From assembly GCA_020055645.1 (NCBI GenBank), contig CM034546.1, positions 31,186,001 to 31,250,000 of the forward strand: a stretch of 64,000 nt of DNA, given 5' to 3'. Source of the DNA: Tomocerus qinae (taxonomy: Eukaryota; Arthropoda; Collembola; Entomobryomorpha; Tomoceridae). The translations under genes were made by a program, and so were the position numbers. Within the stretch, counting starts at the first letter, position 1; each line of letters opens with the position of its first letter. Below are positions 1 through 64,000 of this stretch, piece after piece. The notes under the pieces were generated by a model, which saw only the letters and a list, made by a program, of their open reading frames with translations, searched no databases and was not told the DNA's origin.

Positions 1-951
1 TATGTAGCAATATATAAAAGCTGTATCTGAATCCCGAACGGGCAGCAGAGAACTCAAATGTTTATCTGCAGCTATTCCATGCATCAATTTGATCTTTCTT
101 TCCGAATAAATGGTTCCGCATGGAATATCCCCAAAATTGTTTTCTTGTTTGTAAGCCAGATCTTCAGCATTTATAAATTCTTGTGTAAAATTATACAGCT
201 TGGCCAATTGACCAATTATCATCGTCGACCCTGTTAGAGACGAAACTTGTATATCAAAATTGTTGAAGTATGTTTGCATCAACTCGAAAAAAGAAATCGG
301 GGGATTTTGTCTATATTTTGATGGTTTCGTGACCTGGATAAATATTTTTTCTTCGTTCAGAGAGATTTTATGTCGCTTATACCTCCCATCTTCAAATTGA
401 AGTGGTTGAGAAATCGAGGAATGTATTTCGGTTATTTTATTCTCAAATAACAGAATAGTGTACAGAGAGTTTCTAGAAATTGTAGACAGATACACACGAG
501 AGTTGAATTTACTAATCACTTTCATAAATTGGGGTGGGGGCAGACTTTCTTCTACTTTTGTGAACAAAAATAGAAATATACTTCCATAAGGGCGAATAAA
601 TTGGTGATATTTGTACAGTGATGTCAGAATATCTATATCAGAAGCGGGTTGGAAAACAATATGAATAACACAGACAGCTTTTGTGATACTGAAATTTTCA
701 ATTTCTTTTGTTTCATTTCTATATTGTTCCGATATATTCGTTTCTTTAGGCTTTGTGCCAATTATCCATGGTTGCTGGCTCTTTTGGTTTTCAATAACTA
801 ATTCGTCGATGTTATAGAAGTCTAACGTTCTTGAAAAATAAGTTAAATGAAAATAACAGTTTTTGTTGCCACTCAAATCCAAAGGAATGGATTCTTTTTG
901 TATGCTGAACGACAGATTGGTCAACAGGATTAAAATAGTGAAAAAATTCAT
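1..951 (-). CDS. Ionotropic receptor-like protein, N-terminal part (cut by window edge)
   Basis: An open frame of 317 codons runs from an ATG at 951 to the first base of the window with no stop, so the gene continues beyond the edge. The start is followed by a hydrophobic signal peptide (MNFFTILILLTNLSFS). The visible part would be extracellular: it has several N-glycosylation sequons and ends in a region resembling the start of a ligand-binding lobe. No membrane helix has been reached. Composition, length and layout match the amino-terminal half of the divergent ionotropic receptors (iGluR-derived chemoreceptors) at 6221 and 40067, which would place it in a sensory-neuron membrane. I infer the family from this resemblance; the diagnostic channel region is outside the window. 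Confidence 0.6.
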   Translation of the reverse strand, partial: MNFFTILILLTNLSFSIQKESIPLDLSGNKNCYFHLTYFSRTLDFYNIDELVIENQKSQQPWIIGTKPKETNISEQYRNETKEIENFSITKAVCVIHIVFQPASDIDILTSLYKYHQFIRPYGSIFLFLFTKVEESLPPPQFMKVISKFNSRVYLSTISRNSLYTILLFENKITEIHSSISQPLQFEDGRYKRHKISLNEEKIFIQVTKPSKYRQNPPISFFELMQTYFNNFDIQVSSLTGSTMIIGQLAKLYNFTQEFINAEDLAYKQENNFGDIPCGTIYSERKIKLMHGIAADKHLSSLLPVRDSDTAFIYCYI

Positions 952-2723
952 GTCTGTGAGATACATTTATGATACAAAGCAATGACGTTGTCAGTACAGG
1001 TATACAGAACGGAGAAAGGAAACTGGTCAATTTGCCAGTGTCGGGGTTATGCTGCTTTAGTTATGTGATATAATAATACCATTTCACGACGCATTTCAAT
1101 AGTAATATTTACTATAGTCTTTTACTATAGAACTATACACCATCTTATAGCTACAAATAATTCTATTACTATACAAAACTAAATCGTACTACAACAAATA
1201 ATTCTATTTGTCATGTTTTCTTGGTAACAGTCACCAATTTAGTCACCAAATGTTGCGACATTTGTGTCACTAAATTATTTAGTAAGGTGGACGTCTGACC
1301 GAGAAACATTTCCTCTTTATGAAGTCTATATTGAAATTTGTGGGCAAGTAAAAGTAGAAACTTAAGTTTAACACACTATAATAATTAGTACATAAAAATG
1401 AGTATAACTTTTTTGTTCTTTTATATTTAGAAATAAAAGCTGGCTAGCAATTGTAAATTGGTGTGTTATTGACTCAATGTAATTCTATAGATAGGTGTGG
1501 GTGCAAAAACAGCCAAATATGTTTTAAAGCATGGTATGATCCGTATGTAAATATAATGGGCATTCACTCCTTTCTATATAGAATATAATATTTGAACCTT
1601 AGTATTTGCATGGTTTAAGGTGAGCGTCAAAGACCAATTATAACTAGATATATTGTCGTTATTGTTACTGTTAGGGTTCTACGGATTCGATATCTATGCA
1701 GTAAACAGAGTTTGCTAATTTTGGCTTAACGTAAACCTAGCTAGTAATCACAACTAGTATGTCCTCATCTTATGAGCTACAACCAAATTACGTAGGAGGT
1801 TGAGTAGGTATGGAATAAAACTTATCTATATGTGACAGTCTGCTTTGACTAAGTATTGTTTTTTCGGATTAGGAGCAACCAAAACCATACCATACCAAGT
1901 TAGTAGAAAGAAAGTAGAGAAAACAAAGTTGTTTCGACACCAACCTAACTAACGCCCGTATGAAACTGTGTCTCCAATCAACAACTAAAATAAAATAAAA
2001 TAAATCAAATTCATTTAGCACTAAGTCAGATTTATGCAAAATAAATCAAGATACTCATAATCAAAAACTATGCTATAACCAAAACTATATGTAGTAGTAT
2101 TATATTATTCATGATTGACTTTGAGTGGCTTTGCCATCAGACCAGACCATACGTATATACATATTATACATTGTATACTTACTATAGTACTCGGAATTTT
2201 GTTATAATATAACTTAAACTCCGTCGCAAAAATTTCTGGATATTAAATTAATAAAAACCAGTACCTAAATCCACAACGAAATAAATGACCAATGTTTTGT
2301 CTACCAGGTACATTTTATTTGTTATTAAACCAGAGACAGCAGTAGAAATGTAATTATCCCATATTTAACCCAGACATTATTTCGTATTTCCCATTTGTGA
2401 ATTCTTAAGGCGTTCAAAAAGATCATTATTAAGACGTATGAATGGGCTTACGAAAATTTTATTATTGTTTCAAATTGCATTGCTATTCACGTGCTTGTTA
2501 AATACAATCAGATTTAAATGAAATTTAAGCATCAATTCTAAACAGAAATAAATAATTTTCCCAGGGATATTTATTTATTTCATATATTTCTTCTAAAGAT
2601 AATGTGGTGCTCCATGTAAACAATGTTATTGGGAGAAGGGAGAACACAATGCGTAATAGAAAAGTAGATAAATATCAGAGACAACGGTTCTTGAAATCCA
2701 ATTTATCGAGTTATTATACATTC
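952..2723. other. Intergenic, no gene recognised
   Basis: AT-rich sequence with stops in all frames and no recognisable repeat longer than a few tens of bases. It holds the upstream region of the minus-strand receptor at 1-951. Confidence 0.6.
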
Positions 2724-2965
2724 AGGGAACAAAAAAGGACCTTTTTTGCCTTTTACCTTTTTTGCCTTTTTTATAAAAAAGGTAGGAGTAAGATTTTAAA
2801 AAAGCAGTCCTTTTTTGCCTTTTTTACCTTTTTTGATGTAGCAGAGTGCCCCATTTACTTCACTTTACATGTAAATAAGGTAAAAAAGGTAAAAAGGACT
2901 GCTTTTTTAGAAAAAGTAGTACTTTTTACCTTTTTTGTAAAAAAGGAGTACCTTTTTAGTTCCCT
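2724..2965. mobile_element. MITE-like dispersed element, copy 1
   Basis: A 242-bp element with inverted ends (AGGGAACAAAAAAGG at the left, its near complement at the right) and an interior made almost entirely of short AAAAAGG/CCTTTTT strings that can fold back. The same sequence occurs reverse-complemented at 37766-37999, so this is a dispersed family. It has no coding capacity; the open frame through it is a low-complexity artefact. No clear target duplication is visible at this copy. Confidence 0.75.
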
Positions 2966-3130
2966 TACCATGGAACTGTAAAACCATCAAATCAAATATT
3001 ACTCCGTCAGCTTTAGACTGATAACTGCGACGTAAACATACATAATATTATTATAGTAAGCTAACTAACACTCCTACATAGTATAGCAAACTAAAAGGTT
3101 GCTGAATAAAAGTAAAACTCAAAAGCCAAA

Positions 3131-4405
3131 ATGTTGACCATTCACATGAAAAGATCGTTCAGGGATTTGAATTTTTTGCTGGGGAAATTTTTGTTTTATA
3201 ACTTCGACAAGAAAACTCGTTGCTATGTGATAGAAAACAAACGAAGAATAGCATTTGGCTTCTTTCAAGCAGTGAACATCTTTTTGTTGACAGTGAACGC
3301 ATTGTCATGCATTTGGAGGACGATTCGGGATTGGGACGAGGAAGACCCGCAATTCGAAATCGTATTCCATTTCATTATTGTGGCTATTTACGTCATAACT
3401 CTGGTCTGCTACGCTCGGATCTTTATCGATCGCAAAGAAATGGCAAATATTTTCAACGCTGTGATTATTCTTGATGAGCATCTGGAAGGTAAGATAATTT
3501 CTAATATAATTGCCAATTAAAAATTAATTTTATACTACTAATAAACAATTAGTAAACTTTTTTTATTAGTAAGCTGAACTATTTTTTTATAATTGGCAAA
3601 TTATAGTATTATTATGTAATTTTTTTGGTAAAGAAAAATTTCCAATGGAGAAAAAATGTACATGAAGACAGTTGGACTGGACGTCGTCGGTTTGTATCTG
3701 AGAGTGACAGTTGCATCACTAATGCCAATAGGATTTTTGTTTGCGATAAACGAGGTCATCGATCATCGGAGTGCCCATTTGAGAAAGGATCTAACGAAGT
3801 TGATTGGATATCCGGAATATTATCTGCATCCGGTCGTCCGTATCATTACTTTCATCTATGTCTTCTTCACATCGATGGGAATCAATGGGCCAGTCTTCAT
3901 GATTCTACTCAGTGGAATTACACTGATACAAGTAGAAAACTTCTGGCTTACTCTATTAAAACGGAACAAATCATTTAGCTACAAAGATGTAATTGCATTC
4001 CGGTCTTTGCATTTAGCAAATAAGATGGCCAACAATTTCCTCAAGCAAGTCTCCTTCATTCTCATCCTCGTAGCTCAAGTAATAGGAGCCAGTTGCTTCT
4101 ACAGTACAATCAAATTGTATGATATCATCCCGATGCCTGCCTTTGCAATGTTTCCCTTTCTGGGGATTATACTCATGGGCTTAATCGGAGGGCTTGTTCC
4201 TCGCGGAGCCAAAATCTATCAAAGCACGACAGGAATCAAGAGGATTTGGATGAATCATCATAATTTGAACACAAGGAAATACGGATACTCAATGACCACG
4301 TTTGGGATTCACATTGGCGACTTCCTAATCATCACCCGTGAGACTACTTTCGAATTCTACGAACTCCTCATCAACAACATCATCGACCTTCTCCTAACCT
4401 TTTAA
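3131..4405 (+). CDS. Seven-helix chemoreceptor (gustatory/odorant receptor-like)
   Basis: Two exons, 3131-3488 and 3651-4405, encode about 370 residues. The donor is GGTAAG at 3489; the acceptor after 3650 is the one that restores frame (phase 1), giving LDEHLE-EKMYMKTV across the junction. Several hydrophobic segments follow, beginning with FQAVNIFLLTVNALSCI near residue 45, and the protein closes with a helix after the motif RETTFEFYELLINN. Length and multi-helix layout suit the arthropod gustatory/odorant receptor superfamily, ligand-gated channels of sensory dendrites. It lacks the TYhhhhhQF signature seen in the receptor at 58541. The gene at 31385 has the same phase-1 intron and a related C-terminus, so the two are paralogues. 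Ligand unknown. Confidence 0.72.
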
Positions 4406-6220
4406 CTTTAACGTAAACACAATAACAGTCTGTTATTGTTCTGTAGTATAGCCCAAACACCGATATTAAGGGCGGGCTGTTGTAACCCATTTATTAAAAT
4501 CAGCATCAAAGAGGAGTTTTAAATTATAAAGTACACGTAAACATATTAAATAAGTAGAGCGTGTTTAGGTCCATAACTGAATAAATAGGCTACTCTCAAT
4601 GTTTAAGCTTGTATAAAAACCTATATTAATATTAAAAACAAAACAAGTATAGGCACAAGATTGCTAAAACTTGATTATAATGGATATACAGTTTATTTAT
4701 TTAAAGTGTCTACTATACACAGTAGAATGGCGACAGTATATTTGCCTCATGTATAACAAACTTCAACTAGAGTTAAAAGAATACCAAATAATGTCTTAGC
4801 TTTTGCAGAGAAAAATAAATGCTGATGTTAATACATACTAGTATAAATAGTATGGTATGGTAAATAGTATAATTTTCTTCAAAGTTTCACTGCATTGGCC
4901 TAGCATGGAAAGTTGTTTTTGTATGTTACAGATTATGTCGGTATTAGTATTGCAGCAGGAAATAGTTATGTTCACCTGCAAAAGTAGAGATGGAACCTTA
5001 TAGGGGAACTAAACACTTTACTATCAACAAAATAAAATAAAACTCAGATAACTAATAAAACAATTTTTAGCATTAAAAACACAATTGCTATACCATGAGA
5101 AATTATTTCTTTGACAGAGTAAAGTTTTGTAATGTATATGATTCTGAGTGTACATTGAATTTTTTGCTTTTTTCCATTTTTACCATTAAATGCATTTTTA
5201 CAATTGTGATGTAAATTTTGTACATTGACTATAGAACAGTTTAGCAGCCCCATTCAAAAATCTTTAACTTTCTTCTATAGGGACGAAGTATCAGCTCAAT
5301 GTTACAGCTCACAGGCATCAACATGTTGTTAGCAATCATCCAATAACCATGACGTCAAGTTAAGGACCTGTCTAAACATGCAAAATTCGAATGTGTTTCT
5401 CCTCCACTGAATGCTACAATAGTATAAGCAGACTGATGAAGCAACTTGGGATATTCGTTTAGTTGAGAAGCTTATCATAATCTCTAGACGACAGTCGGGC
5501 AAAATTGCCATTGAGTTAATTTATATTACTCAAATTCGCAAATAATCAAATCAATAATAGGAGTAATATAATCTAAGCGCTAAAAATTTATGAGTGATGT
5601 CCGAAAAGACTTCCAAATCAACATTCGTTGATATGATTTTTAAATTTGAAATTGAAATTTTTTTGTACCAATGTCACACAAAGCATAATCAGTCATTTAG
5701 TGCAATGTGGTATTATTTCTAGATATTATATGTTAAGTTATTATCCCGAATTATGTTTCGTAAAGTAAGACAATTAACCAACCAAGTTTAACACTAACAT
5801 GCATGAATAAAAACTGTATTATAAACTTTTAGTCGACCATGACCATAATCAATATATCGGTTTGACTTACTGTCGTTAAGTAGCCAATGCCAAAATCACA
5901 AAACATGCAAGAGAGGATACAGTTAAACCTACCGAGCTAAGCATAAAAGCCAAAAATAAATTTGTCTTTGCATTTTTCATGGTTGTACTAAATAAACATT
6001 GCAATCTAACTATTCCCTCTGCAGCATGAAATTGCTCGGAGCTTTATTAGCTATAAAATAGTGCTATTAATATGAAGAAATTGAATTTCAGTCTGATTCA
6101 AAATCCTGTAATCTGATCAAAGCAACAAAGAATAACCTACGAACCAGATCGATATAATTGATATCTGTAATAATTCGAACCATAAATATAGAAACTATTT
6201 TTAATCCCACAATTTTTAAA
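4406..6220. other. Intergenic, no gene recognised
   Basis: AT-rich spacer between a chemoreceptor and an ionotropic receptor. No ORF with recognisable content, no RNA gene and no tandem repeat seen. Confidence 0.6.
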
Positions 6221-7802
6221 ATGTTGCAAATGTGTATCTTGCTTTTCGCCGTAAAGTTGACTATAGGATGGAAACTGGCAGAAGTGGTTCATTTTGAGAA
6301 GAATTGTTACATTAATTTAATTCTGCCACAACGTGCTTTAAATATACAAGAAGAACAATTAAATGACGAATTACAAAAATTAGACGTTCCATTCGCATAT
6401 ACCAGACTCAGTCCCCAGAAGAAAAGTAAGTTCTGCCTGTCGAAGAAGGTTCTGGTTGAACCTCAATCCTTCTCATTATTTTCTGATGGTGTCCCCGGTT
6501 GTATGGTGAAGTTAGATCGAATGAACATAAGAGTATCGTCACCATCTATAATTAGCCGTTTTACCTGTGTACAGAATATTGTATTTAACTATCACCCAAT
6601 GGATATAATGGACGTCATGCTGATAAATTATATTACTGAATCTATCTCCCATAAACAAATTATTTTTGAACAACAAAAAATGCCTTTATGGTTTAGATGG
6701 TATAATTTTGGCGAACATACTTCTGTTTACTTGCTCGTGGAAAAAGAAATGTTTGATTTGGCAAAGTCAAATTCTAATTTCATTGTAGATATTACAGAAC
6801 GGGATAATGAAAACGCAAACTTTATATACCATCTCTTGTGGATGAAGCCCTGGCTCTTAATTCCAATGTCTGGTGAAAATGACTCAAGAGTATATTTCTT
6901 ATGCCCGCAATATAACTCTGGACAGATTCTGAAACTCTATTTACGCTACACATATTCCCTTTTGCCATTATGCTCTGGGAGTTTTTGTTACAGTCAATCA
7001 CCATCAACTATGGCCATGGAACTATTTATTGAGGAAAGCTCCGTTGCAAAGACAGCTATCATGATAATTGATGATGATTCTGTTTCTAAGGCAGATGATC
7101 GCAGCAGTTTCTGTGGAAAGCCACTTCTGAATGTTTATTTTACAAATTATGTTTTCAGTGATGAATATGGAGTGGCAATTCCTATTTCTTCAGCCATTCT
7201 CAAAAGGTTTCCCAATTCAACAATGTTAGTGCACGGAGAAGGATCTGAGAAATGTTTAAAAAACTCGCAAAACGTTGGAAGAATGTATTTCAACAAACAT
7301 CGGCAATTGGAACTAAATTTTCACAATTATTTCTCGCCAATTGTAACAATGGAAGATTCTATCAATTTCATTTCTTGTGTCGTATTGGAAGATGAGAGCC
7401 TGTCGTTTTACGGATACATTCGACCGTTTCAACCATACGCTTGGCTAGCTATTATTATCTCGGTATTTTCTACAATTGGTTTCGTCCACGGTGTAACATT
7501 TTGCAAAAAAGAGAAAAGCATTCCTTTCTGTTTGATTTGCTATGCTTATTTGCTAGAAGTCAGTTATTCATTGTCAACTGAAGCCAACAAAAAAGTTTGG
7601 CTGAAATTATTGTTGGGTCCATTGTTACTTATGTTCATTGTCCTCACAAATGGGTACAAAGGAATTGTCATTTCCGATATAATCGATCCACGTCCAGTAA
7701 AACAAATAGAATCAATTGAACATTTGGCTAATCTGTCTGATATTTCAGCCGTTGGCATATTTTATGAGGCTAGCGAATTCAATCCTTTTGTTACTTCAAT
7801 AT

Positions 7803-8266
7803 ATTATGAGTCTGCCGCTGCTCTACTGTAGTAACAGCAAACTCATAATAATTTTAGGGAATGTGGATGTAATGTTGTATGTGTATTACTGAATATTAAA
7901 TAATAATATAATATGAATTATGATTCAATGTATCTCGGGGTTAGGTTTCGTGCTTGCCCAATCAATCCAATTGCCAATAGACTTCCGTAGTATAGTTTAA
8001 AGAAAGCACAATTTAATATGACAGTTACTTAATTGACAAAGATCAGAATTGAATTTAGAATGTAAGAAATACTGGAGAAGACGAGGTTCTCAGTGTTGGT
8101 GCAATGGCTGACCGAATGGAAGTGTAGGCTGAAGCTGAGCAGCATGTCGACTACTACGACAATTTGTATTTCCTTTGCTGGAAGGAATGTTAGGGTGGAG
8201 GGAACGGCGCACTAGACTGTTCGCTCCTTTTAGTGTATGAATTGTGGGGAGCTCTGCTCTCTAACA
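7803..8266 (-). repeat. 3' LTR of the retrotransposon
   Basis: In element orientation the LTR begins TGTTAGAGAG (8266 downward) and ends CTCATAAT at 7803. It is almost identical to 12165-12629. Confidence 0.9.
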
Positions 8267-8279
8267 TTCTCCTCCCTCG
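8267..8279 (-). other. Polypurine tract
   Basis: On the minus strand GAGGGAGGAGAA directly precedes the TGTTAG start of the 3' LTR. This is the expected place for the plus-strand DNA primer of an LTR element. Confidence 0.75.
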
Positions 8280-9109
8280 AACGAGGACATCTTCGGATGG
8301 ACGACGTGAAAAATCTGTAGTGTAGACTTTAGAAATAAATTGCAAGGGTTTATAATTAAATCAAGCATTTCAATCAATTTGGTTAAGTCGTCACATTGTA
8401 ATGTTACTTTTTAGACATAATTTAGAAATGTAAATCAGATTTTAAGGTTTGAAAAAGGAAACAAAACAATTTGGTATATAACATTTAAAGGTAGTCAATT
8501 AGAAATGTAAAGATAATTATTGTCAATTTGTTCAGATGTTTGTCACAGTGATAGCAGTCATTAACATAAAGAAAGGTCAACATTGGTGTTTCGTGCTGTT
8601 TCTGGAACTGATGGTATATATGACCAAATAATACGGTACAATATACGTTTGACAGCTTTATAGACTTGAGGATGTTGTTTCTGAAATGACAATGCACTAG
8701 AAAATTTGATTAATCTGTCTCTTTTGTTAGTTTTTGTTTAGTGATTGTGCTGTAAGAGAGGAAGTAACATTAACCTAGAGATAAAGATAGGACTATAGCT
8801 AATTTCAACTTTAGTATTAGTAGCTGAATAGTAACGAAATACAAACACACGATAGATAAGATTTTAATTTTCAGGTAGCCGAATCGAAAGATTTTATGAT
8901 ATAAGGTAAGCAATTATTTTGAACAAAATAGTCAATAATGACATTGTCAAACACAAAGTTAGTCAAGTGTATGAGCCTGGTTCCTGACATTTATGTATGT
9001 CGGGATGAACATTAATGTTCAACCCGCACCTAAAAACATAATTAGTATTTGAATTTAATTTTCACCAAAATATTCATTGTTAATATTAGAGGTCGGATGC
9101 AATATCCTA

Positions 9110-9330
9110 CTCTGGGTGCGAGTGGTTTATATACCAGCTGCACTACCTGTGAGAAATGCTACAGGATTTTTAATTATCTACTATCTGTGCGAGTGATTTA
9201 CTACTATCAGCTGCACTACCTATGAAGGGTTAAACCGTTATAGGATTTTAACTATTTATATGTGCGAGTGATTTACTATTATCAACTGCACTACCTATGA
9301 AGGACTAGGCCGTTATAGGATTTTTATACA
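9110..9330. repeat. Three imperfect tandem repeats in the retrotransposon
   Basis: Three units of about 60-70 bases share GTGCGAGTG(A/G)TTTA, CAGCTGCACTACCT and TATAGGATTTT. They lie between gag and the 3' LTR, where pol would normally be. Function unknown. Confidence 0.7.
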
Positions 9331-9498
9331 ATAATTACAATTTATACAAAATTTCCATTCTAAATTGCATTGGTTGTCGTGTGAGACTAAATCTTCCTCT
9401 CCTATATATTCCATACATGATGATATGATAGCAATTAGGCGAATGTACCTAAAATCTGGCATGTAAATGTTATGTATTAATTTATATCTGTGTGAGAA

Positions 9499-10971
9499 TT
9501 AAGATGAAAAATAGGGATGCATTTCCCTGCCATGATTGTTTGATTTACCACTAACACCATCCTGAGAATTATGCAGATCGTCTGTTAGTGTTTCTGCTTG
9601 ATTTGATATGTTGTCTCTCTGCTGCGAAGAAGACCAAGTAGTACGGTCATTGTTGTGTTGTGACGATGACCAAGTAGTACGGTCATGATAGTGATGAGGA
9701 GTCGGAGCTGCACAAGTATTACGATCGTTGAAAGGCTGAGAAGTCGAAGGTTGACAATTATGGTAGCAGTTTTCGTTCGCTGATGTTGGCCAAGTATTAC
9801 GGCCGTCATCATGAACGAGTGTCATCATAACTCCATATGTATTTGGACAGTCTGGAGTAGCATACCCAAAGCCGGTGCATTTTCTGCATTTTACGTCGTA
9901 ATTCGGATTGTTAGCGGGGTTGCGAGAGTTTGGTGATGAGTGAGCACCTCTGTTTGACTGTTGTCTCGAGTTATTATAACGCTCGCCTCTGTTGGTGTTA
10001 GAATTAGAATGATTAGTACTATTATTTTGTATATTATTAGGATTAGGATTATTATGATTTTTACGAAAATAGCCATTATTATTATTATTATAAGGACGAC
10101 GAGAATTGAATCGCCCTTTGAAGCTTTCTTCGGAGTCAAAGAAGGTATTTTCTTCTTCACGGGGATTTTCATTATGGTTCTGAGGGTGGTCTGAAGAATT
10201 TTGTTCTCGAATGCGCTTATCTGCTTCTTGCTTGGTTGCTGGAGGAAGACCTGCTTTATATCGTTCTTCGTCATGTAGATTCTTTAAGGCAATTGTAGCG
10301 GATGTAATGAGGTCATCGGCAGTGAGAAATTGTATGTTGCTGACTGCCAGTCTTAAGCGAGGGATAAGGCCGTCTCTTGCTCGGTTGACGGAGACGTCCA
10401 AGGCTTCATTTGGATTTATTTGTTTAGCCGAAGTGACCATGTCGTAGACATATGTCTCGACAGCTTCGTTAGATTGTTGGCGTCTTGTGTACAGAGTTCT
10501 TTTCCTTTCGTTCTGAATAGTCGGTGAGTCGTATTTTGCATTAAATATGTCTCGGAATTCATCCCATGTCGCTATTTGATTCTTGATAAGGTCGTACCAC
10601 TGTTTATTTTCATTAGCTAGAATACTCGGAATTAGATTAAACCATCTATTTCGTTCATAATGCTGAGCTTGGAAATAAATTTCGACATCATTTAAATAAT
10701 TATTAGCTGTGGTAGTTTTAGGATTGTATTGAGGTATCTTTAGGTTAGGATTAGGAGCATTAATGATAACGTGTGTGTCTCTTTGTGGAGGCTGAATGTC
10801 TAGACGATTTTGAATGTGACCTGCCTGTTGGATTTGACCAGCTAGTGGTTGTGCGTTATTGTTACGTACTAATATTTCAACTGCTTGAGCAAGATAGTTA
10901 TTTAACATTTGTCTACGCTCTTGTGGAATGATAGCTTGCAATTCATCAGGTAAATCAGGTAAATTATCCAT
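9499..10971 (-). CDS. Gag protein of Ty3/Gypsy-like type
   Basis: A 490-residue frame starts at the ATG at 10971 (MDNLPDLPDELQ); the open frame reaches further up only through a TTG at 11004. Residues about 85-250 hold the retrotransposon Gag fold core, recognised by WYDLIKNQIATWDEF and FNAKYDS. A long Asn/Ser/Arg-rich tract follows, then one degenerate zinc knuckle, CRKCTGFGYATPDC, in which the usual histidine is tyrosine. The C-terminus carries short repeats of DRTTWSSSQ type. The product would coat the element's RNA and build virus-like particles in the cytoplasm. No frameshift signal or downstream pol is seen, so this is the only protein of the element. The frame is intact. Confidence 0.85.
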   Translation of the reverse strand: MDNLPDLPDELQAIIPQERRQMLNNYLAQAVEILVRNNNAQPLAGQIQQAGHIQNRLDIQPPQRDTHVIINAPNPNLKIPQYNPKTTTANNYLNDVEIYFQAQHYERNRWFNLIPSILANENKQWYDLIKNQIATWDEFRDIFNAKYDSPTIQNERKRTLYTRRQQSNEAVETYVYDMVTSAKQINPNEALDVSVNRARDGLIPRLRLAVSNIQFLTADDLITSATIALKNLHDEERYKAGLPPATKQEADKRIREQNSSDHPQNHNENPREEENTFFDSEESFKGRFNSRRPYNNNNNGYFRKNHNNPNPNNIQNNSTNHSNSNTNRGERYNNSRQQSNRGAHSSPNSRNPANNPNYDVKCRKCTGFGYATPDCPNTYGVMMTLVHDDGRNTWPTSANENCYHNCQPSTSQPFNDRNTCAAPTPHHYHDRTTWSSSQHNNDRTTWSSSQQRDNISNQAETLTDDLHNSQDGVSGKSNNHGREMHPYFSS

Positions 10972-11916
10972 ACTGTGGTTAGAATAATTAGAATAAACTG
11001 ACAAAAATATCTGGTGTAGTTGGACGAGAGTCCGAAGTAAAGATAGTAGAAGCGTTTTCCCAATTTATTAACATCAACTGCGTTAACTAGCTCTTAACCT
11101 CTCACTATGTCTTCTTTCTACGCTTCTATCCCTCTCCATGCAAAACTATCTAAATAATTAAGATAATTATTCAAATGTGGAGTGGAGACAGCAAGGTAAG
11201 TAAAAGACGAGATAATTGTTAAAACTTTGTTGAAAAATAATTATACTAGTAAGTAGGTAGCTTTAATCAAGGTAAATGAAAATTACTGACTGTGATAATA
11301 ATATTATAATATCGTCTCCATGATTGGACAAATGAATACTAAAAATAGCATTGAAACAAAATGTTCGATAGATAATGTATGTAGGCGAGGAGTAATTATG
11401 CTGATTGAGGAATAGGAATGGAATGTTCTGAAAGTTCGAGGTCATTGGAAGGAAGGTAGGCGTATTTTTTGGAAAATGTCTGCCAAGTATTACGGCAAGC
11501 GTAGGTAGGTAGGGGTTACTTGAGACAAATAGTTTAGAAAAATTTTGTTAGATTTTTTGAAAATGAATGATATATTAGTTAATTTCACTGAACTGGACTG
11601 AATAAAATCTGTATCCGTTCATGACACAATAGAAAAGTGTGGTTGATAAATCGGATGTATTTTATAAAAACAATTGAGAATTAAATAAATGTTCGACACC
11701 GATACAAATTTTATATTCAGTCAGTGTCATAGGCAATTCTTTTGGAAAAATTTTGACAAAACCATACGTAATGAAATCAGTGTGAATTACTTCTGATAGA
11801 GAAATAGGTACCATACTAGATAATAATATATTGTGTTATTTACCGATTTAGTTAGATATTTGTAGTAGAAATTGAATAGCCAAGTGTTACAGCTCGATGA
11901 AAATTGGAGATCCAGT

Positions 11917-12062
11917 AAGTCAACTAATACGACTTATTTTGATGATGAAGGATAAGTCAAGTATTGCGACTTATGTCGATGGATGATGAAGGATGCCGTA
12001 AGTCAACTAGTGCGACTTTGCGACAGATGACGATAACGAAGACAAGTCAACTAGTACGACTT
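11917..12062. repeat. Four 19-base imperfect palindromes in the retrotransposon leader
   Basis: AAGTC-AACTAGTAC-GACTT and three close variants occur at 11917, 11954, 12000 and 12044, between the primer-binding site and gag. Each can form an AAGTC/GACTT stem. Confidence 0.65.
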
Positions 12063-12148
12063 GTAGTAGTAGTAAAGATGAATCTTCGTTTTTCTTCAAT
12101 TTTTTCACTGAAGACGTCTTGACAATGGAGAGATTGAAAGCAATTTAT

Positions 12149-12160
12149 CGTTGGGCGCCA
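12149..12160 (-). other. Primer-binding site
   Basis: On the minus strand TGGCGCCCAACG lies four bases inside the 5' LTR. Binding sites of this form are complementary to the 3' end of tRNA-Lys in other LTR elements; the tRNA assignment is from memory of that pattern. Confidence 0.8.
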
Positions 12161-12164
12161 CTTT

Positions 12165-12629
12165 ATTATGAGTCTGCCGCTGCTCTACTGTAGTAACAGC
12201 AGACTCATAATAATTTTAGGGGAATGTGGATGTAATGTTGTATGTGTATTACTGAATATTAAATAATAATATAATATGAATTATGATTCAATGTATCTCG
12301 GGGTTAGGTTTCGTGCTTGCCCAATCAATCCAATTGCCAATAGACTTCCGTAGTATAGTTTAAAGAAAGCACAATTTAATATGACAGTTACTTAATTGAC
12401 AAAGATCAGAATTGAATTTAGAATGTAAGAAATACTGGAGAAGACGAGGTTCTCAGTGTTGGTGCAATGGCTGACCGAATGGAAGTGTAGGCTGAAGCTG
12501 AGCAGCATGTCGACTACTACGACAATTTGTATTTCCTTTGCTGGAAGGAATGTTAGGGTGGAGGGAACGGCGCACTAGACTGTTCGCTCCTTTTAGTGTA
12601 TGAATTGTGGGGAGCTCTGCTCTCTAACA
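12165..12629 (-). repeat. 5' LTR of the retrotransposon
   Basis: A 465-base repeat, the promoter-bearing end in element orientation, nearly identical to 7803-8266. It is followed by the second AATAT duplication and then by the rest of the receptor gene. Confidence 0.9.
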
Positions 12630-13802
12630 AATATTTCTTCAAAAGATGATTCTTAAGTGGTATGATTGTTATAAAGTAAATGATACTACTATACCCCGAA
12701 TTAGCAATCCAATAGATAAAAAAGTTACCCGCGTATGTAATGATTCATATATTAAAAAAACATTCGACCAAGTTAACGAAAGTACAACCGAAGTAGCTAT
12801 TGCGCATTTTTTAATTGCGGCGGACTCTTGTGTTTTTGAACTGCAATGCTGGCTAAGACATTTATATGATGATCCATTATTAGTTAGAAACTTAGCATCA
12901 CAAGCAATTGAGAATATACACAAAAAATTCTATACGCTACCTGGACATGCTTATAACAATCCACAAAAATGGATTTCAGAATGTAATAATTCTGTATTGA
13001 TTGCTAAGAGCTCTCATTTGCATCGATTTCTAAACGATTCTCTTTGGAATCCGGAAAGTGGAGGAATCCAGCCCAAAAAAACTTTATATCGTGGAAAAGA
13101 CATTAATTTCTTGGCAATTCCCATTTTCGCAATAATTTCAAGTGATAAAATACCATTGATGACTCCGTTTCTAAAAAGAAATTTGTTTGCAGCCAGCCAT
13201 TCTGGTATTTTCAATATCTGGGTCGACAATTTCAGAAGACATAACTTTACGGAATGTAAAACCTGCTGGGACAATTCCCCTCGACCTGTGTCATTCTACA
13301 ACTCGAATGTGTTTACTATATTTTTTATTGCCTTGTGTGTTTCCTTGCCTTTTACATTAACATTTCTGTGGGAGATCAGAGTTTTCATAAAGGTTGCCCT
13401 AATTACATATATTTCAAGCATTTTTCATGATATTACTAACTTAATGTGTCTTAGACCCGTCAAGACTAAAAAGCTTGCTAGGTGGTTTGTAGGGTGAGGT
13501 GCTCTACTCTAATATGAGGGCTTTTAGGCTTGTCGGCGTCAGGCCCTACTACAAAGCAAATAGAGGAATAAGCTTGAACTAGCGTTTTACGTTAAATTGA
13601 GTAGCTACAATAAAATTTTTGGCGTCAAATTGATTAACATAAATCAAAAGAAGGTCAAATTGAAATCACGGAGGTTTCTTTCAACGGTTCACCCAAATGC
13701 CTACCAGGGTCGCAAGTGTCAGACTTTCCAACTTGACCTCCAACAGAACTCACAAAAAACGTTGGAGGATACACATGTAACGGCTTTCAAAATTAGGTTG
13801 GA

Positions 13803-13937
13803 GTAAGGCAGTGGTTACACAAATACCCATCAATGTAATTGTTTTAATTGGGTTAGGTTAGGTCCCTCGAAAGCGGGTCCTGGCATTCTTTGTGTATTTC
13901 ATGGCGCGATATTTTAAATTGGCAACCACTGTCTTAT
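13803..13937. mobile_element. Small TIR element, family with copies near 16571 and 60344
   Basis: Ends TAAGGCAGTGGTT and AACCACTGTCTTA form inverted repeats about 130 bases apart. The body has GGTTAGGTTAGGTCCCT. Related copies are at 60344-60475 (complete) and 16571-16650 (left part only). Confidence 0.7.
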
Positions 13938-14000
13938 GAATTAAGTATTACAATGCTGAAATTTTTTTAGTATTACAGTACTTGCACACCCGTTATTTTG

Positions 14001-14136
14001 TTAGAAATTAGTGTTTAAGCCATCAGGTGTATTCAGTAAAGATAAAAAATTTATTCGATGGTCAATTCAGGAATCGAACCTGAGTACTTTCAATATCCGG
14101 TCTACTCATATCACCAAGTCCGCCACTAATTTCTAA
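14001..14136 (-). repeat. tRNA-like segment bounded by 13-bp inverted repeats
   Basis: On the minus strand a perfect T-arm (TCAGG-TTCGATT-CCTGA) and an upstream A-box-like stretch (TTGGTGATATGAG) are present, but the two ends do not pair as an acceptor stem. Instead the segment is enclosed by TTAGAAATTAGTG and its exact complement. It reads as a tRNA-derived mobile relic (SINE-like) rather than a working tRNA gene. Confidence 0.5.
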
Positions 14137-14771
14137 TGCTGAGAATCTTTCTTGCGTGGATGTTTGCTTTTATGTATTACCACAGACAAAATAAAATAAG
14201 CAGGTACGTCATGTCCTACCAATTATATTACAGTATTTATGTGAGACACCCCAAAGGCATTGCTGGCAGTTAGCAACTAATTAAATAAACAAAATACATT
14301 TACCACAAAATGCTCATCATCTCAAAATGCCTGTGTACACTATATTTTATGATATTTTACATACTATAGATTACACATTATCCCACATACTATATAATAT
14401 AGGTAGTCTAAACAGAGTTGTACAAAACGTCCATGCAAGACTAATTATACATTCATTCTTTGTCTTGGGGCAGGATCTCAATAAAGTACATTCATCCTAA
14501 TTTACTTTTGGCACTCCTTCTAATTCAGTTTACTCACTCGATCATAATTCTCCGATTTCGGACATCAAGCGTACATGATTCACTCATTGCAATCACGTGC
14601 ACGTAGTTATATACAAATACAAATACCAGAGCACAATAGTGACGATTAAATATGTCAATGCTAACACTGAAGGTAAAGTTAGGTATAATTGGGCTTGTTA
14701 GAATCTAAAACGACTTAAGGTTCATCCTTTAGCTTGCATGGAAAACTTGTCAACTTAGATTCTAAAATGTG

Positions 14772-14996
14772 GCCGTTCTACAACAGCTACAGAGTCGAAA
14801 AATACCTCGTTGAAAAGCTAAAGAAATAATTTGGTTCGTGGAGGTCCACAAGGTCGCAATTTTAATTTCATTAAACACATATCCCCTCTTATGGGGAATC
14901 AGGGTACAGATATAGAATACAGCGGACCGCCACGGACCAAGTTATCATCCGACATTTCCAACGAGCTCTTATTTGACTTTGTAGCTGTTGTAGTTC
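14772..14996. repeat. Inverted-repeat element
   Basis: Two arms of about 75 bases, beginning CTACAACAGCTACA and ending TGTAGCTGTTGTAG, are imperfect inverted copies around a 75-base centre. There is no coding content. It resembles a foldback MITE. Confidence 0.65.
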
Positions 14997-16017
14997 AGCC
15001 TTAAACCGTCACAAAAGGTCATAATGATGACCCCATAACTAGACTAAATAAAAATCCTCAATCTTATGAATTGAGATGGCCTTAGAAGTGCGAGCGTTGG
15101 TGTGTAGGTGGTGAGCTAGCTAAGCTTCCATGTGCATTGCATTGCATGTTGCATTGTACCTCTACATCACCAGCAGCAAGAGCTAATACCTTTACTTGCT
15201 AACGCTATTCCTGGTCTCGACGATGTATTCGTACTGCCTTGGGGGCATACCTAGTTTTTATGAGGATTAGCCCGTCTATCCCATAGTGTAAAATCTTAAC
15301 TCTTGGATTGCCGTTAAACTTTACAAATTTTGAAGCGGGATGTATGAGTAATGATGTACTCTCTGATCACTGATCTGAACTCTGAACCGGATTTTGTTTA
15401 CTGCAAAAGTTAAGGTAATAAAAATTAAATGTTTTAATATATATTTTTATTATTCATGTTGCATTTTGTGTTTCCCATCTTTGGCAAGATTCTAGATCAT
15501 TCGATAGAATCAAGCTATAATATTTATAGCATCAGAGAGCTAATATATGATTCATAAATTATAATGATAATTAGTCTGACTGGTGAACTAATACAAAATT
15601 ATTTTTAATCTATAGTGCGATGTAAAGTTGATGTTGACGATTTGACAGAAGTCTCTAAGTTTTTGACGCGAGGACAGATTTTTCGGAGCATTACTGGAGA
15701 AACAGTTGTACTTCATGTCAAGTGGACAACTTAGGTGAGTAATAATTTATTTAAGTAAATTGTGCATTGGAATCTAAATTGTTTCTTTTAAAATAAAATG
15801 TTAGTACCATATTATTCTTTAACAATGTAACATGAATTGCGATACATGTTATCATGATCTGATCAGTATAGTCCTCCTAGTAGATGTAGTTTAATTCCAC
15901 TGCCGAAAATTAGACAAACTCAATGTTTATGTTCAATATCAGTATTCATTTGAGGAAAGTTTAAAAGAAAAAAATGTATAATAATGACATGTATAATATT
16001 TTGATGTATTTGGTTAG

Positions 16018-16359
16018 CGTTTCTGCTGTATTTGATTCCGTCTTCGTTGTACTGCCTGTACAACAATTTGGCCTACACCAACCTCGTGATATTTGACCCC
16101 ACCACGTACTTTCTCCTCCTCCAACTCAGAGTGGTCGTCACCGGCATAGTCTTTCAGGCAAGTACCATTATAGCTAGTGATAATGATGTCAAGTATAGTA
16201 ATAATAATATAATAATATTATTGTTTGTATTAGGTTCTGTTTTCCCGACAGCTGACTCGTCACCAGTGGGTGTCTCTGCTGTGCCTGACTGTCGCGTGCA
16301 TGATAAAGGAATTCAATTCGTCGAAACTGTCGCTCAGCCTCAACTCGGGAATAATGTAA
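16018..16359 (+). pseudogene. Nucleotide-sugar transporter (SLC35 type) gene fragment, two exons
   Basis: Exon 16018-16157 reads FLLYLIPSSLYCLYNNLAYTN and onward through FDPTTYFLLLQLRVVVTGIVFQ; exon 16234-16359 begins VLFSRQLTRHQWVSLLCLTV. This is the NNL...DPTTY...QLR...QW pattern of Golgi nucleotide-sugar transporters (SLC35A group, antiporters exchanging UDP-sugars for UMP). The 76-base intron has a GC donor (CAG|GCAAGT) and a TTTGTATTAG acceptor, phase 0. Only about 85 residues in the middle of a usual 320-400 are present; no convincing exon is seen in the several kilobases either side. The exons are clearly richer in G+C than their surroundings. It may be an isolated duplicated fragment, or two exons of a gene with unusually long introns; I lean to a fragment. 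Confidence 0.65.
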
Positions 16360-17000
16360 TGTAATAATAATGCTTTACTATAATAATAGTTTTCTGAATT
16401 TCTGATCATAATCTTCTGAATTTCGATTACAACGACCCGAATTTACATCAATGTGTTTATGTCGCTCGTCAGTGATTTGCATGAAATATCTTTTCATTGG
16501 TGGACGAATTTTGCTTGTAGCCAATAGGATTACAGATTTTTATGACAACATATTGTATAAATTTAGATTGAAGTAAGGTAGTGGTTGCACAAATACATAT
16601 CAATGTTATTGTCTTAATTAGGTTAGGTTAGGTCCCTCCAAATCGGGTCCTTTCAAAATGAGAAAAGAGTAGACCCTTCTCAATACTCTTCCAAATTGCG
16701 ATCTCTCACTAGATAATGGGATCATCCCTATCACGTGTCGTTGCTTTGCAACTGATAGTGTATAGGGATGATACGCAAAGGGAAGGCTTTCATTCAATTT
16801 TGTGTTTTTGCGGTGCCGGGATGGAAGGGACATTCATATACAATGATTACATAATTCTTACCCCAAATGATAATAATATTTTATGATAATTGTAGAAAAT
16901 AAAACAATTACATTGCGTTATTCAGATAAATTCATCTCCTCTATATAGGAATACACTTTCTGTCTGTGTCTGTCTGTCTGGTTATCCACATTCACGATAC

Positions 17001-19202
17001 TGTCGTAACCATTAGTTCTGACAGTGATTCAAATTCTGACTACATTTTTGCCCCTCTCTGATTGGTTCAAATTTTTTGTAATCAGCCAATGAAATTGCAG
17101 ATTTCATTTACAGAAATCTATATGATTTCCAAAATGAATCTTAAGGGGTAGAATTTAATGAAGGAAATACCGTGAGTAGCGAATATTATGCACTCTTGAT
17201 AAAGAAATAATATTGGGTTGGGATGAACACTAAATCCGAATCTCATTACAACCTCATTCACATGAACATAGTTGAGTTGTTGGAAGCGTTTGTGAATTAA
17301 AACTTTGAATAAATCTTATTTGTTATACATTATCAGAAATTATTTGGCAGGTATAGTCTTTGTAAATGGAAAACAGAGATACGAAAGAGTACGTTTTAAG
17401 ACAAAATGTTTTATTTTACTGAATATCCCAAATAATTTCTGATAATGCATATCATATGCATAAGACTTATTCCAAAATTTTAATCCACAGGTATTCTTCC
17501 AAAAACTCGACTATGCTCATGCGAATGAGGTTGCAATGAGATTCGGATTTAGTATTCATCCTAATATTCATTTCTTTGTCATGAGTGCATAACATTCGAT
17601 ATTCAAGGTACTGTTCAAATCATGAGTAGTGATAATAATATAGTGATTCAACTTTTGACTACATTTTTGCCTCTCTCTGATTGGTCCAAATTTTTTGTCA
17701 GTAGCCAATGAAATTGCAGATATCATTTTCATAAATCTATATGATTTCCAAAATACATTTTAAGGGGTAGAATTTAATGAAGTAAATACCGTGAATAGCA
17801 AATACTATGCCCTCATGACAAAGAAATGAATAATGGGATGAATACTAAATCCAAATCTCATTGCAACCTCATTCGCAAGAACATAGTTTGTAAAGTGAGT
17901 TGCATACTCATTGATCATTGCATTATTTAAGTGGTAGTCGTAATTTCATTATTATTGTATGTAGCTGCATCCAGTGTGTCTTGTATATTGTATAACAAAA
18001 GCTATCGAGTATTGATGTGCTTTCTCATTCCGAAGTTTCTAGTTTCTATCAAATCAAGTGCTATATGTATGTTGCTTGTAATAAGATCCAATTAGCAATT
18101 TTCTCTGATATAAATGAGGAAATATTCAGTAAAATAAAAAGTTTATTGTCTTCAAACGTATATTTTCGTATCTCGGTTCTATGTTTACGAAGACTATTCC
18201 TTCCAACTATGACAATGTAAAACAAATAAGAATTCCTTTAAAGTTTTAATCCACAAGATTACTTCCAACAATTCAACTATGTTCATGCGAATGAGGTTGC
18301 AATGAGATTCGGATTTAGTATTCATCCCATTATTCATTTCTTTGTCATGAGTGCATAGTATTTGCTATTCACGGTATTTGCTTCATTAAATTCTATCCCT
18401 TAAAATGCATTTTGGAAATCATATAGATTTATGAAAATGAAATTTGCAATTTCATTGGCTAGTGACAAAATATTTGGACCAATCAGAGAGAGGCAAAAAT
18501 GTAGTCAAAAGTTGAATCACTATCACAACTCATGATTTGGACAGCATTTGCTTCATTAAATTCTATCCCTTAAGAGGTAGGTATGGTTTCTAATGACGAT
18601 TGGGCTTGACTATCATATTCGCTCTTAACTTTTTTGGGAAACTTGGATCTAGTCCGAGAATATTGTTCGTAGAAAGACGAAGTTGGTCTCTAAAAACGCA
18701 GAAAATGTCAATTTATAGCAGCTTGCACTTAGATTTCTACCTTTTACCTTCGTTTGCGAGTTATTGCAATTTTAATTAATATCTCGTAACCAGAGGTAAA
18801 AATTAGGAATCTAAGTGCAAGCTGCTATAAATTGACTATTTCTGCGTTTTTAGAGACCAACTTCGTCTTTCTACGACCAATATTCTCGGACTAGATCCAA
18901 GTTTCCCAAAAAATCGTCACTTTTATGCCCTATTCATTTTGCTGTATTGTCATAGAGTAAATTTCTATGGCTCTGTGTATTTTAAATCGTAGCCATAGAT
19001 ACTTCCCCATTACCTGCCCCTCATTGAATTTCCCCGTATTTTGAACCACCCCTGAACCTTAAAATGCATTTTGGAAATCATATAGATTTATGCAAATGAA
19101 ATCTACAATTTCATTGGCTAATGTCAAAAAATTTGGACCAATCAGAGAGGGGCAAAAATGTAGTCAGAATTTGAATCACTGTCAGAACTAATGGTTACGA
19201 CA
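17001..19202. mobile_element. Nested palindromic MITE cluster
   Basis: The outer ends (17001-17147 and 19057-19202) are inverted copies starting TGTCGTAACCATTAGTTCTG. A related, complete inner palindromic copy (about 17614-18538, ends CAAATCATGAGT) sits inside, and a different foldback element (18574-19058) interrupts the right half. Subunits containing ATGAGATTCGGATTTAGTAT appear four times in alternating orientation. No protein is encoded. Confidence 0.7.
18574..19058. mobile_element. Foldback MITE with TTAA target duplication
   Basis: Arms at 18631-18748 and 18784-18911 are nearly perfect inverted copies of about 120 bases (GGGAAACTTGGATCTAGTCC). The element is bounded by TTAA on both sides (18570-18573 and 19059-19062), the target used by piggyBac and Kolobok transposases. 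It lies inside the palindromic cluster and splits its ATCCCTTAAAATGC sequence. Confidence 0.65.
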
Positions 19203-19229
19203 ATAACTTTAGAATGGTTGAATGGTTGG

Positions 19230-19790
19230 AGCTATTCAAATCTTCTAGCTATCAAATCAACATAAAATCAAAATTGATTAATGTTGAATATCAAAATCAA
19301 CCGAAGAGCAACATTGATTAATGTTGACTATGAAAATCAACCGAAATCAAAATTGATTAATGTTGACTATGATAATCAACAGAAAATCAAACTTGATTAT
19401 TGTTGACACTGAAAATCAACAGAAAATCTAAATTTATTAATTTTGACTATGAAAATTAACAGAAAATCAAAATTTACTAATTTTAACTATGGAAATCAAC
19501 ATAAAATCAAAATTAATCAATTTTGGCTATGAAAATCAACATAAAATCCAAAATTGATTAATTTTTGACTATGCAAATTAACATAAATTAGAATTGATTA
19601 ATGTTGAGTATAAAATCAAGTCAAAATCAAAATTGATTAATGTTGAGTATGAAAATCAACAGAAAATAAAAATTGATTAATATTGAGTATAAAAGTCAAA
19701 AGAAAATAAAAATTGATTAATGTTGACAATGAAAATCTATGGAGAAATTATCGGTAAATATTAATTATCAAAATCAATAGAAATTAGAAA
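19230..19790. repeat. AT-rich minisatellite, about 39-40 bp unit
   Basis: About a dozen diverged copies of a unit containing GATTAATGTTGACTATGAAA and ATCAACAGAAAATC. The same unit occurs in opposite orientation at 61140-62045. Confidence 0.8.
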
Positions 19791-20513
19791 ATTGCAAGTT
19801 TGACTATAAAATGGAATATAAATCCAAAATAGATTTATTTCCGTTTTCTAATAGTGCTTTTTGGTTTTATTTGCTTTATTATAAAATCTCAAATTTGGTA
19901 GAAGCAGATTGAAATATTTTATACTATCTATCCAACAATTTATAGGAAACGCCATTGAACTATTTAATGTCCATTTAATGCTAAATTTTCACTTTGACTA
20001 TCAAAATAAACACAAAGTGAGCGCGCGGTTTCTCAGCAACCAATGGATCATTGATTTACCCCAAATTCAATAGGGATCGTCAGTGGACCATATTTACATG
20101 TATCCTAGGGTACAAATCGATGCTTCGATTTCGACCATAATTCGATTAAATTCGGCCGAATATTCGAAAATATCGAAGCGAATAGTTTGTTTTCGATGGC
20201 TAGTCAATAAATGTTGAAAATAAGCTTGAAATGAATTGGGTTATGTTGGTAAATGAATTGGTTTATGTTGGTAAATGAACTACAACAAATTAAATGGTTC
20301 AGTACTCTTGACTAAGTCCCTGTGTCAGTCACTGTCATGTCGTCTTCCAGATTAGCTATATTTATACTCCCGAGTGTAAATGTAAGTGGGTGGGAGTAAG
20401 GGCCATACGATAATATTTCGATGGTCACTGTAATCTCTTCTCAAAGACAAACGATCCGATAATCTTTCGGAGGAATTAATCTCATTTATATGTAATGTCC
20501 ATCTTAATGTCAA

Positions 20514-20655
20514 CTTTTTGGTGATAAAGAGTCGTACTTTTACAATTTAATGACTTTTTGGTGATAAAAAGTCGTACTTTTACAATTTAATGACTTTTTG
20601 GTGATAAAAAGTCACACTTTTACAATTTAATGACTTTTTGGTGATAAAAAGTCGT
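20514..20655. repeat. 40-bp tandem repeat, about 3.5 copies
   Basis: A unit of exactly 40 bases containing GACTTTTTGGTGATAAAAAG is repeated with very few changes. Confidence 0.85.
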
Positions 20656-20799
20656 TCGTCACTGTTATTGTGGATAGAGAACACTTCTTTTAATACTTCA
20701 GTCACAAGTTTGGTAATCTTCCATCTTGTTTCTGAAGTTAGATAGCACTTGGGTATATCTCCTTCAAAAAACCATAGTCCCCTAATGGCCGATGGCAAA

Positions 20800-21120
20800 C
20801 ATGCTTGTCACGGTGCATTAGGGGTGACGGCTATGGTGGGGTGTTACAGTCAATCGAACGATTGTGCACCCCGGCTAAAGGCTACCACAAGGTACTACCA
20901 AGGCCGATTAGGGTGCAGGTAATGATATTTGGTTAAGAACCTGTGTCGCATTGGTTAACTTGGCCAATTTGGTAACGAATTGTTGCCAAATTGGGCATAA
21001 ATGAAGCACCAGTGCGACTCTTAACCACCCGTTGGGAGGAGTCGGGCTTCGCTGTATAAGGATCCCTCGGGAGCAGCCCCCCTACCCCGAACAACGGGTT
21101 ACAGTAGGTATGGCCTAGGC
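20800..21120. repeat. GC-richer stretch, probably a repeat fragment
   Basis: About 320 bases with G+C well above the surroundings, including GCACCCCGGCTAAAGGCTAC and GGATCCCTCGGGAGCAGCCC. No frame of note, no tRNA fold. I do not recognise it; it may be part of a longer transposon. Confidence 0.35.
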
Positions 21121-22127
21121 CAAAATGCTTTTTGCTTTTAAATTTAATGCGTTTGCTCTAGATTCATCTATAGAAGAAGAGTTCATTGGTCAAGAACCTT
21201 AATTGAAACATTGGCCAAACCATTTTAGAATAATGGTATATTTGGATTAATGTTAAGCATTGTGTTCCAATTATTGACGTATGCCATTATAATGATTTTT
21301 GGATAGAAATAATTGTCACACAATGTGGAACAAGAAGAAATGAACAGACTAAACATTTACCAAACCTTTTTAAAATAATGGTATATTTGGACAAATGGAA
21401 GTCATTAAGAAAAGATGTATCATCTACGAAAGAAGTTTTTAAATGATTTAGTTATCGGTTAATCACGTTATGTTACTTAATATAAGCAAATAAACCTTAA
21501 TTAAAATTTAATTAAAGTGAAGAATCATTATGAAGGATTTTGTAATAGATTTGTGATTCGTGAGCTTCCCGACATACACTTCCGTTACCGTTTTAAACGC
21601 TCCAACAAAAAACTAAGAGAAAAACAAGATTAAAATGGTAAAGATAATAATGAATTTCTTAGTCAAATTTCATTAAAATTTACTCAAAATTTTGTACAGA
21701 ACAAAAATTGGTTACTACAGGCAGCTCAGCCGATCAGAGACCAGTATATAATCACATCAATACTCTTCAATTCACAAAGCAATTTATTGGTCATGGTCAT
21801 GGTTGTAAGTAATCGGCCAGAGTTATCTGTGCCTTACTTTAGAAAATTAAACGTGAATCCTACTAATCCTATTCTTATTAAATAAATATCCCCCGTGGGG
21901 TGCTTTATGGAAATCAAATAAAATCCATCTACCAATGAAAAGAGATTTTTTCGAGAATTTTTGTTGCTACTGCAAAATGCCGAACTTGCAGTACTAATCA
22001 AATAGGATTTTTGTAAAGGTACTATAGGGGATACGTGTATAATTATTTGTATTTTTTTATTTCAGAAAACTTGATCGAATAGGAGAAGAAAGGTTCACAA
22101 ATACGTAAGCTATTTGTAAGAGCCAAA
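21121..22127. other. Upstream flank of the transposase relic, nothing recognised
   Basis: AT-rich sequence without a recognised gene. The left end of the transposon probably lies here, but I could not find a matching inverted repeat on the other side. Confidence 0.45.
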
Positions 22128-25100
22128 ATGGGCCGGGACAATTTTCGCCGAAATTGTTCAAAATTAAGCAGGAAGGGCAGAAGCCGGATTGCAAATGCAT
22201 CAAAACGGCTTCTAAAATTACAATCTTTGGAAGTTTTGAATTCCAGTCCAAGTTTCTCCCAGCTTGTGACAACTTCGCACCTCTCTGCAACACTGACAAG
22301 ACCAATCTCAACACCTATGATAAGTCCAATCTTATTACCTATAATAAGTCCAATCCTTGCATCACCAATGACAAGTCCAAACCAAATAACACTAATGACA
22401 AGTCCAAGCCATGCAACACCAACGACAAGTTCAAACCATGCAACACAAATGACAAGTCCAATCACTGAAACAATAAGTCCAGAAACGTTTAAGATGACCA
22501 CTCCATCTAAAGACTATGGCCACAAGAGGCACCAAGACCCAACCCATAACTATCAGTTTGAGAGTGTATTTATAACAACTCCAGTAATGCCATTAATTAT
22601 AGAATACGATTCTCCAACAAATCGTCGAGAAGGGCTTACATATAAATCTCCGAACAAGCCATCAACTAAAATACCTGAAGGATGGCGATTTTTTACGATA
22701 CAAAGCATAGAAAATGCTATGAATAAGTCCGCTCATCATCGAGGAGTATGTACAGACGCTCAATTTGACATCGTCAAAGAACAAAACGATGGATTGCTGT
22801 CCAAATTCAAGGTTCAGTGCCGGACATGCAATATCATAGCTTTTCAATTTGATAATGACCAGGGAAGAAGACGCTACCAATCAATGACACCATTCATTGG
22901 GCAACATACTCAGCAGCAATTTCCTTTACAGCACTAGATACTGTTTGCTCGATTTTTGAAGTTCCGTGTATTTCAAGAACAAAATACAGCAAGTTAGAAT
23001 CTACTTCTTTTCATGAAACATTAGAGGGCGGCTTATTAAACATTTTGCTTGAAAACGGAAGAGAAGAGTATCAACTTGCTCGTTCCTTGGGCCAAGTTGA
23101 GACAATAAAAGTCAACAATGAAGTAAAGAGGTTGCTTATACAGATGTTTTTGGGGATGGACAGTGGGGAAAACGTTGCTATAATCAGACTGGAACTGCTA
23201 AATCAGGAGCAGCAGTGATTATCGGCACACTGTCCAAAAAGATTCTATTCGTTGCAGTCCGTAATAAATTTTGTTATGTATGCGCTTTGTGCAAAAGTAA
23301 GTCACTCCCATGTCCTGAACATCAGTGTTACCTAAATTGGACTGGGTCGTCTTCAGCAATGGAGACTGATATTATTAAAGAAGGTTTCACTAAAAGTTTG
23401 GAGATGCATAATCTAATTTACAAAAGATTCATTGGAGATGGAGACTCCAGCGACTTTAATTCTATCCGAACGGCTTACTTAAACCATGACACCAATTTCA
23501 TTAGCGTAGAGAAGATTGAATGTAAGAATCATGCAATCCGTAGAATGAATTTCAATCTGCATGCAATACTGAAGCCCACAACAATTAACTATCAATTGCG
23601 ACGACTTTTAGAAGAAAGAATAGGAATTTTTGGGCGAAGCGTACAGTATCTAATTGAACATCACCAGAGCAATATACCTGTATGCAACGCCTCAACTTTG
23701 AAAAAAGACATTCTGAATATTCCCTGCCACGCCTTTGGTGAACATAAAAATTGCAAGGCTTATTACTGCGACCCAATAACACGAAAGTTAGTAAAGCCAG
23801 ATAAATTCAAAAACAAGGACGATATCTCCCAATCGGCTCCAGCTAAACCGAAACCAAATGTATATAGAAAGATTAAGAACACCAACATATGGCCATGCAT
23901 AATGAAACCCATAGAAAGAATATCTGAATTATCGGTTTCATTAATATACAACATAACAACCAATGTTGCTGAGAACTTCATGTCTCAGGTCAATAAAGCT
24001 TTGCAAGGTCGGAGAATTAACTATAGCCATAGAGGAGGATATAATCGTAGAATTGCTTCAAGTGCATTTGCATCCCAGTTTGGCAGAGGATGGGCAGCCC
24101 AATTGTTTAGAAATACTTACAAAATGTCTCCTGGTGATAGGTGGAAAAAATTAGAAACAGACGGCAAGAAGGACAGACAAAAGAAAGGAAAACCCAGATC
24201 TCGAAGAAGATTGACTTACCCAAATGAGGAAAAAGAGGAGTTTCTATCTAAACGACCCATAAGTGGAGACAGTGATTACGGTCCAAATGCAAAAAACGCT
24301 GACATTTCAGATGTTGATCTACATGTAAAGGTTGAAGATCTAATTACCAAATGGAAATGTGATCTTACTAGGCAACATGACATAGAAAGACGAACTGTCA
24401 ATCAATTCAACAACGAGGAATACCGTAGAATCAAATTGCATACAATTACAGCAAGTTTGGCAAAAAGAGTGTATAAAATGAACTCGAGTACTTCAAATGT
24501 TTCACTCTTAGATGATATATTAGTTCCAAGTGAATTAAATAACATTGAGGCAATAGCTCATGGAACAAGGCATGAAGATACTGCCAGGGAAGCATATAAT
24601 GTCTTAAGAAAAGCCAAAGCAGAAAAATGTGGTCTTTTTTTATCTTTAGAATGTGGCATTCTTGGAGCTTCACCAGATGGATTAGTAAAGGCCGACTCCA
24701 TTACAGAAACTCAAGATGGCATAATTGAAATAAAGTGCCCTTTCAAAGAAAAAGATGTTCATCCTTCAGATGTTTCAAAAAGAGATAAAGATAAATTTCT
24801 TGTAGAAAGACCTCAAGGAGAAAGAAAAAAAGGAATGTCTAAAGTGATGCTGAATAGAAATCATAAATATTACAACCAAGTTTTCATGCAATTGCATGTT
24901 ACAGAAAAGCATTGGTGCGACTTCATTGTCTGGACCGAAAAAGGCATCTTAGTTGACAGAATTATAAGGAATCAAGAAACCTTAAATCTTTGGGAAAAGA
25001 TGAAACCCAAATTGATTGACTTTTTTAAGCAAGACTTAGGACCTGAACTTGTTGATTCACGGCGTGACAGAGGAATGGGATATCGACAGCCCCCACATCG

Positions 25101-25275
25101 ACTATTAGCCATAAGAGCTGCTCAAGAAAAAAGAGCTGACACTCAAGCTAAAAAAACTATTACAGCGCTCAAGACCAAAGTAGCGAAGCCATTACAAAAA
25201 GTAAAGGAAAATGTTTCTGAGGAAGGGCCCTCTCAGCGCACTAGACAAGCCGTCAATAGACTTCAATTAACTTGA
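22128..25275 (+). pseudogene. Mutator-like transposase with YqaJ-type nuclease domain, frameshifted
   Basis: Three frames continue one protein. 22128 to about 22862 gives a basic N-terminus, a Ser/Thr/Pro repeat tract and VQCRTCN; about 22859-23122 gives INDTIHWATYSAAI and onward; about 23122-25275 gives DGQWGKRCYNQTG, AAVIIGTLSKKILF and the rest. Homologous proteins of arthropod transposons run through these segments continuously, so there are two one-base frameshifts. The last frame holds ENFMSQVNKALQGRRINYS (transposase core), then a YqaJ/PD-(D/E)XK nuclease fold: GTRHEDTAREAY near residue 447 of that frame, GASPDGLV near 483, EIKCPF near 504 and YNQVFMQ near 552, with the Asp, Glu and Lys of the active site kept. 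It presumably cut and moved its own DNA; now inactive unless the shifts are assembly errors. Confidence 0.75.
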
Positions 25276-27770
25276 TTAAAAATGGTAGTTATTTTATTTA
25301 TAATGTTTGATTGTTGGTTTTATTGCTTTCGGGAATATGTTCTAGATTTTAGAGCTACTAATATTTTGTTTTGAATTTTAGGAGTTAAAGGATGCTAGAA
25401 ATTCTACGAAAGCTTGATCCATTCAATTTACTACGGTACTATATTAAATAAGTAATACGTCATCATCTTATTTTCTATGTTCTATGTATATAACATAATT
25501 TCTATTTTTCTTTCCATATAGGGACACGATTGGATATGGGGCTTCATAAAGGGGAAACATGGGAAAAATTGGGAGGGGGGGTGGGGCAGAAATTCCCATT
25601 GCATGCGTCCACGCTGGGTAGTGAAATTTAATTTTTAGCTCTCCTGAGTATGAGAGCTTTTTTAGACTACCTCGCCTGCCCTGGAAACAATATATAACAA
25701 ACATCGGGCGTTCGTTATATAATGGCTGAATGCAAGGGTAGCATAAGTTCTAATCAATGTAAATTTGTAGATATTTCATAATTTTTTCTATTCATTTACT
25801 TCATCGTTTAGTCATATTTCATTTTCATTCATATTTTATCATAATTCATACGCACAATCATTACGTTTCCAATAATTTATTTATATATTGATATTTGTGA
25901 TATTTAATAATTTATATTCATGATATTTAATAACTTATATTCATAATATTTAATAATTTATATTCGGGATATTTAATAATTTATATTCATGATATTTAAT
26001 GATTTATATCCAAGATATTTAATAATTTCTATTTACATATTTCAAAGTGTTTGCGATATTTTTATGTAACTTTTGTTTAGAATTTTTGAAGGTTACCGAG
26101 TTCTGTCCACCCGGTCAAGCCTTTATTGCTTTCCTAAAGATTTACTTTACCATTGCTATTTTAAAATATTTTATTCTAGTTTTTTGCCGTAATGCTAAAA
26201 GTATATCTTGGGAACCATAGATGAAGTTCTATTTCGAGACTAATCCTATAATATTTCCCAGTCATTTTTTTAGGAAATTCTCTGAGGATCTGAGACTTTT
26301 AGGTTTGATTGGAGTTAATCATTTGAAATCATCCTGGTAAAATAAATAAATAAAGTTTTGTACAACTCCATTACTCAATTTATTCACATCAAACGTTGCT
26401 CAATCATAAAATTCGTAGAGACGACTATGGCTCATAATAATTTAATTATGTCAAATCGATTGCACAATGTAGAATATGTAATCATAATAAGCAATTTGGA
26501 ATTTTTAATTGAGAGAACGAACCAGTGGACAATGTTAACTAAAATGAAAAGTGGGATTTTGGGTCAATTTTTTGACAGCAGCTATACGTCACAGGTTAGG
26601 GCCTACAAAAAGTTGATTGTACAACTGACCCCAAGGATATTTACGTTGGTAGATATATTTTGCTTTCAGCCATAATTGGGTAAATCAGTGAAAATTTGGC
26701 AGTTGAGCGGTTTGACAAACTTTTCTAAAGGGCCAAGCGGACGGTGTAGTTTGGCAGTCAATTACGGACTTAATCAAGACTTCCTGTATTCTATTCTTAT
26801 TATTTCACTAGAAATAAGCCCGTCCTACGGACTCGAAATATTGTAATTATTCTTGCGCCTGCGTAGTTACACGAAGTTCATCTTTTACATTCAAACATCA
26901 TCACGGAAATTTTTCATTGCGTAACTCCACTTTAAGATTATCTTATGGGTATGATTATTTCATAATAAGAGAATCATGAAAATCACTTTGGGTACGAGGT
27001 ATTTTAATTCAAAATCCCTCCCCTTCTCCTTGGAATAAATTGACACAAAACTGTATACTTTACAGTCAACCCGCGGCACATCCCTATGGGGAAATTAAAA
27101 AATGAAAACGTAGGAATAGCTCGCCAATGACGTCATTGGCGAGTGTTTATTTACGAAGAGATCCCCAAGTGGGGGGAATTAGGGATCGGCTGTAGTCATG
27201 TAATTTTTCCACATATTTTCACTTGTTCCGAACCCCCAATAAATCGAATAATATACCATTCCTTCTCAGTATATTTATTCTATTTTCCTTGCTTTACAGT
27301 GGTACATAGTGATAATCACTATAGGAGAATACTTTAGTTGGCCAATTAATTCTGAAAAGAAGGGGATGGGAAAATGAGGGAAAAGACTCCAGACTATTAC
27401 GGACTGTGATTGGTGGAGCGAATCTGCCAAGACTTTGCGCGACTGCCAAGCTAAAAGGCATGTGCAAATATTTGCGCATGTGGTCAATTCCCACTTGTCA
27501 TGACTACAAGACCAAAGTTATTCACAAAGCACAAAATGAGCAACAATAAAGGGTGCAAAATTTTTGTTACTGTGGGTATTGCATTACTGTATGTGGGGAA
27601 TTAGCCATGGTGATCAAACTACTGTGAACTAAATACTCAATGCATCCTATTTTGTGACAAGAAAATACCAGCAAACATGATTGGCATTAGCACCATGAGC
27701 TTATTGGCACTAACGTTAGCTCAAGCTCATGCAGTAATGCATGCTAGCTGCGCATGGGATTTGTCGGTAT
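25276..27770. other. Intergenic, no gene recognised
   Basis: AT-rich. It includes the tandem repeat at 25880-26035; otherwise only short open frames without recognisable content. Confidence 0.55.
25880..26035. repeat. Short AT-rich tandem repeat
   Basis: Six or so copies of a 26-27 base unit, ATATTTAATAATTTATATTC with variants. Confidence 0.8.
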
Positions 27771-27779
27771 TTATGTAAA

Positions 27780-28255
27780 ACTTGGTTTTAAGCTAGGTTT
27801 TGAGTTTCACTTCCTTTTCACTTCACGCACAAAGGAACATTCACAAATAAAACATTGCCCCAGGTAAGGGGATTTGAAATTTTAGGCAGAATAAGTAACT
27901 GAATGGTCCTTTTTCCGCGTGAAATGAAATGGAAAGTGAAACTCAAAACCTAGCTATTACAGAAACATTTAAAAGTGAGACTATAAGTTTGTTTATTTTT
28001 TGAAAATTGACTATCAAAGCGCGTGTTAAATTTTCGTATCAATAGCAACTAAGTTCCGAGGAGTCTCACTTTCAAATGTTTCTGCAATATATACTTCTCA
28101 CTTTCACTCCACTTTCACGTTTAGTGACGTAAAAATGAAGTCATTACGTTGGAAACCAAATTGGAAACATATTTTTGCTAATTACAAATTAATTGTAGTG
28201 ACTTCACTAAACGTGAAAGTGAAGTGATAGTGATAAGTATAAAACAGGTCTAAAT
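27780..28255. repeat. Three consecutive inverted repeats
   Basis: Arms containing GCTAGGTTTTGAGTTTCACT (about 27790 and 27930), CAGAAACATTTAAAAGTGAG (27960 and 28060) and CACTTTCACGTTTAGTGA (28110 and 28205) form three hairpins in a row. They share the core AGTGAAA(G/C)TG and may be adjacent or nested MITEs. Confidence 0.6.
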
Positions 28256-28639
28256 GTTTGTATGTATCATTTTGTAGTAACTAGACTACCAGTTCTGATT
28301 TTGTTTTACATTTCAATACGCTTCGCTTAGGCATCAAAAATTGATCTACTAAATAGTCAACTGTCTATTGTGTCTATCGATGAAATTCAAGCCAATGTAT
28401 TGTTGTCCCAGTGAAAGATCTAAGTACAGGGCGCGACACGATCCACTATCTTCATGTCAACACTAAAATTATTGACTTTTGTCGAAGTCAGAGCGGTGCC
28501 CCGTAAGGCCTATATATGCTAAAGTGAAAACAACGTATGTGAGGCTGTCACAACGTCCTGCCCTGTGAGAATGTCATTTTGGATATCATCCCTAAGCTGT
28601 TTCCATAGGGGTATGAAAACCAGATCAAATTGGTCAATC

Positions 28640-28860
28640 TCAGTGTTCCATTTTAGCCGGCTAAAAGCTTTTTGGCCAGCCGACTAGCCATTTTAGCCGG
28701 CCGGCTGGGTGGTTAAAATGGCCGGTCACTGAACACTGGTCAATCTCCATTAAAGTTTACCAATTTAATGGCCGGCCATTTTAGCCACTGGTTAACAAAG
28801 AATTTCAACCGGCCGGCCATTTTAGCCAGCCATTTTCCGGCTGGTCACCGAAAACTAGTA
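28640..28860. repeat. GGCCGGC-rich inverted-repeat element
   Basis: Repeated TGGCCGGCCATTTTAGCC modules in both orientations, bounded by AGTGTTC at the left and by GGTCACCGAAAACTA at the right. It can fold extensively and has no coding content. Confidence 0.55.
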
Positions 28861-31384
28861 TAATAATATTATATTATGAAGAGAACATCAACTAAAATGC
28901 GTGTAATGTGTAACAAGACGATGGAGTGGAGGAGGGAGCCTTGTATCAATATCAATATTATTATTAACATATAACAACTAATGCGTTGTAGTGGTCTGGT
29001 AAAGGTAACATATACTAAGAGGTGTAGTGGCGGTGGAGGGCTGACGACGCCTTAGCTCCCAACAGCTCCGGAGCTCCAACAGCTCCAACGCCAACAGCTC
29101 CGGAGCAGTTGGGAAAGGTTTGGAAAGACTCCAAACTCATTTGACCCCATGCGCCTATGTGAGAAATCAACAAACTTCTTGAGGAAGCTTAAAGCTCCAA
29201 TCTCAAAAGCTCAAGCTTTTGATTTTTAAATGCGACACCTGGATAAGAAGCCAACACATGTATGAACGGAATAGCCTTAAGAACCAATTTTTAATTATCG
29301 GATATTGCCAAAATCCAGAATCCAGGTATACATGTAAATTAGAAGGTGTGTAAAGTGTAAACTAATAGTATTCATCTCCGCATACTCTACCATTGCATAT
29401 TGTAATAATGCAATATTCCAATACTTAACAACGGGCCTGTAATGATATTCTTAAATTATGGGTAATACTTACTTGTGCACTAAAGTAACTTACTAAAGGA
29501 TATTCCACCACCAAATAGATGCAAGACAAAATTGTTGGAAATGTTGCAGAATTTTAACTTGCATCTAATTCAATAACATTGTTTTCAGAAATGTTGCCGT
29601 ATATATTTTTCCGTTAACAACTAAAAGGTTCTCAAATGAAGCAATGAAATTTACCTATTAATACCTCAGAGTTGGTTGAAAGAGAGATAGTGATAAGAAA
29701 AGTCATGCACAGAAAACTTTACTTAATTGCTAAACCGTTAGGATAGGTACGTAGTTAGTAAGGTATGGTAATGGTATCTTGTGATAGATACTTACGACAT
29801 TGGGCCTTCAATAGTGAAGCAATAAATTCATATATAATGTCGATATTTGTGTTGTCTAAATTATTCAGTCGCCATCAGCAAAGGTCACATTCTCATTGTA
29901 TTCGTCATCCAATACCCACTTTAGTTTTATATTATATACTCCATACTAGATATTCCTAGGTTTTTACATTACTATCCAAGTTGATGATAAAAAAGACAGG
30001 ATATATAGGCCAGCAAGATATTTTAATAGGCATGCTTATTCAAATACATTTACTATTAATAAGGTAGTCAAAACCATAAATAAAATAAAAGTGCAGTAAA
30101 TTACATTACAGGTTTGACTGACTAATGCGGAAACAATATTTTATTTCTCCATTTTGTTTCACGATAAGGTAATCTATAATTTTTCCAAACTTGAAGGCCA
30201 GTTTAAAAATTACAATTTTTCTCAAAGGCAATCTATATTAAATAAACCGAAGACAATGTCAACCAACATATCTGTCCAACTTTCGGTATTTCTTCTACTT
30301 CTTACCTTACCGTACGAAAACCCAGCCACGTTGGCTTGGTGGAGCACTTGAATAGTCGTCTGACTATTCAATGTGAGCATCTACTGCCAGTTCGTGTCTT
30401 TGGCTGGGTGAAATGGCCGAGAGCTGTTTAAAGGCGAGTGTTTGAGTTGTAAATGTGGGATTAAGACAAATGTTAAGCACGAACCCGCAATTACAAGGGC
30501 CGTCCTATTGATACCTCGTATACGTGTAGTGTACGTAGAGTAGCTTGGATAACCTATCTTTGTTGGGCTAGTAGACTTCCGATAACAGTCCATGAACAGT
30601 GACTCGTAAATGACAGCCTTTGGCTTCTCGGGTATTAATTAACAACAATACCAGTGTTGAGGGAGTTGGCAATGGGCCCGTAAATAAGGCCTGCGACCAG
30701 TCCTATCACTTTTTAGTGAGGCAGTACAACCCATATAATATACATACAATTTATCGTTCCAAACAGAGATTAATTTAGTATGGTATATATTATACTTCCA
30801 GCTTAAATAATTGTAATGATTGCTATTTTACAACAAGAGTATATTTGTAGTAAGAGCTAACATTTGTCTTCGAAGGAGAAAGATTTTTACATCAAATTAA
30901 TATTTTACGAAACGTACTCTACACAAATTACCGAAATATAGAAGAGCTGCTTGAATTAAACACTCAGAATAAATGGGGGAATGGTGGCGCCCGTAGAACG
31001 GGCTTGTTTCTGTAACCCACTCTGACATTTAATATATTTTTACATAGGTAAGTTTCTTCATACAAGCAATGGCAATTTTCTCCAATTCAATTAAGTTAAC
31101 TCTAGGTTTTAAAGATGAAATACTCAGAAATATAATTAAGATTAACATGATGATAGGTACTTTATTAATTCCTTATATACCCAACTGTGCTTTCTATATA
31201 TACTAATCGCAATACAATATGTAAATGAATATCGAAATTGTTTTTTCTGGCTCTCATTTCTTCTATATTGTATTATATAATACTTCAGACATTTCAATAT
31301 TAGAAAAGCATCCAACAAATTAAGAACTTTGCCTGCAACGTATTATAAAACGTCTTTAGCCATATATAAAATTCGAACAAGAAA
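28861..31384. other. Intergenic, no gene recognised
   Basis: Mostly AT-rich. A GC-richer block at about 30330-30730 looks like a repeat fragment, and CAGCTCCGGAGC motifs cluster at 29060-29110. A hairpin around CCCGTAGAACGGGC lies at 30990. No gene supported. Confidence 0.5.
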
Positions 31385-32677
31385 ATGAATACCATTGGTT
31401 TTGAGCTTCTATTTAATCTAGAAAGATTTTTTCATATTTACGTTGACAAATTGTGTGCATCGCCGATTAATTGGTCACCGACGAAAAAATACTTCTATTT
31501 GGTTTCAGAAAAAACGAAATTGTGTATTTGGTTTCTATGTTTTGCTACTACTTTCCTATTAAATTTATTTGTAGCTGGCAACCTGATAATGCAAATATTT
31601 TCTCCGTCATTTTCTGTGGAGCAAATCATTCTCTATTTAATACTGACCATATTCTGTACGCCGTCTCAGATTTTCAATTGTATTCTATTCTTCAATAGAA
31701 AACATTTTTGCTACACTGTAAACAGTGTTTTAAAATTGGATAAGAAATTCTCTGGTAAGTTTTACATCTGCCGTATTATGATTTTTGTATGGTATTTAAT
31801 TTTTCATTTAGAAACCATTCCATTTATTGAGAATGTGATTGTACATTTTAAATTTGTCGCAGAATATCATCGTCGTCAATTGGAACACTGGAGCTTTCAA
31901 GAATTTAAAATTCTGGGGACGATCTTAAAACTAATAACTCTAATGATAACATCAGGAGGTATATTTTTAGGTATAACAACAGTGACTGTTCCTTTCAGCC
32001 CAATAGTGTACCTGTTGCAATTGTGCAATATTGATTATATATTAGTGAAATTTGTAACACTGCCATTTATTGTTATTATTTTATTGCACATATTCTTTCC
32101 CATGCTCTTGATGTTGTATTCAGCTATAATATATGCAGTTATAGTTGCATTTTGGTTAAACTTAATAACTTCACAAAATCGTAAAAATGGGGCATACTTG
32201 CTGACCAAAACATATTTTCAGCTTAGTCCGTTGGTTACTTTAAAAGTTTACAGTGCCCTAAGAGTTCTTAACTTAGATGTCAATTATTTATTAGTATATC
32301 CTGGCTCTCCAATGATTTTGTTTTTCGCTGGTCTTATGAGCATAGTATGTAATTTTGGGAGTGTAAAATTCTATAATATAATGCCATTTGGTGCGTATAT
32401 AATATTACCATTATTAAGTGTAGTATTATTACTGTCAGAAGCAATTGCAATTCCGATGGCTGCATTGGTCAATACAAAATCAATAAAATATATCCAGAGC
32501 TGGAAGACAAGCGAAAATAGAATTATTAGAAGAATGTTAAGAAGCTGCAGGCCTATGAGATATGATGTGGGTCCATTTTTTATCGTGAAGAGATCAACAA
32601 CAGTTACTTTTTTGGAAGCTGTAGCATTGCACACAATGAATATGGTATTGTGTGTTAAAATAAATCATATCAACTAA
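31385..32677 (+). CDS. Seven-helix chemoreceptor, paralogue of the 3131 gene
   Basis: The ATG at 31385 opens a frame to 32677. I place a 57-base intron at 31755-31811 (donor CTG|GTAAGT, acceptor TTTTTCATTTAG), giving 411 residues; the intron has a multiple-of-three length and no stop, so the unspliced frame stays open (430 residues). The position after the motif NSVLKLDKK and the phase (1) match the intron of the gene at 3131, which has NAVIILDEH there. The protein has about seven hydrophobic helices and ends GPFFIVKRSTTVTFLEA and a last helix, parallel to GDFLIITRETTFEFYEL in its paralogue. It is a probable ligand-gated sensory receptor of gustatory/odorant type; ligand unknown. No lesion seen. 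Confidence 0.72.
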   Translation: MNTIGFELLFNLERFFHIYVDKLCASPINWSPTKKYFYLVSEKTKLCIWFLCFATTFLLNLFVAGNLIMQIFSPSFSVEQIILYLILTIFCTPSQIFNCILFFNRKHFCYTVNSVLKLDKKFSGKFYICRIMIFVWYLIFHLETIPFIENVIVHFKFVAEYHRRQLEHWSFQEFKILGTILKLITLMITSGGIFLGITTVTVPFSPIVYLLQLCNIDYILVKFVTLPFIVIILLHIFFPMLLMLYSAIIYAVIVAFWLNLITSQNRKNGAYLLTKTYFQLSPLVTLKVYSALRVLNLDVNYLLVYPGSPMILFFAGLMSIVCNFGSVKFYNIMPFGAYIILPLLSVVLLLSEAIAIPMAALVNTKSIKYIQSWKTSENRIIRRMLRSCRPMRYDVGPFFIVKRSTTVTFLEAVALHTMNMVLCVKINHIN

Positions 32678-34984
32678 ATAGCTACAACATTGTGCTGCTA
32701 TTATAGCATAATTATTATATGTTGTGAATATTTTATGTACTCATAATTAAAGACCATATAAAGTTGATTGTTCCTATCGCAACGCTTAAACATAACACTG
32801 CCTTTATAATACACCGCCGTGTTTAAGGAACGAATCCCTATTATAAACAGGCCTGTGTATGATAATAAGTCGAAAAATTTCTCATGTATTGTGATTACCA
32901 GCATTTTAAGCTTTGTGTGCTAGTGGTTGCAATGCTTTTCAAACTTATTATTTAGAGACTGTCCTAATGCTCGCTTTACAATTTACAATTACTTATCCAT
33001 AAAATATTATAATTATAACAAATGCCGTCCTGCTCCTAATCAATAATCATCACTACTAATGATAATCATGTTGTTCGAGTTGCGCAGTAAAAATTTCCGT
33101 AGGTCGGTATGTTTGTTTATATCACCGTGTGTTAATTTGAAACTCTGTCTGATAACGTGCTAAAGAAGCTAAGCAGAACCCAATCTTAAACTCCTTGCCC
33201 ATTCGCATCACAATAGAAGGGTTAACATATTATTATGCACCGCAACTAATTAGGTGTTTCATAATAGTGTATGTGCACGCGTTCTGCGTACAAACAGTAC
33301 AGTACAATTAATGCGGTCTGAGGTCTGTTCTGTGCTGTGAGATATGATGATGAGACCTTCGTGCTTTTAGATGTTTCACGCATTTAATATTTCTATATTT
33401 TGATTCGCTTTTGTTTCTTAGTGACATAGCAATTGAGAAAACTAAAACTACTACTAAATTTAGTGTTTTTGTATATTATCACGTATTTAATGCTTTGATA
33501 GTTATATAGAATCACTTTTCTTTCCAAAAACTGGAATTTTTTTGGTTGTACTATTTGTACTTTTTAAAGTTCATCACCATTTTCTACAAGTGCTCACTGG
33601 TAAATACGTTTGAAGATTAAAATAATAATCTTTTATTTTATTATTTTTTTGAAAGTAAAACTTGGTAACTAACAACTAAACGGTAATGGACGACATTCAA
33701 TTTCAAAAAATTTAACTACTATCACGCATTTTTAATGCATCCCTAATTTGATTGTTTTGTTAGTGACATTGTAATCCGAACATCGAAAAACAGAGGGGGT
33801 AGGTTATTTTTTCAGGCGTCCCGACAGCCAAACAAAAATTGGGCCGACGATTAGAATTTTTGGTTTTTACGTATTTCTTTTACCCGCTAAAGTTTCAATG
33901 AAACTCATTTGGCACCCAGGCAACCATGTATGTCACCTGAAGACCTGTATAATATTTAGCGGGTAAGAGAATTATGTAAAAACCGAAAATTCTAATCATC
34001 GGCTTCATTTTAGTTTGGCTGTCGGGACGCCTGATAAAATAACCTACCCCCTCTGTATTTCGATTATCCGAAAAACTGAATCTGCTACTGACTGCGCTAT
34101 CCGTTGAAAGGAACACAAGACGTCTGTCACTTAAAAAATAAACCTGAAAGACCAGTCACACTGATATTGCCATCTGTCACACTTTGAATTCATCACCGTT
34201 ATCAACAAGGACTCATCGGTAAATTGAGTTTTGAAGGGGTAATAGACCAAATTTACTTTCAGAAAATGAAGTGAGCCTTTACGTCCACATTGAAATTCCA
34301 AGCAGAAAATTGACGTTTTTTCGGTTAGACAAGACAATTTTGGTGGGCCAACATAGATAGTCCACGTACTTTGTTCATAATATGTCCTACACAACTAAAG
34401 TGCCTAACCGTGAAAATGTCAATGAGACAAAAGTGCTCGAACGCATTTTATAAGTTTGAATAAAACTCATCTCCAAAATGCCCCCACCATGACCACGATC
34501 TATTTTCTCAGATCCGGCAGCACTTTTCTTTTTATAAATATCGTTATTTTATATCTAGGTTTAAATCAGAAAAGAGGCAAAAATAATGATGGGTGACTAA
34601 ATGTGAATATTATTGCTGAATAATTAAGTTAATTTTGCTGCAACGGTGGCAGCATTATTTTGTTTAGTTAAGGTATTATTTCCTCAGTCGAAAAGTGTTG
34701 TCATTTGTCATCAACCCAAATTTTTTTACTTTCCAGCAAATAAAAATTCAATTCTATAATATTCAACCGAAAAATGAGTAGTATATTTATTTGACGTGAC
34801 TCCATTTGAGTTGATAATTTTAACATACACCCACTATATAATACATCTATTTGTACTGCATTAAGTGTTATATTCTATTTAATAATTGTTGTATTTTTTT
34901 ATTTCAGGAACAGCTTTTTTAAAAACCACAACAAAATTTAAAGCAAGAATACTATTAAATAACCAACCGCTTAACGGTTACTTG
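32678..34984. other. Intergenic with one MITE
   Basis: AT-rich spacer downstream of the chemoreceptor. It contains the inverted-repeat element 33784-34063 and no recognised gene. Confidence 0.55.
33784..34063. mobile_element. Inverted-repeat MITE, about 280 bp
   Basis: Arms of about 110 bases begin CGAAAAACAGAGGGGGTAGG and include GGCGTCCCGACAGCCAAAC; they are inverted copies with a centre containing CACCCAGGCAACCATG. No coding content. Confidence 0.7.
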
Positions 34985-36020
34985 CCAAAAGCCAGGCTTG
35001 ACCTCTGAACGGTCCATTGCCAATACAGGCTAACTTGACCTCTAAACGGTCCATTGCCAATTTGGCTAACTTGACCTCTAAACGGTCCATTGCCAATATA
35101 TAGGCTAACTTGACCTCTAAACGGTCCAATGCCAATATAGGCTAACTTGACCTCTAAACGGTCCATTGCCAATATAGGCTAACTTGACCTCTAAACGGTC
35201 CATTGCCAATATATAGGCTAACTTGACCTCTAAACGGTCCATTGCCAATATATAGGCTAACTTGACCTCTAAACGGTCCATTGCCAATATAGGCTAACTT
35301 GACCTCTAAACGGTCCATTCCAATATAGGCTAACTTGACCTCTAAACGGTCCATTCCAATATAGGCTAACTTGACCTCTAAACGGTCCATTGCCAATATA
35401 GGCTAACTTGACCTCTAAACGGTCCATTGCCAATATAGGCTAACTTGACCTCTAAATAGGCTAACTTGACCTCTAAACGGTCCATTGCCAATATAGGCTA
35501 ACTTGACCTCTAAACGGTCCATTGCCAATTTGGCTAACTTGACCTCTAAACGGTCCATTCCAATATAGGCTAACTTGACCTCTAAACGGTCCATTGCCAA
35601 TATAGGCTAACTTGACCTCTAAACGGTCCATTGCCAATATAGGCTAACTTGACCTCTAAACGGTCCATTGCCAATATATAGGCTAACTTGACCTCTAAAC
35701 GGTCCATTGCCAATATACGCTAACTTGACCTCTAAACGGTCCATTGCCAATATATAGGCTAACTTGACCTCTAAACGGTCCATTGCCAATATAGGCTAAC
35801 TTGACCTCTAAACTTTCCATTGCCAATATAGTCTACCTTGACTTCTAAACGGTCTATTGCCACTTAAGGCTAACTAGACCTCTAAACGGCCCATTAACAA
35901 TACAGGCTTACTTGAACATTAAACGGTCCATTGCCAATACACCGGCTAACTTTACCTCTATACGGTCTATTGACAGTTAAGTTTAATTTAACCTCTAAAC
36001 GGTCCATTGACAGTTACTCA
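34985..36020. repeat. 37-41 bp satellite array, about 26 copies
   Basis: A unit including GGCTAACTTGACCTCTAAAC and GGTCCATTGCCAATATA runs through the whole kilobase. The middle is very homogeneous and the right edge (from about 35800) is diverged. Open frames on both strands here are by-products of the repeat. Confidence 0.92.
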
Positions 36021-37506
36021 AGGATGGAGTTCTGCTCGATAAATACAACGTATAGGAGAAAAGCAATCAAAAGAACATACATTATTCATTATATTAGTGT
36101 TGAATCCATCTGAATACTGGTGTAATTGGCCTACTCAGTTCCTACAAAATTGTTTGTAGAAGTACTAGCCACATGTACGACAGGACCTGGGTCCTGTGAC
36201 CGCCTAGTAATCAATATTATAATAGTTAAATGATATATGTATACATTTACTCTTAATTTCTGTCTACTTGTATATTCTACATTCCACATGTACAACGTAT
36301 CATTTTAATGTCAGCAAGTCACAACTATAATAATATTACATATACATACTTCAAATAGCCACAATTGTAAAAGTCAATCCTGATATTCACATGATATTTT
36401 ATCTAACTAATTATTCGCATACACAATGAATAAAACAATTTTTTCTCAACCAAAAGTTTATAAATACTCAACATTCACAATGTTTATCAGCACTATACAC
36501 ACAAATGACATTTTATTTGTAATTAATCGAAACTTATTGAAATGATATAAGCTAATAAACAATGTACATGTATATACTGTAGACATACCTTTGTAGCTCG
36601 TTGAATAAATAGAGGAACTGTGCCTACACCATGTTTCAATGTAACGGTAAATCTGAAAAAGCTATGCCTATCTAAACTCTGTCACATGTTTCTTATTTTC
36701 ACTCCTTCCACCATTATTATTATTAGTTATTGATAGAGATCTATATAATTCAAGCGCTAATATATATGTATTAAAACATATACATATATCCCATTAATCC
36801 TCAATGTTAAAATACAGTTTTATCTGCCATCTGTCTTGGCAAATAAGGTGACTGATGTCTTAGATAACTCGGGGCTGTAACATTTGAGGTTAATATTGAA
36901 CCTTTTAGAATGATATCGAACTTCCGAATTTGTGATGCGAAGACAATGCGGGGCTATAAAATTGTCAAATTTAATTGTTATTGAAATTTACCATGTTGTT
37001 ATAGCACATTTATTTTAATTGCAATAGCTGTGAGTGATGTATACACATAGCAATAATTTACTGACAAATTATAATACTGCTTCCTTCATTGAACAATAGT
37101 TTGTGAATTCAAATATGTAGGGCAGTGTTACACTTAACATTTTTATTTAGTATTTAGAGTCAATGACCGCAAATCAAATTTGTTATTACTTCTATTGAAA
37201 TTTAAACGCGTGAGATAACATGTTGTGAGTTTTAATCAGGAAAGAGTAAAAATGGATTGTATACTATTATTGCAGCCAATGCAGCACGAGCACAGTGTCA
37301 ATTCCATGCCAAAGTGAATTATTTTTACGTTTTCCACCTTAGAACAGGAGCTAGATCTAATCTGATTACGTCATATTCATCATTCAGGCATTTAGGCACA
37401 ATTTTAGCTTTACCCAAAAGCCCATTTTATTAAAAACAATTTGCACAACCGTTGTTGCATTGTCGTCTATTTCTATTAGTTAATTTTTGACAGTTTGATT
37501 TCCGGA
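36021..37506. other. Intergenic, no gene recognised
   Basis: AT-rich sequence between the satellite and the ubiquitin-conjugating enzyme gene; it should contain that gene's promoter. No motif stands out. Confidence 0.55.
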
Positions 37507-38890
37507 ATGGATCCTTGTGCGGTCGAGGACTTCCTACCACCATTGGATTCTCATGTTGATAGCAAAATGGAGAAAAGTGATTCACCTCAGCGCCACGATG
37601 CCATTAATAAGGATAATGCCTCCCATGTTTCGGCACAAGAATCAAACAGGTATATTTATTGACTTCAGGTTTAATTTTAACTTCGCTAATGATTGTTAGA
37701 TTTCAGGTAATGGTAGGTCGATATGTTGTAACATTTTTTCTTAATTTTTTAAAGTTGATTTACACTAGGGAATAAAAAAGGAGTACCTTTTTTACAAAAA
37801 AGTACTACTTTTTCTAAAATAGTAGTCCTTTTTACCTCTTTTACCTTATTCACATGTAAATTTGAAGTAAATGGGACAGGCGGTTATATCAAAAAAGGCA
37901 AAAGGTGCAATAGGACTGCTTTTTTAAAATCGTACTCTTATCTTTTTTATAACAAAGGCAAAAAAAGTGAAAGGCAAAAAAGGTCCTTTTTTGTTTCCTG
38001 ATTTACACCAGTAAAACTGTTATCAGATTTATTTTTTAAAACTGTATAAAATAAAAGAATAACAATTTTTTCTGTGAAAAATGCATTACCGCAGCCAGAA
38101 TAAATTTCGGGAAGGGCCCGAAAAATTAGCGCAATTGTTTCTTTAGCTTTTAAAGCACACTTTTTATATTTAATTTCGTAGGTAAGGGCAGCGCTGCCTG
38201 GCACCCCCTTCTCACTGGGGTTTGTCCCCTAATGAGTATGCAATGCGTATATTATATAATTGGATTTCATTTGTATCTAAATAAAGCATTTATACTTTTA
38301 TACTTTACCTATAGGGATTTTATAGTTTTTATATAAGATTTATTGTTTTAAACTAACTCAACTGAAAATAATTTCTCAGAGCAAGTTGTGGCAAAAGAGT
38401 TGAGACTATAAACGATGGATCTGATGAAAATATTGAAACTGAACAAGGCAAGGAATTTAGCATTTCTACCACCCGCCACATATGCAGAGAGTGGCATAGT
38501 TTGATGAATGAAGGTCCTGAAGGAATTGCCGGTGGTCCAACTGAAGATAATATTTTGATTTGGGAAGTCTTCATTCCTGCCCCAAATAAAAGACCGCTGA
38601 AGGCTAAAATGATTTTCTCGGAGAAATTTCCTTTTGAATGTCCAAAAATATTTTTTGAAAAGGTATTATTTCATCCCAATATATCTCCTAAGGACGGCAA
38701 AGTGTGCGTGCAAGATTTAGAGAAGATTTGGACTCCTGCTCACACAATTTGGTCTTTGCTTGGATCTGTACAAATGCTTCTATCAGATCCGAACCCTACA
38801 CATCCCATTAATGTAATGGCGGCCGAAGTTCTGCTTCAAAATGTAGACATGTACAATAGTATAGCTCTTCAGTGTTTTGAAAGTGAGTAA
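37507..38890 (+). CDS. Ubiquitin-conjugating enzyme E2, divergent
   Basis: Two exons, 37507-37649 and 38380-38890 (donor CAG|GTATAT, acceptor TTTCTCAG), encode 217 residues. The first about 75 residues are a polar N-terminal extension (MDPCAVEDFLPPLDSH). The UBC fold follows: EWHSLMNEGPEGIAGGPTED, ILIWEVFI, FPFECPKIFF, the HPN motif near residue 145 and the catalytic cysteine in DGKVCVQDL near 157, then WTPAHTIWSLLGSVQMLL and SDPNP. These are the landmarks of class II/III E2 enzymes, which take ubiquitin from E1 and pass it on with an E3 ligase. The core resembles Rad6/UBE2D-like proteins but is quite diverged, so I give no symbol. Its 730-base intron carries a MITE. Confidence 0.85.
37766..37999. 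mobile_element. MITE-like dispersed element, copy 2, in an E2 gene intron
   Basis: Reverse-complement relative of 2724-2965, 234 bp. It is flanked by a 9-bp direct repeat GATTTACAC (37757-37765 and 38000-38008), a clear target duplication; 9-10 bp duplications are typical of Mutator-type transposition. Confidence 0.8.
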
Positions 38891-40066
38891 CAAAATTAAT
38901 TTGCATTCTTTACTCTTCTCACCAAATAATTAATGTTAATAAAAATATAGCAAAGAAATAGCGTTTTTGTTGTCTACGGGAAAATTGGAATAGGTCAGAT
39001 AAATCATAAATTTTAAATGGGTAGTAACCTGAAAAACAAATAATAAAGTCAGTTTTTAAAAAAGTTTAGCTCTACATCAATCATATGTATAAATATTAAT
39101 GTTGACTCATAAATGTCATAAAGCATTAGGAAAAACCCCGGAGCCGGTTTTTGATATTTTGGTAACAAGTGTCCAAAGAGCGCAGATACGAAACATAATA
39201 CCAAAGTAAGTCAAAGAATATTTGAATTCAAATTTTGGTTCCCATTTCGTTTAAACTTAGTGGTAGTAGAGGTAGTAGGTTTTGACGAAACTTAATTGAA
39301 ATCCGTAAAACCAAACTTAACGGCCTTAAAATAAACAAAATACAAATATTCACCGTTTTAAAATAAAAATTAGAAAATTTTAAGTATTGTATCAGGCTGT
39401 GCGTGTGCTCCAGTCTCAGTGTATTGTCGTTTCCCGGGACAGGATAAAACTATAAACCCGAGACTGGATTCCCAATTAACAAAGAAGGAAATAGAACAAC
39501 ATCATTTAGAAGGTGTGTCATTTAGCGTGTGTAAATATAAGTCAAGACCCCGTAAATAGGTCTCACGTTGACACTTATTGCTGTTTATGAGACAATATGG
39601 TGTAATATTAATGTGGAGTGTATACGTCACGCCACAATACGTCACGTCCGAAGAAGAATAAATATGGGCTTTTCGCATTAATATAACTTATCCATGGAGT
39701 GGGAAATATTTCAGTAAGCAATCATGCCCGCAAGCTTAATATTATATAGGTACCTATTTCTCTACTCTACAGCAATCTATTTGCTTTCATTATAGTTACA
39801 ACTACTTTAATAGTCTTGGTAGATATAACCAAAGTATGCGGTACAGAGTACAGCGGACTACTATTAATTAATTCTTAAACATGCAACAAGACTCTTGCTG
39901 AACACTGTACCACAATGAAAAATGGATTGATTGATTGGAATACGCATTCCGTTGTCCTCTTGCTCTTTTATTTTTAGTTTCATTCCTCCTTTGTACTTTT
40001 CTGCGACAGTGTCTATCGACTGCTCTGCTATTGATAATTTTTTGAAAACCTGACTTAAGTTCCAAA
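38891..40066. other. Intergenic, no gene recognised
   Basis: AT-rich spacer between the E2 gene and an ionotropic receptor gene on the same strand. Nothing recognised. Confidence 0.55.
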
Positions 40067-42046
40067 ATGATTTCTAAATACATTTTCTCAATATTTTGCA
40101 TCAATTATACTGTAACTCTCGGATATTGTAACATCTTAACCGAAGTTATTGCTAATGAAGTTGACAAACACTACAAACCAACAACAATTCGTGTAATTAC
40201 AAGTGAAAATCAACGACATAATATTTGTATCAACTGGGAATTACTAGCAATTTATCCCCATCTGGATTTTAAACTCAATAAAGAAAATCGTTTGTCACTC
40301 CATCACACATTTTACACTTCCGTAGTTATCGTGTGGTTAGAATTAGCAAAATCAGATAGTGAGCAGGAAATCATTTTACATGAAATTGGAATAACTGTAA
40401 ATCGTCGATGGGATCGGTTGGTAGTTGTAGGAAATGATATCCAACTGGAAAGTTTCATGGCAAAGCAAGTAATACAGAAATTAAGAAATAAAATTGCGTT
40501 TTCTCTAGACAGAAATGACATTTGGGTGGATTCTATCGTTTATAGTGGAGGGTCAATGCAAAAGGTGAATTCCATAGAGAATATTATAGTGGCCAACCCA
40601 ATGGGTGCAAATCTACGTGGACGTCATTTCAAAGTCTCCGGCTGTGAATTCCCTCCATGGTCATATAAAGTTGGAGAAAGGCCAAATGGGGAAGTTATTA
40701 TGGAAGGCAATTTTGTCAGCATGTTAAATGCAGCGGCAGAGAAATTCAACTTTACTTACGAGTCTGCATACACAGGTTGGGAATATGGGACGTTACAGGA
40801 AAATGGATCATGGACTGGGATGCTGTCGAATGTTTTGTATACAGAAAGGGGCTTTGAATTCACATTTTGGTTAGGTCATGATATTAATTACCCGGATTTC
40901 GATTACCCAAGCTATTTAGTAGAAGCAGAAGTATTTTACGTGACTGGACATCCAAAAACAGAAATCCCTTGGAATGCTTTCCTACTTCCCTTTTCGAATA
41001 ATCTGTGGATATTTTTGCTCGTCAGTTTCGTACTTCTAGGGATTGTCCAAGCAATTGCCACTTATTTAAAACAAGGAAGAAAATTGAATCATGCAGTCTG
41101 GGCGAATGCTACCTTTCGGCCGTATTCCTTGGCGATGGAACAAGGACTAGCAGATATTCCTAAGGGATTGAGAGGCTTCAGCCTCGTTTGGCTTCTAGCA
41201 TGTACCATTTTGGGAACTGGATACAGATCAAAATTGAGAACAAATTTAATGTTTCCAGCTCCGGAGATAATACCATTGACAGTGCAGGAGTTGGGACTAC
41301 GAAATGATTATTCAGTTACACTTTACGTCATGGGGCAACTTGAACTCTCAATTATGCGGCAATCAGAGGAGACACACGTCAAGCAGATTCGGCCTAGACT
41401 GTCGTTTGAATTCCATAACGCGGAGAAATGTCTGGAGAAAGCGCTTTTGAATTATCATACTGCATGCGTTGCTTGGTCTCCGTTTCTAGAGCAAGAAATT
41501 GCAAGGACGATGACCTTATCAAGTCAAATGGAACCGTTAGTCAGATCTAAAAATAATTTCAAACGAATTTCCAACTCCATGGCCTTTCAAAAGCATTCTA
41601 TCTTTGTTGACGCATTTTTTGGAATTACTGGAGCTGCAAGTGATTCCGGTTTAATGCAAAGATGGCAAGATGAAGCTAATTATAAATTCAAAAAAATTGG
41701 AATCCAAACCGTAAAAAATGATACTAGTAGCCCTATTTATAAAACATTGGCAACTCTACTTTCAGTAGATGGCAATGACAGAAAACCATTAACGCTGGAC
41801 AATCTGAGAGTCGTGTTTTCATTACTTCCCATCGGATTCTGCTTCAGCTTAATTGGTTTTATTTTTGAACATTTATCAAAACTTTGTCGGAAGGAAAAAA
41901 TTTCTCCTATTCTCATCAAAGTCGCTACTAAAGAAAATCAGATAGAAGCAAAATTGGAACCAGAAATAAATACTTCAGCATTACTGCAATGCAGTAAGAC
42001 AGTAAAACAACTGCAAAGGCAAATTAAATCTGATATCGTGGAATGA
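40067..42046 (+). CDS. Ionotropic receptor, intact, single exon
   Basis: 659 residues. A signal peptide (MISKYIFSIFCINYTVTLG) starts at the ATG at 40067. A ligand-binding S1 lobe lies near residues 185-290 (GCEFPPWSYK, FVSMLNAAAEKFNFTYES, GSWTGMLSNV). Helix M1 is near 311-333 (WIFLLVSFVLLGIVQAIATYL), then a pore loop (MEQGLADIPKGLRG) and M3 near 371-392 (VWLLACTILGTGYRSKL), whose YRSKL ending is typical of ionotropic receptors. S2 is followed by M4 near 580-603 (LPIGFCFSLIGFIFEHL) and a cytoplasmic tail. The order matches iGluR-derived chemoreceptors, cation channels in chemosensory cilia. The glutamate-contacting Arg is not evident, as usual for divergent members. No intron or lesion seen. 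Confidence 0.88.
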   Translation: MISKYIFSIFCINYTVTLGYCNILTEVIANEVDKHYKPTTIRVITSENQRHNICINWELLAIYPHLDFKLNKENRLSLHHTFYTSVVIVWLELAKSDSEQEIILHEIGITVNRRWDRLVVVGNDIQLESFMAKQVIQKLRNKIAFSLDRNDIWVDSIVYSGGSMQKVNSIENIIVANPMGANLRGRHFKVSGCEFPPWSYKVGERPNGEVIMEGNFVSMLNAAAEKFNFTYESAYTGWEYGTLQENGSWTGMLSNVLYTERGFEFTFWLGHDINYPDFDYPSYLVEAEVFYVTGHPKTEIPWNAFLLPFSNNLWIFLLVSFVLLGIVQAIATYLKQGRKLNHAVWANATFRPYSLAMEQGLADIPKGLRGFSLVWLLACTILGTGYRSKLRTNLMFPAPEIIPLTVQELGLRNDYSVTLYVMGQLELSIMRQSEETHVKQIRPRLSFEFHNAEKCLEKALLNYHTACVAWSPFLEQEIARTMTLSSQMEPLVRSKNNFKRISNSMAFQKHSIFVDAFFGITGAASDSGLMQRWQDEANYKFKKIGIQTVKNDTSSPIYKTLATLLSVDGNDRKPLTLDNLRVVFSLLPIGFCFSLIGFIFEHLSKLCRKEKISPILIKVATKENQIEAKLEPEINTSALLQCSKTVKQLQRQIKSDIVE

Positions 42047-42746
42047 TAGAAGGAAATAAGGATGATATGTATGTAATTATTAATTTTTTCATTTCGTTTT
42101 TAATTCCTTAAACTACTCAGTCGTACACTCAGTAATTGTAATTGATAGACTCTAAAAACATTTTTAATTCTTTGAACAAGTTTTATTCGTTCTTTAATGC
42201 CAGTTAATCAAAAATAAATTTTAGAATCCTCAATAGCCATTTACCTCAATTTAGCCTCAATGGAAAACCCATGAACGTCATTAGACGTAACGTCACCTCA
42301 TTTCTCTTAGCTTCTAGCCCATTAGTAGCCTCTTGTCAACACCACATGTATAGTATTATTTTGATAATTAATTAAGGGGCTAATCAGAAATGTTTCATCG
42401 AAAATAAAGTTTTAAAACTTTTATTTAAATAAATCTTGTGTATCTGTACTAATCTGACTAATCAATGTCTAACATTTATCATTTTTACCATTAAATGTAT
42501 TTTTACCTGGATGTATATGAAATAATTTTGGCATCAACTTAAATGTGGTATGAAGATTATAAATTCTGACGCAGTAGAATGGGAATGTTATTCAGAGCAT
42601 TGAATGTATGTAGATGGGTTTGCCAACTATGCGAATAGGTATACTAGTGAAACATATTATAAATATTATGAATACAATAAAGCAACTATAGATATCAAAT
42701 GTACTTTCGTCACTTATTTCCTGCTTTCTTGCCAAAAGTAGTCATC
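42047..42746. other. Intergenic, no gene recognised
   Basis: AT-rich region between the ionotropic receptor and the palindromic element; nothing recognised. Confidence 0.5.
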
Positions 42747-43020
42747 ATATCGTCTGCTTAATATTACAAGGTAACAAGCCATTTTATCATGACTGCTACA
42801 AAGTAACAAACCATTTTATCATGGCTGAGACAAAGTAACAAACCATTTTATCATGACCGCGACAAAGTAACAAACCACTGTATCAGGAGTTAGGTTTGTT
42901 ACCTTGTCGCAGCCATGATAAAATGGTTTGTTACTTTGTCTCAGCCATGATAAAATGGTTTGTTACTTTGTAGCAGCCATGATAAAATGGCTTGTTACTG
43001 TAATATTAAGCAGACGATAT
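42747..43020. mobile_element. Palindromic element with internal repeats
   Basis: Both ends carry ATATCGTCTGCTTAATATTA as a perfect inverted repeat. Each arm contains three to four copies of a module of about 36 bases (GTAACAAACCATTTTATCAT followed by G-C-TG-GACAAA), in opposite orientation in the two arms, so the whole 274 bp folds into one long hairpin around a short TCAGGAGTTAGG centre. No ORF. Confidence 0.85.
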
Positions 43021-44617
43021 CTATTTAAATGAATAAATGATAATCAATACCAAAACCACAAATGAAGGAGTTTTAAGAATTTTTTCCTTGATAGCTTTTC
43101 CTATAATGGCTTAGATCATTACACCAAAGAATAACTAAGTTTTGCTTTTAAACTTTATTCAATATTATTATTTTGCAGTTACTGGCTTGCTCTTGGCATT
43201 GGAGTAGGGTGTTCCAAAGTGTCAAACATGATATAAATATCAAATAGAGTTTATTGAAATATGGATCTAAACCTTTTCATAATCCTATTAGTATCCGCCT
43301 TTTTAACTTTCAACGGTGGCATGTGTAAAATATTTTGTGACATTGGAGACAAAGACCACCCTAACATAAAAGTATCTAAAGTCGCATTAAAAAAACTTCC
43401 AAACTACTCATGGTCATATTGGGATCCTTATGTTGTCAGAAAAGGCATCAAAAAGATTACTTTGCAATGTTTGAGTGACAAACCAGTTCTATGGCTGAAT
43501 ACCATTGGCATTGTGAGATAATATACATACTATTTAAATGAACGTATCAAGTCAAACTTTAAAAAAATATAATCATTTATACTTTAAAATTGCAGGGCTA
43601 TACTGGCAAAATTAAAACAAGTTTTCAAACGATAGTTGCGCCTGATAATACTTCTTATCTTGACGTGTGCTACACCGCCAGTATTACATTAGAGGAATTT
43701 GATGAAAGCGTTACTGGGCGTTACTCTTGTGGATATGCTAATTTAAAGACAGTGGCACATATTTTCATTTTCGGAGGCCGAGGTATTTTATTGTATAAGA
43801 TTTATATTTGGAATTAATTTTATGCATTCAGAATTAAAATTAGTTTTCTTTACTCACAATGCTATGATACGATTTGCGCAAGGCCCTATCCGACCTATAC
43901 CCATACTCATCGACATTTTTCAACGAAAAATAATACTTGACCTTTGACACCTTGTAGAGGTCAACAATTTTGAAATGTTTTCCCCTATAAACTATAGCTT
44001 TATAAGGGCTTTATTTTTAATCGGGCAGAATTTTGATTAAACAATTCCTTATATGAAAAACTGCATATTTCAAAATTATTTCGTAATTATGAAAGGGGAG
44101 AACGTCCAATTTTTCACAAATTCAAAAAACACTCCGAGGTACAGCAATTGTTGACTTCCGTTCCAAGTTTCATCCAAATCGGATATTTCATATTCCGATT
44201 TTTTGGTGTTATTTCACATAGCCACTGAAATACTAAAAAATGATTTTTTGAACCTAACATATTAGTTAATAGCACTAAAATGCACAGATAAATGTAGCTA
44301 AAAGTATCCACTGAAGATCTACTTCTTTCATTTTCCTATATCAAACAATTTCTGTCAGGTATTACTCTATTCAGATATATTTTCCAGCTCATTTTTAATC
44401 TTATTAACCTATATCTATTGTACTTGGCTGTCGAAGCAGTGAGCTCTGAAGGAATGGTGACTGGAGAAGAATAGGCCACAAACCAGTCTGGTGGGTGGTC
44501 TATTGATTCTCAATCACGATTTCTTTGCAGCTCACTATTTCGCCAGCAAAGAACAAAAGACCAACTAATAGGATTAAAAATGAACCGGAAACGTTAGCTG
44601 AATATGATAATAGACAG

Positions 44618-44781
44618 GCACGTATCAAGAAATTTGGTCAAGGGGGGCGCAACCAAAAATAATATCAAAAAAGAGACATTTTTTACAATTTTTTATCCTT
44701 TTTGGGAAAAATTGTCACTTTATATCACATTTAGGTGGTGCTTCACCCCCTTTGCCCACCCCCTACTGGATACGTGCCAGC
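44618..44781. mobile_element. Short TIR element in kinase intron, copy 1
   Basis: Begins GGCACGTATCAAGAAATTTG and ends TACTGGATACGTGCC, giving GGCACGTATC inverted ends. GTCAAGGGGGGCG near the left and CCACCCCCTACTGG at the right are shared with 47403-47567. Confidence 0.7.
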
Positions 44782-46039
44782 TGCTAGATAATATTATATG
44801 TCCAAAATAGGAAAAATTAAATATGCAGCAGAAAAACCAACCTGTCCTTTGCCTTCGGTGAGCGTGAGCGGGGTCCTAGACTACTGCTTAATTTGCATAA
44901 TTAATGTTATATATATCTAGTAAAATCTGATAGTCCTGCTAGTTTAGACGTGGGTGTAGAAAATTTAATTGTGCTACACATATAGAAAATTACAGTGCAT
45001 CAAATGCTAATGGTGTTGGTCTTAGTTATTCAATCTTACTTTTTTCAATTTTTTTATTTCTAATATATATTGACGCAATAAAAGTTATGTATTTAATTAA
45101 TCATCGTAAATAGTCAATTCAAGTGGAGGGTTATTACTGCAACGGGGACAGATATTCAAAATGGACGTTCAAGACTTCAGAAATGGGCTTCAGAGGAGAG
45201 GTGAAGTGATTTTACCCTGTGCCCCAAACTACCCTAAAAATGTATCTATAAAATATGTTGGAAACAGAACGTCTACTTCTAATCCGGTATTTGAAACATA
45301 AATGTTACATAAAATGACAAATAAATAAAAATTGGTACCTATTTATAGGCATTTTAAAATTTTTAAAATATCACAAATGATTTTACAGAAACGACAGAAT
45401 AAGATAATAGACTACGGTATTGTGGAGTGTCCGGCATTATTTTGTGCTAATTTTCATTCGGTTTTTGAAGAAAATGAGCTAATGAACATTCATGATGGAT
45501 TCGAAATAATATGCTCATCTAATAATGAAGTTACAAACACTAATGAATCCGTTAGGATAATTGGTTTACCATCACCAGGTAAATATAACAAAATGGATAT
45601 TACGATATAATTGAGCATTCGGAGTGGTTGCAACTCATTCATCATTCATATCTACATTTTGTTTAGATATAATTGTAACTCCTACGGAAAGCAATAGAAG
45701 TTTATTTGTCCGCAACAATCAAAAGTTCAAGTTTTCTTGCCAGTCTGCGTCACCAGTGCGGATCGAAACAAATTATGAGCAACAACATACAATTATTACC
45801 ACCTTAAATCCTAAGGACTATTATAAATATAAATCAGAGTTAGAAGTCTTAATTAGCAACGGCACCTATTATTTATTAGTATATGGAAGTTTTGTTCCAG
45901 AACACTGGACAAATATAAATATTAGTGTATCTTGCAAAACCCTATCCGGAAATAATCTCTATAGCTGGTTTTACAGCTTTGTCAATGAAGATGGTGAGTT
46001 AAAAATTTATCACAGAAATTGGCACTAATATTTCTCTAG

Positions 46040-46191
46040 ATTTTCCTGTATACGAATTTTCTGAAGAAATTAAGAATCTGATTTATGGATTTTTAGCCAA
46101 CTTGTGGTCTTTTATAATTTTTGTAATTTTTATAATTTTTGTGGTGTGTGGTAGAACCCAATACCTATATATATTTTTAACAAATATTTGA
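46040..46191 (+). other. Alternative or duplicated exon of the kinase gene, ending in a hydrophobic tail
   Basis: After acceptor TTTCTCTAG, a phase-1 frame reads DFPVYEFSEEIKNLIYG, resembling the start of the next exon (VPIYQFNDNLDKTIHSLLRG at 46294). It then runs into about 20 hydrophobic residues (FIIFVIFIIFVVC) and stops at 46189-46191. It may be the relic of a duplicated exon, or a terminal exon giving a kinase-less membrane form. Confidence 0.4.
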
Positions 46192-47402
46192 TGGCCATAT
46201 CAATTTACATACATAGGAAAATTATGAGGAAAATAAATTTCATAAATAATTTGTTTGAATAGGCAATTAAAATTGTTTTTAAAATGTTTTTAGTCCCGAT
46301 ATACCAATTCAATGACAATCTGGACAAAACAATCCATTCATTGTTACGAGGACATTGTAATTCTCTGGATTTAAATTCCCCAAAAGTTTACTTTGTTCCC
46401 TGTTCCACATACTTTGAATGTCAAATGAAAGCTCCATTCATTGATTTATCGAAGGTGAGTCAAAATATTGCCTATTCCCCCAGTCTATGAAAGCCTAAGC
46501 TTCGTGATGACACTTTTGTAGGCTAAACTGTCACCTTGAGACCCCATACAGGCTACGAAATGTACGTGAATAAAATCTGTGATTAATTTTAAGAAGAATC
46601 AGAGACATTCGGCGTAGGAATGCAGTGGTAATAAAACACTGTGTACTTAAAACTGTTGATTTCTACATTTTGTAATATATCTGTATTCAATTGGATAAGG
46701 TAATTGTAAACAAATGAAGCTGAATTATTGAGAAGAAATATTAATTTATTTTTTAATTTTAACCTCTGAAATTTTAGTTGTATTTTGGCCATTACCTTAC
46801 GAACCCCCTTCAAATTCTTAATTAATTTAATTGTAGAATTCCTTCAAATACTGACATCAAAATAATTCTTGTAATTTTTGGATTTACCTTTTCCTTAGAA
46901 ATATCAACTCGAAACTTTCTTAAAAATTGAAAGAAAAAAGAATCCTTTATTAAGGAAACGGATATTTCAAGTTCCTAGGAATGTTTCTGGAATGCTAAGA
47001 TGTGTTGCATATCTAAGAGATATTTCAGTTATTATTTACCCAGAAATGAACGAAGAAGACGGTACATTTAAGACTGAGCATTGTAAGGATATAGATTTAT
47101 CAACATCTAAAACAATTAATATTCACAGAAATAATTTAATATTTTTGGAATATACAGATCCTCTTGCACTTCCAAGCAAGAAGACATTTCACCCAAAATA
47201 TTCACCTGTACCAATTATTTCAATAAATACTACCAAAATTATTTAAGGGGAATTTGTTCATTTACAATGCAAAATTCAACTTATGATTGTTATCACTTAT
47301 CCTGTGTTTTATTTTTTGTTTAAAAATGACACAAAACATCGCATTCCTTCAGGTATGATCTCCAATATATATCTAAACAATGTTCAAATATTTTTGCACA
47401 TA

Positions 47403-47567
47403 GGCATGGCATGCGTAGCCAGAAATTTTGTCAAGGGGGGCGAAAGCAAAAAGAAATTCAAAAATGACAAATTTTTGCATTCTTCCGCTATTTTTTGGAA
47501 AAAATATTCTGTTTTTCTCAGATTTAAGGACAGAGCTGCGCCCTCCCCCCCTACTGGATACTTGCTT
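47403..47567. mobile_element. Short TIR element in kinase intron, copy 2
   Basis: A related copy of 44618-44781 with diverged ends (GGCATGCGTAGCCAGAAATT ... CCCCCCTACTGGATACTTGC). It sits in the intron between two Ig exons. Confidence 0.6.
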
Positions 47568-48748
47568 AGTTGCACATTGCAACCCTTCGGTAGAATGATT
47601 CACGAATATTTTACAATTTTATTCTACTTTAGCACGCTTGATAAACTCCTCCGCGGAAATCATATCGGAAATCTATACAGTTTCTGCAACTGTAAATATT
47701 GCATCGACTGATATTATTGGCTTTGCTTGTGTGATGGATCTTTATCAAACAGTTCCTCCCATTATTTGGAAAAATGGTAATCTTAGGTTTGGTGTTTTAA
47801 GTTAATTAATGCATAAATGCATGTACACATGCTGATTTTACTTACAATCAAATTGAGATTGAAGATAATTCAACAGTGGGTACTTAAATTAAACCTATTT
47901 GGCATATCACACCGGCACTTATATGCGTTTATTGTTATTACCTCATATCTTGATTTTTAGGAGTTTTGGTACAGAACGGAGACAGAATTACCAGTGAAAC
48001 AAAAACAGGATCAGTAAACTTTGCAGTCATTGGTGATGCATTTTCTAAAAAATCATTTTTTCCAGTATCTTATCGCATGTTACAAAAATTGTAACCTAAT
48101 ATTTTCTTTTATAGCTCGACCGGAGGGTAATAATCCAACAATACTACTGGGCGTAACATTTGGTCTTCTTTTCACAATTTCTTCCGTGTGGCTGTATCTA
48201 CGTCAAAAATCATTGAAAAATATTTTTGATCGATTAACACCTGAGGAAATAGAATATTTTCGCAATGGCCGACCTGATTTAGTTTCCAATGCCGAAATTG
48301 CCAATAACAATGCACAAAACTTAGCATATGACAATAGCAAAGAAATTCTTCTTAAAGATGTAGAAATTGGTAATTTTATTGAATTACAACTGACGATAAT
48401 ATTAACTTATTTCGTTATATTATATATTTAATATATAACCTTCTTTAGTAAGATAATATACTCTCCTTCTGCCAATTTTTGAAAAATAATACAGTTAAAA
48501 AGTACTAAATGCCGTCATATTTGATTTTAGATTTCCAGACGGCCTTAGGGAGTGGGGAGTTTGGAATTGTATTCAAGGACGTCTGAAAAACGAACAATCT
48601 CTTTGTGTTGCAGTAAAAACTATTAAAGCAGGAGTAAATGCCCACTACGTGAAATCAGCAATGGCCGAGTTGAAAGTGATGTTGTATATTAAGGACCATC
48701 AAAACATTGTTGGACTAATTGGCGCATGTACTCAGGATTTAATTAACC

Positions 48749-49658
48749 GTATTTGACAAATAATTCTACAATTTAAAATAAATTATTGTCATATTTTTAC
48801 ATAATATTGTACAAAAGGATATAGTACCAAATCAATTCCTTATGGTACCATTTATTTGCTTTGTGATATTCTAATTTAACCAAAAATTAGAGTTAAAAGC
48901 TATTATATTGTACAATGTTCTTTAAAGCTATAATAGGTGTAAATGTTTTGGTAAAGTAAAAATAAATGAAATGATTGGCAATGCAAAGGTTACAGCTACT
49001 GATAACCTGGGAACTTATTCACTATGGTTCCTATTTCAAAATTTTGCTATTTCTAAGAAATTTTGGATTCAGTAAAATTGCTAAGTATTTCCAAAAAGTG
49101 AGACAATTATTTGCGATGCTTACTGAATGAACTTAAGCCTGAAAAAGTGATTAAGACAAGCTTGGGAGCAATTTTCGGACTTAATTCATAAATTTAATTC
49201 AGTATCTTTACTGAATCGAAGATGGCGACTTAAGACTGATTATTTGAGCAAAAAGATATGAATGGTCGGAGTTACCCTAAGTGTCATTGTGTCGATGGAA
49301 GGAAAAAGCAATATTGTTTGAAAAAATTTCCTCGGCATAAAATAAGCAATTTTACGTTGGTTTCTTCTCCACTGTTAAGGGTTTGGTTTTTAATTGGATA
49401 TCAATAGGTCTGGATGAGAAACTAACTATTTCGGTAAGCCTGTATCTACTTTTGTTCAAGAAATTTAACTACAACCCCACTCGTTTAACTACTTCCAACA
49501 ATGTAATTGCTCTTCATTAGCACAAGTACAGAAGCAATCTCTCTATCAAAAACCGTGATAACTCCAGTATTTAACTGTGACAGCTCCGGTTTAACTATTG
49601 TAATGCAATCTAATTAATTACTATAATGTAAAATAATATTTATTAAATAGGAAATTTA
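48749..49658. other. Left part of the large kinase intron, nothing recognised
   Basis: AT-rich sequence leading to the Harbinger transposase. The transposon's left end should be here, but I found no inverted repeat matching the right flank. Confidence 0.4.
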
Positions 49659-50765
49659 ATGGCACTACCATTGTTTGTGCTGCGTAATGAGCGAGAACGG
49701 GTGTACAAAAACAGAAAACGCTTGAATCAGTTGAGTCGATTCGAAATTCGAACAATGTTTGGAATGGACTATGTCGGCGCCAGAGAGCTAATTCATATAT
49801 ACTATCCCTTCCTCGATGGAATTCGGTCAACGGCGATACCAGTAGAGACTAAAGTTATGGGATTCGTTTCCTACTTACGATCCGGAAGTTTTCAGTGGTC
49901 TTTAGGCCACTTAACGGGGACATCGCAGACGAGCATGTCAAGAATCATTGCTGAAGCGACAGACATAACTGTACGAAAAATAGCCAAGAAAATGATAAAA
50001 TTCCCTCGAACTGACGAAGAAAAAAATCGAAATATTGAAGGATTTTACAACATGGGTGGCCTTCCCAATATTTTGGGAGTACTTGACGGCACTCATGTGG
50101 GAATGATAGGACCTCCGATGGATGAACCAATTTATGTAAACCGAAAGGGATTCCATTCAATTAACTGTCAAGTGGTGTCTGGCCACGATTATAGCTTTTT
50201 GGACATAGTGGCCAAGTTTCCTGGATCTACACACGATGCTTTTATATGGAGACAAAGCAGTGTGAAAAGAAGACTTGATTCAGGAGAATTTGGAAATGGA
50301 ATTATCTTAGGTATATTAAATGTATTGCTGTAATTTTAGTTTAGTGATCTAAACGCTTTGTATAATTCACAGCTGATTCGGGTTACCCCTCAACGGAACC
50401 AAAACTAATGATTCCCTTCGACAATCCTTCTACAATGGAGCAACGACAATACAACAAAAAACTGAAAACTACAAGGTCATCTGTAGAACGAAGCATTGGG
50501 CTTTGGAAATCCCGATTTCGGTCGATGTGCAAGTAAGAAATGCTGGAGCTGCCATTAATTCAATTAAGGGTTATCACAGAATTTCTATTTCATTTCTAGA
50601 ACGGGGGGTCTTGCCTGCTATCGTCCGGAAAAGCTTTGCAGACTGATTATTGCAAGTGCCACTTTACATAATATATGCATCAAGAAAGAAATCCCCATCC
50701 TAAGTGAAGATGAGGAGTACATGAATAATGTTATCATTCCTGACATAAGAGAATGGGACGTATAG
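49659..50765 (+). CDS. PIF/Harbinger transposase (HARBI1-like DDE nuclease), intact
   Basis: Three exons, 49659-50310, 50373-50532 and 50600-50765 (phases 1 and 2, introns of 62 and 67 bases), encode 325 residues without a lesion. A helix-turn-helix-like region (VMGFVSYLRSGSFQWSLGHL, TSQTSMSRII) precedes the DDE nuclease: the first Asp in GVLDGTHVGM near residue 142, the second in FPGSTHDAFIW near 190, and the Glu in SSVERSIGLWKSRFR in exon 2. The last exon has the family's CYRPEKLCRLIIASATLHNIC. It cuts and inserts the transposon, leaving 3-bp duplications in this superfamily. It forms a pair with the Myb-like gene 250 bases downstream. It is nested, same strand, in a 6.1-kb intron of the receptor kinase gene. 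Confidence 0.9.
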
Positions 50766-51010
50766 CTACTTGAATTCATTTGAATGTGGCGCTATGAAGA
50801 AATGTCCTTTGGTTTAGTAAAATCAAACATTTATACATAATATTTCTGTTTCGTTCATCCTTTTCATACTGTGTTCAACTCTTATAATATTATTTGGATA
50901 ACATTTCTTTGTCCAGGAGGCTTTCCTGTTACTTAAATAGTAGTTATTAGATTAACTTTGTAAGCAACACAGTGCCACGTTCTTTTTAAAAGGTAATTAC
51001 TATATCTACC

Positions 51011-51962
51011 ATGAATTTAGAAGACTTTGCCGTGAAAACCCCGGTAAACCGTGGAAACTCCGGCACCAGAAAAAGAAAATCTTCCATAAATGGTTCAACA
51101 ACAGCAAAACGGAAACCTAACTTTTCGTCTGAAGAAAATAAGGCATTGGCAATAGCAGTGGATAGGCACAAGAATGTCCTTTTTGACAAATTTTCCAATT
51201 CCTTAACATTAGAAAGAAAAAACCGAATCTGGCAACAAGTTGCAGACGCAGTAAACAGTGTTGGAGGATATAGCCGCTGTATAGGGGACATAAAAAAGAA
51301 ATACGCTAATCTGAAAAGTGACAGCAAAATGATCGAGGCAAAGAATAGAAGATCAATTGGGAAAACAGGTGGAGGATCTCCAGATATAATACCTATGAGT
51401 CAGGCGCAACAAATAATTGTTTCTAGTATTCCAAAAGCAGCTATTGAAGGTATTGAAGGAGGAATGGATTTATACGACGATATAAATTCAATTTGTTCTG
51501 AAGAAATATTTACTGAAAAAGAAGTGTCCAAAGCTTTGGAAACTCAGAATGCAAGTTCTCCTAGCTCTCAATATAATTCTCAGGAGTATGACGATACTAA
51601 TATGTCGCCGCAGCACACTGTATTGCACTTATCATCGGTCAATGGTCGAAAGGAATTTTCTGAAAAAACATTCAGTACTAGTAAGCATGTTACAGTTGGT
51701 TTTCTAAACCCTTTCTTATCGTATGTTCATACTATTTAAATAACATATAAAAATTTATTAATTTTTTTGTTTCAAAACGACAGACTACAAAAAAATTGCC
51801 ACCGCTCCAGCTAAAAAGACAACCAATCATCTTCTTCAGACTCAGATTCAACTCTTAGAAAGGCAAATTGAGGTTTTCGAAAAGATAAACAGTGTTCTAG
51901 AACGTTTGACTGACATCCAAGCCGAGAAACTGCAGCTATTAAAAAGAGAAACAGTAGATTGA
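51011..51962 (+). CDS. Myb/SANT-like DNA-binding protein, Harbinger partner
   Basis: Two exons, 51011-51680 and 51784-51962 (donor ACTA|GTAAGC, acceptor ACGACAG, phase 1), give 282 residues. The basic N-terminus is followed by a Myb/SANT-like trihelix near residues 38-100: FSSEENKALAIAVDRH, IWQQVADAVNSVGG, GDIKKKYANLKSDSK. An acidic, Ser-rich middle comes next, then a C-terminal coiled coil (LLQTQIQLLERQIEVFEKIN). Harbinger elements typically encode such a protein, which binds transposon DNA and carries the transposase to the nucleus. Same strand and adjacency to the DDE gene support this. Similar domains also occur in host transcription regulators, but the context favours the transposon. No lesion seen. 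Confidence 0.85.
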
Positions 51963-52303
51963 AAGAGGGAGTTTCCATTATTACAAGGGTTTTCACCTCA
52001 GTGTTTAGAATATGGTAGAAAGAATATGCTTAGTGTGCAGTGGTTCTATTTGTAAAATATGATTGGTTTTTCTTCTTTACAAGAAAACTTATTAATATAT
52101 CTAATACAACTAATCCGGATATTTAGATAAGTCATTCATCTATACTAAAATTTTATCATCTTATGTTGATTCATATTAATTAAAAACGCTATTGCAGATT
52201 ATAGTTGTTATTTTAATAAAAACGAATTTTTTCCAACTTTTTTATTATTTATTAATTGTCATTGCAATTAATTCAGATTTTATTTTACTACATGGATAGG
52301 AGA

Positions 52304-53319
52304 TCAACTTACAAAACGTTTTGTTTCATTACAGTATCTTTGGCCAATTTTTTCTCTATACTTAAGGTTGGGTGCGTCTTCCTCGTCGTATTTGTATATT
52401 TTGATTTCACCATTATTCTTTATATAGCCATCAACAAACACAGCCATGGTAGCAATCGCATCAGTTTCTGCTGAATGCGGACCTTGTTGCATGTCAGTTT
52501 TGAAATGGAGGAAGTGCATATCTCGAAGAGTCATTGGTTGTACATCATTTTCGTTATGTTTTGTCTCCCGTTTGTACGCTTTTTGTAGATCAAAATAATG
52601 GTAATCAGTTGGTTGTATGTCCAAAGTCATAAAATCATTAACTACATCTACTCCCACTACCAATTTTCCACTTAATACTCTTTCAACATTACGCTGAACA
52701 ACTGTTTCATCCTCCCCATCTTCAAGAGATTTTTCTGTGAATCCGTTTATCTTCTTAGACCAATAATCCACTAAAAAGGTCCCTCCCAGGTGCTTTACTT
52801 TCCCAGAGTAAATAATTCTCTTCTTAATGTCACAAACCGCAACTGTCGCAACCTTTTGAATGTATTTAATTTTCCCTCCTGCGGTGATGCCGCTTTTCAC
52901 CGAAATGTTTTCAATATCCAAACTAACGTAGTCACTATAGTCCAACCACCACTGAGTGCTCACTGACGGAGTTTCCATAGATCGTTCCAGGGTTTTCACG
53001 TCAGTGGGTTCAGTGGTAGCAACTTCCTTGGATTTGTCTGGCTTTGGCATTTTTTCATTTTTTTTCACAGGACGAGGTCCAGTCCAATACAAAGCTTTAT
53101 TAACCTTTATTAATAAATCACAATTATTACAACAGAATATTCAGAAATCAAATAAATTGATTTTTATTTTAGTATTTTGCTCACCTTCTTTGCCGCCGCC
53201 TTGGTACACAAACCCTTTACTAGTTTCAGCTCATCGCATGACAAGCATGAAAGAAAATCCTTCAGGAATCCAATCTTGTCTTGCGAGTCTCCATATCCAG
53301 CCCACGATAGCACTTTACT
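52304..53319 (-). CDS. DEDDh exonuclease (REXO4/ISG20-like), first exon unresolved
   Basis: Exon 53185-53319 reads SKVLSWAGYGDSQDKIGFLK and onward (45 codons, no Met); exon 52304-53104 continues VNKALYWTGPRPVKK. Both junctions are phase 0 (acceptor TTTTTTCAG, intron donor GTGAGC). The nuclease landmarks are ExoI VSLDIENISV, ExoII LVVGVDVVNDFMTLD and ExoIII PHSAETDAIATM, so all DEDDh catalytic positions are present. Family members trim RNA 3' ends or degrade single-stranded nucleic acid. A start could be MEKAK at 53388-53402, just upstream, but that junction would need an unusual GC donor. The last codons (RFVS) overlap a GTAAGT, so a further short exon may exist. It lies antisense within the kinase gene's intron, between the Harbinger pair and the 230-bp array. 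Confidence 0.72.
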
Positions 53320-53420
53320 CTGAAAAAACAGACAAATTTTTATACGGCCAATTAAAAATTTAAAAATTTATTAAAAACATCATTTTGCCTTAGCTTTTTC
53401 CATTTTAGAACCAAAAAAGG

Positions 53421-54470
53421 TAGGACCACCAAGAAAACAAGGAGCGACTAAAATCGAAAGACAGAAACCGACCTTCTCTCGGCCACAGAATAATAACGCT
53501 GAGCTAAACGTGCTCGGGCGAAGTCACTCGATCTTTTGTTATAATCTAAATAATAAAAAATATTTGATTAAATCAAAATTCAACGCAATGTAATTAGTCC
53601 CCTTTGTGGGGACAAAGGCCGCCAAGCGGCACAGGACTTACCTGAACAGGTAGAACCACCAAGAAAACAAGGAGCGACTAAAATCGAAAGACAGAAACCG
53701 GCCTTCTCTCGGCCACAGAATAATAACGCTGAGCTAAACGTGCTCGGGCGAAGTCACTCGATCTTTTGTTATAATCTAAATAATAAAATATATTTGATTC
53801 AATCAAAATTCAACGCAATATAATTAGTCCCCTTAGTGGGGACAAAGGCCGCCAAGCGGCACAGGACTTACCTGAACAGGTAGAACCACCAAGAAAACAA
53901 GGAGCGACTAAAATCGAAAGACAGAAACCGGCCTATCCTCGGCCACAGAATAATAACGCTGAGCTAAACGTGCTCGGGCGAAGTCACTCGATCTTTTGTT
54001 ATAATCTAAATAATAAAAAATATTTGATTAAATCAAAATTCAACGCAATGTAATTAGTCCCCTTTGTGGGGACAAAGGCCGCCAAGCGGCACAGGACTTA
54101 CCTGAACAGGTAGAACCACCAAGAAAACAAGGAGCGACTAAAATCGAAAGACAGAAACCGGCCTTCTCTCGGCCACAGAATAATAACGCTGAGCTAAACG
54201 TGCTCGGGCGAAGTCACTCGATCTTTTGTTATAATCTAAATAATAAAAAATATTTGATTAAATCAAAATTCAACGCAATGTAATTAGTCCCCTTTGTGGG
54301 GACAAAGGCCGCCAAGCGGCACAGGACTTACCTGAACAGGTAGAACCACCAAGAAAACAAGGAGCGACTAAAATCGAAAGACAGAAACCGGCCTTCTCTC
54401 GGCCACAGAATAATAACGCTGAGCTAAACGTGCTCAGGCGAAGTCACTCGATCTATTTTTATAACCTAAA
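53421..54470 (-). repeat. 230-bp tandem array, about 4.6 units, with splice donors and hairpins
   Basis: Units start at 53421, 53651, 53881, 54111 and 54341, exactly 230 bases apart and nearly identical; the last is cut near 54470. On the minus strand each of four complete boundaries holds CTGTTCAG|GTAAGT, a consensus donor inside the palindrome TACCTGTTCAGGTA. Then come hairpins GCCGC-TTG-GCGGC and GTCCCC-ACAAA-GGGGAC, an Sm-like GAATTTTGA, a small TTTGAT-TTA-ATCAAA stem and a T-run. An acceptor-like TTATTATTTAG precedes the GC-rich half (GAGTGACTTCGCCCGAGC). It could be a multiplied promoter/5' exon of the exonuclease gene, or an array of small structured RNAs. No good long frame on either strand. 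Confidence 0.85.
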
Positions 54471-54849
54471 TAGTGCTTAATTCTTCCCGCGTAAGTGATC
54501 TTGTGTACTTAAGTCGTTAGATGTCATAAGTTTTACTTAGCAAGCGATTTTTGCTAACCCAGTTTTAGCAATTTTTTTGTTGAATTTATTTAAGAAATGG
54601 ATTAACTTTTTGCTAAGTCAATCCTAAATTCGAATACTTAATCTAAATTCTTAAGTTAAAGATAGTGACTTTGGCCCCTGGCGTAAAATATGAATTAATA
54701 ATGTTTATCATTTTAAGTACGCTAGAATGCCAATTTGATGTATTTCAAATTAATTCAATTTTGATGTAAAAACGATTATAGATATTTTAAAATTTGTTTT
54801 GCCTCCTAGTGATATTCTTGTATTTCCTTCTTACAAAATTTCCTTCTAG
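54471..54849. other. Right part of the large kinase intron
   Basis: AT-rich sequence between the array and the next kinase exon (acceptor TTTCCTTCTAG at 54849). Nothing recognised. Confidence 0.5.
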
Positions 54850-55460
54850 ATCAGCTTTATGTGATAATGGAGTTTTGCAGTGCTGGTGACCTTTGTGGCT
54901 TCTTGAGGAAAAATACGAATAATTTTGTTAATGAAGTTTCTCAAGGTTTTATCATACCAGGGATACACACTGACTATGTTGAGTAAGTATTTATACTTGA
55001 ATATTGACTTTTATTATTTGACTTTGTAAAACTTTTTTAATATGGAAATAGGCCAGACAACGAAAGTCAACAATCAAATTTCGGGAAAATGACTACGTTA
55101 AAATTGATAGTGTGGGCTTCAGAAATTTCAAACGGAATGAAATATATTTCCAGTCTGAACATAATACACGGAGATTTGGCTGCGAGGAATATTCTTTTAG
55201 ACTCGCACCTTTGTGCCAAAATATCCGATTTTGGATTGTCAAAAAAACTGTATCAATACTCAAATTACATCCGAAATAGAAACGTAACTGTCCAAAACTT
55301 CAGCTTTATATTTGTTTATTTATTTTATCTAAATTACAGTTATTTTCCGTAAAATATTTTGTTTAGGTACCCCTTCCTTGGCGTTGGCTTGCAGTGGAGT
55401 CGTTAAATTTTACCGAATTTTCACTAGCGTCAGATGTGTGGGCATATCGGGCGAGTCAAC

Positions 55461-55583
55461 AGTCAGTCAACCTAGTCAACCTAGTCACTTTAGTCAACCT
55501 AGTCAACCTAGTCACTTTAGTCAACCTAGTCACTTTAGTCAACCTAGTCAACCTAGTCACTTTAGTCAACCTAGTAACCTTAG
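55461..55583. repeat. Minisatellite AGTCAACCT/AGTCACTTT inside a kinase exon
   Basis: Units of 9 bases, AGTCAACCT and AGTCACTTT, alternate about a dozen times immediately after the codons for SDVWAY. The conserved TLWEIFSLG only resumes at 55641 and no splice acceptor is seen before it, so the array has replaced or disrupted the exon edge. Confidence 0.8.
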
Positions 55584-56028
55584 GTACACATTTGTCCATA
55601 CACCACACTGCATAGAATAATTTTAAAAAAACCAAATCAACTCACTTTGTGGGAAATATTTTCTTTGGGCGCCACTCCATATCCAGGCCAACAATACAGT
55701 GCTGAATTCGTCACAATGCTGACAAATGGATTTCGGTTGGGATTGCCAAAATTCTCAACTTACGAAATGTAATTATTATATTAAATTATCCTCTGATTTT
55801 AAGAAATGTTATTAAACAATTCCGTAATCCGTAACAAAGGCAGGTCTCAAGTTACAAAAAATGCGATTTCAACAGAGTCCCCATCATTTAAATCTATTTA
55901 TTTGGTTTGTCATTTACAGTTATAACATCATCCAAAACTGCTGGAAAAAAGATCCTTTAGAAAGACCACCGTTTAATGAAATTCACCAAGAGCTAGATGC
56001 GATGACCAGATTGTACACTACGTTATGA

Positions 56029-58082
56029 AACACAATCCTTCTAAATTAATTAATGAAAGAGTTGTAATAACTCTTTAAACCAAAATGTCCTATTGACTTA
56101 CCAATCTATTTCTTATAACGCAAATGAATGATAATTATGACGAGGTAAATCTGTGAAAATTATATGACACTTAATATTTAGGTTTACAATATTAAAAATA
56201 AATATAATGAAATGAATATTACTGATTGATAACATACTAAATAATTATTACATATATTAAATATTAAACCATTATATTAAATATTTAGTTACAGAAACTC
56301 ATCTTAATGGTAAAAATGTAGCACTAAATTTATATAATAGTATTAAGTAAACATCTTTCATTGCTTTACGACACTATCTTAACCCTTGTATATATTATAA
56401 TACTGACCGATAGCACTTATGTGCATGTGTGATAAGTGAGAACAAATATTTGATATTCTGGAAGTGGTATGATACAGATACAGACGTGTACATTCATTAT
56501 TTCTTCATCGATTGCTTGTCAACGTATCTGGTTTCTAAAAATTGTGGTTTTCTTGTACTAATTGTTGTTCTGACATAAGCTGAGTAAAATAAAATAAACA
56601 AATTATTTATATTAATCAATTCAAGTATCGCTTGGTTTAAGCTTAGTATCCTATTGTGAATAGACAAATCATAAGTCGAGTAGGAGTAATTGAACAATAA
56701 CTGAGCTCTTGTCGATGAATCCGATTCCGACCATTGGTAATATTTATAATACTATTAATAGATAATTGTGTGCGACTCACTGAATGGATATTAATCATAC
56801 AAATAAAAATAAATCATATTTCATTAAATGTTTACTTGATAAAAAATTACCATCTTCTATCATAACGTTTCCATTTACAGAGTAGACAGCCACATTAAAA
56901 GTTAAGAGTTAAGCCTGATATTGGAGTTCACATACTTTAGACCAATTTTTCTCCAATTGCATTGGCCAATTTTTTCTAGACAACATGACAATAATTTCTC
57001 TTCGCGTAAGACGTTTGCTTACGCTACATTCACTTGTAAAAATATTAAATAAACATTTACATATTACTAGTGAACCCAGCAAAGGGACGAACCTCGCACT
57101 CAAGAGAAATTCAACAGGCAACCCATCCCAGTAATAAAAACAATCCCAAAAAAATCGTTGCTATTTGCCTTAGTAGCTTTACTATGCTTATGGCATAGCA
57201 CGCTGTCCTGAATTTTAAAATAGCGCTATAAATTTTCAAACTGCTGAAATCCATTGAGTCTGTCGAAGGGAATGTAAAAATGTTAGTTCGAACCATTTTG
57301 AACCAGTCAAATGTTTGGGGGGCTCGTAACCCCCGTCTGGGGCTATCTCCGCCCTCTCTGGTAGTAATTGGTCCCCCACATTTACCCAAATACACTTGCC
57401 AAGTTTTGTTTTAAAAAGTCCCATCACTTTCTGAGATATTTAATATAGTGAACCCAGCTAAGGGACAAATCTAGCACTCAAGAGAATTTCAGCAGGCCAC
57501 CCATCACAGTAATAAAACAATTTCAAAAACATCCCATTAGGTTAGTTAACTTTGTAAATACAAAGTATATTTAAATTAATATCCTTTTATTTCTATAGTG
57601 GTGGATAAAATTAACAACAGCCCCAACTTTCTGATCAAAAGGAATTCCCTACACCAAAATAATAACTGTACAGGGAATAATGAAAGACTCTATTTTCAAA
57701 AAAGTTACCATAAAGCTCCCTTTTAAAATCAGAAAAAATAAGATTGCCCGTGGGATTTTGGAAAAACGTACAAATCCAAGAGTTCAACTTACTAATAAAT
57801 ATTTTTAAAGGCTCCCAGTACTGTTATTTAATTCTACAAAAGCATGTCTCAACTGGAACAAAGGAATCAAGCGGGTAGTAAAAAGTAAACCCAGCTCTAC
57901 TAAAAAATGTTGAATAAGTTTGTAGATATAGCAGAACCAATTTGGACTAAAACGTTTGAAACGCTATTTAATCTTTCGCCAATCATTTCTATTCAATCAC
58001 CATTCAGCTTTCTGATTTTCTATTATTATTTTGATGTTATAATAATAACAATATGAAACGACTCATTTTGGTGGTTTAGAGG
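56029..58082. other. Intergenic with a dispersed direct repeat
   Basis: No gene recognised. Two related stretches of about 85 bases (57068-57155 and 57448-57535) share AGTGAACCCAGC, GCACTCAAGAGAA and CAGTAATAAAA in direct orientation, with a GC-richer stretch (GGGGCTCGTAACCCCCGTC) between them. Confidence 0.5.
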
Positions 58083-58180
58083 AATTAATGTTTTCAATAA
58101 TGTACCCCAAAGCATACCTTCGTGTGCTAAATTTAGTACATGGAGGTATGCGTTGGGGTACATTATTGAAAACATTAATT
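58083..58180. repeat. Perfect 27-bp inverted repeat
   Basis: AATTAATGTTTTCAATAATG... and its exact complement are separated by about 45 bases. A following open stretch to 58377 ends at CAG|GTAAAT and might be a coding relic, but I do not recognise it. Confidence 0.6.
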
Positions 58181-58540
58181 GGGCTTGCGCATTTTGCTTT
58201 CAAGGAGCCTACATATATTACGTGTGTAGTTGATGGGAGGAGGAGGTACTCAAAGTTGCAGTCAGCACTTGCGTTACATATGGAGGAGTGGGTTTTGCGT
58301 TACGTAATTTATGAAGGTTTCCTTGGTTCTCCCTACCACACGTACAGACATAGACAGGTAAATTTATTGCTTTATCAAGTCTAGGATTATAAATAGAGAT
58401 ATGTGAAAAAGTTTAGTAATATTTCATCATTATGCCTCAGGACTGATAGTTTTAATACATTTTTATGTCTGTTTTATTGCCTAAATATTATACTAATTTA
58501 CAACAAATGCAAAATTAAGATGCAATGCGATATAATATGT

Positions 58541-60115
58541 TCATGGATGAGTACAACTTGCTGATTTCATATCTGTTTCTCCTTGTTTGAATTGCATTAG
58601 TATGATTATGTATGTTGCGCAAGTTGCGCAAATCTAAAATTTGGCATGTAGAAATAAAGTAGATTATACAGAATTAAAGTCAATAGATTAGTTTATAAGG
58701 TTATACAAATATTTGTATTTTACTTACAGATGTGAGTAATGAATGATTCATTTCAAAAAATGATCCAGGAGAAATTTTTACAGGGTTCTTCGAAACATTT
58801 GCTGAAAACGTATGAATCTGTAGAAGAAAAATATTAATACGTTGATTAATCGCTTAAAATAATACGAACAAAATATTTAGTTTAAGATTATTACATAAAA
58901 TGGTTAATACTTACTTGTAATTGAATGGTTGGCCTAATAGATTTCTTTATATGTGCTGGGGCAGTACAGATTTTTTGTTTCAATATTATACCTGCTTTAA
59001 AAAGCTGGTGAGAGTTTGATACTAATCGATAAATTATACCTGTATTTACAAGAGTTGGATGCACACAAAACAAAAGCATGGAATATTTTGATTCTATAAT
59101 CCAATTTATGAAGAAGAAAACATAAATAATTGTAATGACCAAACTGACAGTTATATTGATTAATATGTTTATACTGAGGGCATCGTGGAAGTCCTCAATC
59201 ATTTTCAAAGTCTCGTAATAAGACTGCATAGCCCTGATTAATTTCCGTTCAAAAATCTCTTCAAAATTCGGGTAGGTAAACTTTTGAGATTTTTTGAATA
59301 CTCTTTCCATCACAAAGTCCTCAATATTTTGTGGTTCTAAATAATCTTCTCTTTTACGCGGTAAAAGTTGATTCCTTTTTCCATCATCAATGAATGGTTT
59401 GTCCAAATTAGCAATAAATTCGTCAACATAGAGTGAAATTGAATTTAGGGTAGCTTTGTATAGTTTAATAAAATAAAGGGGCCAGACTGATGCACATGGA
59501 TTTAAACATGAAACGATACTTTGGAATAACATAAGAACTAAGAATACTGGATTACGGCCAAATAATTCCATCATATTTTCATATTCTCCTTTATTGAAAG
59601 GAAAGAAATTAATTGCAATTAGTTGACAGGTTTGGGTCAGGCAGAAATATAAAATCGTATTTCTTATTTGGAATTTTATAGAGTTAAAATATTGATTGTC
59701 TGGGTTAAAAAATTCCTGTCCAGTAAGTTTTTGGATTGTATTAAGTCTAGAACCAGTAATTTTCCAGAAATGAGAGTCGGATTCAGCACAAAGTAAGCCC
59801 AATAGCCGAAAGATAATACCAAGAACTAAAGCTAAATAGCCTACAGCGGAGAAAATTAGCAATTCTGTAGATGAAGTGATTGTTATTGAAATAAAAATAA
59901 ATTTCATGTTGAAACTGAAAGCGTAAATTGCAAGAATAGAGCAAATGTTGAAAACTATATTGATTAAACCACTGACACTGAAGACGTTTTTAATGAATGA
60001 ATTTTTAGAATCCAATTTATCAAAAGGAATGGCAAAAGGAAAGTAATCGCATTGGGATTATCACCCATTTCCCACTATTTAGAAGATTTTCTTCTAGAGA
60101 TAAAATGTTCTCCAT
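58541..60115 (-). CDS. Gustatory receptor with TYIIILMQF signature; probable N-terminal frameshift
   Basis: Three exons on the minus strand: 60115-58915, 58817-58728 and 58633-58541, with phase-0 introns of 97 and 94 bases (donors GTAAGT, acceptors CTTCTACAG and AATTTTAG). Together they give about 450 residues with seven hydrophobic helices. The second exon has the KNPVKISPGSFFEMNHSLL stretch; the last encodes ATYIIILMQF, the TYhhhhhQF hallmark of helix 7 in arthropod gustatory receptors, then ends at TGA. These are ligand-gated cation channels of taste neurons. At the N-terminus the ATG at 60115 (MENILSLEENLLNSGKW) is in a different frame from the rest (FPFAIPFDKLDSKN); one extra base around 60050-60060 separates them and no intron fits. 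So it is a one-base frameshift or sequence error; otherwise the gene is intact. Confidence 0.85.
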
Positions 60116-60343
60116 ACTTCTCCACAACTACTTGGCAGGACTGAACGTTACAACGTTTCGGCAGCAGCTTTTATTGTATTGGTATCACTCGCTCGCGCGG
60201 CCTCGAACAAACTTTGGGTGAACAATAATAACCCAAAATATATTTTATCCACCTTTCTATTGAGTGGAGCTAATTGGTTTTGTCAAGGTGGGTTAGCTTG
60301 GATACATTTTAAAGGCTTGTATAAAATTGTATGAATTCCGGTT

Positions 60344-60475
60344 GACGTAAGGCGGTGGTTGCACAAACACCTATCAATGTTATTGTTTTAATTAGGTTAG
60401 GTCCCTTGACACCCTGTGTATTATATGGCGCAATTTTTAAAATGTGCAACGATTGTCTTACTTCAGCCTGAACCG
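60344..60475. mobile_element. Small TIR element, copy 3
   Basis: GTAAGGCGGTGGTTGCACAA at the left and GCAACGATTGTCTTAC at the right, with ATCAATGTTATTGTTTTAAT inside. Same family as 13803-13937. Confidence 0.7.
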
Positions 60476-61139
60476 TCTCTATGACGGTGTTGGCGCTGAA
60501 CTACTTTGGTTGATTGCTTGGTTTTTAACAAATTGGAACAATGCCCATGCACTTGATAGGATTAATTGACTAATCTACAACTACAAAAGAAATACTTACG
60601 ACATGTTTAAATTAGTTATAGTTGTTGCATTGATAGAAAAGTGTAGAATGTGGACACATTTTGCATTTATTAATAATTGATTATATGTAAAACTAATTAC
60701 TATAAACAGCCCATTAAAGGAAATATTTTCTTTTTTGCATTATTGTCCATAATATCCATTATTAGCTCGCCTGATAAGGCAGATTATAGAATCGCACAGT
60801 CCGTCCGTCAGTTTACACGATAACTTGTGTAGACATTGATAGATTTCAACTAAACTTGGCAAAAACATTGCCAATGGACCTGTAAAAAAGCCTATTAAAA
60901 ATGTTACATTGGTCCATAGGTTGTTGAGATGCCGCGCGATCACTTTGTCTTCATTTTGATAGCCAAAATGAAAATGTAGCATTAAATGGACATTAGAAGT
61001 TCAATTGTGCTTCCAATGAATTGTAAGCGTGATAGTATATAATATTTAACTGTAAAACAAAATTTAAGATTTTATGATAAAGTAAATAAAACCGGAAAAT
61101 AACTATTATAGGACGGAAATAAATCTACTTTGCATTTAT
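60476..61139. other. Intergenic, no gene recognised
   Basis: An 80-codon minus-strand frame (60740-60982) is open but has no recognisable domain, no signal peptide and no splice context; I do not call it a gene. Confidence 0.45.
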
Positions 61140-62045
61140 ATGCAAATTGATAGTCAAATTTTCATTTTTCGAATTGCTTCTCATTAAGATAGTCAATATT
61201 AACCGAATTTGATTTTCTTTTGATTTCTATACGCAATATTAATCAATTTTGATTTTTTGTTTAGTTTCATAATCAATATTATTCAAATTTGATGTTTTGT
61301 TTATTTTGATACTCGATATCATTCAAATTTGATGTTTTGTTTATTTTCATAATTAATATTAATCATTTTTGAATTTTTGTTTATTGTGAAACTCAAAATT
61401 ATTCAAATTAGCTTTTTTAACTTATTTTGATACTTTACCTTAACCAATTTTAATTTTCATATTATTTTCAGTCAACAATTATATACTTTACATTTCTGCA
61501 GATTTTCATAGTGAACATAATTCTATGATTTTCTGTTTATTTTAAAAGTGAACATTAATCTATTCGATCTTCTGTTTTAATTGTCAATCTTAATTTTGAG
61601 TTTCTGTTAATTTTCATAGTCAAAAATTATGTATTTTGATCTGTTAATTTTTAGACTCAATTTTATTCAAATATGATTTTTTAGTTTATTTTGATTCTCA
61701 ATCTTAACCAATATTAATTTAAAATTATTTTCAATCAACAAGTATCTACATTGATGTTCTGTTGATTTTCACAGTTAATATTATTCTATGATTTTCTCTT
61801 GATGTTGATAGTGAAAAATAACCTATTTTCAATTCTATTAATTTCATTGTCAATCTTAATCTATTTTGCGTTTCTGTTCACTATCATAGTCAACAATTAT
61901 CTTTTTTGATTTTTTGTTGATTTTCATAGTAAACATTAATCTATTAGGATTTCCTGTTGATTTTAAAAGTCAACATTAATCTATTTTTATTTTCTGTTTA
62001 TTTTCATTAACGTCACTCTATTTTTCTTCCCTATTGACTTTTATG
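61140..62045. repeat. AT-rich minisatellite, inverted relative to 19230-19790
   Basis: Diverged units of about 39-40 bases with TGTTGATTTTCATAGTCAAC and ATTAATCTATTTTGATTTTC-like parts. These are the reverse complement of the unit at 19230-19790. Confidence 0.8.
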
Positions 62046-62082
62046 GTCACCATTGTAAGGGGAAATCGGGCACTCGTAATCT

Positions 62083-63590
62083 TAATATTATAACTCAGAA
62101 TTAAAAATGAAGTCTATGATAGGCTAATTTTATGTTTACATTGATTCACTAAATCTTGGTGCCAACAACAAAAATACTCCAACCTATCTCACGGCTGCTA
62201 TGAAAATGTAAGTCGTCGCACCCTACATTCAGACCGTTTCCTGTAGCAAATGCTCAGTTCAAATTTAAAAGTCTATCAAGTCTGATCAAGGCATCTTAAA
62301 AATAATGATGTAAAAATTTTTTGCAATATTAATTAAAAATATGAGTCACCAATGACTCCTTGGAACAAAAAAACAGATGTCATTATTTTCACCTTTGTTA
62401 TTAAAACCTAATATATCAAAATATAGATTCATAAGGTTTTCATTCCCTAGTATTCTGTGACGATTGGGAGTTAAATAATAGAAACGGACTAAAGCTTCAA
62501 CTGTATAATTTTTGGTCTTGACTCTTATAATAATGAAATATCAGTGTTAATATTATAACACAGAATTAAAAATGAAGTCTATGATAGGCTAATATTATGT
62601 TTACATTGATTCACTAATTCTTGGTGCCAACAAAAATACTCCCACAGTTCTCAAAGTAGCTATGAAAATGTAAGTCGTGGCACCCTACATTCAGACCGTT
62701 TTCTGTTGCAAATGCTCAGTTCAAATTTAAAAGTCTATCATGTCTGGTCAAGGTATCTTAAAAATAATGATGTAAAAATTATTTGCAATATTAATTAAAT
62801 ATGTGAGTCACCAATGACTCCTTGGATATTTTCACCTCGGTTATCAAAACCTAATTTATTAAAATGTACATTCACAAGGTTTTCATTCCCCAGTACTTTG
62901 TGAAACTTAGTAGTTAAATAATAGAAACGGACTAAAACTTCAACTGTATAATTTTTGATCTTCACTCTGATATTAATGAAATATCAGTGTTAATATTATA
63001 ACACATAATTAAAAATGAAGTCTATGATAGGCTAATATTATGTTTACATTGATTCACTAAATCTTGGTGCCAACAACAAAAATACTCCCACAGTTCTCAA
63101 GGTAGCTATGATAATGTAAGTCGTCGCACCCTACATTCAGACCGTTTTCTGTTGCAAATGCTCAGTTCAAATTTAAAAGTCTATCAAGTCTGGTCAAGGT
63201 ATCTTAAAAATAATGATGTAATAATTATTTGCAATATTAATTAAAAATATGAGTCACCAATGACTCCTTGGAATAGCAAAAAAATGTCATTGTTTTCACC
63301 TTGGATATCAAAACCTAATATATCAAAATGTACTTTCACAAGGTTTTCATTCACCAGTACTTTGTGAAAATTAGGAGTTAAATAATAGAAACAGACTGAA
63401 GCTTTAATTGTATCATTTTTGATCTTGACTCTGATAATAATGAAATATCAGTGTTAATATTATAACACAGAATTAAAAACGAAGTCTCTGATAGGCTAAT
63501 ATTATGTTTACATTGATTCACTAAATCTTTGTGCCCACAACAAAAATATTCCAACCAATCTCACGGTTGATATTATAAATGAGATTAGTA
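62083..63590. repeat. 445-466 bp tandem repeat, about 3.2 copies
   Basis: Units begin near 62083, 62549, 62991 and 63455, each with AATATTATAAC, AAAATGAAGTCTATGATAGG and CACCAATGACTCCTTGG-type blocks. Copies differ by scattered substitutions and small deletions. No coding content. Confidence 0.88.
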
Positions 63591-64000
63591 AATACCGGGG
63601 GAGTCTGTTAGTTTTATGCCCCGAAATATTATATGCCCCAAGTAGATGCACCTGAGTCTTCCTATTCTCCAATAAAGATGACAGGATGCTCTACTCACAC
63701 ATGATATACGACATTAGGATAAGTTCAAGTAATATATTTAATAAGGCCCATAGATCAATGATAATTACATAATAGGCACATCATAACCAATCGATAAATA
63801 TAGATTAGGACCCAAATCATAGAATAATATAGATCAATAATTAGCAACATAATAATATAGTAAATATTAGGACACGGTTTACTTACGCTACCAAATACAA
63901 TAGGTCAAAGATTAGGTCAACAAGAGGATGAGAGTCAGCGTCGTCATGTCGTCGTCAGTTCTAGGTTCAAGGCGGCATGGCAGGGACAGAAGTGAAGAGA
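63591..64000. other. Window end, no gene recognised
   Basis: AT-rich sequence after the tandem repeat; nothing recognised up to the edge. Confidence 0.5.

Follow-up and report, generated by a model that had tools for sequence, protein, structure and literature searches.

In the genome of the collembolan Tomocerus qinae two stretches of receptor-like coding sequence lie on either side of an LTR element, which raises the question whether they once formed a single gene, what kind of receptor this gene encoded, and whether the element is what disabled it. An earlier note on the same 64,000 nucleotides of DNA, which we refer to as the window, had proposed that a working ionotropic receptor (IR) was just inactivated by a complete LTR element. 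The features on which the question turns are the following.

6221 to 7802, plus strand: 5' part of the receptor open reading frame, codons 1-527 and the first base of codon 528, with a signal-like start, the N-terminal and S1-like part, an M1-like and an M3-like hydrophobic segment and the start of an S2-like lobe
7798 to 7802, unstranded: left copy of the target-site duplication, AATAT
7803 to 12629, minus strand: LTR retrotransposon insertion of 4827 bp, apparently gag-only, antisense to the receptor
7803 to 8266, minus strand: left LTR (the element's 3' LTR), 464 bp
8267 to 8278, minus strand: polypurine-tract-like GAGGGAGGAGAA, adjoining the left LTR
9182 to 9324, unstranded: tandem repeat of 75 bp inside the element, on the downstream side of gag (element orientation) in a region without a long open reading frame
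9502 to 11064, minus strand: gag open reading frame of 521 codons (490 if counted from its first ATG), with PF03732 Retrotrans_gag and a CX2CX9C knuckle
12149 to 12160, minus strand: TGGCGCCCAACG, resembling a primer-binding site and lying 4 nt away from the right LTR's inner edge
12165 to 12629, minus strand: right LTR (the element's 5' LTR), 465 bp
12630 to 12634, unstranded: right copy of the target-site duplication, AATAT
12635 to 13497, plus strand: 3' part of the receptor open reading frame, from the rest of codon 528 to the stop, completing the S2-like lobe and containing the last hydrophobic segment

We joined the receptor flanks (6221-7802 and 12635-13497) by script, retaining a single AATAT. 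The joined frame comprises 2445 bp, corresponding to 815 codons including the terminal stop (814 amino acids), and contains no internal stop; codon 528, which is split by the insert, is made up of one left-flank base and two right-flank bases. The AATAT on both flanks of the insert is a perfect duplication with a one-base ambiguity at its left edge, and since a T precedes each LTR copy (7802 and 12164) a 4-bp AATA duplication is also possible. Based on base composition alone, an open frame of 814 codons has a chance of about 3e-26 (3e-17 for the 527 codons on the left and 1e-9 for the 287 codons on the right). The frame of the left half closes at a stop inside the left LTR (7829-7831) and the stop-to-stop frame of the right half opens at 12628, inside the right LTR. 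No more than about 30 bases thus separate the end of either frame from the junction, which is what an insert breaking one continuous frame should produce. Codon preference in the left half is highest in the receptor frame (0.171 versus a maximum of 0.123 among the five other frames), and in the right half it does not favour the receptor frame (0.105 versus 0.108 for one minus-strand frame). The two halves, the perfect duplication and the in-frame junction at codon 528 with no other lesion were thus all recovered as the earlier note had described them. Insertional disruption of a formerly open receptor-like gene that carries no other frame lesion is supported.

The insert has the structure of an LTR retrotransposon, with near-identical LTRs, a target-site duplication and correctly placed primer-binding-site-like and polypurine-tract-like stretches, the former of which we take to correspond to tRNA-Lys. 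A search of the window with ARAGORN (bacterial code) returned no tRNA genes. Alignment of the 464-bp and 465-bp LTRs gave 463 identical positions, one A/G substitution and one 1-bp indel, by which a G run differs in length, confirming that the LTRs differ in only two places. The right LTR copy contains inverted arms of 15 bp (12163-12177 and 12199-12213), the first two bases of which lie just outside the LTR, and in the left copy the substitution reduces these arms to 10 bp. As the full-length arms are those of the right copy, the substitution probably arose in the left one.

The gag frame matches PF03732 in Pfam (E 3.4e-6, 27.6 bits, cut-off 24.1), and its zinc-knuckle-like CX2CX9C carries a Tyr (9862-9864) at the position where a His is usual; a comparison of gag with phage records gave no match, as expected. 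Outside gag the only stop-to-stop frame of at least 100 amino acids in the internal region is one of 130 amino acids that overlaps gag. A Pfam scan of all 24 non-gag stop-to-stop open reading frames of at least 45 amino acids in 8267-12164 revealed no pol domain, a scan that would pass over heavily decayed, stop-riddled remnants. The insert therefore differs from an autonomous LTR retrotransposon, which has protease, reverse transcriptase, RNase H and integrase, and with two LTRs, one gag open reading frame and no pol found it corresponds to a gag-only, TR-GAG-like element. Unless pol has decayed past detection by Pfam, the predicted element is non-autonomous. Its description as complete accordingly holds for the LTRs, the two priming-site-like stretches and gag, and fails for pol. 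Apart from the element's own LTRs and internal repeats, the only match to it elsewhere in the window is 23 bp long (33694-33716).

How long ago the insertion took place was estimated from the single substitution in 464 bp of LTR, using substitution rates per site per year that are assumptions. At an assumed rate of 1e-8 the insertion would be 0.11 million years old (95% range 3 thousand to 0.6 million), at 3e-9 0.36 million years (9 thousand to 2.0 million) and at 1e-9 1.1 million years (27 thousand to 6.0 million). If the indel is treated as an event of its own, the upper limit at 1e-9 becomes 7.8 million years. The term "very recent" is thus fair on an evolutionary scale and loose as a date, the assumed rates allowing anything from thousands of years to about 6 million.

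The intact frame bears on timing as well. Zero frame lesions place the loss of constraint at most 0.6-1.4% divergence ago (95%, for assumed indel/substitution ratios of 0.2-0.05), in agreement with the LTR divergence. The same numbers have to be weighed against the possibility that constraint on the receptor had been relaxed before the element arrived, in which case the element simply marks it. IR expansions are reported to lose members fast (PMC6938034, PMC6175461), as such a history would have it, and the divergence of one LTR substitution would in any event lead one to expect no more than 0.2-0.5 frame lesions, so that the lack of other lesions is consistent with recent loss and gives no tighter date. 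On the other hand, there are zero stops in 814 codons, and constraint therefore ended within at most about 1.4% divergence. We regard an earlier relaxation as improbable.

Having established the joined frame, we asked which protein it encodes. Neither receptor half gave a relevant match in Pfam, where the listed matches were to other families and below their cut-offs, or in a sequence search of the PDB. The silence of Pfam says little, because a clearer IR in the window (40067-42043), which matches the solved NMDA, kainate and delta-2 receptors with a best E of 4.2e-7, itself stays below the threshold of Lig_chan-Glu_bd (25.6 bits, cut-off 30). After the signal-like start, the joined receptor contains hydrophobic segments at residues 409-427, 459-488 and 753-771, a layout that appears compatible with the places of the hydrophobic segments in the S1 - M1 - pore - M3 - S2 - M4 arrangement of iGluRs and IRs, the test being coarse as the clearer IR yields only two segments at the same threshold. 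At the second segment lies NGYKGIVISDIIDPRPVKQIESIEHL, which by eye we take to resemble the M3-S2 linker of iGluRs. Compared with the window IR, the stretch from the second to the last segment appears to be extended by about 80 residues.

Direct comparison with this IR located the similarity in the left half. Receptor residues 331-527 gave a score of 96 (shuffle mean 55.6, sd 8.9) that was reached by 0 of 300 shuffles, a result that overstates the match because six comparisons were made and shuffling does not preserve hydrophobic clustering; BLASTP with the left half gave an E of 0.005 as the best of several pieces. When joined residues 331-814 were compared with residues 181-659 of the window IR the score was reached by 2 of 300 shuffles. 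The whole joined receptor matched weakly (25 of 300), and for the right half no resemblance to this IR was seen (151 of 300; BLASTP E 0.37). We also considered a possible IR start at 1-966 on the minus strand as a relative of the receptor and rejected it, as there was no significant match (BLASTP E 0.35; joined score reached by 13 of 300 shuffles, that of the N-terminal 330 residues by 35 of 300). At the DNA level the only match to the left half within the window is one of 33 bp at 51002-51031 (85%, E 0.002), and the coding part of the right half has none. Separate DNA matches at 16559-16651 and 60340-60460 correspond to the stretch downstream of the receptor stop.

The gene is thus likely to be an IR, with the left half carrying the support. 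The class assignment of the earlier note stands as likely on the hydrophobic layout and a weak match in the channel region, and is softened by the lack of Pfam and PDB matches and by a right half without similarity. These latter findings are also what would be seen if the two halves encoded a membrane protein of some other kind. The layout and the channel-region match to the window IR argue against such a protein, however, and the Pfam result is a weak argument in its favour given that the clearer IR is sub-threshold too, so that we consider a non-IR protein quite improbable.

Taken together, the locus is very probably explained by the antisense integration of a gag-only LTR element into codon 528 of a divergent IR-type gene that had remained open up to that point. 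The starting state would have been an intronless, divergent IR-type chemoreceptor gene encoding 814 amino acids in an open frame. As no pol was detected, the element presumably moved with the enzymes of another element, reverse transcriptase and integrase probably being supplied in trans by an autonomous relative. Integration in codon 528 would then have duplicated AATAT. Translation from the receptor ATG would now terminate at 7829-7831, giving a predicted product of 536 amino acids in which residue 527 is followed by nine residues read into the left LTR. This product would keep the first hydrophobic segments and lose most of the S2-like lobe together with the last hydrophobic segment. From the sequence we infer that the allele is null, a functional channel subunit being unlikely, and likewise that the gene belongs to the IRs, that mobilisation of the element took place in trans and that the gene had been functional up to the insertion. 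Of the proposal that a working IR was just inactivated, insertional disruption of an otherwise open frame has thus held up, and the receptor class and the timing are weaker than claimed.

A truncated product would not be the outcome if cryptic splice sites allowed the insertion to be excised from the pre-mRNA like a newly gained intron, and an altered receptor to be produced. A reported precedent is the 412 element in the Drosophila vermilion gene (Fridell et al. 1990, cited in PMC2586383), which, like the insertion described here, is an LTR element inside an exon, and 41 donor/acceptor pairs around the junction (donors ending at 7600-7828, acceptors at 12629-12759) keep the frame open. Unlike in vermilion, where the element is reported to be spliced from the RNA, the receptor insertion has no standout splice sites in these stretches: according to approximate scoring matrices, the best in-frame donor is equalled or exceeded by about 28% of the GT sites in the window and the best in-frame acceptor by about 25% of the AG sites. 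With no standout pair in the scan we rejected this rescue, which we regard as very improbable. An assembly error at the junction, or a somatic or minor haplotype, is more improbable still, since a chance mis-join would not be expected to yield a perfect target-site duplication together with correct LTR ends and matching frames.

We return to the disrupted IR-type gene and to the question whether the disruption is shared by all individuals. The earlier note suggested that populations may still carry an empty allele; the age range derived from the LTRs does not by itself place the insertion young enough for polymorphism. That intact and disrupted alleles segregate, or that the antisense element is spliced out as a new 4.8-kb intron, is a joint possibility to which we give a modest chance, judging it rather unlikely. 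If either were true, the fate of a chemoreceptor allele would be observable in a living population.

With regard to the element, the closest counterparts in print are the TR-GAG elements, which have two LTRs and a single GAG open reading frame without pol and are described in plants (PMC8704663). In Arabidopsis ddm1 a TR-GAG element of the ATCOPIA63 subfamily has been seen transposing, with a similar element that may be autonomous suggested as its helper (PMC8704663). The element in the receptor shares the organisation of this group, i.e. two LTRs, one gag open reading frame and no pol found, and differs in that it sits in an arthropod genome; the TR-GAG literature among the matches listed concerns plants only, judged by title or journal. 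Non-autonomous LTR elements as such are in print for insects, namely PbTRIM of the ant Pogonomyrmex barbatus, which is described as small and as lacking functions required for moving alone (PMC3532108), and elements of Culex (PMC3286476). The element described here resembles them in being a probably non-autonomous LTR element. That the disrupting element appears to be gag-only is of mild interest.

With regard to the receptor, among the matches listed we found no published description of an LTR insertion in an IR, judged by titles and the beginnings of abstracts. Loss of IRs by single lesions is well described. For Campodea augens 901 of 2,424 mostly intronless IRs are reported as pseudogenes, the majority with a single mutation (PMC6938034), and for Blattella germanica 393 of 897 IRs, with single mutations dominating among the chemoreceptor pseudogenes (PMC6175461). 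In the latter species one OBP that is broken in the assembly is reported to be polymorphic with an intact version (PMC6175461). Like the members of these expansions, the gene described here is intronless, probably of IR type and open apart from one disabling lesion; unlike in those cases, this lesion consists of an entire LTR element. IR pseudogenes that are young and carry one lesion are thus common, and the locus fits that pattern as an ordinary event that is well documented by its sequence. The locus does not reveal a new pattern but supplies a further, clean case of a well-described one, namely chemoreceptor loss caught at an early stage. Its cause, position and approximate age are legible in the sequence, and one PCR would suffice to score the alternative allele.

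One edge of the long terminal repeat (LTR) of the gag-only retrotransposon that splits the receptor, a putative chemoreceptor open reading frame of the ionotropic receptor (IR) type, carries inverted arms, which measure 15 bp at the right copy (12163-12213) and 10 bp at the left copy (7802-7850), the arms of the latter being shortened from 15 to 10 bp because of the single substitution between the two LTRs. Three tandem arrays were also found in the window:

34997-36009, tandem array, unit of about 37 bp
53418-54472, tandem array, unit of about 230 bp
62082-63552, tandem array, unit of about 464 bp

The unit of the array at 62082-63552 equals the LTR in length, and BLAST gave no match between this array and the LTR at E 0.01. 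Downstream of the receptor stop, the stretch at 13789-13936 belongs to a dispersed repeat, about 90-140 bp long, with two further copies in the window at 16559-16651 and 60340-60460 (87% and 72% identity).

A single frame at 23122-25275 (+) combines a Mutator-like transposase (PF20700, 8.8e-58) with a YqaJ exonuclease domain (2.8e-16); upstream of it, a separate ORF (22083-22937, +) matches an N-terminal Mutator fragment slightly under the cut-off (1.3e-5). Another ORF (49647-50333, +) encodes a DDE_Tnp_4 transposase (4.2e-13).

A possible gustatory-receptor-like gene with two exons is located at 3116-4405 (+). Its first ORF matches 7tm_7 under the Pfam cut-off (4.2e-5), with a donor-like AAG/GTAAGA ahead of its end, and the second has no 7tm_7 match in Pfam. 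Two more long single ORFs (31370-32677, +; 58891-60057, -) appear hydrophobic and receptor-like by eye, Pfam returning no significant match for either. The start of a possible additional IR-like gene (1-966, -), continuing beyond the window edge, has no significant similarity to the receptor. The sequence with which the receptor was compared is the single-exon IR at 40067-42043 (+), which comprises 659 aa and matches solved ionotropic glutamate receptors.
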